DNA of 64,000 nt from Bosea sp. BIWAKO-01. Its GTDB lineage: Bacteria; Pseudomonadota; Alphaproteobacteria; Rhizobiales; Beijerinckiaceae. Positions 1 through 64,000 of the stretch are shown piece after piece. Below the pieces are notes generated by a model. It made no database searches. It was not told the DNA's origin and saw only the letters and a list, made by a program, of their open reading frames with translations. The number at the start of each line of letters is the position of its first letter. Position 1 is the first letter of the stretch. The position numbers were made by a program, and so were the translations under genes. The stretch is taken from NCBI RefSeq assembly GCF_001748145.1, contig NZ_BCQA01000001.1, forward strand, positions 186,001-250,000, in the 5' to 3' direction.

Positions 1-224
1 ACGTCACCGATGGTCAGGATCCCGCCACCCAGATTCCAGTTTGCAAGCGGCTGGGGGGGCATCGGATAGACTGCGCCAGTGACTGTAACCGATTGGGCGA
101 GAGCAGCGGGGGCCGCGGCGAGCAGAGCGAGACCGAGCGCGAGCATCGAAACGGACTGACATAGCTGCCCCGGCCGCCGGCCACGCGCCGGCAGCATCCG
201 CGCAAGCTTCAGATCGTTCGGCAT
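1..224 (-). CDS. N-terminus of an autotransporter-like exported protein (partial)
   Basis: The gene runs off the left edge, so only about 74 residues are visible. They read as a 26-residue basic leader, then a hydrophobic signal core starting at an internal Met (LALGLALLAAAPAALA) with likely cleavage after ALAQS, then a short Pro-rich stretch ending in GGGILTIGD. A long leader followed by a mature start of the type VTVTG...P...W..GG..L.IG is what I know from large autotransporter passengers with repeated beta-strand units. The start is the ATG at 222-224; the ATG at 146 would give a conventional signal peptide. Function beyond surface export cannot be read from this fragment; it could also be another large repeat-rich secreted protein. 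Confidence 0.5.
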   Translation of the reverse strand, partial: MPNDLKLARMLPARGRRPGQLCQSVSMLALGLALLAAAPAALAQSVTVTGAVYPMPPQPLANWNLGGGILTIGD

Positions 225-789
225 CGATAGTCAGGCCCCAACCGCGACGGCAGGCTCGGTCCTCCCGGCGCGCGGGGCAATAAACAGCCGTTCACATCGC
301 GCCAAATCGATCGGGCGTGGCGGATTTGCGACGCACCTGTCGCGCAGGCGATGTGCTCTGAGAACCGAGTGCAGCCCATACAGAGCGTCAGGACGTCCGC
401 TTCCGGGCAACGAGGCGAACGTCCGGTCAGGGTCGTCGGAAGCGGACGCTGGCCTGCTGCTGGGAGCTCGGGGTTTGCGAACAGCACCAGAACAAGCCGG
501 GAGTCCGCAGCTTACTGAAAACGTCAGCTAAATCGGAACTCGGAAGAAGACACTCACCCCTGGCCGGAAACGTCCGAGTTTGGGACCGTAACAAGCGCTC
601 AAGCGGCGGCCGGGAGTGCGATAGGTGGGCGCCAGGGTCGCTTAGTGCCATTTGATCTTTCGCTGGGAGCGTTCGCTCCCTGGTCACCGTTCGCGGCCCA
701 AGCTCTGGTAAAGCTGCAGCATTTCACGAGATCCCGGATAATCCCAGCCAGTCCCGCCTAACCCCCGCAGCGCGATTTGATCGATCGCT
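225..789. other. intergenic, no convincing gene; contains a 12-bp inverted repeat
   Basis: No ORF here has protein-like composition or a ribosome binding site. The only structure I can point to is a perfect inverted repeat with arms CGTCCGCTTCCG at 394-405 and 437-448, separated by 31 bases. It is not followed by a T-run, so it is not an obvious terminator. The rest looks like decayed sequence. Confidence 0.45.
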
Positions 790-1329
790 TCACAAATGGG
801 CCAGTCCGGTCGTGCCGCGGCTGTAGAAGATGTGGCGGCCGATCACATCCATCTTCTTCAGCCTCTTCGCCCAGGAGGGCTGGACATAATCGGCGTGATA
901 ATGCGTGGAATCGCCGACCTCCGCCAGATAGGTCCGGCCCTCGTAGACCTCACGTGCGATGCGCTGGGCCACCTGCCATTGCTCGGGCTCCTTGATGCGC
1001 AACGACTTGCCCTCGCAGGCAAAGGTGAACTGGCAGGCGAGCCTGCGGTGGCGGTTCTGGTAGACGACGCCGCAGACGGAACCCGGATAATACCCGCTCT
1101 TGACCCGGTTGAGCACCACCTGGGCGACGGCGACGCGCCCGTCCTCCGCTTCGGAGCGCGCCTCGAAATAGATCGCCTCGGCGAGGCAGCGCTGCTCGCT
1201 CGCCAGCGTGTCGCCGTCGATCACGACGGGCACTCCGGTGAGGATGAGCTGCGTGGACGCCATGGTCGTGGCGGGCGGCTCGACAAAGGCCGCAAGCGAA
1301 AGCAACGCCAGTGGGGCGATGCGCTTCAT
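790..1329 (-). CDS. SleB-type cell wall hydrolase (Hydrolase_2 family)
   Basis: 179 residues with an N-terminal hydrophobic signal segment. The body carries the SleB/CwlJ hallmark AEAIYFEARSE at residues 50-60, which contains the presumed catalytic Glu, followed by GRVAVAQVVLNRV, a Cys-containing VCGVVYQN and CQFTFAC, and HYHADYVQPSW near the end. Proteins of this family cleave peptidoglycan; in alphaproteobacteria they are periplasmic and unrelated to sporulation. It stands alone, with intergenic DNA on both sides. Family assignment is firm; the physiological role (wall turnover or division) is inference. Confidence 0.88.
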   Translation of the reverse strand: MKRIAPLALLSLAAFVEPPATTMASTQLILTGVPVVIDGDTLASEQRCLAEAIYFEARSEAEDGRVAVAQVVLNRVKSGYYPGSVCGVVYQNRHRRLACQFTFACEGKSLRIKEPEQWQVAQRIAREVYEGRTYLAEVGDSTHYHADYVQPSWAKRLKKMDVIGRHIFYSRGTTGLAHL

Positions 1330-2260
1330 GGGGATACTCCGGGGGTAAGGGGCAAGCCGTGCGTTCGCGGCCCGGATCCATCGTCGGCAGGATCAGCGGC
1401 CCTTGTGGCTTGGTGTGTTTGCTGGGTTTGGGCGCCGCGGCCTGACCGGAGACGAGCACGTCAAGGCTCTCACGGAGGCTGTGGAGGCGGAAAAGAACTC
1501 GTTCTGCTGGAGTTTGTCCCGAAGCATGGCGAAGGCCCTGCGTAGCGCAGCGTCTCGATATGCCGAAGGCGACAAAGGTGTTTGACTAACGGGGGTTAAC
1601 GAGCGTTACGGCCATTGCGATGAGGAGTGCGGCCGCGCGCAGTGCCGCATCAAGCGGCCTCGTGCCGAGGCGTTACCTCGCCGCTCAACGCGCGGGAGAA
1701 CCACGGAACGGCTTCAGGCCTGAGGCTATTCATCGACGACTGATCTGTATTAGCGCGTCGACCGGATGCGCCGGCGTCGCGCCGGAACGCGACAGTGGAA
1801 ATGACGACCACTTCGCAGGCGATAATCTTGTCTGTCGCTGACCGAGATCGGCGGCCATTATGCGAAGCAAAATTCTGCATCAAAAACATACAGCCTGCAT
1901 CACCGTTGAGTTTAACGTTCATGGCAGATCGGCCTCGACAACGTCGGTTCGGTGTACCCGAAAAATGTTGCTGACGGCCTTGCCTCTTGTTCCTAACTAT
2001 CAAAGATTTTTTCTCTCCCGATTTGAGACTGCATTATTCGCTGATCGAAGCGATATGGACATGGAGTTCGGCAACTTTGTGACCGCTCCTCCCGGTAGGT
2101 GATTTAGACGCGCATCGCGCCGAGATCCCTCAGGAATATGAACGCCGAATTTCGCATTCAATATTTCGATTGAACACAATTAACGTTATCTAATTTATTA
2201 AATTAATTTAAGTCGACAAACCAATACTAACACATAGTAGCAAGCATGCAGATTTTAGAA
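1330..2260. other. intergenic, no supported gene
   Basis: Several ORFs of 60-117 codons occur on both strands, but none has a convincing ribosome binding site, signal, domain or protein-like composition. The last part, about 2150-2230, is unusually AT-rich for this genome (runs such as AATTTATTAAATTAATTT). It lies downstream of the small secreted-protein gene and could be a promoter or a terminal region. Confidence 0.4.
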
Positions 2261-2632
2261 TCAGCGCTTTTGCCTGCACTGACCCGAATCTTGCGAGGGA
2301 GCAAACTTCCCGCCGACAATGGCATTGCGGCTATGAATCGCTTCTCCGGTGTTGACGATGATCGTTGTCGTCTGGATGGCTCCGCCAGAGGTTGGCTCAG
2401 CGAATGAGACAACAGCCTGCCCGGAGGCGATCGTGCCGAAATTCGGCCACAACGTCGCCGAGCCCGCGCCGCCAATCAGGGAAGCTGAGCTTTTATCGGT
2501 ATCCCAAACAAAGGTCAGGGCATTGCGAAAGCTAGGGAACTTGCATTCCCAGGCAAAGGTCGCAGCGTGACCGGTCGAAGAAATCATGATCCCGACAGCA
2601 CTCAATGAGGCCAGACGCCGGCGAGATCTCAT
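2261..2632 (-). CDS. small secreted protein, unknown function
   Basis: 123 residues. The N-terminus MRSRRRLASLSAVGIMISSTGHA is a normal Sec signal peptide with cleavage near TGHA-AT. The mature part is rich in Ser, Thr, Gly and aromatic residues (FAWECKFPSF, LTFVWDTD, ATLWPNFGTI) and ends in a basic QCRQKR tail, which suggests a small beta-rich periplasmic or secreted protein. Two Cys could pair. I do not recognise the family. It faces away from the AraC regulator at 2705, with only about 70 bases between them. Confidence 0.5.
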   Translation of the reverse strand: MRSRRRLASLSAVGIMISSTGHAATFAWECKFPSFRNALTFVWDTDKSSASLIGGAGSATLWPNFGTIASGQAVVSFAEPTSGGAIQTTTIIVNTGEAIHSRNAIVGGKFAPSQDSGQCRQKR

Positions 2633-2704
2633 CCGTAGGCTCCATTTCCGCTCCAGGTTTGTTCTGGGCTTATTGGTTTATCCTGGGCCTATTGCCTTCA
2701 AGGC

Positions 2705-3856
2705 GTGGCCGGTGCGCGCACGCAGACCGGACATCCCCGAAATACGTTGCTGGAGCGTTCGACGCTTGTTAATTTCGGCCAAGGTTTTGCTCGTCCCGGA
2801 CATGAGCAGGGGAGTTCGGCGGCTTTGCCACGCGACCTGACCTCCTTGCCGACGACGCTAGCAGGCATCTCGCGCCTTGCCGTTGCTCGCCTTGCCGGCG
2901 CAGGCATAGCGGCCGCGCCTCTCCTGAACGAGGTCGGCCTGACCGAAGACATGCTCGCCGATCACGATCAGAGAGTGCCCTCCCGGCGTCAGGTCGCATT
3001 CCTGGACCGGGCCGCGACGGCACTGGGTGATGATTGCCTCGGCTTCACCCTGGCCCAGGAATTCGACCCCCGTGCCATGGGCTTGCTGTTCTATGTGATG
3101 GCATCCTCACAAACGCTCGGCGACGCAACGCAACGCATTGCGCGCTACAGCGCGATCACCAATGAAGCGCTGGTCTTCAGCATTGCGGAGGGAAGCGGGC
3201 TCACCGTCACGCTGAGCTATGCCGGCCTTCCCCGGCATTGCGATCGGCACCAGGCCGAGTTCTGCATTTTTGGAGCAATTAGGGTCTGCCGCATCCTGAC
3301 CGGCGCAAACCTCGTCCCACAACACGTCTCGATCGCGCATCACCGATCGGGCGACACTTCTGCGATGTCGCGGTTTGCCGGGACGAAGGTGGAGTTCGGC
3401 GCCGAGACCGATGCTTTCGTTCTGCAGGCCGATGCGCGTGAACGCCATCTCGTGAATGCCGACCCTTACCTCAACGATCTCCTCCAGACCTATTGCGAGG
3501 CGGCGCTATCATCCCGCACGACCAATGCGAGCCCGCTTCGGGTGAGCGTCGAGAATGCGATTGCTCCGCTGTTGCCTCACGGAAAGGTTCGCGCCGAAGT
3601 CATCGCCCGCCAGCTTGGATTAAGCGAACGGACACTGGCGCGAAGGCTCGCCGAGGAGGGTCTGAACTTTTCGGAGGTCCTGCGGCAACTGCGGCGCGAT
3701 CTGGCTTTGCGCTATCTCAATGATGGCGACCACCATGTCTCCAAGGTCGCCTGGCTGCTGGGTTTCCACGAAGTCAGCGCGTTCTCGCATGCATTCAAGC
3801 AATGGACCGGGCTGGCGCCGAGCCAGATGCGGCTGGGCGGCACCCCGAACGGATGA
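2705..3856 (+). CDS. AraC family transcriptional regulator (Arabinose_bd plus HTH_18 type)
   Basis: 383 residues from a GTG start; a start further in, around SLPTTLAGIS, is possible because the first ~45 residues look unconserved. The body matches the OruR/ArgR-type AraC layout: an N-terminal effector domain (LLNEVGLTEDML, FDPRAMGLLFYVMASSQTLGDATQRIARY) and a C-terminal double helix-turn-helix (VIARQLGLSERTLARRLAEE, then VAWLLGFHEVSAFSHAFKQWTGLAPSQMR). These regulators usually act on a neighbouring catabolic operon, but no obvious target is adjacent: the next genes are an ABC importer on the opposite strand. The effector is unknown. Confidence 0.85.
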   Translation: MAGARTQTGHPRNTLLERSTLVNFGQGFARPGHEQGSSAALPRDLTSLPTTLAGISRLAVARLAGAGIAAAPLLNEVGLTEDMLADHDQRVPSRRQVAFLDRAATALGDDCLGFTLAQEFDPRAMGLLFYVMASSQTLGDATQRIARYSAITNEALVFSIAEGSGLTVTLSYAGLPRHCDRHQAEFCIFGAIRVCRILTGANLVPQHVSIAHHRSGDTSAMSRFAGTKVEFGAETDAFVLQADARERHLVNADPYLNDLLQTYCEAALSSRTTNASPLRVSVENAIAPLLPHGKVRAEVIARQLGLSERTLARRLAEEGLNFSEVLRQLRRDLALRYLNDGDHHVSKVAWLLGFHEVSAFSHAFKQWTGLAPSQMRLGGTPNG

Positions 3857-3954
3857 ATGTCGTTTGGCCGACGCCAAGGCCGTTGGCGCAGTCGGCGCGG
3901 CCAGAGTGCATGCGACGCCCATCTGACTGGGCGATGAGCGCCCCCCCTGTCCTC

Positions 3955-4749
3955 TCAGGCCGTCGGCCGCTCGGTGCCGGTGCGCAGCATGGTGTCGACC
4001 AGGAGATTGCCCGTCGCACCCTGTTCCAGCGTGATGTCGACGCCATACACGTCCGACGCCGCCGGATGCGAGAGGACATCCCTCGGGCGCCCATCGGCGA
4101 CGACGGTCTTGCGGTCGATGAGCAGGAAGCGATCCGCGCAGCGGCTGGCCAGCGCCAGATCGTGCAAGGCGACGAGCGTGACCTGGCCGCGCCGCCGCGT
4201 CGTTTCGCGGATGACATTGGTCACCTGCAGCTGCCGGCGCAGGTCGAGCGCGCTTGTCGGCTCGTCGAGCAGGAGCACGCTGGGCGCGCGCACCAGGGCC
4301 TGGGCCACGGAGACGAGTTGCTGCTGGCCGCCCGAAAGGTCGGATACCGGAACCTCCGACAGGTGGTCGATATGCAGCGTGCCGAGCGCCTCCTCCACCG
4401 CCCGCAGATCCTCGCGCGTGGCACGGCCGCCATGGGCTTTCCGGGCAAGCAGCACATAATCGAAGACGCAGAGCGCAGCCCGCATCGCGACATGCTGCGA
4501 CAGGAAGAAGATCGCATCATGCCGCTGCCGCGATGTCATGCCGGCGAGGTCGGTCCCGTCGAGCCGCATGGTGCCAGCGCGCGGGCGCAGCAGCCCGGCC
4601 ACGAGGCGAAACAGGGTGGATTTTCCAACTCCGTTCGGCCCGACCACGGCGGTGACGGTGCCGCGCTCAAGCCCAAGGGCGCTGAGACCGTCGAAGACGT
4701 CGCCGCGGCCACGATAGGCGAAACCGATCGACTCGATCGAGAGGCTCAT
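3955..4749 (-). CDS. iron-siderophore/cobalamin-type ABC transporter ATP-binding protein
   Basis: 264 residues. Walker A GPNGVGKST at 37-45, Q-loop in FFLSQHV, ABC signature LSGGQQQLV, Walker B LLLDEPTSALDLRRQ and the H-loop ALHDLALA are all present, in the FecE/FhuC/BtuD style. It energises the permease encoded immediately upstream; the reading frames overlap by four bases (ATGA) and are presumably coupled. The C-terminus (VDTMLRTGTERPTA) is short, with no extra domain. It is the last gene of the three-gene operon 7015-3955. Confidence 0.92.
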   Translation of the reverse strand: MSLSIESIGFAYRGRGDVFDGLSALGLERGTVTAVVGPNGVGKSTLFRLVAGLLRPRAGTMRLDGTDLAGMTSRQRHDAIFFLSQHVAMRAALCVFDYVLLARKAHGGRATREDLRAVEEALGTLHIDHLSEVPVSDLSGGQQQLVSVAQALVRAPSVLLLDEPTSALDLRRQLQVTNVIRETTRRRGQVTLVALHDLALASRCADRFLLIDRKTVVADGRPRDVLSHPAASDVYGVDITLEQGATGNLLVDTMLRTGTERPTA

Positions 4750-5825
4750 TGCCAGCGCTCCCGGCGGATCGACATCACGAGGCTGAGGAAGAACGGCACG
4801 CCGACCAGGGCGGTGATGATGCCGATGGGATAGATGATCCCCGGCGTGATGCCCTTCGACAGCGTCGACGCGACCGACAGGATGAGGCCGCCGGCAATCG
4901 CCGCGACCGGTACGAAATAGCGCTGGTCCTCGCCGACCAGCAGCCGGGCGATATGCGGCCCCACCAGGCCGATGAAGCCGATCGTGCCGACGAAGGCGAC
5001 AGCGGTCGAGGCCAGGAGCGAGATGCAGACCAGCATTTCCAGGCGCAGCCGCGCGACGCGCACGCCAAGGGCAGCCGCGCGCTCGTCGCCCATGGTGAGC
5101 GCGGTCAGCATCCAGCTGCGATGCAGGCAGAACGGCAGGATGACCCCAAGCAGGCCGGCGCAGATTCCGAGCTTCGTCCAGGTGGCGCGCGACAGGCTGC
5201 CCATCATCCAGAAGATGATCTGCTGCAGCTGCGTTTCGGAGGAGTGGAACTGGATGAAGGCCAGAAGCGCATTGAAGGTGAAGAACAGCGCGATGCCGAC
5301 GAGCACGAAGGTCTCGACGGTGACGCCGCGCAGCCGCGTGAACAGGAACAGGATCGCGGAGGTCGCGAGCGCGAACAGGAAGGCGTTCGCCGTCACCAGG
5401 AAGGCCCCAGCGAAGGGCACGAGCGAGACACCGGTCGCAATCGCAAGCGCCGCGCCGAAGCTCGCCGCCGACGAGATGCCGAGCGTGAACGGATCGGCGA
5501 GCGGATTGCCGAGGATGGTCTGCATCTGCGCCCCGGCGGTGCCCAGCATGGCACCGACGAGAATGGCCATCACCGCGACGGGCAGGCGCACATCCCAGAC
5601 GATCACGTCGAGCTTCGGGCCCATCGATCCCGGTTCGAGGATGACGCGCGCCACATCCATCAATGGGAAATTGCCGGGCCCCACCGAGACATCGACCACG
5701 AGCGCCAGCGCCAGGAGTGCGAGCGCCCCGACAGCGAGCAGGAGCTTGCGCAGCCCCCGCCGCCGATAGCGCTCGCTGGCCGTATCGGCAGGCGGCTCGA
5801 AAGCCGGTGTATGGGACAGGGCCAT
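4746..5825 (-). CDS. FecCD-family ABC permease
   Basis: 359 residues with about ten hydrophobic segments, typical of FecCD/BtuC permeases that form homodimers in the inner membrane. Family landmarks include GAMLGTAGAQMQTILGNPLADPFTLGISS and FVGTIGFIGLVGPHIARLLVGEDQR, the coupling region contacted by the ATPase. A basic cytoplasmic N-terminus (RYRRRGLRK) precedes the first helix. It lies five bases downstream of the binding protein and overlaps the ATPase gene. A single permease gene is enough for a complete homodimeric importer. Confidence 0.93.
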   Translation of the reverse strand: MALSHTPAFEPPADTASERYRRRGLRKLLLAVGALALLALALVVDVSVGPGNFPLMDVARVILEPGSMGPKLDVIVWDVRLPVAVMAILVGAMLGTAGAQMQTILGNPLADPFTLGISSAASFGAALAIATGVSLVPFAGAFLVTANAFLFALATSAILFLFTRLRGVTVETFVLVGIALFFTFNALLAFIQFHSSETQLQQIIFWMMGSLSRATWTKLGICAGLLGVILPFCLHRSWMLTALTMGDERAAALGVRVARLRLEMLVCISLLASTAVAFVGTIGFIGLVGPHIARLLVGEDQRYFVPVAAIAGGLILSVASTLSKGITPGIIYPIGIITALVGVPFFLSLVMSIRRERWQ

Positions 5826-5830
5826 GGCGA

Positions 5831-7015
5831 TCAGTTCATCTCGATCCAGAACTTGCCGGTCAGCTTGATCGGCAGGAAGCGGTCATGCAGTTCCTGGAAG
5901 GTCGCCCAGGCGTCGAGATCCTTGAATTCATTCGGGTGCAGCCACTTGGCGAGCGCCTGGATGGCCACGAAGTGATAGGGGCTCTGGTAGAACTGGTGAT
6001 AGATCGCCATCACTTTCCTGTTCTTCACGGCCGTCAGCCCCGGAAATCCGGTCCGGGCGACGAGGCCCTTGAGCTGTGCGGCGGCACGTTCAGGCTGGGT
6101 CTCGTAGCCGAGCCAGACGGCGATATTGCCAGGATTGCTGTTCGACCAGTTGGCGCCGGTCATCAGCAGGAATTGCGGATCATCGACGATGATCTTCTCC
6201 GGATTGACCATGCCGCCGGCACCGGAGAAATATTTCGATCCCCAGTTCATGCCGCCGGCTTCGGAGACGAATTCGCCGAAATTGAAATTGCCGAAGGACT
6301 GGCAGCAGGCAGACGGGTTGAGCCCCGCAGCCTGTTCGGCGAAGACCAGCGGCCGCTGATCCTGCTTCAGCCGCGTCGTGACGTTGTAGACCCGCCGCAT
6401 CTGCTGCGAATAATAGTCGATGAAGCTGTTGGCCGCGTCGACGCGGTCGAAGACCCGGCCGAGCAGGAGCATGCTCGGCACGGTGTTCTGCGTCGGGCGT
6501 TCGCGGAAATCGATGAAGATCGTCGGGATGCCGGCCTTGGCCAGGTTGTCGACGACGCCGGACTGCATCGCCTTGTCCAGGAAGCCGAGCGACAGGATGA
6601 CGAGGTCCGCATCGAGCGTGATCGCCTTCTCCACGCTGAAATCGCTCGAGGCGAGCGCGCTCACCAAGGTCATCGACTTGGCGGCAGGGACATCCGCCAG
6701 GTAGCGGTTCCAGGTGTCGGGGTCGAATTTCGGCAGGTCGTCGCCGATGGCGGCAAGCTGCGCGAACGGCTTGTCCTTGCCCATCAGCACGACCGTCGCG
6801 GAGAACAGCCGGCCCTCGCCGAGGATGGCCCGTTGCACGCCCTTCTTCACCTTGACGATGCGGCCGGCAAGATCGGTCACCTCGATCATGGTGTCGGCAG
6901 CTTGCGCGCTGCGGATGCCCGGTGCGGCAAGCAGGGCCAGGGCGGCCATGAGCGCCACGCGCCGGGTCAGCCGGGCAAACCAGCCCGGCACGGATTGTGA
7001 ATGCCTGTCCATCAT
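5831..7015 (-). CDS. periplasmic substrate-binding protein, iron-siderophore type
   Basis: 394 residues with a Sec signal peptide of about 39 residues ending in RSAQA. The mature part has the two-lobed helical-backbone architecture of the FecB/BtuF class: IEVTDLAGRIVKV near the start, DADLVILSLGFLDK, then IIVDDPQFLLMTGANW in lobe two. The substrate is presumably a ferric siderophore or haem-like compound. There is an unusual Cys pair (SACCQSF) in the middle. It is the first gene of the importer operon. The ligand cannot be fixed from sequence, and no TonB receptor gene is in view. Confidence 0.88.
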   Translation of the reverse strand: MMDRHSQSVPGWFARLTRRVALMAALALLAAPGIRSAQAADTMIEVTDLAGRIVKVKKGVQRAILGEGRLFSATVVLMGKDKPFAQLAAIGDDLPKFDPDTWNRYLADVPAAKSMTLVSALASSDFSVEKAITLDADLVILSLGFLDKAMQSGVVDNLAKAGIPTIFIDFRERPTQNTVPSMLLLGRVFDRVDAANSFIDYYSQQMRRVYNVTTRLKQDQRPLVFAEQAAGLNPSACCQSFGNFNFGEFVSEAGGMNWGSKYFSGAGGMVNPEKIIVDDPQFLLMTGANWSNSNPGNIAVWLGYETQPERAAAQLKGLVARTGFPGLTAVKNRKVMAIYHQFYQSPYHFVAIQALAKWLHPNEFKDLDAWATFQELHDRFLPIKLTGKFWIEMN

Positions 7016-7733
7016 GATCCTCGCTCTATCGATTGCCGTTTGCGCATGGGGATGGCGCAGCGGTCCTGGCCCAGCCGCCAGCGTTCAACCGGCAGCCTCC
7101 CCTCGCCTGACCGCCCTTGATCTGCTCATGCTCCAGGAAGACGGTTCTCGTGCGGATCGGCTCAAGCAATCGCTGGCTATCGCGCGCGCCGAGATGCGCA
7201 GTCCCGATGGGCAAGAAGATCTCGCGATTCCGCAATACATCGGACTTGACCGGAGGGCGGCTCCAGTCACGATGGATATTATCCCCGATCGATCGCATGG
7301 TCAGAAGATCCACCGCATCTGTCCTCGTGCAGAATAGCGACCGGTTACAGACTGCGCGGCGATTTGTCACGACACTTCAATAACTTAGAAATACTCTAAT
7401 TTATAATTAGTAGATTTATAAACTGTGCGCCTGGCGAGATGACCAGGGTCAGACCTGACGGGATGGACAGACCTGGCGATTGCGCTGAACGAGATTGCCA
7501 CTGTTGGTCTCAGCCGGCCCGGGATGACCGCCGCGGAGGCGCCAGAATGCCCTCCCGCTTGTCGGCGACCACAACCGCAGGAGCAGAACACCAAACTATT
7601 CTATCTAAGGTTTAGCAAGACAGGTTTGTCCACCAGACTGGATCGAGATTGTTCTCACTTTGAGAGGATTTACAAAGAGCGTTGACTACGCAACCATCCG
7701 GTCAGGCTTGGGGGTAGAGTACAGAGGTCAGCC
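7016..7733. other. intergenic region between divergent genes
   Basis: No ORF here looks genuine. The block 7380-7440 is clearly AT-rich compared with its surroundings and could hold the promoter of the siderophore importer, though it is about 370 bases upstream of that gene. I found no clear Fur-box-like palindrome by eye. A ribosome-binding-like AGAGGTCA precedes the response regulator start at 7734. Confidence 0.4.
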
Positions 7734-8405
7734 ATGCCGGACCTTTCGGTTGCGATCGTCGATGATCACCCGATGCTGATGGAGGGGATTGCCGCGCTGC
7801 TGAAGCGCTGGGGCGGTTTCATGCTCGCCGCGACGGGGACTGTCGCAGATCACATCGTGCCGATCGCCAGAACGCATCACCCTGATGAAATGATCGTCGA
7901 TCTCAGCATGGCGGGGGATGTCTTCCAGGCGATTGCGGACGCGTTGAAGATCGCTCCTGAGACGAAGATCGTGGTGTTCACGGCCTCGGCCAACACGGAA
8001 GACGCGATCAGGGCCCTGGATGCCGGGGCCAAGGGCTATGTTCTGAAAGGCAGTCCCGGAGAAGACCTCTTCCAGGCTCTTCAGGCGGCACAGCGAGGCG
8101 ACGTCTATGTCACCCCCTCCTTCGCGACCAAGCTAATCTGTGCGTTGAAAGAAAAGACCCTAGAACGACAGAAGGCGATCAGCAACAGGCTCAGTGTCCG
8201 GGAGCAGCAGATCGTCAACCTGCTGCTGCTCGGCAAGATGAACAACGAGATCGCGCGCGAGCTGTCGCTCAGCGCCAAGACCGTCAAGGGCTACATGACC
8301 AACCTGATGGCCAAGCTGAACGCGCGCAATCGCCTGGAGGTGGTGCTTGCGGCGCAAAAGCTGGCTGCGGGAGCGAACACCCCTGCCATGATCAGGCGCC
8401 CGTGA
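7734..8405 (+). CDS. NarL/FixJ-type response regulator (orphan)
   Basis: 223 residues. The receiver domain has the acidic pair D10-D11, phospho-acceptor D56 in MIVDLSM, the switch Thr in VVFTAS and the conserved Lys in GYVLKGSP. A C-terminal LuxR-type HTH follows (LSVREQQIVNLLLLGKMNNEIARELSLSAKTVKGYMTNLMAKL). It should bind DNA when phosphorylated. No histidine kinase gene is adjacent, so the partner is elsewhere. Receiver and DNA-binding residues look intact. The regulated genes are unknown; the secreted-protein gene at 8503 on the same strand is about 100 bases away and could be one. Confidence 0.92.
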   Translation: MPDLSVAIVDDHPMLMEGIAALLKRWGGFMLAATGTVADHIVPIARTHHPDEMIVDLSMAGDVFQAIADALKIAPETKIVVFTASANTEDAIRALDAGAKGYVLKGSPGEDLFQALQAAQRGDVYVTPSFATKLICALKEKTLERQKAISNRLSVREQQIVNLLLLGKMNNEIARELSLSAKTVKGYMTNLMAKLNARNRLEVVLAAQKLAAGANTPAMIRRP

Positions 8406-8502
8406 ACGACGACCGGCCCCGCCGGATCCGTTGAGAGGGCCGCAATCGCTGGGGCCCGGACGCTAGCCGAGCCCAAGGCAGCCAGAGCCGGGGAGGCTGC
8501 GC

Positions 8503-9108
8503 ATGACGGTCGCGGACACTCTTACGCCCGGCACTCCGCTCCAACTGGATTGCCGGATGCTCCCGCAGCATCGGGGCATCGGCATCCCCATACGCTGCGG
8601 CATCGCGGCGGCTTGCCTGTGCTGCATCCTTGCCGCCTTCGCCTGCAATCCCGCCCGCGCTGCCGAGTCCGACTTTCTCGAGCGTTTTCGCGGCGACTGG
8701 TCCGGCTCCGGTAAGGTCCAGCGCGACGGCGGCAGCCAGCCGCGGCACGTGACCTGTTCGATCATGGGACGCCCCACCGACAATCGGATCAGCGCACAAG
8801 GCAGCTGCCGCGCCTATCTGATCTTCGTGCGCCCGGTCGCGATCGATGTCACCTATGATCCGCGCTCCGGCACCTATCGCGGCACCTATACCGGCGCCCG
8901 GATCGGCCCCGCCCGGCTCAGCGGCACGCGCAGCGGCGACGCCCTGAACTTTCGCATCGAATGGCCGCGCCCAGTCAATGGCGACACGCAGGCCGCGATG
9001 GTCATCCAGAATGACGGCCGCGGCATCCTGCGGATTACCATCTTGGATAACCTCACGCCCGGCGGCCCGATCCTGCAGACCTCCGAGATCATCCTGGTGC
9101 GTCAATAG
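8503..9108 (+). CDS. secreted protein, unknown function
   Basis: 201 residues. The ATG at 8503 follows a strong GGGGAGG ribosome binding site. The hydrophobic signal core (IAAACLCCILAAFACNPARA) begins only about 30 residues in, so the leader is long; the ATG at 8557 would give a normal-length signal. The mature part (FLERFRGDWSGSGKV, CSIMGRPTDNRISAQGSC, GTYRGTYTGARIGPARLSG, NGDTQAAMVIQND) resembles small alphaproteobacterial periplasmic beta-barrel or lipocalin-like proteins. Two Cys flank a loop and may form a disulfide. I do not know a function. Confidence 0.7.
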   Translation: MTVADTLTPGTPLQLDCRMLPQHRGIGIPIRCGIAAACLCCILAAFACNPARAAESDFLERFRGDWSGSGKVQRDGGSQPRHVTCSIMGRPTDNRISAQGSCRAYLIFVRPVAIDVTYDPRSGTYRGTYTGARIGPARLSGTRSGDALNFRIEWPRPVNGDTQAAMVIQNDGRGILRITILDNLTPGGPILQTSEIILVRQ

Positions 9109-9250
9109 GCGGGTCCTGATCGGAACTGCCCTCGCCCACCCCGGAGAGACGATGCCCTTGGGGGACCTGCGTCCTGACTGAAGTACGCCCTCGAATTCGA
9201 GTGCCGTTCGACGAATCGCTCCCAATGGTAATCACGGGGTTGCGATTGTC

Positions 9251-9532
9251 GTGAACGGGCCTCACTCTAAGGCACGAGCAGTACCGTCTCACGAACCGGC
9301 ATGGCCATGCATGCGTGAAGAGCGACCCGACCGCCGGCGGAACCGCGCGCCAGGCTACCCGAACCGGCGCTCCGTCATGCTGAGCTCGGAGGCGGACTAT
9401 ATCCGCGCCTGCGCCAGGGCGCGCGATCTCCACGCCGCCGCCCACCATCCCATGGCCGAGCTGGAGCTTGAGAACCTTGCTCTCGCAATCCTGACCTGGG
9501 AACTCAAAAGCAGCGGGCCGGACGGAACCTGA
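9251..9532 (+). CDS. hypothetical protein, uncertain
   Basis: 93 residues from a GTG, or about 52 from the ATG at 9377. The N-terminal 40 residues are Arg/Pro-rich and look non-coding. The C-terminal part (SSEADYIRACARARDLHAAAHHPMAELELENLALAILTWELK) looks like a real amphipathic helical protein, so the shorter start is preferred biologically, although neither has a good ribosome binding site. No family recognised. Confidence 0.35.
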   Translation: MNGPHSKARAVPSHEPAWPCMREERPDRRRNRAPGYPNRRSVMLSSEADYIRACARARDLHAAAHHPMAELELENLALAILTWELKSSGPDGT

Positions 9533-9604
9533 GGCTGGCCAGACTGACGAAGCGGCACCGAGTGCGGGCTCGCGCCGCTTCACCTGCCGGCGCCGGCTGT
9601 GCCG

Positions 9605-10243
9605 CTACGCCGTGAGGCGATCCGCCCAGGCGGCGACCTTGTTCGACAGGGTCTTCAGATGGTCGTCGACGGAAAAGCCCGAGACTGCCTTGCGCGGCTT
9701 CAGGTCGTGATCGCCATCGTCGAGCCAGAGGATCTCGATGGCGTTGGAGAGCTTGTAAGCCGACACCTCCTCGCGCGCTCCAAACAGGTCCCTCGTCCCC
9801 TGCGCGATCAGGGTCGGCGTCTTCATGGTCGCGAGATGTGCCGTCCGCAGTTGCTCGGGCTTGCCGATCGGGTGGAAGGGATAGCCAAGGCAGAGCAGGC
9901 CGGCGATCCGGGCGGATGCGTGCCACTCGTCGGCCAGCATGCTGGCGACACGTCCACCCATCGATTTGCCGCCGATGATGAGCGGCCCCTTGCAATCGAG
10001 CGCGCCGATGGCGGTGGCATATTCCGAGATCAGCGTTTCGGCGCGCGGCGGTGGCTTACGACCGGCTGATGTCCGGCGACCCGCCATGTAACCGAATTCG
10101 AACCGGGCCACGCGAAGACCGGCCGCAGCCAGGGCGCCGGCATTAGCCGTCATCGAAGCGGAATCCATCGGAGCCCCGGCGCCATGCGCCAGGAGGATCG
10201 TTGCCCTCGCCTTCTCCGGGCCATCCATCAGAAATGCCACCAT
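9605..10243 (-). CDS. alpha/beta hydrolase, KANL3/Tex30-like family
   Basis: 212 residues, no signal peptide, so cytoplasmic. The catalytic triad is visible: nucleophile Ser in GGKSMGGR, Asp in GTRDLFG and His in DDGDHDL; the oxyanion region is LLAHGAGAPMDS. This is the compact alpha/beta hydrolase family often annotated as dienelactone-hydrolase-like or Tex30-like. The substrate is unknown. It is followed on the same strand by nothing obvious and preceded by 127 bases to the MarR gene. Confidence 0.85.
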   Translation of the reverse strand: MVAFLMDGPEKARATILLAHGAGAPMDSASMTANAGALAAAGLRVARFEFGYMAGRRTSAGRKPPPRAETLISEYATAIGALDCKGPLIIGGKSMGGRVASMLADEWHASARIAGLLCLGYPFHPIGKPEQLRTAHLATMKTPTLIAQGTRDLFGAREEVSAYKLSNAIEILWLDDGDHDLKPRKAVSGFSVDDHLKTLSNKVAAWADRLTA

Positions 10244-10370
10244 TGACGTGCTCGCCTCGCCGGAGTTGCCGGCGTCCTGTCGCCGACCACAATCAACAGC
10301 GTCCGTTGCTCGCGGTCGTCAAGCCCGGCGGCAGTGCCCCTCGCCGCAGTCCACGAGCGCATTCGTGGGA

Positions 10371-10862
10371 TCAAGAGGACCTGTCGTCTCCTGCCGCTAC
10401 GAGGCCCTGGTTGGCGCCGGTCGCGTCGCGCATGCCCTGGCGCAGGGCCTGGACGCGGCTGTTGAGCTCGATCATCTCGGGCACGGCGAAGCCGGAATGG
10501 CGCAAGAGCGCATCGGTCAGGCACCCCGTCTTCGGATGCAGGCTCCTGCCCTTCTCAGTGAGATGGACCTCGACCAGGCGCTCGTCGATGGTGCTGCGCC
10601 GACGGGCGAGAAAGCCGGCCGCCTCGAGCCGCTTGACCGCTGGCGTGATCGTGCTCGGCTCCAGCGCGAGACGCTCGCCGATCGCCCCGATCGTCAGACC
10701 GTCAGTCTCCCAGAGCGCGCTGAGCACGAGATATTGCGTATAGGTCACGCCGAGCGCGTCCAGCATCGGCTTGTAGACGCGCTGGATCGCCAGCGAGGCG
10801 GAATAGATCGAGAAACAGAGCTGGCCGTCGAGCGGCACTGTCGGGGCATCGGTCATCGGCAT
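10371..10862 (-). CDS. MarR family regulator, OhrR-like
   Basis: 163 residues. Winged-helix core: LGVTYTQYLVLSALWE, GLTIGAIGERLALEPSTITPAVKRLEAAGFLARRRSTIDERLVEVHLTEKG. Near the N-terminus, LDGQLCFSIYSAS carries a Cys in the position of the peroxide-sensing Cys of OhrR regulators, which is known to be oxidised by organic hydroperoxides. The gene is divergent from a secreted alpha/beta hydrolase, and palindromes lie between them, so it probably represses both. There is no ohr gene next to it, so the inducer need not be a hydroperoxide. The C-terminal 30 residues are longer than usual. Confidence 0.88.
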   Translation of the reverse strand: MPMTDAPTVPLDGQLCFSIYSASLAIQRVYKPMLDALGVTYTQYLVLSALWETDGLTIGAIGERLALEPSTITPAVKRLEAAGFLARRRSTIDERLVEVHLTEKGRSLHPKTGCLTDALLRHSGFAVPEMIELNSRVQALRQGMRDATGANQGLVAAGDDRSS

Positions 10863-10903
10863 CCTCCAGGGCGGGGCTCACAGGCCCAGATCTCGAAAAA
10901 CAA

Positions 10904-10979
10904 TATCGCGATAAAGAAATCGCTTTACAAGATCGCGAGGTCTCTGTACCGAATTGCATATCGCGATAATGATTATCGC
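10904..10979. promoter_or_regulatory. two TATCGCGATA palindromes, likely MarR operators
   Basis: In the 140 bases between the divergent MarR and hydrolase genes, the 10-bp palindrome TATCGCGATA occurs twice exactly, at 10904-10913 and 10959-10968. The second is fused with a further perfect palindrome, GCGATAATGATTATCGC at 10963-10979. Winged-helix dimers of this family bind such symmetric AT-flanked sites, so these are the best candidates for the operators controlling both genes. Confidence 0.65.
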
Positions 10980-11002
10980 AGAAACAGGAAGGAGCCACCG
11001 TC

Positions 11003-11773
11003 ATGACCAAGTCCCTGATCGCTGCCGCCGCCCTCTCCGCTACCGTCGCCCTCTCCGCCATCGTCACCGGCACCACCGCCGAGGCCGCCCCTGCCGCCCG
11101 GAACGTCGTCCTCGTCCATGGCGGCTTCGTCGACGGCTCAGGCTGGCAGGGCGTCTACAATATCCTCCGGAAGAAGGGCTACAGCGTCACCATCGTCCAG
11201 AACCCGACGACCTCGCTGGCCGACGATGTCGCCTTCACCAAGCGGGCGATCGCCCAGCAGGATGGCCCAGTCATCCTGGTCGGCCATTCCTATGGCGGTG
11301 TCGTCGTCAGCGAGGCCGGCACCGATCCGAAGGTCAAGGCGGTCGTCTATATCGCCGCCTTCGCGCCGGATCAGGGCGAGTCGGTTTCTTCGCTGATCGC
11401 CAACCCGCCTCCCGGCGCCGCCGTCCCGCCGATCCTGCCGCCCGTCGACGGCTTCCTCGCCCTCGACAAGGCCAAGTTCGCGGCCTCCTTTGCGGCCGAT
11501 GTCGATGCCGACACCGCGGCCCTGATGGCGGACTCGCAGGTGCCCTGGGGCGTCGCGGCGCTGGCCGGCGCGGTCACCAATCCGGCCTGGAAGGTCAAGC
11601 CGAGCTTCTACCTCGTCGCCAACGACGACCACATGATCCCGCCCCCGGCCCAACGCCAGATGGCCAAGCGCGCCGGATCGACCGTCGTCGAGACCAAGGG
11701 CAGCCATGCCGTCTATGTCTCGAAGCCCGGCGTCGTCGCCGAAGTCATCGAAAAGGCCGCCAACGCGAAGTGA
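11003..11773 (+). CDS. secreted alpha/beta hydrolase (esterase, EstC/salicylate-esterase-like)
   Basis: 256 residues with a signal peptide of about 27 residues (cleavage near TAEAAPAA), so periplasmic. The fold starts with NVVLVHGGFVDGSGWQGVYN, the nucleophile elbow is GHSYGGVVV, and the catalytic His is in KGSHAVYVS. This is the plant methyl-esterase-like group common in proteobacteria. An AGGAGCC-like ribosome binding site precedes the ATG. It is divergent from the MarR gene with shared operators, and ends in a strong terminator. The substrate is unknown; induction by a small aromatic or oxidant is a reasonable inference. Confidence 0.85.
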   Translation: MTKSLIAAAALSATVALSAIVTGTTAEAAPAARNVVLVHGGFVDGSGWQGVYNILRKKGYSVTIVQNPTTSLADDVAFTKRAIAQQDGPVILVGHSYGGVVVSEAGTDPKVKAVVYIAAFAPDQGESVSSLIANPPPGAAVPPILPPVDGFLALDKAKFAASFAADVDADTAALMADSQVPWGVAALAGAVTNPAWKVKPSFYLVANDDHMIPPPAQRQMAKRAGSTVVETKGSHAVYVSKPGVVAEVIEKAANAK

Positions 11774-11815
11774 CAGGGCGAAGGCGGTCTTGCCGATCGA
11801 TCGCCAGCGACAGTC

Positions 11816-11847
11816 AGGGCGGGCCCTGAACGGGCCCGCCCTCTTTC
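11816..11847 (+). terminator. Rho-independent terminator after the secreted hydrolase
   Basis: Perfect 11-bp stem AGGGCGGGCCC / GGGCCCGCCCT with a 5-base loop, followed by CTTTCATT. It lies 43 bases after the hydrolase stop codon. The T-run is short but the stem is very strong. Confidence 0.75.
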
Positions 11848-11912
11848 ATTGGCTGCACCAGGATCCGACAGACCTGACCGCGGACCGATCCTGCGAGGCC
11901 GCGTTGGCGTGG

Positions 11913-12626
11913 TCAGGTCGCGGCCTGGAAGTGGATGTCGCCTTTGCCCAGGAAGCAGGTCTTGTCGAACAGCGACAGATCCAGCGGGTTCGGCAACCGC
12001 ACATCGCTGAGATCAGGGCACGGCTTCGTCGACGGGTCATAGGATCGATCGATCTGCGAGATGAAGACGAGGACCAGTCCGCGATCCCGCGCAAAGGCCC
12101 TCAGCCTGCGAACCTGAACCATCAGGTCGGGATGTTCGCGCTTCTGATCGAGCAACTGCAGATAGTCGATGACGACGAGTGTGCCGTCGGGCGCGTCATC
12201 CAGCGCCTTGACGATGTAGTCGGCGCTGATCCCGTCGGAGTTGTCGAATGCGAACAAGCCGTCGAAATCCGCGAGTTCCGCGCCAAGCACACGGAAGCGA
12301 TCGATGACATCCTTTCTCGTATATTCCAGCGTGAAGAAGACAGCGCGCTTGCCGGACTTCATCGCCTCAAGCGCGAACTCGAGACTGAGCAGGGTCTTGC
12401 CCTGCCCCGGCCGGGCGCCCACCAGGACCAGGTCGCCAGGCGCCAATCGCGTGTAGAGCTTACAGGCTGGCGCTGCCGCAGCCGATTTGGCCACGAGCAG
12501 GCTCCAGGCTTCGAACCCCTCCTTGCGGGCGATACGGTCGAGCGCCTCGTGATGTGGAATGTTCTCTTGCCGGGACAAGAGCTTGGCCTTGCGCTTCAAG
12601 CGATAGACAGGCGCAGACAGCTTCAT
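11913..12626 (-). CDS. DnaB-like/RecA-fold ATPase with short N-terminal helical region
   Basis: 237 residues from the ATG at 12626, which follows GGGAGG. Residues 1-45 form a basic helical segment ending in HEALDRIARKEGFEAWSLL. The rest is a RecA-like domain: Walker A GARPGQGKT, the DnaB-type YTRKDVIDRF, Walker B TLVVIDYLQLLDQ and the sensor VFISQID. It is much shorter than replicative DnaB (about 450-500 residues) and lacks the primase-interacting N-terminal domain. Possible roles include phage-derived helicase loading, DNA repair or a stress-linked ATPase. It is flanked by a terminator and an intergenic region, so it appears to be its own transcription unit. Confidence 0.8.
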   Translation of the reverse strand: MKLSAPVYRLKRKAKLLSRQENIPHHEALDRIARKEGFEAWSLLVAKSAAAAPACKLYTRLAPGDLVLVGARPGQGKTLLSLEFALEAMKSGKRAVFFTLEYTRKDVIDRFRVLGAELADFDGLFAFDNSDGISADYIVKALDDAPDGTLVVIDYLQLLDQKREHPDLMVQVRRLRAFARDRGLVLVFISQIDRSYDPSTKPCPDLSDVRLPNPLDLSLFDKTCFLGKGDIHFQAAT

Positions 12627-12911
12627 CGAACAACCTCCCATTGCGAGCAATTCTCACAACCCCTCCTTATGCCTGGCGCTCGAACAGTCGGTTCGATCAA
12701 TCATCTGGCCCGGTATGAAGGATACTTTCCCGGCGGAGGGGGAGGCGTGGGCTGACGCCGAATCGGATGATAGCCCAGTTGATACTGTGGGAAAATCGTC
12801 CGCCTTTCGCGTCCTGGAGATGCCGCTGCGCACGGAGCCCGTCCATGCGCCCCCTTCCCGCGTGCGACCTTCCGGCGCCGATTGATCCCGCATCGCCCCG
12901 CCAGTATCCTT

Positions 12912-12923
12912 CTTGTCGACAAG
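12912..12923. promoter_or_regulatory. GntR operator palindrome upstream of the regulator
   Basis: Perfect 12-bp palindrome CTTGTCGACAAG, ending 11 bases before the regulator start codon. The same core recurs upstream of the enzyme operon at 13661. FadR-subfamily GntR regulators bind short sites of the type TTGTnnACAA, so this is probably the autoregulatory site and should block translation-proximal transcription when occupied. Confidence 0.75.
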
Positions 12924-12934
12924 AGGATCTGCCG

Positions 12935-13645
12935 ATGAAGACGACGAAGCAATCTGCCGCCGCCGCTCCCGAGCGCAAGCGCGGCTCGGGCGTGAAGGTC
13001 GTCTATGATCTGCTGCGGGACGAGATCCTCGATCTGGTGCTGCCGCCGGGCAGCCCGATCGACGAAGTCCAGCTCGCCGAGCGGTTCAAGATGTCGCGCA
13101 CGCCCATTCGCGAGGCCCTGGTGCGCCTGGCGGGCGAAGGGCTGATCGACACCCTCCCCAACCGCTCGACGATGGTGTCGAACCTCGACTTCCTCAACAT
13201 GTCGCCCTTCTTCGACGCCCTCGTGCTGATGTACCGGGTGACGACGCAGCTCGCGGCCCAGCATCATCGCCCGCAGGATCTGGTCACCATCCGCGCCCGG
13301 CAGAAGGAATTCGCCGCCGCCGTGCAGGCGCAGGACGCGCTGGCGATGATCGCCACGAATGCGGCGTTTCATTCCGCGATCGCCGAGGCCGGCCGCAACC
13401 CCTATTTCAACAGCCTGTTCAGCCGACTGCTCGATGAAGGGCGGCGCTTCCTCAGGCTCTACTATCAGTCCTACGAGGACCGGTTGCCGCAGCGTTTCGT
13501 CGAGGAGCATGAAGCGATGATCGCCGCGATCATCGCCCGCGACGTCGTCGCGGCGGAGCGCCTCGGGAAGGCCCATGCCGATCAGATCGTCCAGCAAATC
13601 CAGAAGCTTATGGTCGGTGACGAGCGCCTGGAGATTGCCCTTTAG
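12935..13645 (+). CDS. GntR family regulator (FCD subfamily) of hydroxyproline catabolism
   Basis: 236 residues from the ATG at 12935, preceded by AGAGGATCTGCCG. The N-terminal winged helix is VVYDLLRDEILDLVLPPGSPIDEVQLAERFKMSRTPIREALVRLAGEGLI; the C-terminal all-helical FCD ligand domain has the metal-binding type residues in FHSAIAEAGRN and EEHEAMIAAI. It sits directly upstream of the three catabolic enzymes, and identical palindromes precede both units, so it most likely represses them and itself and is released by hydroxyproline or an intermediate. Ligand identity is inference from the neighbours. Confidence 0.9.
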   Translation: MKTTKQSAAAAPERKRGSGVKVVYDLLRDEILDLVLPPGSPIDEVQLAERFKMSRTPIREALVRLAGEGLIDTLPNRSTMVSNLDFLNMSPFFDALVLMYRVTTQLAAQHHRPQDLVTIRARQKEFAAAVQAQDALAMIATNAAFHSAIAEAGRNPYFNSLFSRLLDEGRRFLRLYYQSYEDRLPQRFVEEHEAMIAAIIARDVVAAERLGKAHADQIVQQIQKLMVGDERLEIAL

Positions 13646-13660
13646 GACGCTTGCCTAATT

Positions 13661-13672
13661 CTTGTCGACAAA
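13661..13672. promoter_or_regulatory. second GntR operator, upstream of the enzyme operon
   Basis: CTTGTCGACAAA, identical to the site at 12912 in 11 of 12 positions, with a perfect TTGTCGACAA core at 13662-13671. It lies 97 bases upstream of the first enzyme gene, followed by an AT-rich stretch (AATAATATGCAAACAGATATAT) suitable for a promoter. Confidence 0.75.
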
Positions 13673-13768
13673 TAATATGCAAACAGATATATCAGGACGC
13701 AGAGAGAAGCGTCGTCGCCCTTGCGGCGCTGCGAACTCCACCATTCGGCAAGCCAGAAGGAGATCGAC

Positions 13769-14731
13769 ATGAAGGCCAAGATTTTCTCCGGTGTGATCCC
13801 CGCGCTGATGACCCCCTGCAAGGCGGATCGAACCCCCGACTTCGATGCTCTGGTGCGCAAGGGCAAGGAGCTGATTGCCGAGGGCATGTCGGCGGTGGTC
13901 TATTGCGGCTCGATGGGGGACTGGCCGCTGCTGACCGATGCCCAGCGCATGGAAGGCGTCGAACGCCTGGTGAAGGCTGGAATTCCGGTGATCGTCGGCA
14001 CCGGTGCGGTCAACACCGCTTTGGCCGTGGCTCACGCGGCCCATGCGCAGAAGGTCGGCGCCCAGGGCCTGATGGTGATCCCGCGCGTCCTCTCCCGCGG
14101 CACCGTCCTTCTCGCCCAGAAGGCGCATTTCAAGGCGATCCTCTCGGCCGCGCCGGATCTGCCGGCAGTGATCTATAACAGCCCCTATTATGGCTTCGCG
14201 ACGCGGGCCGACCTGTTCTTCGCCCTGCGGGCCGAGCACAAGAACCTCGTCGGCTTCAAGGAATTCGGCGGCCCGGCCGACATGCGCTATGCCGCCGAGA
14301 CCATCACCAGCGGCGATACCGACGTCTCGCTGATGATCGGCGTCGATACCGCCGTCGTCCATGGCTATGTGAATTGCGGCGCGACGGGCGCGATCACCGG
14401 CATCGGCAATGTGCTGCCGAAGGAAGTGATCCATCTCTGCAAGCTCTCCGAGGCGGCGGCGGCCGGCGATGCCGAGGCGCGCCAGCGCGCGCTGGAGCTG
14501 GAGCAGGCGCTCGGCGTGCTCTCCTCCTTCGATGAAGGCCCCGATCTCGTGCTCTATTTCAAGCATATGATGGTGCTGAAGGGGGCCAAGGAATACACCC
14601 TGCACTTCAACGAGACGGATGCCTTGACCGCGAGCCAGCGCGGATATGCCGAGGCGCAGCTCGCGCTCTTCGACAGCTGGTATGCGGCCTGGAACAAGCT
14701 TCCCGGCGCCGTCCAGAAATATGCCGCCTGA
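13769..14731 (+). CDS. DapA-family lyase, probable 1-pyrroline-4-hydroxy-2-carboxylate deaminase
   Basis: 320 residues from the ATG at 13769, preceded by AGAAGGAGA. It has the N-acetylneuraminate lyase/DHDPS (beta/alpha)8 signature: GVIPALMTPCKADRTPDFDALV, GSMGDWPLLTDAQRM, the catalytic Tyr in VIYNSPYYGF and the Schiff-base Lys in LVGFKEFGG. In hydroxyproline catabolism a DapA-family enzyme removes ammonia and water from 1-pyrroline-4-hydroxy-2-carboxylate to give 2-oxoglutarate semialdehyde; the two downstream enzymes of that route are in the same operon, so I assign that role. A biosynthetic DHDPS is less likely given the context. Confidence 0.85.
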   Translation: MKAKIFSGVIPALMTPCKADRTPDFDALVRKGKELIAEGMSAVVYCGSMGDWPLLTDAQRMEGVERLVKAGIPVIVGTGAVNTALAVAHAAHAQKVGAQGLMVIPRVLSRGTVLLAQKAHFKAILSAAPDLPAVIYNSPYYGFATRADLFFALRAEHKNLVGFKEFGGPADMRYAAETITSGDTDVSLMIGVDTAVVHGYVNCGATGAITGIGNVLPKEVIHLCKLSEAAAAGDAEARQRALELEQALGVLSSFDEGPDLVLYFKHMMVLKGAKEYTLHFNETDALTASQRGYAEAQLALFDSWYAAWNKLPGAVQKYAA

Positions 14732-14812
14732 GGGCGGGTCTGAGGTCGGGCGTGGCGGAGCTTTCCGCCGCCACGTCGCGTCCGCGCGCCGATTGAGCCA
14801 AGCAGGTCTTCG

Positions 14813-16057
14813 TTGATGGCCGATCCCGATGTCATCGTCATAGGCGCCGGCGTCGTCGGCCTCTCCGCTGCGATCGCGGCGCAGGGGCGCGGCCTGTCGG
14901 TCACCGTGCTCGATCGCGAGGGGCCGGCGGCCGGTGCGTCAGCCGGTAATGCCGGCGCTTTTGCCTTCACCGATATCCTGCCGCTCGCATCGCCCGGCAT
15001 TCTGAGGCAAGCGCCGCGCTGGCTCGCCGACCCGCTCGGGCCGCTCTCGCTGCCGCCGCGCTATGCCCTGCAGATCGCGCCCTGGATGTTCCGCTTCTGG
15101 CGGGCCTGCTCGCCTGCGCGTGTCGCGCAGTCCACGGCGGCGCAGACGGCCCTGATGGACCTGTCGAAGGCCGAGCTCGAGCCGCTGCTGCAGACCACCG
15201 GAACGAGCGGCATGCTGCGCAAGGAGGGCAATCTCCAGGTCTATGAGAGCGAAGCGGAGCTGAAAGCCTCGCTTCCCGGCTGGCAGGCGCGGGAAAAACA
15301 TGGCGTCGCCTTCCGCCATCTCGATGCCGCCGGGATGGCCGAGATCCAGCCCGGCCTCGCGCCGCGCTTCACCCATGGCACCTTCACGCCCGGCTGGTAC
15401 TCGATCGCCGATCCCCGGCTCTATACGCTCGCCCTCGCGGAGGCATTTCGCAGCCGGGGCGGCGTCATCGAGCGGCTCGACGTTTCCGGCCTCACGCCAC
15501 TTGGCGACACCGTCGGGATCCACGGGCGCGACGGCAGCACACGCTGCGCGGCGCATGTCGTCATCGCCGCCGGCGCCTTTTCCCATCTGATCGCCCGCAG
15601 CCTCGCCGAGCCGATCCCGCTCGAAACCGAGCGCGGCTACAACACCACCCTCCCCGCCGATGCCTTCGACCTGCGCACGCAGATCACCTTCGGCGGCCAC
15701 GGCTTCGTCGCCACCCGCCTCTCCACCGGCATCCGCATCGGTGGCGCCGTCGAGCTCGGCGGCCTCAAGCTGCCGCCGAATTTCGCCCGTTCGGACGCGA
15801 TGCTGAAGAAGGCGCGCCTCTTCCTGCCTGGGCTGAAGCCGGAGGGCGGCGTGCAGTGGATGGGCTTCCGCCCCTCGCTGCCGGACAGCCTGCCGGCAAT
15901 CGGACGGGCCCGGGCCACGCCGCGCGTGATCCACGCCTTCGGGCACGGGCATCTCGGCCTGACCCAATCGGCAGGGACCGCCCGGCTCGTTGCCGATCTC
16001 TTGACCGGGCGCGAGCCCGCGATCGACCTTGCCCCCTTTTCCCCGCAGCGCTTCTGA
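14813..16057 (+). CDS. FAD-dependent D-amino acid (cis-4-hydroxy-D-proline) dehydrogenase
   Basis: 414 residues. The N-terminal dinucleotide fold VIVIGAGVVGLSAAIAAQ, then an acidic residue in VTVLDRE, is followed by AGASAGNAGAF, the DadA/DAO flavin contact. The C-terminal GFRPSLPDSLPAIGRA and HAFGHGHLGLTQS are the family's closing FAD-binding motif. It matches the single-polypeptide DadA-like enzymes that oxidise D-amino acids and pass electrons to the respiratory chain. Between a DapA-type deaminase and a 4-hydroxyproline epimerase, the expected substrate is cis-4-hydroxy-D-proline. It starts 81 bases after the lyase gene and ends 12 bases before the epimerase gene. Confidence 0.88.
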   Translation: MMADPDVIVIGAGVVGLSAAIAAQGRGLSVTVLDREGPAAGASAGNAGAFAFTDILPLASPGILRQAPRWLADPLGPLSLPPRYALQIAPWMFRFWRACSPARVAQSTAAQTALMDLSKAELEPLLQTTGTSGMLRKEGNLQVYESEAELKASLPGWQAREKHGVAFRHLDAAGMAEIQPGLAPRFTHGTFTPGWYSIADPRLYTLALAEAFRSRGGVIERLDVSGLTPLGDTVGIHGRDGSTRCAAHVVIAAGAFSHLIARSLAEPIPLETERGYNTTLPADAFDLRTQITFGGHGFVATRLSTGIRIGGAVELGGLKLPPNFARSDAMLKKARLFLPGLKPEGGVQWMGFRPSLPDSLPAIGRARATPRVIHAFGHGHLGLTQSAGTARLVADLLTGREPAIDLAPFSPQRF

Positions 16058-16069
16058 AGGGCCCGGACC

Positions 16070-17071
16070 ATGGCCAGCTACACCTTCTCCTGCATCGACG
16101 GACATACCTGCGGCAATCCGGTCCGCCTCGTCTCGGGCGGCGGCCCGCGGCTGGAAGGCGCCGACATGCTGGAGAAGCGCGCGCATTTCCTGCGTGAATT
16201 CGACTGGATCCGCACCGGGCTGATGTTCGAGCCGCGCGGCCACGACATGATGTCGGGCTCGATCCTCTATCCGCCGACCCGCCCGGATTGCGATGTCGCC
16301 GTGCTCTTCATCGAGACCTCCGGCTGCCTGCCGATGTGCGGCCACGGCACGATCGGCACGATCACCATGGGCATCGAGAACGGCCTGATCACCCCGCGCG
16401 AGCCGGGCAAGCTGTCGATCGACGCTCCCGCCGGCAAGGTCGACATCACCTATCGCCAGGAGGGCCGCTTCGTCGAGGAGGTGCGCCTGACCAATGTGCC
16501 GGGCTTCCTCGCCGCCGAGGGCCTGACGGCCGAGGTCGAAGGGCTCGGCGAGATCGTCGTCGACGTCGCCTATGGCGGCAATTTCTATGCGATCGTCGAG
16601 CCGCAGAAGAATTTCCGCGATATGGCCGACCATACCGCCGGCGAACTCGTCGGCTGGTCGCCGAAGCTGCGCGCCGCGCTCAATGCCAAATACGAGTTCG
16701 TCCATCCCGAGCATCCGCAGATCAGGGGCCTGAGCCATATCCAGTGGACGGGCAAGGCGACGAAGCCGGAAGCGCATGCGCGCAACGCCGTGTTCTACGG
16801 GGAGAAGGCGATCGACCGCTCGCCCTGCGGCACCGGCACCTCGGCGCGCATGGCGCAGCTCGCGGCCAAGGGCCGGCTCAAAGTCGGCGACGAATTCGTG
16901 CACGAATCGATCATCGGTTCGCTGTTCAACGGCCGCGTCGAGGCGGCGACCACCGTCGCCGGCAAGCCGGCGATCATCCCCTCCATCGCCGGCTGGGCCA
17001 GGATGACCGGCATCAACACGATCTTCATCGACGATCGCGACCCCTTCGCCCACGGCTTCGTCGTCACATAG
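16070..17071 (+). CDS. 4-hydroxyproline 2-epimerase (proline racemase family)
   Basis: 333 residues. Both catalytic Cys of the two-base mechanism are present: MCGHGTIG around residue 92 and SPCGTGTSAR around residue 253. This separates it from the trans-3-hydroxyproline dehydratases of the same family, which replace the second Cys by Thr. The substrate-binding ETSGCLPMCGH and DRSPCGTGT segments are intact. It converts trans-4-hydroxy-L-proline into cis-4-hydroxy-D-proline, the substrate of the preceding gene's product. The final step, a 2-oxoglutarate semialdehyde dehydrogenase, is not in the window, nor is an obviously dedicated importer in this operon. Confidence 0.92.
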   Translation: MASYTFSCIDGHTCGNPVRLVSGGGPRLEGADMLEKRAHFLREFDWIRTGLMFEPRGHDMMSGSILYPPTRPDCDVAVLFIETSGCLPMCGHGTIGTITMGIENGLITPREPGKLSIDAPAGKVDITYRQEGRFVEEVRLTNVPGFLAAEGLTAEVEGLGEIVVDVAYGGNFYAIVEPQKNFRDMADHTAGELVGWSPKLRAALNAKYEFVHPEHPQIRGLSHIQWTGKATKPEAHARNAVFYGEKAIDRSPCGTGTSARMAQLAAKGRLKVGDEFVHESIIGSLFNGRVEAATTVAGKPAIIPSIAGWARMTGINTIFIDDRDPFAHGFVVT

Positions 17072-17267
17072 GCGACGGAGCGCGGCACCGGGTAAAACCC
17101 GCACTGGCCGCGCACCTGCTTCCCGGCTAACAAGTTTTCGCGGGGCGACCGGCCGCTGGGTCGCGCCGAATCGGCGTTCTTGCCGGCGACAAGGCGCCGA
17201 TCGGCGGTTTTTTCCGCGTATGACTCCTCGTCTCCAGCCCGCACGGCGCCCAATTCGATAGTCGGCG

Positions 17268-17294
17268 AAGAAAAATACTTATTGTATTTTTCTT
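17268..17294. promoter_or_regulatory. 27-base palindromic operator candidate
   Basis: Perfect 11-bp inverted repeat AAGAAAAATAC / GTATTTTTCTT with the spacer TTATT. It lies 46 bases before the chosen start of the phosphatase-like gene that begins the ABC operon. It is very AT-rich against this background and symmetric, so it is likely an operator overlapping the promoter; no regulator gene is adjacent. Confidence 0.6.
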
Positions 17295-17340
17295 GTATCA
17301 TGACATTCTGATGACATCTCGAACCGGTGGTGAGGCGGGG

Positions 17341-18135
17341 ATGCGCTCCAAGGAAGAGGAAGACAGCTGGCTCGCTTTCGCCTGGCAATTGGCGCAGGAG
17401 AGCGGCAGCATCCTGCGTGAGGCGGCAACCGCCCGGCCCGATGTCGAGGTCAAGCCCGACCGCAGCTTCGTTACCGCGCTCGATCAGCGCATCGAACGGC
17501 GCCTGCGCGAGCGCATCGCCGACCGTTTTCCCAGCCATGGCATCATCGGCGAGGAGGAAGCCTCCGCCAATTCCGACGCCGATCTGGTCTGGGTGCTCGA
17601 TCCGATCGACGGCACCGCCGCCTTCATCGCCGGCCTGCCGGTCTATGGCACGCTGATCGCGCTGATGCGCGAGGGCGAGCCGATCATCGGCATCATCGAC
17701 CATCCCGTCACCGGCGACCGCTGGATCGGCGTCAAGGGCCGGCCGACCCTGCATAATGGCAGCCCCTGCCGCACCCGCGCCTGCGGCGCGCTCGATCAGG
17801 CCATTCTCTCGGCCAGCAATCCCGATTTCTTCGATGACGAGGAGCGCCCGGCGCTCGACGCCATGCGCGCGGCGACCGCCTGGCGCATCTGGGGCGGCGC
17901 CTGCATGAGCTTTGGCCTGCTGGCGAGCGGGCGCACCGATGCCGCCTTCGACACCAGGATGAAGCTCTGGGACTTCGCGCCCTTCCGCCCGATCATCGAG
18001 GGCGCCGGCGGCGTCGTCACCGACTGGGAAGGCCGGCCGCTCACCCAGAGCACGGGCAAGCGCATCATGGCGGCGGGGGATCCCGCGCGCCACCGCGAGA
18101 TGCTGCGGCTCGTCGAGACCAGCATGAAACACTGA
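17341..18135 (+). CDS. inositol monophosphatase family phosphatase
   Basis: 264 residues from the ATG at 17341 (an upstream TTG or the ATG at 17311 is possible). The metal-binding motifs of the lithium-sensitive phosphatase fold are present: GEEEA, WVLDPIDGTAAFI and WDFAPFRPIIEGAGG. It is closest in style to histidinol-phosphatase/IMPase-like enzymes. It precedes a complete ABC importer by 57 bases, on the same strand, with one operator and one terminator bracketing all four genes. That arrangement suggests the importer brings in a phosphorylated compound that this enzyme dephosphorylates. The substrate is not known. Confidence 0.88.
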   Translation: MRSKEEEDSWLAFAWQLAQESGSILREAATARPDVEVKPDRSFVTALDQRIERRLRERIADRFPSHGIIGEEEASANSDADLVWVLDPIDGTAAFIAGLPVYGTLIALMREGEPIIGIIDHPVTGDRWIGVKGRPTLHNGSPCRTRACGALDQAILSASNPDFFDDEERPALDAMRAATAWRIWGGACMSFGLLASGRTDAAFDTRMKLWDFAPFRPIIEGAGGVVTDWEGRPLTQSTGKRIMAAGDPARHREMLRLVETSMKH

Positions 18136-18192
18136 GCCAACCCGCTCCGAGACGGCGCCGATCCGCCGGAGTTCCATCACAGAGGGGGAGAT

Positions 18193-19251
18193 ATGGGTAT
18201 CGCGATCGAGAATCTGGCCGTCGCCTATGGCGGCCAGCGCGTCATCGACGGGCTCGAACTGACCATCGAGCCGGGCTCCTTCTTCACCCTGCTCGGCCCC
18301 AGCGGCTGCGGCAAGACCACCCTGCTGCGCACGATTGCCGGCTTCGTCCCGGCCGAGCGCGGGCATCTGCGCTTCGGCGGCACCGAGGTGACGCATCTGC
18401 CGCCGCATAAGCGCGATATCGGCATGGTCTTCCAGGACTATGCGCTGTTTCCCGACAAGACCGTGTTCGACAATGTCGCCTATGGCCTGCGCGCCCGCCG
18501 GCAGGCGGAAGGCGTGATCAAGAGCAAGGTCCAGGCGGCGCTGGAGCGCGTCGGCCTCGGACATCTCGGCCTGCGCCATCCGGCCGCGCTGTCGGGCGGC
18601 CAGCGCCAGCGCGTCGCGCTGGCGCGTGCCCTCGTCATCCAGCCGCAGGTGCTGCTGATGGACGAGCCGCTCTCCAATCTCGATGCCAAGCTGCGCCTGC
18701 AGGTGCGCGAGACCATCGTCGAGCTGCAGCGCGAGGCGAAGATCACCACCGTCTTCGTCACCCATGATCGCGAGGAGGCGCTCGCCATGTCCGACCGCAT
18801 CGGCGTGATGAACCAGGGCCGGCTCGAGCAGGTCGGCACCGCGGCGCAGATCTATCGCGAGCCCCGCACCAGCTATGTCGCGGACTTCGTCGGCGGCGCC
18901 AATCTGGTCGAGGTCGATACGCTGGCGCGCCAGGCCGGCGAGACCGGCCCGGTCGTGCTCGACGGCACGGCGATCGCGGCCCGTGCGCCGGCGGCCCTCT
19001 CGGCCGGCCGTGCGACGCTGGTGGCGCGGCCCGAAGACATCCTGCTTGCCGAGCCCGGCACGGCCGGCACCCTGCCCGGGCGCATCGCGCACCGGCAATA
19101 TCTCGGCGGCAAGACCAGCTACAAGGTCGCGCTCGATGGCGGGCGGGTGCTGGCGGTCGATCTCCAGAGCGGCGCCCATGACCGTTTCGAGCCCGGCGCC
19201 AAGGTGGGCCTCGGCTTCGATCCCGCCCGGACGCTGGTGCTCGCATCATGA
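18193..19251 (+). CDS. ABC transporter ATP-binding protein (FbpC/AfuC/PotA class)
   Basis: 352 residues, preceded by AGAGGGGGAGAT. Walker A GPSGCGKTT, Q-loop VFQDYALFPD, signature LSGGQRQRVALARAL, Walker B VLLMDEPLSNLDAKLR, H-loop VTHDREEALAMSD, and a C-terminal TOBE region (TLVARPEDILLAEPG). This class drives importers of ferric iron, polyamines, phosphonates, sulfate or sugar phosphates. It overlaps the permease start by four bases (ATGA), so the two are coupled. Confidence 0.93.
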   Translation: MGIAIENLAVAYGGQRVIDGLELTIEPGSFFTLLGPSGCGKTTLLRTIAGFVPAERGHLRFGGTEVTHLPPHKRDIGMVFQDYALFPDKTVFDNVAYGLRARRQAEGVIKSKVQAALERVGLGHLGLRHPAALSGGQRQRVALARALVIQPQVLLMDEPLSNLDAKLRLQVRETIVELQREAKITTVFVTHDREEALAMSDRIGVMNQGRLEQVGTAAQIYREPRTSYVADFVGGANLVEVDTLARQAGETGPVVLDGTAIAARAPAALSAGRATLVARPEDILLAEPGTAGTLPGRIAHRQYLGGKTSYKVALDGGRVLAVDLQSGAHDRFEPGAKVGLGFDPARTLVLAS

Positions 19252-20888
19252 GCCGGCAGTTCCGCTCGGTCTGGTTCTGGTTCTCGGCGCTCGCGCTCGG
19301 GATCCTGGCCGTGTTCCTGCTCTATCCCCTGCTCAGGGTGCTGACCGGCAGCCTCGGCAGCGGCAGCCATAGCGGCTGGACGCAGCTCGCGGCCGACCCG
19401 AAATATTTCGCCGCCATCGTCAACACCATCGTGCTCGGCGCCACCGTCACCCTGACCACGACGCTGATCGGCGTGCCGCTCGCCTATTTCACGGCGCGCT
19501 TCGAATTCCCGGGCAAGTCGATCGTGGCGGTGCTGCCGCTGATCACGCTGGTCATCCCCGAGGTCATCGCCGCCCAGACCTGGCTGATGATGCTCGGCAA
19601 TAACGGCTTCATCACCCGCTATCTCGGCGCGCGCGGTATCGACATGCCGAGCTTCTACGGCTGGCCCGGCCTGATCACGGTGATGACCTTCACCTATTAC
19701 ACCTACATCTATATCGGCACGCTCGCCGCCATCCGCGGCTTCGACGTCCAGCTCGAGGAGGCGGCCCAGAGCCTCGGCACCTCGCCGGCCCGCTCGCGGC
19801 TGCGCGTGATGCTGCCCGTGGTCCTGCCCTCGGTGCTCGCGAGCGCGCTCCTCGTCTTCACCCTCGTCGTCGGCAATTTCGCGACCGCGACCATTCTGGG
19901 CAGCCGCGTGCCACTGCTCTCGGTACTGACCTACCAGGCCGCGGTCGCCGAAGGCGGCTCAGACCCGGTGATGCAGTCGACGCTGGCGACCGTTTCGATC
20001 GCGCTCGTCATGATCGTGCTCTTCGTGCAGCGCTGGGTCGTCTCGCGTGGTCGCCACGAGGTCACGCAGGGGCGCGGCGCGAGGGCCGAGCGGCTGCGCG
20101 GCCTGCCCGGCCTCTTCATCGGCCTGCTCGCCGGGCTGCTCGTCGTCGTCTCGCTGCTGCCGCTCGGCTCGATCGTGATCGGCGCCTTCACCGTCTCGCG
20201 CGGCCCGGTGATGCGCTGGGGCGAATGGACGACGGCCCATGTCGAACGACTGGTGCGGATTGCGCCCGATCCGGTGCTGAACACGCTGGCCTATTCCGCG
20301 GTCGCCACCGTGATCGGCATCACCTTCAGCGCGCTCGTCAGCTATCTCATCGTCAAGAAGCGCAACATCCTGACGCCGGCGCTGGATTACCTGACGGCGC
20401 TGCCGCTGGCGCTGTCGGGCACGATCATCGGCCTTGGCCTGGTGATGTCCTTCAACACCGGCTTCCTGCCGCTGACCGGCACGGCCAGCATCATCGTGCT
20501 CGCCTATGTCGTGCGCCGCCTGCCCTTCGGCATCCGCAACTCCTCCTCGACGCTCTACAACATCCCGAACTCGATCGAGGAGGCCTCGATCAGCCTCGGC
20601 GTGCCGCCGGTCACGACCTTCTTCAAGGTCGTGCTGCCGCTGATGCTGCCGGCCGTCGCGGCGGCCGCTGTGCTGACCTGGACGACCACCGTCGCCGAGC
20701 TCTCGGCCTCGATCATCGTCTATTCCGGCGGGCGCGAGACCATGCCGATCCAGATCTACAAGCTGATCGATTCCAACCTGATGGCTTCGGCCTCGGCCTA
20801 TGGCCTGGTGCTCGTCGCGGTGATCCTGATCCCGATCATCGTCGCGACCCGCGTCTTCAAGATCGACCTGTTCTCGTCGAAGGCCTGA
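19248..20888 (+). CDS. ABC permease with two fused membrane domains (FbpB/AfuB type)
   Basis: 546 residues with about twelve transmembrane segments in two halves, each carrying an EAA-type coupling loop: EEAAQSLGTSPARSRLRVMLPVVLPS in the first and EEASISLGVPPVTTFFKVVLPLMLPA in the second. A single fused polypeptide replaces the usual permease dimer, as in FbpB and AfuB. The halves join around residue 280 at a basic linker (GRHEVTQGRGARAERLRG). It is encoded between its ATPase and its binding protein. Confidence 0.93.
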   Translation: MSRQFRSVWFWFSALALGILAVFLLYPLLRVLTGSLGSGSHSGWTQLAADPKYFAAIVNTIVLGATVTLTTTLIGVPLAYFTARFEFPGKSIVAVLPLITLVIPEVIAAQTWLMMLGNNGFITRYLGARGIDMPSFYGWPGLITVMTFTYYTYIYIGTLAAIRGFDVQLEEAAQSLGTSPARSRLRVMLPVVLPSVLASALLVFTLVVGNFATATILGSRVPLLSVLTYQAAVAEGGSDPVMQSTLATVSIALVMIVLFVQRWVVSRGRHEVTQGRGARAERLRGLPGLFIGLLAGLLVVVSLLPLGSIVIGAFTVSRGPVMRWGEWTTAHVERLVRIAPDPVLNTLAYSAVATVIGITFSALVSYLIVKKRNILTPALDYLTALPLALSGTIIGLGLVMSFNTGFLPLTGTASIIVLAYVVRRLPFGIRNSSSTLYNIPNSIEEASISLGVPPVTTFFKVVLPLMLPAVAAAAVLTWTTTVAELSASIIVYSGGRETMPIQIYKLIDSNLMASASAYGLVLVAVILIPIIVATRVFKIDLFSSKA

Positions 20889-20973
20889 ACGGTTCCAGCA
20901 AACGAACAAGCCGGGCCGGCTCCGCCTCGCCGCCCGGACATCTCAAGGGGAAGGCGGGGAGAAAGGAACGACC

Positions 20974-21981
20974 ATGACAAACCTGATCGACCGCCGCGCT
21001 GTCCTTGCCGGGCTCGCCGGCCTCGCGGCTGCGCCGACCGTACCGGCTTTCGCCCAGGGCGCTGCAAGCACTGTCGTGCTCTACACCTCGAACAACGCCC
21101 AGGCCGTGGACGCCGTGCTCGGCGTCGCCAAGGAGAAGCAGGCGAAGCTCAAGATCAGCACGATCACCGGCGGCTCGGGCCAGCTCCTGCGCCGGATCGA
21201 GGCCGAGGCCGCCAAACCCCAGGCCGATCTGTTCTGGAGCTCGAGCGCCAATACGCTGGGCGCCTTCAAGCCGCTCTTCGAGCCCTATGCCTCGCCGGAA
21301 GCAGCCGCCATTCCGGCCGCGCTGCGCCAGCCGGACAATCTCTGGACGGCCTCGAACGTCCATCTCGTCGTCGCCATGGTCAACAAGAACCAGCTCGGCG
21401 GCAAGCCGGCGCCGAAGACCTGGAAGGAGCTGCTCGACCCGGCCTTCAAGGGCAAGATCATCATCGCCGACCCCGCCAACAGCTCGACCGCCTATACGAT
21501 CCTCTGGGGCGTCGAGAAGCTGCTCGGCTCCGACGGGCTGAAGGCGCTTGCCGCGAACCTGACGGTATCCAGCGCCGCCTCGACGGTGCTGCGCAGCGTC
21601 GGCCAGGGCGAATACCCGATCGGCCTGACCTTCGAGTCGAACGCCTATGCCTATGTCGCCGGCGGCCAGCGCGAGATCTCGCTGGTCTATCCCAGTGAGG
21701 GCACCTTCAGCACCCCGGAATTCCAGGTGCTGATCAAGGGCGCGCCGGGCGGCGCCACGGCAAAGGCCGCCTATGACCTGATGCTCTCGAAGGAAGCCCA
21801 GATCGCGCTCCTGGAGAATGCCTTCCGCCGGCCGAGCCGCAGCGATATCGACGTCTCCAAACATGTCGAGCTGCCGGCCATGGACAGCGTCAAGGTCTTC
21901 GGCATCGACGAGGACGAGGCCGCCGCCAAGCGCGACGAGTTCCTGAAGCGCTGGCAGTCCTTCGCGAGCGCCGCGAAGTAA
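20974..21981 (+). CDS. periplasmic substrate-binding protein, FbpA/AfuA-like
   Basis: 335 residues with a signal peptide ending near FAQG; the leader contains an Arg pair (IDRRAVLAG) but lacks a full Tat motif. Type II periplasmic binding fold: VVLYTSNN, ITGGSGQLLRRIEAEAAKPQADLFWSSS, TWKELLDPAFKGKIIIADPANSSTAYT. The wording is close to ferric-ion and AfuA-type binding proteins; AfuA is known to bind hexose phosphates rather than iron. I see no clear Tyr-Tyr iron pair near the C-terminus, which together with the phosphatase neighbour favours a phosphorylated organic ligand. Last gene of the operon. Confidence 0.88.
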   Translation: MTNLIDRRAVLAGLAGLAAAPTVPAFAQGAASTVVLYTSNNAQAVDAVLGVAKEKQAKLKISTITGGSGQLLRRIEAEAAKPQADLFWSSSANTLGAFKPLFEPYASPEAAAIPAALRQPDNLWTASNVHLVVAMVNKNQLGGKPAPKTWKELLDPAFKGKIIIADPANSSTAYTILWGVEKLLGSDGLKALAANLTVSSAASTVLRSVGQGEYPIGLTFESNAYAYVAGGQREISLVYPSEGTFSTPEFQVLIKGAPGGATAKAAYDLMLSKEAQIALLENAFRRPSRSDIDVSKHVELPAMDSVKVFGIDEDEAAAKRDEFLKRWQSFASAAK

Positions 21982-22004
21982 GGGCGAAAAGCTCCCCTCT
22001 CTTG

Positions 22005-22044
22005 AAAACGCCCGGCCACGGTTTCCGCGGCCGGGCGTTTTTTT
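22005..22044 (+). terminator. strong Rho-independent terminator of the ABC operon
   Basis: Arms AAAACGCCCGGCC and GGCCGGGCGTTTT pair perfectly around a short internal CGG/CCG stem, and the second arm runs into seven T. It lies 24 bases after the binding protein stop and is also capable of working on the minus strand because of the A-run on the other side. Confidence 0.88.
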
Positions 22045-22074
22045 GCCTCCTGTCGTGTCACGCGCGAGGCGCGC

Positions 22075-22707
22075 TTAATTCCTGGCCCCGAGCGCAAGCC
22101 GGCAGGCCAGTCCCGCGAACACGCTCGCCAGCAGATATTGCGGCAGCCGGGGGAAGCGGGCCCAGCCGGCAAATAGGCTGCGGAGCCGGTGGCCGAGCAG
22201 GATCACCGCGCTATTCACGAGAAAGCCGATGCCGTTGATGATCGTGGCGAGCACCAGCATCTGCGCCACCATCGAGCCGCCTTCAGGCGTCATGAATTGC
22301 GGAAACAGCGCCAGCACGAAGAGCGCCATCTTCGGATTGAGCAGATTGGTCGCCAACCCCTCCCCGAGAATCCGGCGCCCTGAAAGCCGCTTCAGCGTCG
22401 CTGTCGGGGAAAAGCCAGCCCCATTCGAGCGCAAGGTCTTCCAGGCGAGATAGAGCAGATAGGCGCAGCCGGCCCAGCGCAGGATCTCATAGGCGACCGG
22501 CACGGTCAGGAAGAGCTGGGAGAGCCCGAGCGCGGCGGCCAGCGCATGGCAATAGGTGCCGAGCGCGATGCCGGCATAGGTCAAAAACCCGGCGCTGCGC
22601 CCCTGGCTGATGCTGCGCGACGCAATCAGCAGCATGTCGGGACCGGGCGTGGCGGTCAGCACCAGGCAGGCGCCGGCAAAGAGCATGAGGGTGGTGAAAT
22701 CCGGCAT
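22075..22707 (-). CDS. LysE family amino acid exporter
   Basis: 210 residues with six hydrophobic segments. Family landmarks: ATPGPDMLLIASRSISQGRSAGFLTYAGIALG near the N-terminus and LLNPKMALFVLALFPQF in the middle. LysE/RhtB proteins export amino acids or homoserine lactones by proton exchange. It is convergent with the preceding ABC operon and 93 bases from the LuxR-type gene. Substrate unknown. Confidence 0.92.
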   Translation of the reverse strand: MPDFTTLMLFAGACLVLTATPGPDMLLIASRSISQGRSAGFLTYAGIALGTYCHALAAALGLSQLFLTVPVAYEILRWAGCAYLLYLAWKTLRSNGAGFSPTATLKRLSGRRILGEGLATNLLNPKMALFVLALFPQFMTPEGGSMVAQMLVLATIINGIGFLVNSAVILLGHRLRSLFAGWARFPRLPQYLLASVFAGLACRLALGARN

Positions 22708-22800
22708 CGCAAAATCCTTCGCTGGGAGCCGGAATTCCCCTCTATCAGGATTCGCTGCGGCGGCAAGGCGCCCTCCCCGGGAGTTGGGTGCGCGGCGCCG

Positions 22801-23850
22801 TCAGTGATCGAGCATCTGCGCCATCGCCTCCCAGGAGCGGACGCCGGTTCGGCGGTAGATCGCGCCCAGATGCTTCTTCAGCGCCTCCGGGCTCGTCTCG
22901 GTGCGGGCGGCGACCTCGGCGCGATCCTGCCCGAGCGCAGCCGCCAGCACGATGCTGCGCTGGCGGGGTGAAAGTTCGAGCGTCAGCAGGCGCTCGATCA
23001 GCCTGAGGCTGCGCGGCGTTTCCGTCTGCACCGTGATCAGGACCGCCGAGGGCTCGCCGGCCGGCGTCAGCATCGGCTCCGGCGTGACGACGAGACGCCC
23101 ATGCGGCATCGCGAGGAGACCGCGACTGTCGCCGCCCGCCTCCAGCGTCTGGCAGAGCTGTCGGATGAAACGCGGCGGCGTGCTAAGCGGCCCGTCGACC
23201 TGGATATCCTGCCCGACCGAACTGGTCCGCTGCAGGATCTGCTGCGCTGCTTCGCTCATCATCAGGAGCGTCTCGCCGGACCGGTCGACCAGGACATGCC
23301 CGCGCATCGCCGTCGGCTCCCAGACCTCCGCGAACTCGCCGCCACCAAGGCAGCGCCGCAGCGGGCCTGCGGCCCCTTTCAGGATCGCGAGATCGCTCTC
23401 GTCGAAGGCTTTCGCGCCCGCCCTGAAGAGCAGGACGATGACGCGCGGGCGTCCCTCATGGTCGATGCGCAGATCGAGCGCATGACGGTGGCTGCTGGCG
23501 CGCACGAGCAGGTTGAAGGTGTTCGAGCGGTAATAGGCGGGCGGCGGCGCGAGCAGATGGCCGGCGCCCGATCCGGTCAGCCTGGCGAGCGTCGCGACAT
23601 TCAGCTCCTGCGGCCCCAGGAACAGACGCTCGAATTCGTTGAGGAAGAGATCGCGGGCGCTGGCGGGCGAATCCTCGTGGAAGAACCCTTCCGGCAGTCC
23701 GGCTTCGTCCATCCAGAACAGCGCGCCGGCATCGGCGCCGACGAGTTCGCGCAGCAGCCGGCAGGCCGTCGGCGCAATCGCCGCGATGCCCGCGCCGGTG
23801 CGGCAGAGCAGATCGAGCTCGTGCCATTTGCGCTTGTTCGATCGCGGCAT
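22801..23850 (-). CDS. LuxR-type transcriptional regulator
   Basis: 349 residues from the ATG at 23850. The C-terminal 60 residues are a LuxR HTH (LELSPRQRSIVLAAALGQDRAEVAARTETSPEALKKHLGAIYRRTGV). The N-terminal 220 residues look like a GAF/PAS-type sensory region (LLRELVGADAGALFWMDEAG; RGHVLVDRSGETLLMMSEAA), without receiver-domain Asp residues. It is probably a one-component sensor. The open frame continues far upstream without a start signal and is antisense to the OmpA-family gene; that extension is not coding. Divergent from the OmpA gene with about 170 bases between. Confidence 0.85.
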   Translation of the reverse strand: MPRSNKRKWHELDLLCRTGAGIAAIAPTACRLLRELVGADAGALFWMDEAGLPEGFFHEDSPASARDLFLNEFERLFLGPQELNVATLARLTGSGAGHLLAPPPAYYRSNTFNLLVRASSHRHALDLRIDHEGRPRVIVLLFRAGAKAFDESDLAILKGAAGPLRRCLGGGEFAEVWEPTAMRGHVLVDRSGETLLMMSEAAQQILQRTSSVGQDIQVDGPLSTPPRFIRQLCQTLEAGGDSRGLLAMPHGRLVVTPEPMLTPAGEPSAVLITVQTETPRSLRLIERLLTLELSPRQRSIVLAAALGQDRAEVAARTETSPEALKKHLGAIYRRTGVRSWEAMAQMLDH

Positions 23851-24019
23851 ACCTATCCCGTCAACCTCGCTCCCGGCCCCGGCTGCGAGCGGGGCCACCG
23901 GCGGCGGAGCCGACAGCCCAAATCCTCCCCGCCCGGGGAATGTTTCGCAGTACTGCCGAAGAGTAAAGTCCGGTTCGAACAGGTCTTTGCCGCAAGGCGC
24001 CTCACCGGAAAGGATTTCG

Positions 24020-25011
24020 ATGCCGAGCCGTTTCTTTCGGACGCGTGCAGCGTGGCTTGCCGTGCTTGCGTTGCTTGCGATTTTCCTGGCGCTGGACCTC
24101 TGCCGTCGGTCGCCAAGGACGCTCCAGGCTCGGGCGACCATCCGCTCGTCGGGCGCTACAAGGGCTCGGAGATCATCCTCTACCAGACCTCGGATTTCGA
24201 CCGCGTCGATCTTCTGGCCAAGCCGATTCCCCGGCGCTTCGCCTGGCCGGCCGCGTTGCCCGACGATCTGCGGTTGCGTCTCGACGGCAAGAGCTTTCGC
24301 ATCGTCTATCGCGGCCCGGCCGATCGCTCGGCCTTCGAGGTCGACGCCAATTTCGCCGAGAGCCTGAAGGCCAAGGGTTTTGAGACCCTGTTCGCCTGCA
24401 CAGATACCGAGTGCCTGTCGGGTGAGACCAGCTTCTACCAGCTCGGCGGCTTTCTCGACGATACCCGCCGCAATGGCCAATACGGGCAGGCGGTGACCTA
24501 TCGCCTCGCCCGCCTCAGCCGTCCGGCCGGCGACGTGCATGTCGCGCTGCTGGTCGGCAAGAGCGCCAACGCCACCCATGTCGCGATGCGGATCGTCGAG
24601 AGCAAGCCGATGCAGGGCGACCAGATCGCCTTCATCGATGCCGGCCAGATGCGGCTTGGCCTCGACAATGCCGGGCGCGTCGCCCTCTACGGCATCCAGT
24701 TCGACTTCGACAAGACGGAGATCAAGCCGGAATCGGAACCGACCTTGCGCGAGATCGCCAAGCTGTTGCAGGCGCAGCCCGCGCTGCGCCTGATCGTCAC
24801 CGGGCATACCGACGGCAAGGGCGAGTTTGACTACAATCTCGGGCTGTCGCAGCGCCGGGCCAAGGCCGTGGTCGAGGCCCTGAGCAAGGCTCATGGCATC
24901 GCAGGTGATCGCCTGCTGCCCTTCGGAGCCGGGATGGCGGCTCCGCTTGCGCCCAATGACGACGAAGCCGGCCGGGCCAAAAACCGCCGCGTCGAACTGG
25001 TCAAGCGCTGA
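24020..25011 (+). pseudogene. OmpA-family peptidoglycan-binding protein, frameshifted in its signal peptide
   Basis: A good ribosome binding site (GGAAAGGA) and ATG at 24020 start a normal signal peptide (MPSRFFRTRAAWLAVLALL), but that frame closes soon after. The rest of the protein is in the next frame from about 24090: PSVAKDAPGSGDHPLVGRY onward, with an OmpA C-terminal domain (FDFDKTEIK, GHTDGKGEFDYNLGLSQRRAKAV, NRRVELV). Adding one G at about 24089-24091 restores a smooth LAIFLAAGPLPSVA cleavage region. So this is either a true one-base deletion, a sequencing error, or programmed slippage. If translated it would be a periplasmic, wall-anchoring protein. Two secreted-protein genes follow in the same direction. 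Confidence 0.75.
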
Positions 25012-25021
25012 GGCTGCCGCG

Positions 25022-25468
25022 ATGAAACCTCGTCTCCACGCGAAATCTCTCCTGCCCGTGAAGCATCTCCTGCCCGCCGCCTTGCTGGCGCTCGGCTGCC
25101 AGGGCGCGCAGGCCGCCGATCGCTTCGAGCCGGGCCTGTGGCGCTCGAGCGCCCTGATCGACGGCAAGACGGAGAGACGAACCGGCCCGCGCTGCGTCAC
25201 GGACAAGGAGGCGCAGACGATGAACGGGTCTGCGGCCTCCATTCGTGGCGCATTGGAAGCCTCGCCCGACTGGAAAGCCTGCAGCATTCGCGATGTCCGG
25301 GCTGACGGCGACAGCGTCGCGTTCAGCGCCGTCTGTGCGGACGCCGTGACGACCTCGCAGACCCGCTATCAGCCCTCCTCCTATAGCGGCACGATCACCG
25401 TGACCCAGCCCGGAGCGCCGACCATGACGATGTCGATCAAGGGCGAGCGCGTGGGGAGCTGCCCGTGA
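25022..25468 (+). CDS. DUF3617-like periplasmic protein
   Basis: 148 residues from the ATG at 25022, 10 bases after the OmpA-family stop. The signal peptide ends at GAQAAD. FEPGLWRSSALIDGK and CVTDKEAQTMNG, plus later Cys residues, match the DUF3617 pattern of small secreted proteins that begin with a pepsin-inhibitor-like G.W. motif. It ends inside the start codon of the next gene (GTGA), so the two are coupled. Function unknown. Confidence 0.72.
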   Translation: MKPRLHAKSLLPVKHLLPAALLALGCQGAQAADRFEPGLWRSSALIDGKTERRTGPRCVTDKEAQTMNGSAASIRGALEASPDWKACSIRDVRADGDSVAFSAVCADAVTTSQTRYQPSSYSGTITVTQPGAPTMTMSIKGERVGSCP

Positions 25469-26334
25469 CGGGGCGGTCAGGCCCATGTGCGACCGCGCGC
25501 CTCTCCGTGCTCGGGCCCTGCGCCCTCGTCCTGCTCGGCATGCTGAGTGCTGCCCCGGCCGGGGCCTTCGAGTTTCCCGCGGAGCAGGAGGCCAGCGCCG
25601 AACGGCTTCTCGACATCTGGCGCGAGCAGACGGCATCCTTTGCCAGGATCCGCCCCGACCGCGTCGCGATCCAGGTCTTCGAGCGCCGGATCTTTCCGCC
25701 CGTTCGCGGGGTCGGCGCCCTCGCCTATATCCGCTTCCAGCCGCTCGACGCGGCCGGCACGGCGCAGGGCTCGAACGCGGCCAATTGCGCGGATGCGACA
25801 AGGGCCGGCAGCGGCGTGCAGCTCGTCCTGACCTGGGACGCAGGCACCCGCCGCTGGGACCAGATGAACAGCATCGGCTCGGCGCTCTGCGCCAGCGACA
25901 AGGACCTTTCACCGGCCCAGATCCGGGAGGCGCTGACGCTCAAGGCCTATCCGAAACCGCCCAAACTCGCGGCGGGCGAGGTCGTGACACCGCCGCCAGG
26001 CTCCCCTGAGCGCAAAGCGATCCTGGATGCGGTGCGCGGCCAGTTCGGCAGGCAAGCCCACCGCATCGTCTTCGAGGTCCGCACCATGAACGTCGCGGCC
26101 GGCTTCGCCTGGGTCACCGTCATGCCGCTCTACGCTTCGGGCACGCGCGTCGGCTGCATCGAGGGCGATGACCTCCAGTCGGAGTTCTGGCTGAAGCGCG
26201 AGCACGGCCGCTGGACCGTCGCCAACGGCTCCGCCTGCGCCGGCGATCCCGCTGCGTCATTGGGCGAGATGATCGGGGCTCCGCCGGAGCTGATCGGCCA
26301 GAGCACCTGGCCCTGGACTCCCGATCAACCCTAG
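25465..26334 (+). CDS. secreted protein, unknown function
   Basis: 289 residues from a GTG that overlaps the preceding stop. The leader (LSVLGPCALVLLGMLSAAPAGA) is a Sec signal. The mature part contains two Cys-bearing repeats of similar layout (NAANCADATRAGSGVQLVLTWDAGTRRWDQMNSIGSALCAS and VGCIEGDDLQSEFWLKREHGRWTVANGSACAG), which suggests a duplicated beta domain with disulfides. Third gene of a cell-envelope set behind the OmpA-family gene. No family recognised. It is convergent with the cytochrome gene, 44 bases away. Confidence 0.7.
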   Translation: MTGRSGPCATARLSVLGPCALVLLGMLSAAPAGAFEFPAEQEASAERLLDIWREQTASFARIRPDRVAIQVFERRIFPPVRGVGALAYIRFQPLDAAGTAQGSNAANCADATRAGSGVQLVLTWDAGTRRWDQMNSIGSALCASDKDLSPAQIREALTLKAYPKPPKLAAGEVVTPPPGSPERKAILDAVRGQFGRQAHRIVFEVRTMNVAAGFAWVTVMPLYASGTRVGCIEGDDLQSEFWLKREHGRWTVANGSACAGDPAASLGEMIGAPPELIGQSTWPWTPDQP

Positions 26335-26378
26335 ACGCCTGCGACGCCCTCCGCGATCTGCCGCAGGCCCGGCTGGCC

Positions 26379-27656
26379 TCAGCGCAGCCGCCGTATCTCG
26401 TCCACCGTTACGGTCGGCTTCTGGCCGCCCCAGTTCGCCCGCAGCCAGTTGGAGAGGTCGGCGACCTCCTGGTCGCTGAGCTGCGCGGCAAAGCCCGGCA
26501 TGGGCTGCATCCGCTCGAGCCCGGGGAAGCGCTGGGCCGGGATGCCGGTCAGGATGACCCGGTTCAGGTTGCGCGCATCCGCCAGCCGCAGCGAGGCGTT
26601 GGTCGCCAATGGCACCACGACATGCGGGATGCCCTGCCCGTCGACCCCATGGCAGCTGGCGCAGACGGCGAGATAGGTGGCGCGGGCCGAGGTGGCGGTC
26701 TCGGCGGGAACGGCAACCGGCTGTGGCGGCGCCGGCGGGGTCGCGCGCTCCGGCAGTTTGTCGAGGTCGAAGAGATAGGCCGACATCGCCGCAAGGTCAT
26801 CGGCGCTCAGATATTGCGTCGAGAAATGCACGACCTCGAACATCTGGTTGGTCATGGCGCCCTGCGCCGAGATGCCCGATTTCATGAAGCTTGCGAAGAC
26901 CAGCGGATCAAAGCCCATGCGCGTCAGCCCGGCCTTGGTGATGTCGGGCGCCACGATGCCTTCCAGCTCCGCACCCTGGAGATAGGCGCTCTCCTTCATG
27001 CCCATCGTGAGGTTGCGCGGCGTATGGCATTCGCCGCAATGGGCGAGCGCGTCGGTGAGATAGCGGCCGCGGTTCCAGGCCTCCGAACGCCCGGCCACCT
27101 CCGTCCTGGTGTCGCCCGACAGGTTGACGAGGTTCCAGAAGGTCAGCCCTTGCCGGATATTCATGGGGAAAGGCAGGTGGTTGGCGCGGTTTGCCACCTT
27201 CATCGGCTCGCGGCTCATCAGGTAGGCGTAGACCGCGTCGACATCGCCCGCCGTCAGCTTGCGATAGGAGGCGTAGGGCATCGCCGGATAGAGATGGCCT
27301 TGCTTGCCGACGCCGTCGCGCACCGCGCGGTGGAAGTCGGCGCGCGTCCAGGCGCCGATGCCGTGCTCCTTGTCGGGCGAGATATTGGTCGAGTAGATCG
27401 TCCCGAACGGTGTCTCGAAGGGCAGCCCGCCGGCCCAGGGCGCGCCACCCTTGGTGACATGGCAGGCATAGCAATCGGCGGCCACCGCGACATAGGCGCC
27501 GCGCTTGACGAGGCCCTTCATCTGCTCCGCCGTCAGCGGCTGCTCGATATCCCGGGACACGACGCTGCGCTCCAGCAGGCCGAGGAAGACGGCTCCCGCC
27601 GCGAGCGCACCGATGAAGGCGACCGCCAGGACGGCCAGAAGCAGCTTCTTCGCCAT
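26379..27656 (-). CDS. tri-heme cytochrome c subunit of a molybdenum dehydrogenase
   Basis: 425 residues with an N-terminal membrane anchor or uncleaved signal (LLLAVLAVAFIGALAAGAVFLGLL). Three c-type heme sites are visible: CYACH near residue 64, CGECH near 212 and CASCH near 335; distal Met ligands occur in MPGF-type segments. This is the layout of the cytochrome subunit of membrane-bound alcohol and aldehyde dehydrogenases. It is the last gene of the operon 31026-26379 and should carry electrons from the Fe-S subunit to the quinone pool or terminal oxidase. Confidence 0.9.
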   Translation of the reverse strand: MAKKLLLAVLAVAFIGALAAGAVFLGLLERSVVSRDIEQPLTAEQMKGLVKRGAYVAVAADCYACHVTKGGAPWAGGLPFETPFGTIYSTNISPDKEHGIGAWTRADFHRAVRDGVGKQGHLYPAMPYASYRKLTAGDVDAVYAYLMSREPMKVANRANHLPFPMNIRQGLTFWNLVNLSGDTRTEVAGRSEAWNRGRYLTDALAHCGECHTPRNLTMGMKESAYLQGAELEGIVAPDITKAGLTRMGFDPLVFASFMKSGISAQGAMTNQMFEVVHFSTQYLSADDLAAMSAYLFDLDKLPERATPPAPPQPVAVPAETATSARATYLAVCASCHGVDGQGIPHVVVPLATNASLRLADARNLNRVILTGIPAQRFPGLERMQPMPGFAAQLSDQEVADLSNWLRANWGGQKPTVTVDEIRRLR

Positions 27657-27661
27657 GCGCG

Positions 27662-28207
27662 CTACGCCTTCACCAAGCCGGGTGTCCTGAGGACGAGATC
27701 GCGCACCGCCTCGAAATAGCGGACATAGCCGGTGCAGCGGCAGATATGCCGGTCGAGCGCCTCGCTGATCACCTCCTCCAGCGCCTCGCGCCGGACCGGG
27801 TTACGCTTCAGCTGGTCGAGCAGCACGGTGGCACCGGTGACGAAGCCGGGGGTGCAGTAGCCGCACTGGAAGGAAAAATGCTCGATGAAGGCCTGCTGGA
27901 CCGGCGAGAGCTGCGTGATCTTGCCAGTGGCGTCGCGCCTGGCGTGCCCCTCCACCGTCCTCACCTTGCGCCCGGCGAACCAGTGGGCGCCGGTGATGCA
28001 GGTGCGCATCTCCTCGAGCGAGCCGTCGCCCTTCTCGACGACCACGGTGCAGGCATGGCAGATGCCCTGGCCGCAGCCCATGCGCGAGCCGGTCAGGTTG
28101 AGGTACTCGTAGAGGAAATCCTGCATCATCATCGTGTCGGGCACATCGATGGGACCGACGGCCTCGTCGTTGATGGTCAGGGAGAGCGTGCGGGTCGCGA
28201 TGGTCAT
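27662..28207 (-). CDS. 2Fe-2S subunit of a xanthine-dehydrogenase-family enzyme
   Basis: 181 residues. Two iron-sulfur clusters are bound by the plant-ferredoxin motif GCGQGICHACTVVV and the C-terminal CGYCTPGF...CRCTGY motif. It starts with ATG overlapping the stop of the molybdopterin subunit gene by four bases (ATGA) and ends 5 bases before the cytochrome gene. It has no signal peptide, so it must be exported with the Tat-targeted large subunit as a hitchhiker, as known for related enzymes. Confidence 0.92.
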   Translation of the reverse strand: MTIATRTLSLTINDEAVGPIDVPDTMMMQDFLYEYLNLTGSRMGCGQGICHACTVVVEKGDGSLEEMRTCITGAHWFAGRKVRTVEGHARRDATGKITQLSPVQQAFIEHFSFQCGYCTPGFVTGATVLLDQLKRNPVRREALEEVISEALDRHICRCTGYVRYFEAVRDLVLRTPGLVKA

Positions 28208-31026
28208 GCCAGCGCCTCTCGGATCTTCTCGGGCGTGATCGGCAGGCTGTAGAAGCGCTTGCCGATGGCGTGGGCGACCGCGTTCACGATCGCCGGCACG
28301 ACCGCGATCATCACCACCTCGGCCATGCCCTTGGGTGGATCGGTCTCCGACAGCGGCGGCAGGATTTCGGCCGTCTGCGACCAGACCGCGACATCCCTGG
28401 AGGTCGGCAGCTCGTAGCGGTTCCAGTTCCAGGTGCCGTCGCCGGGCCCGTCCTCGTATAGCGGCAGATACTCCTTCAGGGCGTGGCCGATGCCCATCGC
28501 GAGCCCGCCCTGGATCTGGCCGGAGACCAGTTCCGGCACGATCTGGGTGCCGCATTCGAGGATGGAGTGATGCGACAGCAGGCGGACCTCGCCGCTACCG
28601 GTGTCGACGGTGATCTCGGCCAGCGTCGCCATCGGCGCGTAATAGGTGACACCGGCATTGTTGCGCTGGGCCGGCGGGTAGAAGACCGAGGCCCGCTCGA
28701 CGAAATGCCAGCCTGCCTCCGTCATCAGGGCCTTGCGCTCGGCTGGTGCTCCGTCGCCGTACTGGACCGCCAGCGCATCGATGGCGAAGCGGCGGCGTCC
28801 GGCGCCCGGCACTTCGAACTCCGCCTCGGCCCATTGCCAGCGGTTGAAGCTGTGCACGGTGACGCCGGTGACGAGGCCGAGCCGGTGCGCCTCGGCCGCG
28901 ACCTCGGCAAAGGACAAAGGCTGCATGGCGGCCGCGTTGATCATGCCGCGCAGGATGCGCAGATCCTCGCGGCGCACGGCCTCCGGCGCCAACTGGCCGC
29001 CGCCGATGCCGCGCGACCAGAGCGAGCGCGCGGCGGGCCAGATCGCGAGGTCGACAAGCGCGCGGGCCGCCTCGCGCGTCGCATGGCCGAGATAGTAGAC
29101 GCTGTTGGAGGCGCTCATCGGCGAGGTAAAACTCGGCGTCCAGCGCGGGTTCGCCATGCGCCGGTCTTCCTCCTCCTGGGAGAGCGTATAGGGCTCGTCG
29201 GAGGTCTCGAGCGGCATCTGCGGCCAGCGCACCTTGCCGAATTCGGTCTCGTCGGGTTGCCGGCCGAGGATGCCGGCGGCCATCACCGCCTGCGAGGTCG
29301 TGGCGCCCGTGCCGATCTCATGGGCGACATGCGACAGGCTGAGCCGGCCGCTCGCATCGAATGCGAGCGCGCAGAGCGCCGCTTCGGCGCCGGTGCCGTA
29401 ATCCTTGTGCACATGACCGTAGCCGACGCCGTATTTCTTGCCGGGATTGGCGGCCTCAAAAGCGGCCTTGCGCTCTCGTCGCCCGGCCCAGAGCGGGTGC
29501 TTTTCCGCCCGCGCCAGGATCTCGTCATGACGCAGCGCGCCTGAGGGAATCGCGCCCTGCGAGTTCTTCATTCCCGATTTCAGCGCGTTGCGCCGCCGGA
29601 ACTCCATGGCATCGAGGCCCAGCGCCTCGGCAGCCTCGTCGACCATCATCTCGGTCGCCGCCATGGTCTGCAAGGTGCCGTAGCCGCGCATCGAGCCGGC
29701 ATCGACGGCGCGCGACGACAGGATCGCCGCGGAAAAATCGCTCTTCGGCAGGTAATAGATCGACTGCGCCGCCGTCGCACCGACCGTGCCGACCGAGACC
29801 GAGAAATTCTCGCGCCCGCCGCCATCATTGCGATAGCGCCCGGTCATCGCCCGGAACTTGCCGGTCTTGCGGTCGATGACCATGACCTTGTCCATCTGGA
29901 AGGCATGGCGCTTCAGCGCGGTCTGGAACTGCTCGTAACGGTCATTGGCGAGCCTGACCGGCCGCCCCTCTGCGTAAAGTCCGGCGAGCACGCAGTAGAA
30001 CGGGAAGATCGCGTGGTCCTTGGTGCCGTAGCCGACGGTGTAGCCGATCTTGAGATCGATGCTCTTCAGCGGGAATGTCGACTTCGACACCATATGGGCC
30101 GCCATCTCGGCGACCTCGTGCGGGGATTGCGTGGCGATCAGGGCATGCAGGATGCCGGTCGCGCGCTCGTACCAGACATTGCCATTATCGGCCTCCATGG
30201 CCGAGGCATCGGCCGACTGGCTGGTAAAGGAGCGCCGCAGCACCAGCACGTCGTCACCGGCAGTGGCGATCTCGCGCTCGATCTCGGCCGCGGCCGCCAT
30301 GCCGCGCGCCATGGCGTCACCGTCTCCGGCGGCGGGCCATTGCGGCTCCTCGCCCTTGAAGCCGGTGCGGATCGTCGTGTCCTTGAGCGCGGAATAGCGG
30401 TCTTCGGCCTCAGGAGTGCCGCCGTCGATTCGGACATAGCGCGCCGCACCATAAGGGCCGGGCGTGGTCGACGGGCCCTCCGTGCCGTAGCGCACGACCT
30501 TATCGTTGAAGCGCAGCTTGCGCTTGGCCGCGTCATAGCGGGCAAAATCGTGATAGATCAGCAGCGCGACCGGCTGGCCGAGCAGGCGCGCGGTCTGGCC
30601 TTTGGGAACGAAGAAGACATCGCCATAGAAGCCGGGCGCCGGGATCGCGACGCCGTCGGCGACGAGGTCCTCGTGCAGCACCAGCCGATCGGGCTTCAGG
30701 TCCTCGCCGAGCAGGCTGAGATCGACGCCGTCGAAGACGCGGTCGACCCGCGTCGCATGGAGCATGAAGGCGTGCGCCTGCTCCTTCGGCCAGCCTGCGA
30801 GGTCGCGGGCGCGGTAATCGCGCGTAAAAGTCTTGCCGCCGGTGACCTTGGCGATGGCGTCGAGCCGGTACTTCGGCTTGCCGCCGGCCTCGAGCCAATC
30901 GGCTCCGGGATGCGGCGGCGTCTCGATCAGCTCCGCCCGGGTGGCCGAGGGCAGCAGCGAAATCCTGATGGCGACGCCGGCCGCTGCGGCCTGGAGGAAG
31001 GTTCTGCGGGATAGACCTGTCTTCAC
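28204..31026 (-). CDS. xanthine-dehydrogenase-family molybdopterin-binding subunit, Tat-exported
   Basis: About 940 residues. I chose the GTG at 31026 because it puts a twin-arginine leader (KTGLSRRTFLQAAAAGVAI) right at the N-terminus; a GTG at 31083 would add 19 residues. Molybdopterin-contact segments include GSMRGYGTLQTMAATE, HEIGTGATTSQAV and the C-terminal QIQGGLAMGIGHALKEYLP and KGMAEVVMIAVVPAIVNAVAHA. With the 2Fe-2S and tri-heme subunits it forms a periplasmic hydroxylase or aldehyde dehydrogenase. The substrate class (aldehyde or N-heterocycle such as isoquinoline/nicotinate) is not determined; the tri-heme partner resembles acetic-acid-bacterial aldehyde dehydrogenase. Confidence 0.9.
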   Translation of the reverse strand: MKTGLSRRTFLQAAAAGVAIRISLLPSATRAELIETPPHPGADWLEAGGKPKYRLDAIAKVTGGKTFTRDYRARDLAGWPKEQAHAFMLHATRVDRVFDGVDLSLLGEDLKPDRLVLHEDLVADGVAIPAPGFYGDVFFVPKGQTARLLGQPVALLIYHDFARYDAAKRKLRFNDKVVRYGTEGPSTTPGPYGAARYVRIDGGTPEAEDRYSALKDTTIRTGFKGEEPQWPAAGDGDAMARGMAAAAEIEREIATAGDDVLVLRRSFTSQSADASAMEADNGNVWYERATGILHALIATQSPHEVAEMAAHMVSKSTFPLKSIDLKIGYTVGYGTKDHAIFPFYCVLAGLYAEGRPVRLANDRYEQFQTALKRHAFQMDKVMVIDRKTGKFRAMTGRYRNDGGGRENFSVSVGTVGATAAQSIYYLPKSDFSAAILSSRAVDAGSMRGYGTLQTMAATEMMVDEAAEALGLDAMEFRRRNALKSGMKNSQGAIPSGALRHDEILARAEKHPLWAGRRERKAAFEAANPGKKYGVGYGHVHKDYGTGAEAALCALAFDASGRLSLSHVAHEIGTGATTSQAVMAAGILGRQPDETEFGKVRWPQMPLETSDEPYTLSQEEEDRRMANPRWTPSFTSPMSASNSVYYLGHATREAARALVDLAIWPAARSLWSRGIGGGQLAPEAVRREDLRILRGMINAAAMQPLSFAEVAAEAHRLGLVTGVTVHSFNRWQWAEAEFEVPGAGRRRFAIDALAVQYGDGAPAERKALMTEAGWHFVERASVFYPPAQRNNAGVTYYAPMATLAEITVDTGSGEVRLLSHHSILECGTQIVPELVSGQIQGGLAMGIGHALKEYLPLYEDGPGDGTWNWNRYELPTSRDVAVWSQTAEILPPLSETDPPKGMAEVVMIAVVPAIVNAVAHAIGKRFYSLPITPEKIREALA

Positions 31027-31083
31027 GTCGACACCCCGCTCGCTGACGAGCCGACTCTGCTCTCCCGCCGATATTATGAGCAC

Positions 31084-31550
31084 AGGGCGGGCGCGTATAT
31101 CGATATTCGAATTGGTCTGGTTTCAATGATGGGGACACTGCGCTCTCGCGCGAGTGGCGAGGTAACCGCATTCGTCGGCGGAGACGTTGGCCAGCGCCGA
31201 CGAATGCGGGGCGAACGATCTCGCAGCCCCTTGCAAGCTCCGGCGGATGGAACCAGCGCCTTGCACCCGCCCAAGACCGCCCTTACGGCTCGGAGAATAG
31301 CAGCGCGGCCCCTTCGGGACCGCCAACGCTGGCTGCAGCTTCGCGCCACAACCAGACATTAAGGCACAGCCCGCAAGCGGACATTCCGCACTGCAGGGCT
31401 GATTAGCAGCTTCCGCCGCGCTAACGAATCCCAAGTTCCGGCCGTCTGTAGCTGCGTCCGGATGCCTGACCAATAGGCATTTCAACTTCTACGCGCTACA
31501 TTCGATTCGCTTACCTAGAAGCGATGCAATGCGGGCGGGGGATTTGCACG
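31084..31550. other. intergenic left boundary of the accessory trio
   Basis: No supported ORF. Base composition falls towards its right end, where the lower-GC genes begin. I see no integrase, tRNA end or terminal repeat that would define how the trio arrived. Confidence 0.4.
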
Positions 31551-31973
31551 ATGGTCGTTTGTGGCGTCGAGCTTCGCAGTAGCGAAGCTCGCCTTGTACT
31601 TGTGACCGTTAAAGACGGCGAACTCGTCCATGTTCGGAGTAAGACTAAGGTTCTGAAGCTAGGTGATGACACGTCCAACGATTCCATCGCGACTTTCCTT
31701 CAAGCGGTAAAAACGTTCGCACATGAGAACGGGGTCGAGGCGTTTGCAATCAAAGCACGCGCCAAGACTGGGCAAATGGCCGGGGGCGGCATAACCTTTA
31801 AGATGGAAGCGATTATTCAGCTGTCCGGGGTCGATGTGACGTTGGTCAACCCTGTCGCTCTATCGAGCTTCTCGAAAAAGAACATTGCCGGAATTCCCGA
31901 CACGATAAATGGCGTTGACCAAAACGCCTATCTTTCGGGTGTCTTCGACCTAAATCGCAAGAAGCTCGTGTAA
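31551..31973 (+). CDS. DUF3010 family protein, RNase-H-like in appearance
   Basis: 140 residues from the ATG at 31551, preceded by a purine-rich GGGCGGGGG. It opens VVCGVELRSSEARLVLVTV, followed by a mid-part IKARAKTGQMAGGGITFKMEAIIQLSGVDVTLVNPVAL and a tail QNAYLSGVFDL. This matches what I know of DUF3010, whose short first strand with acidic residue, central G-rich helix and late helix recall the RuvC/RNase H fold; that fold call is inference. Its stop TAATG overlaps the kinase start. Base composition is visibly poorer in GC than the flanking genes, which suggests acquisition. First gene of the trio. Confidence 0.75.
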   Translation: MVVCGVELRSSEARLVLVTVKDGELVHVRSKTKVLKLGDDTSNDSIATFLQAVKTFAHENGVEAFAIKARAKTGQMAGGGITFKMEAIIQLSGVDVTLVNPVALSSFSKKNIAGIPDTINGVDQNAYLSGVFDLNRKKLV

Positions 31974-33061
31974 TGGCATTCGATCTAAACGTTCTAAAAG
32001 GCGACGTTCTCAAAAAAACTCAAGAACTTTCTAAAGACATCGAGTTCCGCTCGATAATTGAAAAGGGCGCGAACGGATATGTGCTTTTCGGCCACAACAA
32101 AGTTCTTAAGCGTGATGTGGTCGTCAAGTTTTATTATTGGGGGGGGGGGGGGGGGGGGGCAGGCGATCATGCAGAACCAGAACTTCTAGCTCGGCTGGAA
32201 TCTGATCACATCTTGAAAGTTTATCACGCTGAAAGTTTGAACAAGGATGATGCCTACTTCATGACGCCGTATTGCGCTTCTGGCGATTTGCTCGACGCCA
32301 TTGAGAAGCGCAGGTTCGGGAATGTTGAGGCGATCGACATTGCGGGGCAGATCGCCGCCGGTACGAGCTTTTTGCACGCGAACGGTTATCTCCATCGCGA
32401 TCTGAAGCCGGAAAACATCTTCTGCATATCAGATTCGAAGTTCGTCATCGGCGATTTCGGGTCAGTGGTGCCTCAGCATGCCGACGGGTCAGCCAATTCT
32501 CAAACAAGGCATTCGCTCATCTACCGAACGCCAGAAGAGATAACCGAGAAGAAATATTACAGGCAAGGCGACGTCTATCAGTTGGGAATCGTCGTATACC
32601 AACTTCTCGGCGGCGTCCTGTCCTACAATGAGCGGGATTGGCTCACTAAAAAAGAACAGGCTACCTATGATAAGCTAAGCGGAAATGATCCGCAGCTTTT
32701 CGCGACGGAAGCCATTGAGAAGCGCATCGTTAGAGGACGTGTCCTTGACCTCGATAGCCTTCCTCCTTGGGTTTGCAAACCTTTGCGAACGATGATCCGG
32801 AAATGCTGCTCAACCAACATCGCTGCGAGATACGCGCTCGTGTCGGACCTTAGTTCCGCACTGAATAACTTGCGCGCAAGAGTTCCTGACTGGCGAGTGG
32901 AAGAGCACCCCATCTTGCGGCGGGGCCGGAGGCAGTTCCGCATTGTGCCCGTCAAGGGCGCTTTAGCGATAGAAAAGAAAGCGGGCGAAAGCTGGCGGAG
33001 AGAGCGAGCCCTTAATCCAGCGCACCTAGCCGAGGCCGTAGTCATGGCTGAGGCGATCTGA
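31973..33061 (+). CDS. Ser/Thr protein kinase with an in-frame poly-G tract (phase-variable candidate)
   Basis: 362 residues. All catalytic elements are intact: Gly loop KGANGYV at 31-37, Lys52 in VVVKF, the helix-C Glu at 68 or 70, HRDLKPEN with Asp143 and Asn148, DFG at 161-163, TPE at 186-188 and the D200 VYQLG helix. No transmembrane segment; the C-terminal 120 residues are basic and unrecognised. Between Lys52 and helix C the DNA is 21 consecutive G, read as Gly57-62. Gain or loss of one or two G would end translation early. It overlaps the DUF3010 stop and is followed 8 bases later by the YaaC-like gene. Low GC, like the first gene. Confidence 0.9.
   Translation: MAFDLNVLKGDVLKKTQELSKDIEFRSIIEKGANGYVLFGHNKVLKRDVVVKFYYWGGGGGGAGDHAEPELLARLESDHILKVYHAESLNKDDAYFMTPYCASGDLLDAIEKRRFGNVEAIDIAGQIAAGTSFLHANGYLHRDLKPENIFCISDSKFVIGDFGSVVPQHADGSANSQTRHSLIYRTPEEITEKKYYRQGDVYQLGIVVYQLLGGVLSYNERDWLTKKEQATYDKLSGNDPQLFATEAIEKRIVRGRVLDLDSLPPWVCKPLRTMIRKCCSTNIAARYALVSDLSSALNNLRARVPDWRVEEHPILRRGRRQFRIVPVKGALAIEKKAGESWRRERALNPAHLAEAVVMAEAI
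32139..32159 (+). repeat. homopolymeric tract of 21 G inside the kinase gene
   Basis: Twenty-one uninterrupted G, from the end of a Trp codon (TGG) through six GGG codons to the first base of GCA. In this assembly the length keeps the kinase open. Tracts this long are known slipped-strand hot spots; no other homopolymer in the window comes near this length. Confidence 0.95.
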
Positions 33062-33069
33062 TCCAAGCA

Positions 33070-34221
33070 TTGGGGCCTTTCTTGACTGACTGGTACAATC
33101 TCAAATTTCTAGAGAGCGCGACCAATCTCTCGAATGTCCTGAAGCGATCCTTCGACCACGAGCTTTCCGTGATCGTCGCCCGTGATGTAACGGTAGCTTT
33201 GCAGCAAGGGCGGCTGTTCTTTGAGCAGGCGCAGGAGTCGCCCATCCAAATCCGCCCACTGCTCGTCTACTACGGCGTCTTGAGCTTCGCCCGCGCCGTG
33301 ACCATGGCGGTGAAGAACATCCCCCTAGCCGAGATCGTCCCCAGCCACGGCATCAGCGATGCGGGCGCGCCGACGAGCGTCGAAGGCCTGAGCCTGACCG
33401 TGAAGAAGAATGGGACATTTCAGCAGTTCAACGATGTCATCGCACCGCTGTCACGGTTCTATTATTCCGAGCACAGCATGCCTCAATCGGTCGTGCGCCC
33501 GTTCGATCTGGCTGCACCGCTCGAAAAGAAGACGATCACGATCCTCGACATCCTCTCGCGGCTCTCCGAGCCTCATGGCGCTATCGATGAGAGCCGGATC
33601 GCCGAGCCAAACTATCTGCATGTCGATGTCCGGCCTTACCAACTCAATAGCTGGCATCTGCGCCTTGACGAGCGCCCCCTGATCGAGAACCGCGAGAACC
33701 TAGTCGCGCTCGTTTCCTCCCTCCGGGATCGCTATCCCTTCTTGAAGCACTGGCGGCTTCAAAGCGCCCAACTCGCCTATAATCGGACGCTTCTCATGTT
33801 CGATAACCGATCGGAGAACATGGGCGACGACCTTTCCGAAATGGAACTCATCCGCCTCGACGAGACCACATACAAAAGTGCGGTCGATCGCACGGGCGGA
33901 GGAGAGAACTATGTTCGACCGGAAGACATCCTGCCGCCGCTGACGGGCGGCTATGGCCAGTACACCCTTCGGACGGCGGTTCGGCCCCTGCATGGCGTCG
34001 CTTTGAACGAATATCCGCTCCTGTTCTTGGGGAGCTTCCTGCTCAGTTCCCTCGTGCGGTATCGGCCGGAGCTTTGGCAGCACGCTCTTTCGCGATCGAA
34101 CACGACCGACTTTCCGGCAGATGATCGTTCGCTTTCGGCGATCGAACGATTTGTGGGGACGGTTCTCGCCTCTTTCCCGCCTTTTGTCGTCAGCATCTTG
34201 GATTATCGCGGCAACCACTGA
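33070..34221 (+). CDS. YaaC-like protein
   Basis: 383 residues from a TTG start (another TTG at 33082). The segment ARDVTVALQQGRLFFEQAQ, then IRPLLVYYGVLSFARAVTMAV, then SHGIS and a LTVKKNGTFQQF stretch follow the order seen in YaaC proteins of Firmicutes (YaaC_like family), which are also of unknown function. The C-terminal LNEYPLLFLGSFLLSSLVRYRP and SAIERFVGTVLASFPPFVVSIL are helical. There is no signal peptide or clear membrane anchor. GC content rises here to the genome's normal level, unlike the two upstream genes. Third gene of the coupled trio; a hairpin follows its stop. Confidence 0.7.
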   Translation: MGPFLTDWYNLKFLESATNLSNVLKRSFDHELSVIVARDVTVALQQGRLFFEQAQESPIQIRPLLVYYGVLSFARAVTMAVKNIPLAEIVPSHGISDAGAPTSVEGLSLTVKKNGTFQQFNDVIAPLSRFYYSEHSMPQSVVRPFDLAAPLEKKTITILDILSRLSEPHGAIDESRIAEPNYLHVDVRPYQLNSWHLRLDERPLIENRENLVALVSSLRDRYPFLKHWRLQSAQLAYNRTLLMFDNRSENMGDDLSEMELIRLDETTYKSAVDRTGGGENYVRPEDILPPLTGGYGQYTLRTAVRPLHGVALNEYPLLFLGSFLLSSLVRYRPELWQHALSRSNTTDFPADDRSLSAIERFVGTVLASFPPFVVSILDYRGNH

Positions 34222-34239
34222 GCGAAAAGGTTCGCTCCC

Positions 34240-34284
34240 CTCCAAACGGCAAGCATCGATCATGTTGCGATCTACCGTTTGGAG
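34240..34284. other. inverted repeat after the YaaC-like gene
   Basis: Perfect 10-bp arms CTCCAAACGG (34240-34249) and CCGTTTGGAG (34275-34284) with a 25-base loop. It begins 19 bases after the stop codon. There is no T-run, so it may stabilise the 3' end of the trio's mRNA or mark an old insertion boundary rather than terminate by itself. Confidence 0.5.
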
Positions 34285-34476
34285 TCATACCGCTTGAGGA
34301 GTGGCAATCGTCTGGAAAGAGCCGACCTGCCCCTGCTCAGTCAACGAGTGCCAATTTGAACTGCCCAAGAGCGGACGTTCGGACGGCGGCTAAGGGCCAA
34401 CTCCGGTCACCAGACACCGCTCTTCAACAGTCTCAGATAGGTCGAACCCTCCTCATTGCCCTTCCCATGCCGCCCC

Positions 34477-34785
34477 CTAACTCAGCACCGCCGGCACCGG
34501 ATCGAACGCCCCCACCACCGCCTTGATCTCCAGCATCCTCGCCATCGCCGGCGGCTTCTTCAGCCTGCCGTTGGCATCGTCGCCCACGGTTCCGCAGACC
34601 GGCAGGATGCTGATCTCGTCGTCCATGGCGATCGCGGTGAGGCCGAAGCTGTAATCGGGGAAGTGCGCCTTGAGATGAGCGAGCAGGCGTGGCTTGGCTG
34701 CGCCGAATTCCGCCTCCCGGCCGAGCGGCGGGAAGATGACGAACTGCGTGGCGTGTTCGAGCCCGTCGCTCCAATGGCGGTTCAT
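34477..34785 (-). CDS. small hypothetical protein
   Basis: 102 residues from the ATG at 34785, whose AGGAGG ribosome binding site lies within the last codons of the upstream zinc-ribbon-like ORF; the two overlap by four bases (ATGA). Sequence features: ATQFVIFPPLGREAEFGAAKPRLLAHLKAHFPDYSFGLTAIAMDDEISILPVCG. No signal or membrane segment. It looks like a compact alpha/beta protein of unknown family. Coupled translation with a zinc-ribbon protein suggests the two act together. Confidence 0.6.
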   Translation of the reverse strand: MNRHWSDGLEHATQFVIFPPLGREAEFGAAKPRLLAHLKAHFPDYSFGLTAIAMDDEISILPVCGTVGDDANGRLKKPPAMARMLEIKAVVGAFDPVPAVLS

Positions 34786-35201
34786 GCGCTCCTCCTGACG
34801 GTCGGCACGAGGGTGATGGTCGTGCCGAGCCCGCCGCGCTCGCGGCAGGAGCAGGAGAACCGGTGCAGGCCCATCAGGCTGCGCGTGCCCTGCCCGATCA
34901 CCTCCCGGATCGCGCCCGGCCCCATCCGTTTCGGGCGCCCGTAATCCTCGCATGGGATGTCCGGCAACGCCCCGATCTCCAGCAGCGAAGGCGACGGGGG
35001 TCTGATCAATCGCAGGGCTGCTGCTGGATATGCTGGAGGACGTGCCGGGGCATTGCCGGGGGATGTGCTGCAGGTATGCCAATCACAATCACAATCACCT
35101 AAGACAACAGTATCTAACGATCCTGTTGTCATGCGCGCCAAGGCGCTGCCGAACCTGTCCCGATTTTGGATGGCCTGACGGCGGTTCGCTCCGATGGTCA
35201 T
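34782..35201 (-). pseudogene. degenerate copy of the zinc-ribbon gene fused to unrelated sequence
   Basis: 139 residues. The C-terminal 60 residues clearly repeat the neighbour at 35198, but the zinc ligands are damaged: CEDYG replaces CEDCG and CSC replaces CSVC. The N-terminal 75 residues have no counterpart and are low-complexity. Its start overlaps the stop of the intact copy (ATGA) and uses the same embedded AGGAGG. I read it as a decayed tandem duplicate; the reading frame has survived, so it may still be translated and couple expression of the downstream gene. Confidence 0.6.
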
Positions 35202-35443
35202 GCGCTCCTCCTGAAGGTCGGCACGAGGTTGATGTTCTTGCCGAGCCCGCCGCGCTCACGGCAGACCGAGCAGGAGAGCCGGTTGTGCAGGCCCATCAGG
35301 GTGCGCGTCCCCTGCCCGATCACCTCCTGGATTGCGCCCGGCCACATCCGCTTCGTGCGCCCGCAATCCTCGCATTGGATGTCCAGCGACGCGACGTAAG
35401 ACAGTTCGGGCCGCTCACCACTTCCCGAATAGGCCAGGCTCAT
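35198..35443 (-). CDS. small zinc-ribbon-like protein
   Basis: 81 residues from the ATG at 35443, preceded by AAGGGA; an ATG at 35476 would add 11 residues. Two Cys pairs (CEDCGRTKRMW and CSVCRERGG) separated by about 28 residues suggest a zinc ribbon. The last codons, AGG AGG AGC GCA TGA, both encode Arg-Arg-Ser-Ala and provide the ribosome binding site for the next ORF. A tandem, damaged copy lies directly downstream. No family recognised. Confidence 0.65.
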   Translation of the reverse strand: MSLAYSGSGERPELSYVASLDIQCEDCGRTKRMWPGAIQEVIGQGTRTLMGLHNRLSCSVCRERGGLGKNINLVPTFRRSA

Positions 35444-35526
35444 CACAAATCCCTTCAGTTCCTGTTTCGTTCTCATTTAAGCCAGAGGGTGGCGGACAAG
35501 TCGAGTCGGTTCGACGGCTTGACCCT

Positions 35527-35584
35527 GGGGATTGTTAATAACTTTTATTATTGACTGGACGATAATTAAAGTTATTCAATCCCC
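35527..35584. promoter_or_regulatory. long inverted repeat in a divergent promoter region
   Basis: GGGGATTG, a 2-base bulge TT, then AATAACTTT on the left pairs with AAAGTTATT, CAATCCCC on the right, giving 17 bp of stem around an AT-rich 22-base loop. It lies between the minus-strand zinc-ribbon genes and the plus-strand small genes, in the only AT-rich stretch here, so it probably covers both promoters. Confidence 0.55.
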
Positions 35585-35641
35585 ATCGATCGGAAGGGAA
35601 AGCCGCCACCGGCAGGCACCGCCGACCCGAAGGAGAGCGGG

Positions 35642-35764
35642 ATGATGGGGATGAGCGAGACACGTTTCGGAACCACGGCAGGCGAGCGGACGCGCACCGG
35701 ACGGCCGGCGGATCATGCCTCCCCGCGCTGCGTCAGCCGCGTCGCCGCGCCGGTCGGGGCCTGA
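35642..35764 (+). CDS. 40-residue ORF
   Basis: Reads MMGMSETRFGTTAGERTRTG and continues Arg/Ala-rich to PVGA. It has a clear AAGGAGAG ribosome binding site 6 bases before the ATG, and its TGA is one base from the next gene's ATG (TGAgATG). That makes it a plausible leader or small protein that couples translation of the next gene. No motif seen. Confidence 0.45.
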   Translation: MMGMSETRFGTTAGERTRTGRPADHASPRCVSRVAAPVGA

Positions 35765-35765
35765 G

Positions 35766-36080
35766 ATGGCGCGCAGCTTCCCGGTGAGCATCGAGACGCT
35801 GGAACTCGGCCATGACGACCGGTCGGAGGGGTTTTACGAGCTGGTGGTCGCCACCGATGCGGAGGCCACCTTCTTCGATCTCCAGGCGATGACCAGCGAC
35901 GGCAGGAGCGTCCGAGCCGAGGATTGGCGCTGGGGCATGGCGCAGGAATGGATCGCGATCCAGGCGCTGCGCAAATTCAGCCAGCTGCATGAGGCGATGA
36001 TCGAGGCGACCAGCCCCGACGCGCGGGCCGCAGCTTACGCCGATTTCACCCGCGCCCGGCGCCTTGAGGCCGCGGAATGA
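35766..36080 (+). CDS. hypothetical protein
   Basis: 104 residues from the ATG at 35766. Acidic, soluble, with a beta-type start (FPVSIETLELGHDDRSEGFYELVVATD) and helical end (EWIAIQALRKFSQLHEAMIEA...DFTRARRLEAAE). Its stop overlaps the next start (ATGA). Family not recognised; its position suggests a coupled set of four small genes. Confidence 0.6.
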   Translation: MARSFPVSIETLELGHDDRSEGFYELVVATDAEATFFDLQAMTSDGRSVRAEDWRWGMAQEWIAIQALRKFSQLHEAMIEATSPDARAAAYADFTRARRLEAAE

Positions 36081-36625
36081 GCGCGTTGGCGATGACAGGC
36101 CCTTCCAAACCCAACCCTTCCGAGGATTCGCAGATGACACCGATCGCCATCAGGGACGCCTTGCGGACTATTGCAGGGGAAGCCGGGCCGGCAGCCTGAG
36201 CCGATCTCTCGGTCAGCAGCGAGCACCCGGATCAGTCTGCCGTGCGCGGCGTGCTCTACCCCCAGGGTATCGCAGCCGGCCACTGCATCCATGGTCGTGG
36301 GCCGGGCTTTGCCGAGGCGCTGGACGATCTCCGCGGCAACTGGGCGCAGGCCCGTTCGCTCGCGGACCAAAACAGCATCCGCAGGATGGCGTTGGCGATC
36401 ATCGAGATCACCGGCGACCAGGGCGAATGTGCTGATGCCGCGCTCCGCGGCGCCGGCTTCGACCAGGGGCAGATCGAGCGCCTTGGCGCGCTGGCCTGCT
36501 CGGAAGCGACCCGGCTCGCCGCCGGCGGGCCGTTCCGGATCATCGCCCTGACCGGCGCGAATGCGCAGGCCGCCGGCCTGCCAGTGCCCGCCGTGATCAC
36601 CCATGAAACGCCGCTGGGAGGCTGA
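36077..36625 (+). pseudogene. hypothetical gene interrupted by an in-frame TGA
   Basis: From the ATG at 36077 (overlapping the previous stop) the frame encodes 40 residues, including MTPIAIRDALRTIAGEAGPAA, then a TGA at 36197-36199. The same frame continues without a break as ADLSVSSEHPDQSAVRGVLY through GDQGECADAALRGAGFDQGQIERLGALACSEATRLAAGG to 36625. A TGG (Trp) to TGA change would explain it. The second part could also start on its own at the GTG at 36242 (127 residues). Either way the product is soluble and unrecognised. Confidence 0.5.
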
Positions 36626-36628
36626 CCG

Positions 36629-36805
36629 ATGGCACCGACCATCCTGGAATATCTGATCGCCGCGCTGGTCGCCCTCATCCTCCTGGGGGCGCTGATGATG
36701 CTGTTCATTCGCGTGGTCTTCTGGAAGCCGATCCCCGACGAGGACTGGTCGCAGCACAGCGACGAGCGACGGTTCGACCAGCGCTATCGCGACGCGGGCG
36801 AATGA
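36629..36805 (+). CDS. 58-residue single-span membrane protein
   Basis: MAPTILEYLIAALVALILLG with a continuing hydrophobic stretch to about residue 29, then an acidic/basic tail (PIPDEDWSQHSDERRFDQRYRDAGE). A GGGAGG sits just before the ATG, 3 bases after the previous stop. Likely inner-membrane with the tail in the cytoplasm. Unknown function; last of the coupled small genes. Confidence 0.6.
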   Translation: MAPTILEYLIAALVALILLGALMMLFIRVVFWKPIPDEDWSQHSDERRFDQRYRDAGE

Positions 36806-36947
36806 TCGGGCTGCGCCAGGACCGCCCCCTCCTGGCCCTTCCCACGTCCTGCCGCGGCCCTGGCGCCGGCAGTCCTGGCTACCCAAGGGCGCATCGAAGC
36901 GTATGATGAGCCGCCCCATGTCCGGCGTATCCTTCGACGCGAGGCCC

Positions 36948-37006
36948 TCTTCTGCTCAGGCTTGAGACCTTCTTCTGCCCAAGGCAGAGACGTTCTTCTG
37001 CTCAAG
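36948..37006. repeat. three short direct repeats, TTCTTCTGC type
   Basis: The unit TCTTCTGCYCAAG-like occurs at about 36948, 36970 and 36992, at 22-base spacing, with small changes (GCTCAGG, GCCCAAGG, GCTCAAG). It lies in the leader region of the binding protein gene at 37049. Confidence 0.6.
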
Positions 37007-37048
37007 ACTTGGCCGGGCGCGGCACCGACAGGCTCTGTGGAGGGATCG

Positions 37049-38056
37049 ATGAAGCCAGGATGGCGTCTCGTGCTCAGTCCCCTCCTCCTGCTCAGCCTTG
37101 CCCTGTCGGTCAGCCTTGTTCTCTCCAGCGGTTCCGCCCATGCGCAGCAGGCGGCGCGCAAGCCCGCACGGATCGGCTGGATATCCCTGTTCCCGCTGGC
37201 TCAGGTCGAGAGCTATCTTGGCGCCTTCCGGAGCGGCCTCGCGGCCGAAGGCTATGTCGAAGGCCGGGATGTCGAAGTCCTCGCCCGCTCGGCCGACGGG
37301 AAACCGGACCGGCTATCGGCCGTCGTCGACGAACTGGTTGGTCTGAAGCCCGATGTGATCGTCGCGCAAGGCACAGCCGTCTTTGGCCTGCGGCGGGTGA
37401 CCCAGATCCCTGTCGTCTATGGCTTCAGCGGCGATCCCGTCGTGGCTGAGCTCACCGACAGGCTGGCCCGCCCGAGCGGGAACCTGACGGGTGTCAGCTT
37501 CATGGCGATCGAGTTGAACGAGAAGCGGCTGGATCTGCTGCGGATGGCTGCCCCCCACGCCAGGAGGGTCGTCCTGATGGGCGATCCCGTCCATCCCGGC
37601 GCCGCGCTCGAGATCGCCGCGTCCCAGGCCATGGCAAGCCGGCTCGGGATGGAGCTCCGGTGGGTGCCGACCCGCAACGTCCAGGAGGTCGGCGACCTGC
37701 TTGCGAGCCTTGCCAAAAACCCGCCGGACGCGCTCGTGGTGCTGCCTGACAGCGTCATGCTGCAGAGCCGGAGGCAGGTTGCCGCCTTCGCGTCCGAACA
37801 CCGGATTCCAGCCATCTCCGGCTGGAGCGCATTTGCCCGAAGCGGTGGGCTCCTGACCTTCGGTCCTCGCCTCGAGGAGAGCTTCAAGCGGCTGGCCTAT
37901 TATACCGCTCGCATCCTCAAGGGAGCCAAGCCCTCCGAACTGCCGGTCGAACGATCGTCCCAGTTCGAACTCGTGCTCAACCTCAAGGCCGCACGTCAGA
38001 TCGGTCTCACCATGCCCGATACCCTGATCGCGCTCGCCGACGAGGTCATCGAATGA
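37049..38056 (+). CDS. ABC_sub_bind family periplasmic binding protein
   Basis: 335 residues from the ATG at 37049, preceded by GGAGGGATCG. Signal peptide ends near AHAQQ. PARIGWISLFPLAQVESYLGAFRSGLAAEGYVEGRDVEVLARSADG is the classic opening of the ABC_sub_bind family (TrpX-like, type I fold). It continues with LVGLKPDVIVAQGT and FSGDPVVAEL. No permease or ATPase gene lies next to it, so it is an orphan binding protein whose partner is elsewhere. Such orphans are common in rhizobia and Bradyrhizobiaceae relatives. Confidence 0.87.
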   Translation: MKPGWRLVLSPLLLLSLALSVSLVLSSGSAHAQQAARKPARIGWISLFPLAQVESYLGAFRSGLAAEGYVEGRDVEVLARSADGKPDRLSAVVDELVGLKPDVIVAQGTAVFGLRRVTQIPVVYGFSGDPVVAELTDRLARPSGNLTGVSFMAIELNEKRLDLLRMAAPHARRVVLMGDPVHPGAALEIAASQAMASRLGMELRWVPTRNVQEVGDLLASLAKNPPDALVVLPDSVMLQSRRQVAAFASEHRIPAISGWSAFARSGGLLTFGPRLEESFKRLAYYTARILKGAKPSELPVERSSQFELVLNLKAARQIGLTMPDTLIALADEVIE

Positions 38057-38248
38057 TCTCGCAGCGGGGCTGCCACGCGGGCGAGGCCGACCTGAAGCGG
38101 GCACGCGCCGATGCGCGTGGCAGGGCTGCGATGGCCCCCGGCCCGATCAAGAGCCGCATCGTTTATCCCCTGAAGCCGCTTTGAAAATCGACAGTTGCCC
38201 GGGACTATGCTGAGTTTGTCGCTGTCCGGTCGCGGGGGCTGAGTCGTC

Positions 38249-38593
38249 ATGAGAATTCAGGCATTGCTCGCGCTGGCGCTGGGGGCTGGTCTATCGGCCT
38301 GCGCCAATTCCGTGCTGATCGATATTCCCGACGGCATCAATGCCCCGACCGGGCCGATCAAATATTTCCATGAGAAGCTCGGCCTCAACAGCCATCTCCT
38401 GAAGATCCATACCAAGCGCGAGTTTGACGAGCCGCGCGCCTCGGTGGTGCTGCGCATGGATTCCTTCGCGAACCGCTATGCGTCGACGATCTGTCCGTTC
38501 GGCTTCGACTTCAACGACAATTCCGATCCGCCGGGCGGGCTGACCGACCGCCTGCTGCAGACCCAGAAGACCTATGCCTTCACCTGCTTCTGA
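38249..38593 (+). CDS. small lipoprotein, unknown function
   Basis: 114 residues. The signal peptide ends in a lipobox (LSAC), so Cys19 is expected to be lipidated. The mature part has a SVLIDIPDGINAPTGPIKYF segment and ends in Cys-Phe with another Cys at STICPF, allowing a disulfide. No family recognised. Downstream is a repeat element. Confidence 0.6.
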   Translation: MRIQALLALALGAGLSACANSVLIDIPDGINAPTGPIKYFHEKLGLNSHLLKIHTKREFDEPRASVVLRMDSFANRYASTICPFGFDFNDNSDPPGGLTDRLLQTQKTYAFTCF

Positions 38594-38602
38594 GCCCGGG
38601 GC

Positions 38603-38706
38603 GGCCAGGTCATCGGACCGGATATCGTATCCGGTCCGATGACCTGGCCTTCTATGCTTGCATCGGCTTTGCCCCGAAAACCGCAATCCACTTTTCGGGC
38701 CGATGC
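38603..38706. repeat. bipartite palindromic repeat, copy 1
   Basis: First part is a perfect 22-bp inverted repeat with a TCG loop (38603-38649). After 10 bases follows a bulged hairpin (38660-38706): GCATCGG, bulge, CCCGAAAA, loop CCGCAATCCAC, TTTTCGGG, CCGATGC. Two further copies in this window share the second hairpin almost exactly. It lies between convergent genes. Confidence 0.9.
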
Positions 38707-38747
38707 TTTAGGGCGACGGCCTCCTGACCGGCCCACAGAGCCTGCGC

Positions 38748-39737
38748 TCAGAGCGTTCTGGTGCTCTTCACCCCGAAATAGCAGATGCCCTCGCCGGGCT
38801 TGGCCGTACTGCTGGGGAAGATGATGTAGCCGGCGTCGGGCGCCGTCACGGCCTCGCCATTGGCGCGGCGCGCGATCACCTGGCCCTTGGCGAGCGCATC
38901 GCCGGTCTTCCAGTCGCCCTCGACCTTGTCGCCCTCGGCCTCGCAGATGATCACCTCAGTGATATGGATGACGGTCCGGCCGGCGGTCGTCGGCGCCGGG
39001 GCATCGATCAGGCCGAGATGGGCGAGTGCATTGAGGATTGCGGCATAGCCGATCTCGATCGAGGCCGGATCGTCATGCGAGCCGCATTCGAGCGTCACGC
39101 CAAAGCCGCCGGCAAAGCGCATATATTCGGTCGTGCCATAGCCTTCGGTGACCGAGAGGCGCGGCAGGTTCAGCTCCTCGCGGGCCGCGATCAGCCTGGC
39201 GTAATTGTCGAGCCAGCCATGGATCACCACCGGCACGCCGAGGCAGGCGGCAAAGGCGCCTTCGGCCTGCGCCTGGCGGAAGGGCTCCAGCTCGCCCTGG
39301 TTGTCCTCGGGTCCGAAGAAGACGAAGGGCTCGCCCTCGCCCCGGAAGGAATGGACATCGAGCAAGACCTCATGCTGGCGCAGCAGGGCGCAGATGTGGT
39401 TGCCGATCCGGTCCTCGTAATTCGCCGGCAGCGGCTTCTCGCGCATGTCGCGGTTGAGGTTGCGGTCGCCCTCGCGGGTCTTCAGGCGGTAGGCCTTGGG
39501 GTTGGCGATCGGCAGGAAAGTGACCTCGCCGCGGCGAATGACGAGCTTGCCGGACCGGCACTCCTCGATGACGCGGCGGATCGCGTTCGGGCCGCAGGTC
39601 TCATTGCCATGGACGGCGCCGAGCACGATCAGTTTCGGGCCGGCGGCCAGACCGGTGAAACGGATGCTCTCGAGCGGCCCGTCATCGAGGCCGGCGGCCG
39701 CCTGAGGCGCGGATTGGTCTGGCATGGGTTTCGCCAT
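38748..39737 (-). CDS. succinylglutamate desuccinylase/aspartoacylase family hydrolase
   Basis: 329 residues from the ATG at 39737. Zinc site of the M14-like AstE/AspA fold: GAVHGNETCGP with His and Glu, LLDVHSF with the second His, and a catalytic Glu in VTLECGSHDD; NPKAYRL and RDMREKP bind the substrate carboxylates. A C-terminal beta-barrel (VIHITEVIICEAEGDKVEGDWKTGD...) resembles that of aspartoacylase. It is the last gene of the peptide-utilisation cluster and probably deacylates an N-acylated amino acid imported or generated by it. Confidence 0.87.
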   Translation of the reverse strand: MAKPMPDQSAPQAAAGLDDGPLESIRFTGLAAGPKLIVLGAVHGNETCGPNAIRRVIEECRSGKLVIRRGEVTFLPIANPKAYRLKTREGDRNLNRDMREKPLPANYEDRIGNHICALLRQHEVLLDVHSFRGEGEPFVFFGPEDNQGELEPFRQAQAEGAFAACLGVPVVIHGWLDNYARLIAAREELNLPRLSVTEGYGTTEYMRFAGGFGVTLECGSHDDPASIEIGYAAILNALAHLGLIDAPAPTTAGRTVIHITEVIICEAEGDKVEGDWKTGDALAKGQVIARRANGEAVTAPDAGYIIFPSSTAKPGEGICYFGVKSTRTL

Positions 39738-39781
39738 GGTTCTTCTGTCCTTCGGATGATCAACAATGCTGAGGCGGCTCA

Positions 39782-39879
39782 ATCATCGGACAGGACATCG
39801 TATCCCGTCCGATGATCCAGCCCTTTGTGTTTGCATCGGCCTTGTCCCGAAAACCGCAATCCGCTTTTCGGGCCGATGC
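39782..39879. repeat. bipartite palindromic repeat, copy 2
   Basis: Upstream stem ATCATCGGAC / GTCCGATGAT (39782-39816, imperfect towards the loop) and the same bulged hairpin at 39833-39879 (loop CCGCAATCCGC). It separates the aspartoacylase-like gene from the ATPase gene within one transcriptional direction. Confidence 0.88.
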
Positions 39880-39890
39880 TTGAGGGCCGC

Positions 39891-40878
39891 TCAGACGAGT
39901 TCTGCCGCCCTGATGCAGCGGACCTCGTGCGGGACGGCGTGCTCCTGTCCGACCGAGGCCAGCGGCGGTGTCGGCTGGGCGCGGCAGCCCTCGCGCATCT
40001 CCGGGCAGCGCGGGTGGAAGCGGCAGCCGGAGGGCGGCTCCAGCGGGTTGGGCACCTCGCCCGACATCTTCACCGCCAGACCATGGTTGAACGGGTCCGG
40101 GATCGCGGCGATCAGCGCGCGCGTATAGGGGTGGCGCGGCTCAGTGAAGATGGTGTGCCAGTCGCCGGTCTCGACGATCCGGCCGAGATACATCACCGCG
40201 ACGCGGTCGCTCATATGCTCGACGACACCCAGATCATGGCTGATCATGATGTAGGAGAGCGAGAGCGTGTCCTTGAGCTCGAGCAGCAGATTGATGATCT
40301 GCGCCCGGATCGAGACGTCGAGCGCCGAGACCGGCTCGTCCAGCACCACGACCTTCGGCTTCAGGATCAGCGCGCGCGCGATGCCGATGCGCTGGCGCTG
40401 GCCGCCGGAGAATTCATGCGGATAGCGCTCCGCCTGCTCCACCCGCAGGCCGACATGGCGCATGATCTCGGCGATGCGGTCCTCGACCTCGCTCTTCGTC
40501 GTGACGCCATGCATGCGCAGCGGCGCTTCCAGCGTCCGGCGCACCGACTGGCGCGGGTTCAGCGAGGAATATGGGTCCTGGAACACCATCTGCGCGATGC
40601 GGGCACGCGCCTTGCGGTCGACGCCGGGCGCCGCGATGTCCTGCCCGTCGAGGATGACGCGGCCGCGCGTCGGCGCCTGCAGGCCGAGGATCGAGAGCGC
40701 CAGCGTCGATTTTCCGCAGCCGGATTCCCCGACCAGCCCGAGGCATTCGCCCTTGCGCAGCACGAGATCGACGCCGTCGACGGCATGGACCGTGCGGCGC
40801 TTGCCGCCGAACAGCCCGCCGCCGAGATTGAACTTCACCTCGAGGTCCTCGACCTTGAGGATGGTGTTGTCGCCCGTG

Positions 40879-40886
<8 letters not shown>
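39891..40886 (-). CDS. oligopeptide/dipeptide ABC transporter ATPase (DppF/OppF type)
   Basis: 331 residues. Walker A GESGCGKST, signature FSGGQRQRIGIARAL, Walker B VVVLDEPVSALDVSIRAQ, and the C-terminal extension with Cys-rich CRFHPRCPEMREGC typical of Opp/Dpp ATPases, which bind a 4Fe-4S cluster. Overlaps the upstream DppD-type gene by 8 bases. Confidence 0.93.
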
Positions 40887-41855
<969 letters not shown>

Positions 41856-41859
<4 letters not shown>

Positions 41860-42683
41860 GCGCGTCGCGCCCGTGACTGCGGATCGAGGATGTCGCGCAG
41901 GCCGTCACCGAGCAGGTTCAGCCCGAGCACGGTGACAAAGATCGCCAAGCCCGGGAAAACCGAGATCCAGGGCGCTGTGGTGATCTGGTCGCGGGCATCC
42001 GACAGCATGCTGCCCCAGCTCGGGAAGGGCGGGCGGATGCCGAGCCCGAGGAAGGAGAGCGCAGCCTCGGCCAGCACGGCGCCGCCCATGCCGAGCGTGC
42101 CGATGACGATGATCGGCCCCAGGATATTGGGCAGGATCTGCGTCACCATGATGCGGATATCGCTGTAGCCCAGGACCTTGGCCGCCTGGACATAGCCCTG
42201 GTTCTTGAGCGAGAGCGTCGAGGCGCGCGAGAGCCGGCAGGTATAGGACCAGTTGGTCAGGCCGAGCGCGATCAGGAGGCTGGTCAGGCCCGGGCTGAGG
42301 ATCGCCATGATCGCCAGGGCGAAGATCAGCGAGGGGATCGCCAGCATCATGTTGGTCAGGCCGCTGACCAGATCGTCCCACCAGCCGCCCCAATAGCCGG
42401 CCGACAGCCCGAGCGCGACGCCGATCACCGTGTTGATCAGCTGCGAGACGATGCCGATCGTCAGCGAGATGCGCGCGCCGTGCAGCACGCGGCTGTAGAT
42501 GTCACGCCCCTGCGCATCGGTGCCGAACCAGAATTCGCTGCCGGGCGGAACCTCGGCATTCATCAGGTTGGCGTCCATGACCGGATCGGTATGGGCGAGG
42601 AAGGGTGCGAATGTACCGGCGACGACGACGGCCGCGAACAGCACGCCCCCGATCACGAGATTGGCTCTGAATTTCATCGGCAC
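41856..42683 (-). CDS. oligopeptide/dipeptide ABC permease (DppC type)
   Basis: 275 residues with six membrane segments. N-terminal OppC-like region LAHTDPVMDANLMNAEVPPGSEFWFGTDAQGRDIYSRVLHGARISL, then the coupling loop YVQAAKVLGYSDIRIMVTQILPN. Two bases separate it from the DppB-type gene. Forms the membrane pore with DppB. Confidence 0.93.
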
Positions 42684-42685
42684 CC

Positions 42686-43621
42686 TCAGGTGTATCTGAT
42701 GCGGGGGTCGATGATCGCGGCGAGAACGTCCACGAGCATGTTGACCAGCAGGAAGAACAGCACGATCACCAGGATGCAGCCCTGCACCACCGGGATATCG
42801 CGCAGCGAGACGCTATCGACGAGCAGCGAGCCGAGGCCCGGCCAGGCGAAGAGCTTTTCGACCACCACGGCCTGGCCGATCACCGAGCCGAATTGCAGGC
42901 CGACCGTGGTGAGCACGATGACGAGCGCGTTGCGCGCCAGGTGCCATTTCACGACGCGAAGCTCGCTCATGCCCTTGGAGCGGGCGGTGCGGACGAAATC
43001 GGCGTTCATGATCTCGAGCACGGAGGCGCGCGTGGTGCGCGCCAGCAGGGCGAGCGGGGCGACGCCAAGCGCGATCGAGGGCAGGATCAGGTTCTTCAGC
43101 GCGCCGTCGCCATAGCCGAAGCTCGGCAGCCAGCCCAAGGTCAGCGCGAAGAGATACATCAGCATCAGGCCGAGCCAGAACTTCGGCAGGGAGAGGCCGG
43201 AGACGGCCGCCACCATCGAGACCATGTCGATCCAGCTGCCGGGGCGCAGCGCCGCCAGGAAGCCCAAGGGGACGCCGATCGCGATCGCAAACAGCATCGA
43301 GGCGAAGGCGAGCTGCAGCGTCGGCCAGAGACGCTCGGCAATCAGGTGCCAGACCGGCTGGCGGGTGCGGAAGGAGGTGCCGAGATCGAGCGTCACCAAT
43401 TGCCCGATATATTTCACGAACCGCGTCGCGACCGGCTGGTCGAGCCCGAACTGCTGGTTCATGCGAGCGACGGCTTCCGCATCCATGACGGTGCGCCCGT
43501 CAGCCATCTGGCTGGAGGCGAAACTGCCGGGAATGACGCTGAACAGCAGGAAGATCAGCGCCGCGACAGCGAGCAGAATCGGGATCGCCTGCAGCAGGCG
43601 CCGAAAGACATAGGACAGCAT
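42686..43621 (-). CDS. oligopeptide/dipeptide ABC permease (DppB type)
   Basis: 311 residues from the ATG at 43621. Six membrane segments; DppB landmarks FRRLLQAIPILLAVAALIFLLF, GLDQPVATRFVKYIGQLVTLDLGTSF and the coupling loop DFVRTARSKGMSELRVVKWHLARNAL. The longer frame upstream overlaps repeat copy 3 and is not coding. Together with the other four proteins the transporter is complete. Confidence 0.93.
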   Translation of the reverse strand: MLSYVFRRLLQAIPILLAVAALIFLLFSVIPGSFASSQMADGRTVMDAEAVARMNQQFGLDQPVATRFVKYIGQLVTLDLGTSFRTRQPVWHLIAERLWPTLQLAFASMLFAIAIGVPLGFLAALRPGSWIDMVSMVAAVSGLSLPKFWLGLMLMYLFALTLGWLPSFGYGDGALKNLILPSIALGVAPLALLARTTRASVLEIMNADFVRTARSKGMSELRVVKWHLARNALVIVLTTVGLQFGSVIGQAVVVEKLFAWPGLGSLLVDSVSLRDIPVVQGCILVIVLFFLLVNMLVDVLAAIIDPRIRYT

Positions 43622-43700
43622 GCAGAACTCCTGGCCGCGAATTCCTGGCCGCGAACGCCCGGCAGCGAAGGCCGCCGGGCGTCGGGCTGGGATGCGCTCT

Positions 43701-43797
43701 GGATCACCGGACCGGAACCGTCCGATCCGATGGTCCAACCCTTTGTGTGTGCATCGGTTTTGCCCCGAAAACCGCGATCTGCGTTTCGGGCCGATGC
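43701..43797. repeat. bipartite palindromic repeat, copy 3
   Basis: The upstream stem is degraded (GGATCACCGGA against TCCGATGGTCC, 43701-43735); the bulged hairpin is intact at 43751-43797 (GCATCGG...CCGATGC). It lies between the binding protein and permease genes, so it may tune the relative amounts of their mRNAs. Confidence 0.85.
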
Positions 43798-43803
43798 TCC
43801 GGG

Positions 43804-45393
43804 TTACTTCGCGGCCGGGGACGACGCGTCGACCCAGAGATCCTCGTAGTACTGCAGAGCGAGTTCCGTCGCGTTGGGCTGCAGGCCCTTCAGCCAGGGC
43901 TGATAGGCCATGACCGCCTTATTGTAGTTGAAGAACCAGACCGGGGCGTCTTCATAGACGATGGCGTTGGCCTTCTTCAGCAGGTCGATGCGCTTGGCCG
44001 CATCGTCCGTCGCAGCGGCTTCGTCGATCAGCTTGTCGACCTGCGGATTCTTGTAGGTGGTGTAGTTGCAGGCGCTCTGGGGCGTCTGCGAGTAGAAGCA
44101 CTTCATCTGGGTCAGCGGATCGGGACCCGAGGTATTCGACCAGATATAGGCCTGGAAGTCGCCCTTCGAGACGATGCCGCCCAAGGCCGAGCCTTCGACC
44201 GGCTTGATCTTCACCTTGACGCCGACCTTGGCCAGCATCGGGATCACCGCCTCGACGATCGGAACGCCCCAGCTCTCGTTCGGGGAAGCGGTCCATTCGA
44301 ACTCGAAGCCATCGGGATAGCCGGCCTCGGTCAGGAGCTTCTTGGCCTTCTCGGGATTGAAGTCGTAGGGCTTCATGTCCTTGTCATAGGCCGGCGAGGA
44401 GAGCGGCAGCCAGCCGGTGGCGCGATAGGCCTTGTCACGAACGAGGCGCTTGATGATCAGGTCGCTGTCGATCGCGTGGTTGATCGCCTGGCGCACCCGC
44501 TTGTCGGAGAAGGGCTTGAAGTTCGGGTTCATGCCCATGTTGCGGGTGAAGACTTCCGCGACTTCCAGGATGCCCTGCTTCAGATTCGGATCGGCCTGAT
44601 AAGCGACATATTGCGTCGGCCCCAGGATCGAGACGTCGATTTCCTTGTTGCGGAAGGCGATGTCGCGGGCAGCCGCCTCGCCCATCGGCGAGATCACGAC
44701 CTTGTCGGCATAGGGCTTGCCGGCCTGGTAGAACTTCTCCCAGCGCTCCAGCACCATGCGCGAGCCCGGAACATGCTCGACGAACTTGAACGGGCCAAGG
44801 CCGATCGGCTTGTTGAAGAAATCGGGTTCCTGCGCTTCCTTGGCCGGGAAGATCGAGGTCGTCGCGGTGCGGAACAGGAAGCCGGGATCGGCCTTCTCGA
44901 TCAGCGTGATCTCGAGGGTGAAGTCGTCGATCTTCTTCAGGCCCGAGATTTCCTTGGCCTCGCCCTTCTGGAACTCCTGGGCGCCCTTGACGCGCCGGAC
45001 ATAGGCTGCGCCCGGATAGTTCTTCGTGGGATCCATCAGCCGGGTGTAGCTCCAGATGATGTCGTCGGCCGTCATCTTGCGACCGTTATGGAAGAGCGCG
45101 TCGTCACGCAGCTTGAAGGTATGCACCGTGCCGTCGGCCGAGGCGGTCACGCTCTTGGCGAGTTCCAGCACCGGCTTGTTGTTGGTCGAGTCCCACTTGT
45201 AGAGCGCGCGATGCAGCGCATTGCCGTAGATCTCGTCCTGGATCTGGTTCGAGACATGGCTGTCATTGCTGACGAAGGATGCGGCATAGGGCGCCGTGAA
45301 GCGGATCGTGCCGCCACGGCGCGGTTCCTGCGCCTGGGCCGAGAACGCCATCGTCAGCGTCAGGGCAGTGGTCAAAGCCAGTCGTTTCAACAC
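43804..45393 (-). CDS. peptide ABC transporter substrate-binding protein (SBP_bac_5)
   Basis: 529 residues from the GTG at 45393, which follows a strong GGGAGG. The signal peptide ends SAQAQE. SBP_bac_5 features: GGTIRFTAPYAASFVSNDSHV, DGTVHTFKLRDDALFHNGRKMTADDIIWSYTRLMD, and FSDKRVRQAINHAID. Its size and family point to di- or oligopeptides, or peptide-like compounds. A repeat element lies between it and the permease gene, typical of an operon that keeps binding protein mRNA in excess. Confidence 0.92.
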   Translation of the reverse strand: MLKRLALTTALTLTMAFSAQAQEPRRGGTIRFTAPYAASFVSNDSHVSNQIQDEIYGNALHRALYKWDSTNNKPVLELAKSVTASADGTVHTFKLRDDALFHNGRKMTADDIIWSYTRLMDPTKNYPGAAYVRRVKGAQEFQKGEAKEISGLKKIDDFTLEITLIEKADPGFLFRTATTSIFPAKEAQEPDFFNKPIGLGPFKFVEHVPGSRMVLERWEKFYQAGKPYADKVVISPMGEAAARDIAFRNKEIDVSILGPTQYVAYQADPNLKQGILEVAEVFTRNMGMNPNFKPFSDKRVRQAINHAIDSDLIIKRLVRDKAYRATGWLPLSSPAYDKDMKPYDFNPEKAKKLLTEAGYPDGFEFEWTASPNESWGVPIVEAVIPMLAKVGVKVKIKPVEGSALGGIVSKGDFQAYIWSNTSGPDPLTQMKCFYSQTPQSACNYTTYKNPQVDKLIDEAAATDDAAKRIDLLKKANAIVYEDAPVWFFNYNKAVMAYQPWLKGLQPNATELALQYYEDLWVDASSPAAK

Positions 45394-45536
45394 GTCAAAT
45401 CCTCCCAAATTTCCCGTTGATTTTTTTAGTGGCGCCCCCGGTTCGGGGGAGCGCCGGTCAGTCCCGTGCGGAACCTTACTTGGTTTTTCCGGTCTGTCTC
45501 CGTCGTCTAGCCGGCTGTCCCCGAGCAATTATCCGG

Positions 45537-47201
45537 TCAGGCTTTCTGCGCGGCGCGGTCGAACACGACCTTGCCGTTCAGGATGGTGAGATCGCAGCGC
45601 GTGTCCTTCAGGATCTCTTCGGGCGCTGCGGTCAAAAGGTTGCGTGAGAACACGGCAACGTCGGCGAGATAGCCCGGCACGAGCCGGCCCTTCACGGCCT
45701 CCTGCTTCTGCGAGAAGGCGCCGAATTCGGTATAGGCCTGCAGCGCCTCGTCGATCGAGACGCACTGGGCCTCGTCCATCACCGTGCCGCGCCAGGTCTT
45801 GCGGGTCAGCATGGTGTAGAAGTTCGGGAACGGATTGGGGTCGCAGACCGGCGCATCGCTGCCGGTCGCCGGCTTCAGGCCGAGATCGAACCAGGTCCGC
45901 AAGGGATAGCTCGACAGCGCCCGCTCCGGTCCGAGCACCTTCACATAGGCATCGCCGAAATCGTAGATGAAGACCTGCTGCGGGCAGGGATAGATGCCGG
46001 CGGCGACCATGCGCTCATGCTGCTCGGGCGTCGAGAAGCCGCAATGTTCGATGCGGTGGCGACGGTCCGGGTCGGGATGGGCGGCGAGCGCCTTCTCATA
46101 GGCCGTGATCAGCTGCTCGATCGCCGCATCGCCAATGGCGTGGCAGGCAAGCTGGTAGCCCTTCACATGGGCGTCCATGACCTGGCGCTCGCAATCCTCG
46201 TTCGAGAGCATCTGCACGCCGGTGGTCTTGTCCTCGCCGAGATAGGGCGCGTTCATCCAGGCGGTGCGGCCGCCGGCCGAACCGTCGAGGAAGAGCTTGA
46301 CCGCGCCGACCATCAGCATGTCGTCGCCGGAGCCGGAGATCAGGCCGGCATCGTAGCATTGCGGCACGATCGAGCGGCCCTCGTCGCCGAGCAGGGTCAG
46401 CCAGGTCCGCACCGGCAGGCGGCCGTCGCGCTTGGCGCGGTGATAGGCCGAGATCTCGCCAAAGGCGCCGCGCTGGCCAACCGCTGCATCCATGCAGCTG
46501 GTGATGCCGAGCGAGAGCAGATAATTGCCGCCACGTTCGATGCCCGCGACGAGGTCTTCCTCGGTCGGGCGCGGAATCGCGGCCCAGACCGGAGCGCGGG
46601 CATTCTCGGCCAGCATGCCGGTGAGCCGGCCGTTCTCCTGCTCGATCAGGCCGCCGGGCGGGGTCGGCGAGGCCTCGTCGATGCCCGCGAGCTCCAGCGC
46701 CATCGAATTACAGATCGAGACATGGCCGCAGGTCCGGATCAGCATGACCGGATTGTTCGGCGCGGCGCGGTCGAGCTCCTCGCGATAGGGATGCCGGCCG
46801 GTATCGAGCTTGGTCTGGTCGTAGCCGCGCGACAGGATCCAGTCGCCGGGCTTGGTGCCGGCGGCACGCTTGGCGATGGCATCGAGCAGGGAGGCGAGGT
46901 CGGGCGCGACCGCCGGGCGGGCGTCGACCCAGTCCCTGGTCATGCCGAGCGAGACGAGATGCAGGTGGGAATCGTTCAGGCCGGGCGTGGCGAGCCGGCC
47001 CTCGAGATCGATCACCTTGGTGCCTGGGCCGATCAAGGCGGCGATCTCGGCATCGCTGCCGGTGGCGAGCACCCTGCCCTGCCAGATCGCCAGGGCCTCG
47101 ACGATGCCGTCCTCGCGGCCGCACCAGATCGGGCCGTTCCTGAGGACGAGATCGGCCTGCAGCCGGGCGCGGTTAGCCGGGGTTTGAGCGGAGAGCGTCA
47201 T
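45537..47201 (-). CDS. amidohydrolase family protein (YtcJ-like)
   Basis: 554 residues. Metal-dependent amidohydrolase fold: LNDSHLHLVS after the beta-sandwich, LACHAIGDAAIEQLITAYE and HRIEHCGF in the barrel, and the end-strand TGSDAPVCDPNPF with the catalytic Asp. This Amidohydro_3 group includes N-substituted formamide deformylases. No signal peptide. Within the peptide cluster it probably cleaves an N-acyl or formyl group from the imported compound. Substrate unknown. Confidence 0.88.
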   Translation of the reverse strand: MTLSAQTPANRARLQADLVLRNGPIWCGREDGIVEALAIWQGRVLATGSDAEIAALIGPGTKVIDLEGRLATPGLNDSHLHLVSLGMTRDWVDARPAVAPDLASLLDAIAKRAAGTKPGDWILSRGYDQTKLDTGRHPYREELDRAAPNNPVMLIRTCGHVSICNSMALELAGIDEASPTPPGGLIEQENGRLTGMLAENARAPVWAAIPRPTEEDLVAGIERGGNYLLSLGITSCMDAAVGQRGAFGEISAYHRAKRDGRLPVRTWLTLLGDEGRSIVPQCYDAGLISGSGDDMLMVGAVKLFLDGSAGGRTAWMNAPYLGEDKTTGVQMLSNEDCERQVMDAHVKGYQLACHAIGDAAIEQLITAYEKALAAHPDPDRRHRIEHCGFSTPEQHERMVAAGIYPCPQQVFIYDFGDAYVKVLGPERALSSYPLRTWFDLGLKPATGSDAPVCDPNPFPNFYTMLTRKTWRGTVMDEAQCVSIDEALQAYTEFGAFSQKQEAVKGRLVPGYLADVAVFSRNLLTAAPEEILKDTRCDLTILNGKVVFDRAAQKA

Positions 47202-47270
47202 GGAAACTCCGAAATCCTGTAAGGCCTATGGTCCGAACGTCACGCCGGAGGCCAAGCCCCCGGCCGGGCG

Positions 47271-48743
47271 CTAGATGTCGTCGAGCGGGAAGATCGGCCG
47301 GCGGACGCTCTTGTAAGGGCGTTCCTTGAAATTGCGCGTCGCGAGCGCGCCGGTGTCGACCTCGACCACCTCGCGGGCGATCGGCTCGAAGGCGGCACGG
47401 AAATGCTGCATCGACTTGACGATGACAGTCGATTTCCGCGTCGGGTCGACGCCGAGCGAGGTGAACTGCGCGAGGTCGGTGGCCTGGCCGTTATGGGTGA
47501 TGATGATGAGCTCGACGCCGCCGATGCGCAGCATGGCGCTGAGCCCGTAGCTGCGCCAGGCGCCGCCGCCCATCGGGCCATAGGCGATGAAATGGCCGTC
47601 GGTGATCGAGACGACGCGGCCGGTGACCTCGAGCGGGCCGCCGCCCATGCTCGGGTCGACCTTGCCGCCGAGCATCAGCGTCACCGTGTTGCCGACGCCG
47701 GCAGCCTGCGCCTGCAGGGCGGCCTCGCCGTCGCAGATCGCGTGGAAAGCGACATTCTCCAGGCCCGACGCCAGGACCGCGCGCAGCAGGTTCGTGGCAT
47801 CGCCATAGGCGCCCGCACCGGGGTTGTCGGAATAGTCGGAGATCACCAGCGGCTTGCCGGGCTTCCCTTCGCCAGCTTTCGCCTTCGCCATGGCCTCGGC
47901 CAGCGGCGTGAAATGGATCGAGGAGAAATGCCGCTGCTCCCAGGCATAATCCATCAGCTCTTCGGCGATGGCCTGGGCTTGCTTCCGGTCATTGGCGGTG
48001 ACGACGACGGAGGGGCCGATATCGTGCACGTCGGCCGAGGAGAACCCGGCCTGGACGCTGACGACCAGCGCCTCGCCCTTGGCCTCGATTTCGTCGCCGC
48101 GGCGCAGCAGCTCCTTGAACGGCGGGGAGGTCGTGCGCCCACCATCGAGAGCGTAGAGGATTGGCCGGCGGGCAACCGCGGCGGTCGGCGTGATCTCGCC
48201 ATCCATCGCCTTCTGCAGCAGCTCGGCCGCCTGCCAGGTCCGCTCATACTGGTCGATATGCGGATAGGTCCGGTAGGAGATCAGCGCGTTGGCGCTGTCG
48301 GCCATCAGCTCTGTCAGCGTCGCGTGCAGATCGAGCACCGCGACGACCGGGACGGACGGGCCGACCTTGGCGCGGATGCGGGACAGCAGCTCGCCCTCGC
48401 CGTCATCGGAGCTTTCCGTCGCCATGGCGCCATGGAGATGCAGCAGCACGCCATCGACGCCGGCACAGGCCGCGACGATCTTGCCTGCGCACAGTTCAAA
48501 GGCCGCATCGGTGACGCGGCCTGAAGGATTGGCATGGGCGACGATTGGGTGGGTGAGGCTCCAGCCGAACTTCTCGGCCGCCTCGAAGGCTGCGCCGAGC
48601 GAAGTCCGCGTGCCGCTGAAAGCCGGGGGAATCTCGTTGTCGAGATAGAGGCCGGCGTTGCGAAAGACCTCTTCCCCGGTGAGCTGAACACTGAATGTGT
48701 TCGTCTCATGCATGAACTCTGCGACCAGAACCCGTCGTGCCAT
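47271..48743 (-). CDS. M81 family metallopeptidase (MlrC-like)
   Basis: 490 residues. It opens RRVLVAEFMHETNTFS, the signature of MlrC, the peptidase that finishes degradation of the cyclic peptide microcystin. Further landmarks: LLHLHGAMATE, VAVLDLHATLTELM and VISDYSDNPGAGAYGDATNLL. Homologues are widespread and mostly process other peptides. Its place in a Dpp/amidohydrolase cluster fits intracellular peptide breakdown. Confidence 0.9.
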   Translation of the reverse strand: MARRVLVAEFMHETNTFSVQLTGEEVFRNAGLYLDNEIPPAFSGTRTSLGAAFEAAEKFGWSLTHPIVAHANPSGRVTDAAFELCAGKIVAACAGVDGVLLHLHGAMATESSDDGEGELLSRIRAKVGPSVPVVAVLDLHATLTELMADSANALISYRTYPHIDQYERTWQAAELLQKAMDGEITPTAAVARRPILYALDGGRTTSPPFKELLRRGDEIEAKGEALVVSVQAGFSSADVHDIGPSVVVTANDRKQAQAIAEELMDYAWEQRHFSSIHFTPLAEAMAKAKAGEGKPGKPLVISDYSDNPGAGAYGDATNLLRAVLASGLENVAFHAICDGEAALQAQAAGVGNTVTLMLGGKVDPSMGGGPLEVTGRVVSITDGHFIAYGPMGGGAWRSYGLSAMLRIGGVELIIITHNGQATDLAQFTSLGVDPTRKSTVIVKSMQHFRAAFEPIAREVVEVDTGALATRNFKERPYKSVRRPIFPLDDI

Positions 48744-48863
48744 AATCCTCGTGTCCCTCCCGGACCCTTTTCGACTCTTTTTAACGGTCGTTCGGGTCTA
48801 TGCCAGTTGTGTACAGCATGCGCTCCCTGCGTGGAGCGCCTGCCGTTCGTCGCAAGCGCGGCC

Positions 48864-49991
48864 TTAGGCCGCGCGGCTGCGCTCGATTTCGCCCTTGCCG
48901 GGGGCGCCGTCTTCGGCCCGCGCATGGGCTTTGCCGAAGCGGTTGGCGAGGAAGGAATCAAGCGTGATCTCTTCCTGACGGACGAAGCCCTGCTGCGGCA
49001 GCGCGCCCTGCGCCAGCATGTCCAGCACCGCGCAGATGCCCGAGGCCGTGGTGATCTGGATGGCGCTGCGCGTCACGCCGCCGACGGTGGCGCTGTAGAC
49101 CTTGTTGGCATAGGTCTGCTGCAGCAGGCGGCCATCCTTCATGCCGCTGACGGTGACGAAGATCACGACAACGTCCTGCAAGGTGCTCGGCAGGGCGTTC
49201 TCGAAAATGTCCTTCAGCACGTCGCGGCGGTCGGCCAGGCGCAGGTCCTGGAGCAGCGCCTTCATGATCGCGCAATGGCCGGGATAGCGAATCGTGCGGT
49301 AGTTCAGCGTCCGGACCTTGCCGGCCAGCGTCTCGCAGAGCGTGCCGAGGCCACCCGAGGTGTTGAACGCCTCATAGGTGACGCCGTCGAGCGAGAATTC
49401 CTCGCGCTCTTCCATCGCCGGGACGAGGGTCAGCTCGCCGTTGACGACCGCTTCGCAGGGTTCGCAATACTCGTTGATGACCCCGTCCGTGCTCCAGGTC
49501 AGGTTGTAGTTGAGCGCGTTGGAGGGGTATTGCGGCAAGGCGCCGACGCGCAGCCTGAGGCTGTCGAGCGCGTCGAAATCACGCGCCAGATCGGCGGCGA
49601 CGATCGAGATGAAGCCCGGCGCCAGGCCGCATTGCGGGATAAGGGCCGCCTTCGCCGTCTTGGCGAGTTCCTTGACGCGCCTCGTGCTGGCGACGTCCTC
49701 GGTCAGGTCGAGATAATGGACGCCAAGCGGGGCCGCCACTTCGGCGATCCGCGTCGTCAGATCGAAGGGGGCGGCGCTCAGCACGGCGAAACGGCCTTCG
49801 AGCAGGGCGGTCAGCGCTTCCTTGTCGGCGATGTCGACCTTGCGGGTCGAGACCGTGGCGCTGGTGCGGATGCCGGCGAGCTGCGTCTCGGAGCGGTCGG
49901 CGACCGTGACGCGGTAATCCCCGCTGCTGCCGAGCATGTCGGCGATGGTCTGGCCGATCTTACCCGCGCCAATAACGACGATTTCCTTCAT
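48864..49991 (-). CDS. saccharopine dehydrogenase family protein
   Basis: 375 residues. Rossmann start IVVIGAGKIGQTIADMLG with the Sacchrp_dh_NADP arrangement, then LTEDVASTRRVKELAKTAKAALIPQCGLAPGF and a C-terminal Sacchrp_dh_C-like part (NYRTIRYPGHCAIMKALLQD). Members of this family act on amino-acid adducts; a lysine-pathway role is possible but unproven. It is first gene of the minus-strand cluster and divergent from an Lrp regulator that probably controls it. Confidence 0.87.
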   Translation of the reverse strand: MKEIVVIGAGKIGQTIADMLGSSGDYRVTVADRSETQLAGIRTSATVSTRKVDIADKEALTALLEGRFAVLSAAPFDLTTRIAEVAAPLGVHYLDLTEDVASTRRVKELAKTAKAALIPQCGLAPGFISIVAADLARDFDALDSLRLRVGALPQYPSNALNYNLTWSTDGVINEYCEPCEAVVNGELTLVPAMEEREEFSLDGVTYEAFNTSGGLGTLCETLAGKVRTLNYRTIRYPGHCAIMKALLQDLRLADRRDVLKDIFENALPSTLQDVVVIFVTVSGMKDGRLLQQTYANKVYSATVGGVTRSAIQITTASGICAVLDMLAQGALPQQGFVRQEEITLDSFLANRFGKAHARAEDGAPGKGEIERSRAA

Positions 49992-50079
49992 TGTGGCGCT
50001 CCGTGCGTTCGTTGATGCCCTATGCTGGCTGACGATTTCGTCGAATAGAAGCGGCCATCACGACGATTCATATGGGATT

Positions 50080-50098
50080 TTACGGCGTTCTGCCGTAA
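50080..50098. promoter_or_regulatory. TTACGGC inverted repeat, likely Lrp/AsnC operator
   Basis: TTACGGC (50080-50086), spacer GTTCT, GCCGTAA (50092-50098). It lies 12 bases before the Lrp-type start and about 90 bases from the divergent dehydrogenase start, the expected place for autoregulation plus control of the neighbour. Confidence 0.6.
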
Positions 50099-50110
50099 GT
50101 ACTCAGCATT

Positions 50111-50542
50111 ATGCCGATCGACCGCACAGACAGACAGCTCCTCATCCTGTTGACCGAGAACGCCCGGGCGCCCGTGGCCGAGCTCGGCCGCCAGCTCGGC
50201 CTCTCGCGCACCACGGTGCAAAGCCGGATCGAGCGGCTGGAGCGGCGCGGCGTCATCACCGGCTACACGGCGCGGCTCTCCGACGAGCATGAGCGCGGGC
50301 AGGTCAAGGCCCATGTCCTGATCACCGCACTGACCAAGCTCGCTCCCAGGGTCGAGGCGGAGCTGCGCCGCATTCCGGAGGTCCGGACCCTGCATTCGGT
50401 CAGCGGCCATTTCGACATGATCGCGATCGTGATCGCGCCATCGATCGGCGAACTGGACGAGCTGATCGACCGGATCGGTGCGCTCGACGGTGTCGAGCGG
50501 ACGATGTCGTCGATCATTCTCTCGACACGCGTCGAGCGCTGA
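50111..50542 (+). CDS. Lrp/AsnC family transcriptional regulator
   Basis: 143 residues. N-terminal HTH (DRQLLILLTENARAPVAELGRQLGLSRTTVQSRIERLERRGVITGYTARLS), then the RAM ligand domain (QVKAHVLITALTKLAPRVEAELRRIPEVRTLHSVSGHFDMIAIV). Such proteins sense amino acids. Divergent from the saccharopine-dehydrogenase-like gene, so it is the natural regulator of the peptide cluster that follows it on the minus strand. Confidence 0.92.
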   Translation: MPIDRTDRQLLILLTENARAPVAELGRQLGLSRTTVQSRIERLERRGVITGYTARLSDEHERGQVKAHVLITALTKLAPRVEAELRRIPEVRTLHSVSGHFDMIAIVIAPSIGELDELIDRIGALDGVERTMSSIILSTRVER

Positions 50543-50634
50543 GCCCTCGCCTGCTCGCGGCAATCGCGCGCTCGTATCCCGCCACAATCGGGCGTACACT
50601 CACGGCCAGGGGAAAACTGCGGTGGGAGAAGAAG

Positions 50635-50859
50635 ATGGCAGGTGACGACCGTCGGCCACGCGTCTGGCATGACGTACACAGCGTGCAGGAGGCCCCGCGC
50701 GAAAGGCAGAAAGCCAGCGGGCGAATCGCAGCGGAAGAAGCTGCGGCACGCAAGAAGATCGAGGCCTTGCGAGCACAGAGACTGGCGAAGGAAGCGGCAG
50801 AAGCTCCACCCGAGCCCAAGCCGGCCGCCCGCAGCAAGCCCAAGGCGACAGTGCCCTAG
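50635..50859 (+). CDS. small charged, helix-forming protein
   Basis: 74 residues, preceded by GGGAGAAGAAG. Very rich in Arg, Lys, Ala and Glu: ERQKASGRIAAEEAAARKKIEALRAQRLAKEAAEAPPEPKPAARSKPKA, a single long charged helix followed by a Pro/Lys tail like that of nucleic-acid-binding or ribosome-associated small proteins. A direct repeat overlaps its stop codon and a terminator follows. Family not recognised. Confidence 0.6.
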   Translation: MAGDDRRPRVWHDVHSVQEAPRERQKASGRIAAEEAAARKKIEALRAQRLAKEAAEAPPEPKPAARSKPKATVP

Positions 50860-50895
50860 GTCCGACAGCGTCCTAGGTCCGACAGCGTCCTAGGT
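50855..50895. repeat. 17-base direct repeat, 2.4 copies
   Basis: Unit CCTAGGTCCGACAGCGT at 50855-50871 and 50872-50888, with a partial third (CCTAGGT) from 50889. The first copy contains the TAG stop of the preceding small gene, so slippage would alter only the UTR. Confidence 0.85.
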
Positions 50896-50909
50896 TCGGC
50901 CGATATTCG

Positions 50910-50964
50910 ACCCCGGAGCCATCGAACGCCGCAGGGCCTTGCGATGGAGCCGGGGTTTTTGTTG
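50910..50964 (+). terminator. Rho-independent terminator
   Basis: ACCCCGG and CCATCG (separated by AG) pair with CGATGG and CCGGGGT around a 17-base loop, followed by TTTTTGTTG. It ends the transcript of the small charged protein. Confidence 0.75.
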
Positions 50965-51012
50965 TGCCGGGGCTGAGAGGCGCGTGCCGCTCGCCTCGAT
51001 TCGCCGAAGCGT

Positions 51013-51636
51013 TCAGGCCTGGTCGAGCCAGTCCGTCAGCAGCCCGATATCGGCCTGCGACAGGCCATGCCCCGCCGGCAGGATGCGGTGCTCGACCGTC
51101 GCACCATTGCCCGACAGCGTCACAGCAAGCCGTCCGGCATCAGATGCCGGAATGATCGGATCCTGCGCTCCCGACAGCATCAGCACCCGCTTGCCGGAGA
51201 GATCCGCCGCTGGCGGCTCCTTGAAGGGCGACATCGCCCGCAGCAGCGCCGCCCCGGCCAGCACCTCGGGGCGCAGCAGCAGCAGGCTCGCCGCGATATT
51301 CGCCCCGTTCGAGAAGCCGACGGCAATCGGCGCGGCAAGACCATAGCGGCGGCGCGCGTCCTCGATGAAATCCGCCAGCTCATGGGTGCGGCGGCGCAGG
51401 TCGGCCTCGTCGAAGACGCCTTCGGCGAGCCTGCGGAAGAAGCGCGGCATGGTGCCTTCCAGCACCTGGCCCCGCGGCGAGAGCAGGGCGGCGCCGGGCG
51501 CGACCATGCGGCCGAGCGGCAGCAGGTCATGCTCGTTGCCGCCGGTGCCATGAAGCAGCAGCAAGGGCTTGCGGGCGGCATCGCTGCCCGGCTCGAAGGC
51601 ATGGATGAAGGGTGTGGTCGCGACAGCGTCCAGCAT
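51013..51636 (-). CDS. MhqD-like alpha/beta hydrolase (phospholipase/carboxylesterase family)
   Basis: 207 residues, no signal peptide. Fold start LLLLHGTGGNEHDLLPLG, nucleophile GFSNGANIAAS, Asp in LSGAQDPIIP, His in LPAGHGLSQ. It belongs to the small carboxylesterase family that includes Bacillus MhqD, associated with hydroquinone stress. It lies 81 bases downstream of the MhqO-like dioxygenase gene, in the same direction. Confidence 0.87.
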   Translation of the reverse strand: MLDAVATTPFIHAFEPGSDAARKPLLLLHGTGGNEHDLLPLGRMVAPGAALLSPRGQVLEGTMPRFFRRLAEGVFDEADLRRRTHELADFIEDARRRYGLAAPIAVGFSNGANIAASLLLLRPEVLAGAALLRAMSPFKEPPAADLSGKRVLMLSGAQDPIIPASDAGRLAVTLSGNGATVEHRILPAGHGLSQADIGLLTDWLDQA

Positions 51637-51717
51637 GGGTCACTCCTCGATAACGGCAGGGAACGGCCCTGCCCCGTCAGCGCGACGAGGCAGGGCGTGT
51701 TGCTTGGTCAGGTGTCG

Positions 51718-52650
51718 TCAGGCGAGTTCCGGCAGCACGGCCTCGATACGGCTGCGCTGCGCCTCGTATTGCGGCGGCAGCTTCAGCGCCTGGCCGAGGC
51801 TGTCGCTCGCCTCGTCGATGCCGAAGCCCGGCACGTCGGTGGCGATCTCGAAGAGGACCCGGCCGGGCTCGCGGAAATAGACGGAGCGGAAATAGTTCCG
51901 GTCCCGCTGCTCCGTGGCGCGGATGCCATGGTTCTCCTTGAGGCGGAGCACCATCGCGGCCTGCTCGGCGTCCCCCGCCGCCCGGAAGGCGATATGGTGC
52001 ACCGAGCCTGCGCCCTGGCGCGCCGGCAGGAAGCCGCCGGCGGTGCGCAGGTCGACAATCCCACCAAACGCAGCTCCCTCAGTCCGGAAGCGGGTCACGC
52101 TTCCTTCCCTGGCGATCTCGGCAAAGCCGAAGATGTCGCTGAGGATCGCGCCGGTCGGCGCCGCATCCTCGAGCAGCAGGCTGACCGAGTGGAAGCCGCG
52201 GATCGCGTGCTCGGCCGGAATCGCGCCGCCCGTCCAGGCCGGCTCGGCGGCAATGCCGGGCAGGCCGATCAGTGCAAGCCGCATCCCGTCCGGATCCCGG
52301 AAGGGCAGCACGGTTTCGCCGAAACGCTTCTGCGGCGCCTCATGGGCGACGCCAAGCTCGACGAAGCGATGCGTCCAGTAGCCGATCGCCCCCTCCGGCA
52401 CGCGAAAGGCGGTTTCCTGCGTCTCGCCGACGCCGAGTCGGCCCGGAGCCGCATGCTCCCAGGGAAAGAAGGTCAGGATCGTGCCAGGCGAACCGCCCCC
52501 GTCGCCATAATAGAGATGATAGCTGCTCGGATCGTCGAAATTGACGGTCTTCTTGACCAGGCGCAGCCCGAGCACGCGTCCGTAGAAATCAAGGTTGCGG
52601 CGCGCGGGGCCGGAAATGGCGGTGACGTGGTGGATGCCGTTGACCTGCAT
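51718..52650 (-). CDS. MhqO-like ring-cleaving dioxygenase (VOC family)
   Basis: 310 residues from the ATG at 52650 with GGAGGACAG upstream. Two vicinal-oxygen-chelate modules: metal ligands His in GIHHVTAI and in SVHHIAFR, Glu in VLFEIATDV; paired modules are visible at GFHSVSLLLED. Bacillus MhqO/MhqE and E. coli-like relatives open substituted hydroquinones. Followed by the MhqD-like hydrolase, with the MhqP-like DoxX gene divergent at 52846. Confidence 0.88.
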   Translation of the reverse strand: MQVNGIHHVTAISGPARRNLDFYGRVLGLRLVKKTVNFDDPSSYHLYYGDGGGSPGTILTFFPWEHAAPGRLGVGETQETAFRVPEGAIGYWTHRFVELGVAHEAPQKRFGETVLPFRDPDGMRLALIGLPGIAAEPAWTGGAIPAEHAIRGFHSVSLLLEDAAPTGAILSDIFGFAEIAREGSVTRFRTEGAAFGGIVDLRTAGGFLPARQGAGSVHHIAFRAAGDAEQAAMVLRLKENHGIRATEQRDRNYFRSVYFREPGRVLFEIATDVPGFGIDEASDSLGQALKLPPQYEAQRSRIEAVLPELA

Positions 52651-52845
52651 GGCCTGTCCTCCGGAAGGGCTTGAGGCGAGCGCCTCGTTCCGGCCAAAGA
52701 TCGGAGTGCGGCAGGCAAAGCGCCAGCCCGAAGACATTGCATGGAAGCAATGAATATCTTGGCATCTAACAATTTGCATTGCAGACGGGAGAGGGCATTT
52801 TCAGTGCCGAGACCAACCCGGTCCCCTGCTCCTGGAGATGCAATC

Positions 52846-53271
52846 ATGATCGACAATCGCCTCGCCCCTTACGGCGCCCTCGGCCTGCGTGTCGCGCTCG
52901 GCCTGATGTTCATCGCCCACGCCTATCTCAAGCTTGCCGTATTCACCCCCGCAGGTTTCGCCGGCTTTCTTGGCCAGGTCGGCTTGCCCGGATTCCTCGC
53001 CTGGCCGATCATCCTGGCCGAGTTCATTGGCGGCATCGCCATCCTGACCGGTTTCTATGGTCGCCTCGTCTCGCTGGCGCTGCTGCCGGTCCTGCTGGGC
53101 GCCCTGATGGTGCATGCTCCGAATGGCTGGCTCTTCACCGCGGCCAATGGCGGCTGGGAATATCCTGCCTTCCTGGCGCTGACGGCGCTGGCTCACGGCC
53201 TGATCGGCGACGGCGCACTGGCTCTGCGCCCGGTGCGGTTCAGCCCCCGCGGTGTGGTCGCCACGGCCTGA
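52846..53271 (+). CDS. DoxX family membrane protein (MhqP-like)
   Basis: 141 residues from the ATG at 52846, preceded by TGGAGA. Four hydrophobic segments with DoxX wording: LGLRVALGLMFIAHAYLKLAVFTPAGFAGFLGQVGLPGFLAWPIILAEFIGGIAILTGFYGR. DoxX proteins assist quinone or thiol redox processes at the membrane; MhqP is the DoxX member of the Bacillus quinone-resistance operon. Divergent from the dioxygenase gene with 195 bases between, so likely co-regulated. Confidence 0.85.
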   Translation: MIDNRLAPYGALGLRVALGLMFIAHAYLKLAVFTPAGFAGFLGQVGLPGFLAWPIILAEFIGGIAILTGFYGRLVSLALLPVLLGALMVHAPNGWLFTAANGGWEYPAFLALTALAHGLIGDGALALRPVRFSPRGVVATA

Positions 53272-53345
53272 GCGCCGGAGAGAGACGATCGGTGAGCGCG
53301 GGCAGAAGGCCCGCGCCAAGTCTTCCCGATCACCACCGCATGGCC

Positions 53346-53462
53346 TCGATCACGTTTTCTGCGTTTGGACGAGGTCGTCCAAACGCAGAAAACGTGATCG
53401 ACTTTCATGGTTTGGAGCATGCTTTATGCGAAAAACCGTTGCCACTTTTTCGCAGCATGCTC
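53346..53462. repeat. bipartite palindromic repeat, second subfamily
   Basis: First a perfect 27-bp inverted repeat with a 2-base loop (53346-53401). Then, 13 bases on, a bulged hairpin (53415-53462): GAGCATGC, TTTA, TGCGAAAAA, loop CCGTTGCCAC, TTTTTCGCA, GCATGCTC. The architecture is that of the other three copies, but both stems have different sequences. It lies between the DoxX and LysR genes. Confidence 0.92.
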
Positions 53463-53506
53463 TAGCGCCATGACGGCGGCGGACGCATGATAAGGACGAA
53501 AAGCGG

Positions 53507-54439
53507 ATGAGCGGCACGAGCAAGACCCTCGCCTGGGACGATTTCCGGCTGATCAAGGCGATCGCCGAAGCCCGCGCCCTTCCGGCCGCCGCCAGCCTGA
53601 TCGGCCTGAACCATTCCACGGTATTTCGTCGCCTCGGCCAGATCGAGGACGGGCTTGGCCTGAAACTGTTCGAGCGGCATCGCAGCGGCTATGTGCCGAC
53701 GCCCGCCGGCGAGGAGATGGTGCAGCTCGCCGGGCGGCTGGACGAGGACATCACCGCCTTCACCCGCAAGCTCGCCGGGCAGGAAATCCAGCCCGCCGGC
53801 GAATTGCGCGTCACCACCAACGACACCCTGCTGGTCGACCTGCTGACCCCGGTTTTTGGGGCCTTCCTGCAGCAATGCCCCGAGATCCGCCTCGACATCC
53901 TGCTCAGCAACCAGGCGCTGAACCTTTCCAAGCGCGACGCCGATGTCGCGATCAGGGCGACCGACAATCCGCCCGAGACCCTGGTCGGCCGGCGCGGCGC
54001 CCGCATCGCCTGGGCGCTCTACGGGCTGGCGAGCCGCTTCCCGCCCGATGCCGATACCAGCATGGAGACGCTCCGGGACCAGAACTGGATCTCGCTGGGC
54101 GACCAGTTCGCCTGGCTGAAAGCCGTCCGCTTCCTTCAGGATTACGTGCCGCCCGAGCGCATCGTCTACAAGGTCAACACGGTGCTCGGCCTGGCCGAGG
54201 CCGTCGAGGCGGGAATCGGCATCGGCTTCCTGCCCTGCTTCATCGCCGACACCAAGCCGGCCCTCGTCCGCCTGGCGGCGCCCGATCCCGAATTCGCGGC
54301 CGATCTCTGGCTGCTGACCCATCCCGATCTCAGGCACTCGCCGCGCGTGCGGCTCTTCCTCGATTTCATGGCGGCCGAGATCGGCCGGATGAAGCCGCTG
54401 ATCGAAGGCGAGCGGGCGGTCGCTGCGCGGGGCAGCTGA
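53507..54439 (+). CDS. LysR family transcriptional regulator
   Basis: 310 residues. N-terminal HTH: WDDFRLIKAIAEARALPAAASLIGLNHSTVFRRLGQIEDGLGLKLFERHRSGYVPTPAG. The effector domain follows (LRVTTNDTLLVDLLTPVFGAFLQQCPEIRLDILLSNQALNLSKRDADVAIRATDNPP). It is preceded by the repeat element, so may or may not control the DoxX/MhqO set. Its own target is unknown. Confidence 0.9.
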   Translation: MSGTSKTLAWDDFRLIKAIAEARALPAAASLIGLNHSTVFRRLGQIEDGLGLKLFERHRSGYVPTPAGEEMVQLAGRLDEDITAFTRKLAGQEIQPAGELRVTTNDTLLVDLLTPVFGAFLQQCPEIRLDILLSNQALNLSKRDADVAIRATDNPPETLVGRRGARIAWALYGLASRFPPDADTSMETLRDQNWISLGDQFAWLKAVRFLQDYVPPERIVYKVNTVLGLAEAVEAGIGIGFLPCFIADTKPALVRLAAPDPEFAADLWLLTHPDLRHSPRVRLFLDFMAAEIGRMKPLIEGERAVAARGS

Positions 54440-54494
54440 GCACGGCACTGACAGTCGGGTTCCCTTACGACGTGGCTGGCGCTAGGCTCTCGTC

Positions 54495-54662
54495 ATGGAG
54501 ATGCTTATCCCCCTCGCGATCGGGCTCAGCCTGATCTGGCTGATCGGCCGCGGCGCGCCCTGGAACGCCAAGCTGATCACATTGGCGATCACGCTCGCCG
54601 TGGTCTTGCTGATCGTGCTGCTCGAAAGAAGCGGCAACTGGCCTGACGCCTTCCGCAGATGA
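54495..54662 (+). CDS. 55-residue membrane protein
   Basis: MEMLIPLAIGLSLIWLIGRG, then a second hydrophobic stretch LITLAITLAVVLLIVLLERS, ending NWPDAFRR. Two likely membrane spans with a short loop (GAPWNAK). It follows the LysR gene by 55 bases. No family recognised; hydrophobicity and the codon pattern support coding, and the SMR gene faces it from the other side. Confidence 0.5.
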   Translation: MEMLIPLAIGLSLIWLIGRGAPWNAKLITLAITLAVVLLIVLLERSGNWPDAFRR

Positions 54663-54702
54663 CACCGGTCAGCAGGTGACGCCAGCCAGCACCTGACGCT
54701 GG

Positions 54703-55017
54703 TCAGGAGACCAGCTTCAACCCGACGATCCCCGCCACGATGAGCGAGATGCAGGCGAGCCGCAGCGCACCCGCCGGCTCGCCGAGCAGCACGATCCCCA
54801 GTGCCGCCGTGCCGATCGTGCCGATTCCGGTCCAGACCGCATAGGCGGTGCCGACCGGCAGCGTCTTCAGCGCCAGCCCGAGCAGGCCGAGGCTGACGAC
54901 CATGCTGGCGAGCGTCAGCAGGGTCGGCACGAGCCGCGTGAAGCCTTGCGTGTATTTGAGGCCGATCGCCCAACCGACCTCGAACAGGCCTGCGACGAAC
55001 AGATAGAGCCAAGCCAT
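54703..55017 (-). CDS. sugE: SugE/Gdx guanidinium exporter (SMR family)
   Basis: 104 residues, four helices. [20 protein letters not shown] has the conserved Glu13; [31 protein letters not shown] is the SMR/Gdx signature. Gdx proteins are known to export guanidinium in exchange for protons. Start at 55017 chosen because the family begins with MAW-type residues; upstream frame is repetitive and not coding. I looked for a guanidine riboswitch and saw none. Confidence 0.92.
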
Positions 55018-55171
55018 GGCAGCGCGCTCCGCGTGGGAAGGGGGCCAGTCGGGACAGGGCAAACGCGTCCGCGCCCCGGGACGCGGCAGAAAACACCGCC
55101 CTTCGTCCAAACTAGGCCGCGCCTCTGCCGGCTGGGAAGGAGCGCGCCGCCGCGGCCGCCCCTGCGCGGCT

Positions 55172-55231
55172 CTCATGGCCCGCCCGCTTGGCCCGCTTCC
55201 ATGGCCCGCTTTCATGGCCGGCTCCCTTGGC
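55172..55231. repeat. short degenerate repeats of CATGGCCCGCTT type
   Basis: Within 60 bases the motif (C)ATGGCCCGC/TTGGCCCGC occurs five or six times with spacers of 2-6 bases. It lies about 150 bases upstream of the sugE start, on the same transcript side. Confidence 0.6.
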
Positions 55232-55383
55232 GGCACGGAGCCAATCTACCCCTACGTAAGTCTTGTGCATAAGGCGCGTGCCGGCCCCGGGCGCTCCGCG
55301 CGCCGCATGGCGCCGTGAGCAGGCGCTGATTACGGGCATTGCACCGGCATTGCGCCGGGAGGGGCACAAGGGGCTACGCAGAG

Positions 55384-55842
55384 ATGAATCTGGGGAAATG
55401 GGTGGGCTTGATTGCGGTCGCCGGGATTTTGGGCGGCTGCGCCACTGTCACACGGGGTACGACAAGCCAGGTTACGATCGACAGCGTTCCGCCAGGCGCG
55501 GACGCGCGCACATCGACCGGGCATAGCTGCCCATCGACGCCCTGCACGATCGAGGTCAGCCGCAAGTCGGAGTTCACGGTCAGCTACAGCAAGCGCGGCT
55601 TCCACGACGCCCAGATTCCGGTCTCGACCCGGATCGCCGGGGCCGGGGCTGCCGGCTTCGCCGGAAACGTCATCGTCGGGGGTGTCGTCGGAATGGGCGT
55701 CGACGCCGTGACCGGCTCGACGCTGGAGCATTACCCCAATCCCGTCATCGCCACGCTGGTGCCGGTCAAGGTGGAAACCGGGACGCACAGCACGCGCTTC
55801 AGCCGCCGCCTGCGCGCGGCAAGGGCCACGCCGGTTTCCTGA
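55384..55842 (+). CDS. lipoprotein, YceK/translocation-channel-like, unknown function
   Basis: 152 residues from the ATG at 55384. Lipobox LGGC at about residue 19. VTRGTTSQVTIDSVPPGADARTSTGHSCPSTPCTIEVSRKSEFTVSYSKRGFHDAQIPV is the PEGA-like beta module found in many alphaproteobacterial lipoproteins, followed by a Gly-rich hydrophobic helix (GAGAAGFAGNVIVGGVVGMGVDAVTG) that may insert in a membrane. Outer-membrane-associated by inference. Confidence 0.75.
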   Translation: MNLGKWVGLIAVAGILGGCATVTRGTTSQVTIDSVPPGADARTSTGHSCPSTPCTIEVSRKSEFTVSYSKRGFHDAQIPVSTRIAGAGAAGFAGNVIVGGVVGMGVDAVTGSTLEHYPNPVIATLVPVKVETGTHSTRFSRRLRAARATPVS

Positions 55843-55876
55843 TCTCCGGGGAAGACAGCCAATCGCGATGCGGGCC

Positions 55877-56455
55877 TCAGCCCGCGTCGCCACCGAGTTC
55901 CGGCTGCAGCACGCCGCGCAGGACGCGCTGGCATTCCGTCATTTCGACGAGCGCAGCTCTCAACAGCAGGAGATCCTCGCCGAACTCGGCCCGGTTATCG
56001 GGTTCCTCCGGCTGCGCCGGTTCCATGTCGAGCTGCCAGGGCAATTCATCATCGGCGCCGTCTGCGGTGCTCGCTGGCACGGGCCGACGCTGCGCCGACG
56101 CGGGTGCGGCAACCGCGGTGGGACCCTGCCCCCCGATCGGGCCGCCCCGGCCAATGGCCTGGACATGGCGCGGCCCCTGGTCCTTCAGGATCCGCTGCAA
56201 GCCCTTGATGGTATAGCCCTCGCCGTAAAGCAGCCGGCGAATGCCCTTCAGGAGGGCGACATCATCCGGCCGGTAATAGCGCCGGCCGCCACCGCGCTTG
56301 AGCGGCTTGATCTGGGTAAAGCGGGTTTCCCAGAAACGCAGGACATGCTGGGGGATGTCGAGGTCGTCTGCGACCTCGCTGATTGTCCGGAAGGCATCTG
56401 GGCTCTTGGTGTCCAATTCGGCCTCTACGTTGCCGGTGTGGAACTCCAGACTCAC
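55877..56455 (-). CDS. MerR family transcriptional regulator
   Basis: 192 residues from a GTG overlapping the ihfA stop (GTGA). [72 protein letters not shown]. The rest is a Pro-rich linker and helix. The pairing ihfA-merR is a fixed feature of alphaproteobacteria. Ligand unknown. Confidence 0.92.
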
Positions 56456-56766
56456 TCCTCGTCGCCCTCGCCCGCTTGCCCGTTGATGCGCGCCTTCATC
56501 ACATTCGAAGGCTTGAACACCATCACGCGACGCGGCTCGATGGGGACCTCAACGCCCGTTTTCGGATTACGCCCGATTCGCTCGCCTTTGTCTCGCACGA
56601 CGAACGAGCCAAAGGACGATAATTTCACATTCTCGCCGCGCGCGACGGCATCGCAAATCTCGTCGAGCACCGCTTCGACAAGTTTCGACGATTCTGTCCG
56701 CGACAGACCGATCTTCTGATACACAGCCTCGCACAAATCGGCGCGAGTGACCGTTTGCCCCGCCAT
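56452..56766 (-). CDS. ihfA: integration host factor subunit alpha
   Basis: 104 residues, full length. [81 protein letters not shown] is the HU/IHF fold; the DNA-intercalating Pro lies in RNPKTG. It bends DNA as a heterodimer with IhfB, encoded elsewhere. Followed by the MerR gene in the same message. Confidence 0.95.
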
Positions 56767-56954
56767 TCATAGCCTCCAAGGCGTTCATGGGCCGGTGACC
56801 TCGTCACCAGCCTTGCGCCATTACGGACGCCGGACGCTATGCGTCCCGGACGGTCCGGTCAATCCTCGAGCGCCGTTTAGTGGCGCGCTTGGTCGAAATG
56901 GCAGAAAAAGGGAAGAGAAACTGTCCTAAGTGCCAGCGTTCTCAGCTGAAATGC

Positions 56955-57932
56955 TCACCAGCGGATCAAGGCCGACCCCCAGGTGAAGCCGCCGCCCATC
57001 GCCTCGATCAGGACGAGCTGGCCGGGCTGGATTCGCCCATCGTGATGGGCCTCCGCCAGAGCCAGCGGAATCGAGGCGGCCGAGGTGTTGCCGTGCCTGT
57101 CGACGGTCACCACGACGCGGTCATGGGCGATGCCGAGCTTGTCGGCGGTGGCATCGATGATGCGCCGGTTGGCCTGGTGCGGCACGAACCAGTCGATGTC
57201 GTTGCCGCTGAGCCCGGTCGCGGCGAAGGTGTGGCGGACGGTATCGGCGAGGTTCTGCACCGCATGGCGGAAGACCTCCTTGCCCTCCATGCGCAGGAAA
57301 CCGACCGTCTTGGTCGAGCCTGCGCCGCCATCGACATAGAGCTTGTTCTTGTAGCGCCCGTCGGAGCGGATATGCGTTGTCAGGACACCCCGGTCGGCCA
57401 GCGTGCCCTCCCCCTGCTCCGCCTTGAGCACGACGGCCCCGGCGCCATCGCCGAACAGGACGCAGGTGGTGCGGTCTTCCCAGTCGAGAATCCGGGAGAA
57501 GGTTTCGGCGCCGATCACGAGCGCGGCGCGGGCGCTGCCCGCCTTGATGAAATTATCCGCGGTCGCGAGGCCGAAGACGAAGCCGGAGCAGACCGCCTGC
57601 AGGTCGAAGGCCGCGCCTTCGGTGATGCCCAGCGCGGCCTGGATCTGGGTCGCGGTCGCCGGAAAGGTATGGTCCGGCGTCGCGGTCGCGACGATGATCA
57701 GGTCGATCTCGGAGGCATCCATGCCGGCATCGGCCAGGGCCGCCTGCGCTGCCTTGAGGCCGACGACCGAGGTCGGCTCGTCATCGGCCGCAATATGGCG
57801 CTGGCGGATACCGGTGCGCTGGACGATCCACTCGTCGGTCGTGTCGACGCGCTCGGCAAGCTCGGCATTGGTGACGATGCGCCCCGGCAGATAGGAGCCG
57901 CATCCGCAAACCACAGATCGCAGAATGGACAA
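56955..57932 (-). CDS. fabH: 3-oxoacyl-ACP synthase III
   Basis: 325 residues from a TTG, the only candidate near the expected start ([18 protein letters not shown]). Catalytic triad: Cys in [10 protein letters not shown], His in [12 protein letters not shown], Asn in [13 protein letters not shown]. FabH starts fatty acid synthesis by condensing acetyl-CoA with malonyl-ACP. It follows plsX by 11 bases, as in most proteobacteria. Confidence 0.95.
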
Positions 57933-57943
57933 GTCAGGGATCC

Positions 57944-58999
57944 CTATTCGACGGCAGCGGCCTGAGGCGCCGTCTCCGGCTGCACCGAGGCAGCCACCAT
58001 CTCGCGCAGCTTGGCCATCAGGTCATCGCGCGCCATCTCATAAGCCAGTTCGGTCGCGCTAGCGAAACCGATCGCGTCCGTGCCGCCATGGCTCTTGATG
58101 ACGATGCCTTCGAGCCCGAGGAAGACGCCGCCATTGACCTTGCGCGGATCCATCTTGTCCTTCAACGCGGCAAATGCGCCACGTGCGAAGAGATAGCCGA
58201 TCTTGGCCATCAGCGACCGGCTCATCGCGGCGCGCAGATACTCGCCGATCTGCCGGGCGGTGCCCTCGGCCGTCTTCAGGGCGATGTTGCCGGTGAAGCC
58301 CTCGGTCACCACGACGTCGACCGTGCCCTTGCCGAGATCATCGCCCTCGACGAAGCCGCGATAGTCGAGATGCGGCAGGTTGCCCTCGCGCAGGATGCGC
58401 CCGGCCTCCTTGACGGCCTCGACGCCCTTGATCTCCTCGACGCCGACATTGAGCAGGCCGACGGTCGGCCGGTCGAGATCGAAGACGACGCGGGCCATGG
58501 CCGCGCCCATGACCGCGAGGTCGACGAGATGGCGCGCATCGGCGCCGATCGTCGCGCCGACATCGAGCACCACGCTCTCGCCGCGCACCGTCGGCCAGAG
58601 CGCCGCGATCGCCGGGCGGTCGACCTGCGGCATCGACTTCAGGCAGAATTTCGACATCGCCATCAGCGCGCCGGTATTGCCGGCCGAGACCGTGACATCG
58701 GCCTCTCCGGTCTTGGTCGCGTCGATGGCCCGCCACATCGAGGACTTGTAGCGGCCATAGCGCAGGGCCTGGCTCGGCTTGTCGTCCATCTTCACCGACA
58801 CTTCCGTGTGGTGGAAGGTCGTCACCGCCTTGAGCTTCGGATGGGCCTCCAGAAGCGGCAGGACCTGGGCCTGATCGCCGAAGATGACGAAGCGCGCGTC
58901 GGGCCGCCGCTCGAGGGTCAGCGCCGCGCCGGGCACGACGACGGCAGGGCCATGGTCCCCGCCCATCGCATCGAGCGCGATTGTAACTGGTCGTTTCAT
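57944..58999 (-). CDS. plsX: phosphate acyltransferase
   Basis: 351 residues from the ATG at 58999. [20 protein letters not shown] is the PlsX opening; further landmarks [35 protein letters not shown] and [27 protein letters not shown]. It makes acyl-phosphate from acyl-ACP for phospholipid synthesis. First of the plsX-fabH-ihfA-merR set, downstream of the DUF177 gene. Confidence 0.96.
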
Positions 59000-59111
59000 G
59001 GGGTGCTGATTGTTCCCGAGGGGCTCGGCCGCTGTGGCGCAAAATGGGGCGGCGGCGGACAATAGCGACTTGGCGAGCCGCCGCAAGCCACTGCGCGTGC
59101 CGGCAAAGCCG

Positions 59112-59672
59112 TCATTCGCCGCGCTTCAGTTTGGCCAGGGCCGCGAATGGCGATGCAAGCGCCGGGTCGTCGACCTGCGCTTCGAAACTCACCCCGGGCT
59201 TGCGCGGATAGGGATCGAGCCCGAGCGCCAGGAACTCGAGGGTGATCGCGCCAAGGTCGATCATGCCGTCGATAATCGGCTCCGGCGGGTCCTCCTCGTT
59301 GAGCATGACCTCGATGTCGATCTCGCCCTTCTTCTCGTCCTCCTCCTCGCGGCGGGCGGCGGCGAGCACCTCGGCCTCCGGCGCGAAATCGAGTTTCACG
59401 GGCAGCTTGAGGCTGACCGGGAAGGCCTCGAGCGTGATGATGCAGGTCTGATGCAGCTGCGCCGCGATCTCGCCCTCCAGCTTCACGCGCTCGCCATTGC
59501 GGGCGAGTTCATAGCGCGCCTCGAGCGCTTCGATCGAAGGCAGGTCGAGCGCACGGGCGAGCCCGGCGAGCGCAGAGCCCTCGGGCCTGACCACGATATG
59601 GGTGCCACGCGGCTTGATCGTCTCGACGCGGACGGGCTGGCTCAGCGGCAAGGCACGAGCGGAATCAGACAC
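59112..59672 (-). CDS. DUF177 (YceD-like) protein
   Basis: 186 residues from the GTG at 59672. The core [24 protein letters not shown], the acidic block [53 protein letters not shown] is the DUF177 pattern; homologues are linked to 23S rRNA processing and usually lie next to rpmF, which is absent here, or plsX. Its start overlaps the chaperone gene's end by 8 bases. Confidence 0.9.
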
Positions 59673-60210
59673 TGGGGGTACTTTCGTGAACCGGGAACGC
59701 AGGAAAGAGAGTCTCCTGCCCCAAAATTGCGTCAAGATCGAGCTGCGCCAGACGCTTCTGCGCCTGGCCGACATAGTCGGCGAGGGCTGACGCCCCTTCG
59801 CCCGGGCTGACATTGCGGCGCAGGGCCTCGGCCAGCGCGCCCGGCTCAGGCGCGCCAAGCGCGCTCTCATAGGCCTTGATGCGGCCGTAGAAGCTCTGCC
59901 CGATCTTCTTCATGCGCTTGGGCACGGCGATATCGCTGATCCCACCCTGGCGGAAGCCGAGCTCGAGATAGGCGAAGCAGGCATCGACAAAATCCTGCGC
60001 CAGATCGCTGGCCGGCGCCGGAAGTTCGCGCAGGCGCCGCAGAATCAGGAAGGCATGCAGCGTCAGCGATTCGAAGCGCCCTTCGAATGTGTCGGGGATG
60101 CCGCCGCCGATATAGAGGCCGGGCTGGCGCGACGCGTCAGCCACGCGGGCCAGCAACGCCTCGACCGGCGCAAGCCTTTTTGCGCGTTTTCCGAACAAGC
60201 CGAAGATCAC
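59665..60210 (-). CDS. ubiquinol-cytochrome c chaperone family protein
   Basis: 181 residues from the GTG at 60210 (VIFGLFGKR), which follows GGAG. TFEGRFESLTLHAFLILRRLRELPAPASDLAQDFVDACFAYLELGFRQGGISDIAVPKRMKKIGQSFYGRIKAYESAL is the Cbp3/UCC motif. In mitochondria Cbp3 assists cytochrome b of complex III; the bacterial homologue probably does the same. Divergent from the omlA gene, first of the minus-strand set. Confidence 0.9.
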   Translation of the reverse strand: MIFGLFGKRAKRLAPVEALLARVADASRQPGLYIGGGIPDTFEGRFESLTLHAFLILRRLRELPAPASDLAQDFVDACFAYLELGFRQGGISDIAVPKRMKKIGQSFYGRIKAYESALGAPEPGALAEALRRNVSPGEGASALADYVGQAQKRLAQLDLDAILGQETLFPAFPVHESTPSV

Positions 60211-60334
60211 CAGCGCATCTCCGCTCGCCGCCACTGCCTTGCCAAAGCCATTCTCGGGCGTTACGCCAACCTCTACCCGTTTGACAAGCGGCTTCGGATA
60301 CCTCCTTGCCCACTCTGCTCCTGGATTCTCCCGC

Positions 60335-60847
60335 ATGATCGACATGACCCGCCGCGCGGCCCTCTTCGGCCTTCTCGCGACCTCGTCACTCGCTCTAGCC
60401 GGATGCGGAGCCGATCGGGGCGGCTTCGTCCTGCCGACATCGGCGGGGCTGAACGAACAATACACCCGCGGCTTCGTCATGGACGAGCGCCTGGTCTCGC
60501 AGGTGAAGACCGGCATGGACGTGCAGCAGGTGCTGACCATATTGGGCACGCCCTCGACGACCTCGACCGTCGGGAACCGGACCTTCTACTATATCAGCCA
60601 GACGGTGCGCCGCCGCTTCCAGTTCCAGGAGCCCAGCGTCATCGACCAGAAGGTGCTGGTGATCTATTTCAACAAGTCCTTCAAGGTCGAGCGCATCGCC
60701 CAGTACGGCCTCCAGGACGGCGTGATCTTCGACTTCATCAGCCGCACCACCGTCACCGGCGGCGAGGAGCAGAGCTTCCTGCGCAACCTCTTCCGCGGCG
60801 TCACCAAGTTCTCGCCGCTCGGCGGCCTGGGCGGCGCCAGCAACTGA
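60335..60847 (+). CDS. OmlA/BamE family outer membrane lipoprotein
   Basis: 170 residues from the ATG at 60335. Signal and lipobox LALAGC, then the BamE core: GFVMDERLVSQVKTGMDVQQVLTILGTPSTTSTVGNRTFYYISQ, and DQKVLVIYFNKSFKVERIAQYGLQDG. BamE is a subunit of the outer-membrane beta-barrel assembly complex. The C-terminal SFLRNLFRGVTKFSPLGGLGG tail is the longer alphaproteobacterial version. Ends in a strong terminator. Confidence 0.92.
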   Translation: MIDMTRRAALFGLLATSSLALAGCGADRGGFVLPTSAGLNEQYTRGFVMDERLVSQVKTGMDVQQVLTILGTPSTTSTVGNRTFYYISQTVRRRFQFQEPSVIDQKVLVIYFNKSFKVERIAQYGLQDGVIFDFISRTTVTGGEEQSFLRNLFRGVTKFSPLGGLGGASN

Positions 60848-60876
60848 GCCGCACCCGACCGGACTGACCGAACACG

Positions 60877-60910
60877 AAAAACCCCTGCGGCCCATGCCGC
60901 AGGGGTTTTT
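60877..60910. terminator. bidirectional Rho-independent terminator
   Basis: Perfect 15-bp arms AAAAACCCCTGCGGC / GCCGCAGGGGTTTTT with a CCAT loop. It has a T-run on both strands and serves the convergent omlA and EamA genes. Confidence 0.95.
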
Positions 60911-60929
60911 CCTTGGGGTCAGGATTTGT

Positions 60930-61874
60930 CTAGGCGGGCCGGGCTTGCTTGCGCTCAGGCAGCGTCATCGCGATCACGCCAGCGATGACCAGGGTGAGCC
61001 CCGCCCAAGCCGTCGGGCTCAGGCGTTCGCCGAGGAAGACGATGCCGATGGCGACGCCGACCGGCACGCGCAGATAGGACACCGCCGTTGTGCCGACGGG
61101 ACCAAGCGTGCGGATCAACCGGAAATAGATGGCGAAGGCGAGCGCGGTCGAGACCGCCGCCAGCGCCAGCAGCGCGAAGAGCGAATCCTGCGAGGGGCTC
61201 AGCGTCCAGGGCCGGTCGACGACCAACGCGACCGGCGTGAGCAGCGCAGCACCGCAGATCAGCGAACCGGCCGCGGGGATGAGCGGATCGAAGCCGGTGA
61301 AGTTGCGGCCGAACAGGGCGGCGCAGGCATAGCAGACCGTGGCAAGCACGATGGCGAGCTGCGCGGTGAGCTCGCTGCCGAACCCACCGAGAGCCTGCAT
61401 GCCGACCACCAGGGTGATGCCGGCGAGCCCGGCCGCGACGCCGAAGGCCTTGCGCAGGTCGACCTCGCGGCTCCGCGTCAGCGCCAGCGTGATCAGGAAG
61501 ACGAAGACCGGGGTCGTCGCATTCAGGATCGCGGCAAGGCCGGCATCGACGCTGCGCTCGGCCCAGGCGATCAGGGTGAAGGGAACGGCGCTGTTCAGGC
61601 AGGCCTGGAACAGGAACTTCCGCCAGCTGTCGAGGTCGCGCGGCAGCCTCAGACCGCGCCAGGCGATGACGGCCACCAGGATCATGCCCGCGATCAGGGT
61701 GCGCCCGGCAATCAGGGTCAGCGGCGGAATCGTCTCCACGCCGATCTTGATGAAGGTGTAGGAGCCGCCCCAGAGGGTGGCGAGCAGGAGCAGCAGGGCA
61801 AGCTCGACGGCGTGCCCGGACTTGACCTCCCCGGACCTGACCTCGGCGGGTGCAGCAGCGGCTTGGGTCGTCAT
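60930..61874 (-). CDS. EamA/DMT family transporter
   Basis: 314 residues from the ATG at 61874, with AGAAGGAGAGCC upstream. Ten membrane helices in two EamA repeats: LLATLWGGSYTFIKIGVETIPPLTLIAGRTLIAGMI and the second LLALAAVSTALAFAIYFRLIRTLGPVGTTAVSYLRVPVGVAIGIVFLGERLSP. Such proteins export amino acids or other metabolites; specificity unknown. Confidence 0.92.
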   Translation of the reverse strand: MTTQAAAAPAEVRSGEVKSGHAVELALLLLLATLWGGSYTFIKIGVETIPPLTLIAGRTLIAGMILVAVIAWRGLRLPRDLDSWRKFLFQACLNSAVPFTLIAWAERSVDAGLAAILNATTPVFVFLITLALTRSREVDLRKAFGVAAGLAGITLVVGMQALGGFGSELTAQLAIVLATVCYACAALFGRNFTGFDPLIPAAGSLICGAALLTPVALVVDRPWTLSPSQDSLFALLALAAVSTALAFAIYFRLIRTLGPVGTTAVSYLRVPVGVAIGIVFLGERLSPTAWAGLTLVIAGVIAMTLPERKQARPA

Positions 61875-62049
61875 GGTGGCTCTCCTTCTGTTGGAGAGAC
61901 CATGCCATCGCGGACCGCCCGGAGCTTGCAGGAACGCTACGGTCCCGGCCGTAGCTTCACATCCTGATTCAAGTGGTCGAGACCTTGATTCAAGTTGGCG
62001 CGCCAAGCCCTTGCGTCATCAAGGAAAAGCAGTGCCCATCAAAGAGGAA

Positions 62050-62071
62050 CCCCGCGGATCGCTCCGCGGGG
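62050..62071 (-). terminator. stem-loop after hppA
   Basis: CCCCGCGGA / TCCGCGGGG, 4-base loop, 9-bp stem. On the minus strand it is followed by TTCCTCTTT, so it is a plausible but weak terminator 27 bases after the hppA stop. Confidence 0.65.
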
Positions 62072-62098
62072 CTGTGTCTCCGTACCGTGCGGTCCGGC

Positions 62099-64000
62099 TC
62101 AGGAATGGGCCAGGATCGCCAGCAGCAGCAGCGCGATGATGTTGGTGATCTTGATCGCGGGGTTCACCGCCGGGCCGGCGGTGTCCTTGTAGGGGTCGCC
62201 GACGGTGTCGCCGGTTACCGAGGCCTTGTGCGCCTCGGAGCCCTTCATGTGGCGCACGCCGTCCTTGTCGACGAAGCCGTCCTCGAAGCTCTTCTTGGCG
62301 TTGTCCCAGGCACCGCCGCCCGAGGTCATCGAGATGGCGACGAAGATGCCGGTGACGATGACGCCCATCAGCATGGCACCGACCGCGGCGAAAGCCTGGT
62401 TGCGGCCGGCAATGGCGTTGATGGCGAAGAAGGTCACGATCGGCGCCAGGACCGGCAGCAGCGAGGGCACGATCATCTCCTTGATCGCGGCCTTGGTCAG
62501 CATGTCGACGGCGCGGCCGTAATCAGGCCGATCCGTACCCAGCATGATGCCGGGCTTTTCCTTGAACTGGCGACGCACCTCCTCGACGACCGAGCCGGCG
62601 GCGCGGCCGACCGCGGTCATGCCCATGCCGCCGAAGAGGAACGGGATGAGACCGCCGAGCAGCAGGCCGACGACGACGAAGGGGTTGGACAGGGTGAAGT
62701 CGACCGTGACGCCCTTGAAGTACTGGAAGCTGGTCGAGCCTGCCTTGTTGGCCTCGGCAATGAAGAAGTTCAGGTCCGAGGTATAGGCCGCGAAGAGCAC
62801 CAGGGCACCGAGGCCGGCGGAGCCGATCGCATAGCCCTTGGTGACGGCCTTGGTGGTGTTGCCGACCGCATCGAGCGCATCGGTGGAGTGGCGCACCTCC
62901 TTGGGCAGGCCCGCCATCTCGGCGATGCCGCCGGCATTGTCGGTGACCGGGCCGAAGGCATCGAGCGCGACGACGACGCCGGCCAGCGCCAGCATGGCGG
63001 TGGTGGCGATGGCGATGCCGAACAGGCCGGCCAGCGTGTAGGAGACGATGATGCCGGCGATGATCACGATGGTCGGCATCGCCGTCGATTCCAGCGAGAC
63101 CGCGAGGCCCTGGATGACGTTGGTGCCGTGGCCGGTGACCGAAGCCTGGGCGATCGAGACCACCGGGCGCTTGCCGGTGCCGGTGTAGTATTCGGTGATG
63201 ACGACGATGAAGAGCGTCACGGCGAGGCCGACCAGCGCGCAGCCGAACAGGTTGGCGGAGGTGAAGCTGACGCCCTGCCCCGTCGTGAACGAGGCGGAGA
63301 AACCGCCGAACATCAGCCAGTTGACCGCTGCGATAGCACCGACCGACAGCACGCCGGCGGCAATGAAGCCCTTGTAGAGCGCGCCCATGATCGACTGGTT
63401 GGCGCCGAGCTTGACGAAGAAGGTGCCGAGGATCGACGTCACGATGCAGGCCGCACCGATCGCCATCGGGTAGAGCATCATCGTGCCGAGCACCGGCTGG
63501 CCGGCGAAGAAGATCGCCGAGAGCACCATGGTGGCGACCAGCGTCACGGCATAGGTCTCGAACAGGTCGGCGGCCATGCCGGCGCAGTCGCCGACATTGT
63601 CACCGACATTGTCGGCGATGGTCGCGGGGTTGCGCGGATCATCCTCGGGAATGCCGGCTTCGACCTTGCCGACGAGATCGGCGCCGACATCGGCGCCCTT
63701 GGTGAAGATGCCGCCGCCGAGACGGGCAAAGATCGAGATCAGCGAGGCGCCGAAGCCCAGCGCCACGAGCGAGTCGATGACGGTGCGGCTTGACGGGGAG
63801 AAGCCGAGGAACGAGGTCAGGACGCCGTAATAGACGGCGACGCCGAGCAGCGCGAGGCCGGCGACCAGCATGCCGGTGACCGCGCCCGCCTTGAAGGCGA
63901 CATCGAGCCCGTCACCAAGCGACTTCATAGCCGCCTGCGCAGTGCGGACATTCGCACGAACCGAGACGTTCATGCCGATGAAGCCGGCCGCGCCGGAGAG
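62099..64000 (-). CDS. hppA: K+-independent H+-translocating pyrophosphatase (partial)
   Basis: The C-terminal 633 residues are in view; the N-terminus lies past the right edge, since the frame is open from 64000 with a typical [20 protein letters not shown]. Pyrophosphate site: [21 protein letters not shown] and [19 protein letters not shown]. The diagnostic [19 protein letters not shown] has Lys after GNTT, where K+-dependent enzymes have Ala, so this pump should not need K+. It hydrolyses pyrophosphate to move protons across the membrane. Confidence 0.95.

Follow-up and report, generated by a model that had tools for sequence, protein, structure and literature searches.

A DUF3010 gene overlaps a kinase gene in a GC-poor segment

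Within the window, the 64,000-nucleotide stretch of Bosea sp. BIWAKO-01 DNA analyzed here, positions 31551-34221 hold three intact co-directional open reading frames (ORFs), which encode a DUF3010 protein, a Ser/Thr kinase and a YaaC-like protein (Table 1). The first two are joined by a TAATG at 31971-31975, in which the DUF3010 stop codon and kinase start codon have a single base in common, and an 8-base gap separates the kinase stop (33061) from the TTG start of the YaaC-like gene (33070). The three genes have GC contents of 0.52, 0.52 and 0.58 and GC3 values of 0.61, 0.59 and 0.73, respectively, against roughly 0.85-0.93 in native ORFs of the window, which were picked by eye. This layout, the low GC of the first two genes and the intactness of the kinase had all been described in an initial annotation of the sequence, and each description was confirmed. 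A hairpin had also been placed after the last gene. An inverted repeat does lie there, but it has a 25-base loop, no T run follows on its 3' side, and it is absent from the terminator scan list.

Table 1. Features of the DUF3010-kinase locus and its surroundings.
Feature	Position in window	Strand	Basis or remark
Left anchor of slot, native 959-aa ORF	28204..31083	-	GC3 0.87
Slot of variable cargo (about 3.0 kb), here with the pair and YaaC	31361..34361	.	Congener comparison
Upstream region, presumed promoter region of the pair	31361..31550	+	Common to L005
DUF3010 protein, 140 aa, RuvC-like fold (predicted)	31551..31973	+	PF11215, E 2.8e-32
Hanks-type Ser/Thr kinase (362 aa) with intact catalytic motifs	31973..33061	+	PF00069, E 2.2e-30
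Run of 21 G inside kinase, in frame	32139..32159	+	Read from sequence
Conserved kinase C-terminal part (last lobe helix and beta-sheet/helix tail)	32828..33058	+	In 10/10 aligned kinases
YaaC-like protein of 383 aa with a TTG start; third gene only occasionally	33070..34221	+	PF14175, E 2.4e-26
Inverted repeat 3' of YaaC, 10-base arms	34240-34249/34275-34284	.	CTCCAAACGG/CCGTTTGGAG

Terminator-like sites numbered seven against 3.6 expected (sd 2.5), every one within genes, and a motif scan gave one promoter-like site against 1.6 expected. Homology to a related locus, L005, begins at 31338, and 60-base bins from 31371 onward are 82-93% identical; to another locus, L171, homology begins only at 31492. 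There was no Rfam match at gathering scores across 30500-36000, no tRNA was found in the window, and no convincing direct repeats flank the cargo.

The kinase retains VVVK, HRDLKPEN, DFG and PE motifs. Residues K52, H141-D143, K145, N148 and D161-G163 are invariant across 10 aligned kinases, as in Hanks-type enzymes, and a search of solved structures with the kinase profile matched thousands of kinase chains. The C-terminal part was modeled by AF2 at a pLDDT of 77, and searches of PDB and BFVD with its tail fold returned nothing at E ≤0.001. PADLOC matches were mad6 (6.5e-36, the best), PD-T4-6 (2.3e-25) and Stk2 (3.9e-10), with the first two covering the kinase domain only; these matches count for little, because the PADLOC kinase models give a score to every Hanks kinase. 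The 21-G run, which the initial annotation had not noted, is the only G/C run of at least 14 in the 7.3-Mb genome. Compared with the closest relatives, it adds five Gly codons after the VVVK lysine and before the next Glu; all nine aligned kinase relatives lack the run and are 3 to 5 residues shorter at this site. The run may be either a phase-variation tract or an assembly artefact.

The pair recurs as a unit and the trio does not

We found the DUF3010-kinase pair in nine further loci, two of which (L119 and L120) encode identical proteins, so that nine distinct pairs are available for comparison. In all 10 loci, the two genes overlap or lie at most 9 bases apart. The overlap is 1 base in six loci (the window, L005, L171, L119, L120 and L132, the last read from the junction sequence itself) and 4 bases in L173 and L130, while gaps of 2 and 9 bases occur in L014 and L172. 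Distances among the DUF3010 proteins track those among the kinases across the nine pairs (r = 0.98; 0 of 20000 permutations as high), a value that partly reflects common tree structure and three near-identical rows. Silent codon differences exceed residue-changing ones; between the window and L171, for example, they stand at 60 versus 10 in the DUF3010 gene and 132 versus 47 in the kinase gene (raw codon counts rather than dN/dS), which suggests that both genes are maintained.

The pair is rare, occurring in 3 of 397 genomes in the family sample; the order sample held only the Bosea genome itself plus one weak match. Approached from the DUF3010 side, the kinase adjoins two copies among 80 genome loci, each in an alphaproteobacterium, and none among 30 further loci with 1.5-kb flanks (drawn from 40 matches, with the window itself and the weak match among the ten left out). 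Approached from the kinase side, DUF3010 lies directly upstream in all three family genomes matched at 1e-40 (own included), in all four plasmid records (as a broken copy in two, from one strain) and in both viral matches checked for neighbors, the best 2 of 55 (the other 53 are partial and of 25-38% identity). Most pair loci were found through DUF3010, so these counts leave room for kinases that lack it. Homologues occurring mostly alone had been named in advance as evidence against a linked system. This proved true of DUF3010 outside Alphaproteobacteria and untrue of the kinase. One plasmid, pHG1, carries a relic of the pair, with an in-frame stop in its DUF3010 copy and an open kinase frame (kinase 31% identical). 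In a DUF3010 tree of 41 rows, 28 of them randomly drawn stand-alone loci, kinase-linked rows cluster (3 changes versus a shuffled mean of 8.2), yet they do not form one clade.

The initial annotation had proposed the trio as the unit, and we reject this: YaaC is present at 1 of 10 pair loci. A tblastn search at E 0.01 gave no YaaC match in 18 loci, including the other nine pair loci, and at 1e-10, only the Bosea genome itself matched among 327 class genomes. None of 72,556 plasmid records matched at 1e-5, and a viral scan that detects close relatives only returned three pattern matches, none a relative. Neither YaaC nor DUF3010 matched any PADLOC 2.0.0 family at E up to 1, and YaaC matched solved structures only at chance level. 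The third gene varies, being YaaC in the window and a TauD-like chimaera in L005, and 8 of 10 loci have no co-directional gene start within 100 bases 3' of the kinase (ORFs of at least 70 aa). YaaC is probably cargo that happens to sit 3' of the pair here. The 100 bases 3' of the kinase stop in L005 align to the window (score 24; best of 300 shuffles 11), with identity fading by about 33145. This vestige of the same downstream start implies that YaaC or its start predates the split between the window and L005. A caveat is that L005 comes from a MAG contig, possibly a chimaeric one. The same 100 bases in L171 hold no vestige of the YaaC start (score 7; best shuffle 14).

The pair often occupies mobile and defense-associated contexts

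The slot is delimited by comparison with the congener G1486, to which 95% identity stops at 31360 and similarity returns at 34362 (76% over 125 bases). In the same slot, G1486 carries SIR2 (2.7e-118) with HerA (2e-203), QueC and PDC-S64, and a second congener, G301, carries a type I methylase (4.5e-183), a specificity subunit, and PtuA (6.8e-192) and PtuB (1.8e-92) of Septu. Among 60 congeners searched, 12 share the left-anchor flank at 85-95% identity and two more at 75%. By eye, the anchor ORF resembles a putative molybdopterin-type oxidoreductase.

Elsewhere, the L005 pair adjoins two RT-Protease XI halves (5.2e-66 and 8.8e-75; a split type XI retron gene) and an Mrr-type gene that has no PADLOC match. 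The L172 pair lies between the head scaffold/major head genes and the terminase/portal genes of a P2-like prophage, that of L173 shares a prophage contig with terminase and primase genes, and that of G1045 sits between a tyrosine integrase and a tRNA-Gly. The relative on pHG1 adjoins IetA/IetS. Thus, 6 of 11 loci (the window slot, L005, L172, L173, G1045 and the pHG1 relic) lie in a defense hotspot or mobile element. Three earlier proposals are supported: that the genes were acquired by transfer, that they are linked to defense loci and that the unit centers on the kinase. The two Rhizobium copies lie in neither setting; they sit on megaplasmids amid genes that, by eye, resemble those of sugar metabolism. 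No defense-type Pfam family appeared among the few neighbors tested in the Rhizobium and Lichenifustis loci, and G078 and Lichenifustis have only a tRNA neighbor. L171 is viral by its IMG/VR label only, and none of its three tested neighbors yielded a phage function.

DUF3010 is predicted to adopt a RuvC-like fold with an incomplete set of catalytic acids

Residues 1-130 of the DUF3010 protein match PF11215 at 112.4 bits (gathering cut-off 25), the sole Pfam family matched. An AF2 model (pLDDT 86, pTM 0.84) gave 47 Foldseek matches at E ≤0.001; against the PDB, the ten best were all RuvC (best E 2.1e-6, TMq up to 0.76), and lower ones included actin-like kinases/phosphatases and ribosomal proteins. 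The model therefore predicts the RNase H-like fold that the initial annotation had suggested. PMC3985635 had already described DUF3010 as RNase H-like; one other paper just lists a DUF3010 gene. The DUF3010 profile matched none of the solved structures searched and none of 50,697 phage records.

We aligned DUF3010 positions by sequence motif, not by coordinates, to what we take to be the RuvC catalytic residues. Position 7 (strand-1 acid) is acidic in seven of nine kinase-linked proteins and missing from the other two. Position 69 (strand-4 acid) is acidic in one of the nine, against Glu in 66 of 108 other DUF3010 proteins, mostly gammaproteobacterial. E86 is kept in all nine, and the kinase-linked rows share no conserved C-terminal acid. 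The kinase-linked set thus lacks the full complement of RuvC/RNase H catalytic acids (strand 1, strand 4 and C-terminal helix). Since the strand-4 acid is missing in eight of nine, a role as sensor or regulatory partner is more likely for DUF3010 than one as a nuclease.

A candidate two-gene anti-phage module

The two genes stay coupled and have diverged in parallel; they ride in prophages, lie on an integrase/tRNA island and occupy a slot where sister species keep known defense systems. We give about an even chance to the reading that the DUF3010-kinase pair is a mobile anti-phage module, with YaaC only incidental here. The best reading of its type is an abortive-infection kinase defense system outside PADLOC 2.0.0 coverage. 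In such a system, DUF3010 would be a non-cleaving RuvC-like sensor for a phage-made structure, perhaps DNA that is branched or undergoing recombination, or a phage protein working on such DNA. The conserved kinase tail would tether DUF3010, which, on infection, would turn the kinase on or cease to inhibit it. The kinase might then phosphorylate host or phage proteins and stop the infection, probably via a cell halt, the outcome of kinase defense reported for Stk2 in a passage of PMC12926258. The sensor role, the docking of the tail and the kinase target are guesses. A bolder version, which we consider rather unlikely, is a new class of immune sensor in which a Holliday-junction-resolvase fold that has lost catalysis would signal branched phage DNA to an attached Hanks kinase, with the 21-G run of this strain as a contingency tract through which slippage would turn the system on and off across the population.

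It is somewhat unlikely that the pair is not defensive and is instead a phage or host regulatory moron or a stress-signaling pair carried for another benefit. Mobile cargo is not always defense, and the Rhizobium and Lichenifustis neighborhoods would suit this reading; however, congeners fill the same slot with SIR2-HerA and Septu, and retron XI and IetAS adjoin the pair in relatives. Also unlikely is a toxin-antitoxin arrangement, in which the kinase would be toxic alone and loss of DUF3010 during infection would free it, making DUF3010 an inhibitor rather than the receptor of our preferred reading. A small first gene overlapping a larger one in mobile contexts fits this, and PMC13092281 hypothesizes that DS-6, a HipA-like kinase with a partner protein, acts likewise. 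Against it, DUF3010 has no antitoxin-family match in Pfam or PADLOC, and a free toxic kinase should not be tolerated on pHG1, where DUF3010 is broken, an argument tempered by the low identity of the pHG1 kinase.

We think it quite improbable that the kinase phosphorylates DUF3010 to turn on neighboring defense or payload genes (here YaaC). The differing third genes would allow it, and PMC13373217 describes CapK-CapS as a kinase-substrate pair that DNA damage activates and that is located upstream of a range of immune operons; yet most loci have no gene close behind the kinase, DUF3010 matches only PF11215 in Pfam, and the pair is unlike CapK, a GHKL kinase, and CapS, a STAS-domain DNA-binding protein. 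A model in which the kinase switches an RNase H-like nuclease and YaaC forms the third component is similarly hard to credit. The predicted RuvC fold, the strand-1 acid retained in seven of nine proteins, E86 and a passage of Majorek et al. speak for it, but the initial annotation's idea of a nuclease under kinase control is weakened by strand-4 acids absent in eight of nine proteins and strand-1 acids in two. The kinase-linked rows also conserve no C-terminal acid, and YaaC is present at one of 10 loci.

No DUF3010-kinase system was named among the literature matches listed, a search with preprints and most subscription papers outside its scope. Few kinase-based phage defense systems have been described, and little is known of what their kinases detect. 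Pairing a kinase with a RuvC-like protein in only two genes would offer a testable receptor in a module small enough to assay, and DUF3010 would gain its first function. Should the G tract prove real, kinase immunity here would be phase-variable.

Comparison with known systems

Like PD-T4-6/Stk2-type kinases, the kinase described here is a Hanks kinase found in defense contexts; it differs in its own C-terminal tail and its pairing with DUF3010. PD-T4-6, which we presume to be the Stk2-type kinase of the review literature, is a stand-alone single kinase gene, whereas DUF3010 lies directly upstream in 10 of 10 loci here, most of them found through DUF3010. Mad6 of MADS is the best PADLOC match, but that match spans just positions 43-324 of 659 in the profile. 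MADS comprises Mad6 together with other Mad genes; none was seen by eye beside the pair, whose slot holds three genes only.

DUF3010 resembles the Holliday-junction resolvase RuvC in predicted fold, with sequence identity across the ten best matches at about 8-20%. RuvC carries a strand-4 Glu that is not conserved in kinase-linked DUF3010. Gammaproteobacterial DUF3010 proteins (family D.19 in a passage of PMC3985635) share the Pfam family and fold; in contrast to the paired genes, they stand alone with varied neighbors and keep more acidic residues. CapK-CapS/VapKSC, as portrayed in a section of PMC13373217, likewise joins a kinase to a partner protein in or beside immune loci, but it does so with other folds, a GHKL anti-sigma-type kinase and a STAS repressor.

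Genes, genomic extent and prevalence

The three genes that the initial annotation had described at 31551-34221 of the window are correctly placed: ORF and Pfam analysis finds all of them intact and in the same direction. The DUF3010 and kinase genes share one base of a TAATG, and the YaaC-like gene starts with TTG, 8 bases 3' of the kinase gene. Their GC3 values (DUF3010 0.61, kinase 0.59, YaaC-like 0.73) fall far below the roughly 0.85-0.93 of window ORFs that we took, by judgement, for native genes, which argues that the trio is foreign to this 7.3-Mb genome (two contigs, the window lying within the larger).

Coordinates of the genes and regions discussed
Feature	Sequence	Coordinates	Assignment or observation
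DUF3010 gene, first of trio	Window	31551-31973 (+)	PF11215, E 2.8e-32
Hanks-type kinase gene, second of trio	Window	31973-33061 (+)	PF00069, E 2.2e-30
YaaC-like gene, third of trio	Window	33070-34221 (+)	PF14175, E 2.4e-26
Run of 21 G	Window	32139-32159	Inside kinase gene, in frame
Cargo slot	Window	31361-34361	3.0 kb with trio
Small related ORFs in tandem	Window, right flank	34477-35476	Repeated likewise in G301
Type XI retron RT-protease	L005	7586-9007	Divided over two ORFs, adjoining pair
Two low-GC genes	L172, P2-like prophage	12410-13309; 14956-16017	After portal gene; SIR2-like by eye
1337-aa protein	L130, G078 locus	12755-16768	Downstream of pair; P-loop-like motif by eye
DUF3010-like frame	L230, pHG1 locus	8300-9010	Unannotated; adjoining kinase annotated merely "protein kinase family protein"
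Cargo slot	L168, G1486 locus	1425-12050	Also holds PfkB/deoxyribosyltransferase-like ORF
Cargo slot	L169, G301 locus	1730-12869	PtuA/PtuB directly after type I methylase and specificity genes

Of the linkage of DUF3010 with both a kinase and YaaC, only the first part holds: the kinase accompanies DUF3010 in ten loci, whereas YaaC is present in just one of these. The unit is therefore the DUF3010-kinase pair and not the trio originally proposed. The two genes overlap or lie at most 9 bases apart in all ten pair loci (the junction in locus L132 reads TTTAATGAG), and the distances of the partner proteins across nine loci correlate at r = 0.98. Close copies of the pair have more silent codon differences than replacements in both genes. 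The closest relative by kinase, a Hyphomicrobiales MAG (L005; identity 94% for DUF3010, 91% for the kinase), is homologous to the window over 31338-33145, from ~210 bases upstream through the first part of YaaC, but has a TauD-like chimaera as third ORF. Viral contig L171 carries the pair (93% and 86%, respectively) without YaaC. More distant pairs occur on viral contigs L172 and L173, in G1045, on Rhizobium megaplasmids L119 and L120 (identical pair proteins), in G078 and in Lichenifustis. A kinase with 31% identity is encoded on Cupriavidus necator pHG1, immediately preceded by a DUF3010-like frame that contains an in-frame stop and followed by IetA/IetS.

Outside pair loci, DUF3010 stands alone. 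It has matches in 40 of 398 phylum genomes (own genome counted), and none of the 30 loci retrieved from phylum genomes has a kinase within 1.5 kb of it. A kinase adjoins DUF3010 in two of 80 genome-contig loci (the best 80 of 281 relatives), namely L005 and Lichenifustis; weak kinase matches 8 kb from DUF3010 in L029 and L040 were left out of this count. The class sample gave DUF3010 matches in 4 of 385 genomes, one of them weak: the own genome and G1045 carry the pair, and G1010 has DUF3010 with no kinase in 19.9 kb of sequence. Matches in the order sample (2/397) were the own genome and a weak one within an 842-aa frame. DUF3010 is also present on Roseobacter plasmid pROLI81 and viral contig L174, where the 30 kb and 16 kb searched, respectively, contain no kinase. 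A search with the kinase matched 3 of 397 family genomes at 1e-40, all with DUF3010 upstream, and plasmid records yielded four matches at 1e-25 (two Rhizobium, two Cupriavidus H16).

Mobile and defence contexts

In L005, the pair's neighbours are the split retron gene and a gene of Mrr type, matched in Pfam at 1.5e-4 and not at all in PADLOC. In L172, which has a P2-like layout, it lies between head scaffold/major head genes and terminase/portal genes, which is not the portal-side hotspot that PMC9122126 describes for E. coli P2. The two SIR2-like genes there had no PADLOC match at 1e-8. Terminase and primase genes occur near the pair in L173, and a tyrosine integrase and, on the other side, tRNA-Gly flank it in G1045. 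A tRNA-Ser lies upstream by 3.6 kb in G078 and 0.6 kb in Lichenifustis. The Rhizobium copies have no comparable mobile or defence sign around the pair. Neither Pfam nor PADLOC gave a match at 0.001 for the 1337-aa protein of the G078 locus.

Identity of congener G1486 to the window is 95% as far as 31360; the end of the G1486 contig is where similarity returns, at 34362. Congener G301 aligns to 31142 on the left and from 34464 on the right. The sequence enclosed by these flanks is ~10.6 kb in G1486, with SIR2, HerA, QueC-like and PDC-S64 genes. In G301 it is ~11.4 kb and carries Septu (PtuA and PtuB), type I methylase and specificity subunit genes and one of PLD type. Because different defence cargo lies between the same flanks, we read the slot as an exchange site for defence systems. 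Among 60 congeners searched, only these two have the left flank at ≥93%. Four others (88-90%) have no right-flank homology in the 4.7-6.7 kb beyond it and, genome-wide, at most short scraps of the right flank; the slot is thus demonstrated for the closest relatives of the window alone. Next to the left flank, those four carry what look by eye like transporter operons or regulators. Note that the QueC and PfkB group of G1486 may be another undescribed system, and that no HsdR was found among five ORFs tested in the G301 slot.

Predicted proteins

The DUF3010 AF2 model (30 rows, pLDDT 86) has RuvC as its best structural matches (7w8d, 2.1e-6; 1hjr, TMq 0.76), in agreement with the RNase H-like assignment, near Holliday-junction resolvases, given in PMC3985635. 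The RNase H/RuvC-like fold suggested initially is thus supported by the model; the suggested nuclease is weakened. Of the 108 other DUF3010 proteins compared (mostly gammaproteobacterial or from phylum genomes), all have an acid at position 7 and 66 have Glu at position 69, against 4/6 and 0/6 for the kinase-linked rows of that comparison. Across nine kinase-linked proteins, position 7 is acidic in seven, position 69 in one, and E86 is kept in all. Since the acids at positions 7 and 69 are incompletely kept, kinase-linked DUF3010 is, judging by sequence, unlikely to be a classical two-metal nuclease.

Kinase catalytic residues are kept in 10/10 aligned rows. The C-terminal end is a conserved small beta-sheet plus helix (model pLDDT 77), and the tail model gave no significant structural match. 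The 21-G run is translated as Gly residues that separate the VVVK lysine from the next Glu, where L005 has TTGGGGAGCC and L171 TTGGGGGTCGG. At this point the kinase is longer than in nine aligned relatives: six of them lack 5 residues, one lacks 4 and two lack 3. Ancestrally there may have been ~6 G, in which case a change of 15 preserves the frame. There is no other G or C run of 14 in the 7.3-Mb genome, and none of at least 12 elsewhere in 2.7 Mb of loci examined. The run could be genuine and hypermutable, like the tracts of phase-variable genes, or it could stem from misassembly.

Proposed function and comparison with known systems

The data show coupling, co-divergence, mobility and a defence neighbourhood for the pair and give predicted folds for it, and the defence idea first suggested is well placed. 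In our reading, DUF3010 most likely acts as a sensor that would recognize a phage-linked structure, and the kinase, presumably bound to it, would phosphorylate proteins to stop infection, like Stk2. DUF3010 has no match in PADLOC 2.0.0, and we found no description of a DUF3010-kinase system among the literature matches listed. Stk2 is reported to stop infection by phosphorylating proteins (PMC12926258). As described in PMC13373217, kinase-partner pairs can serve immunity, as in CapK-CapS; like our pair, this joins a kinase to a partner, although its folds differ.
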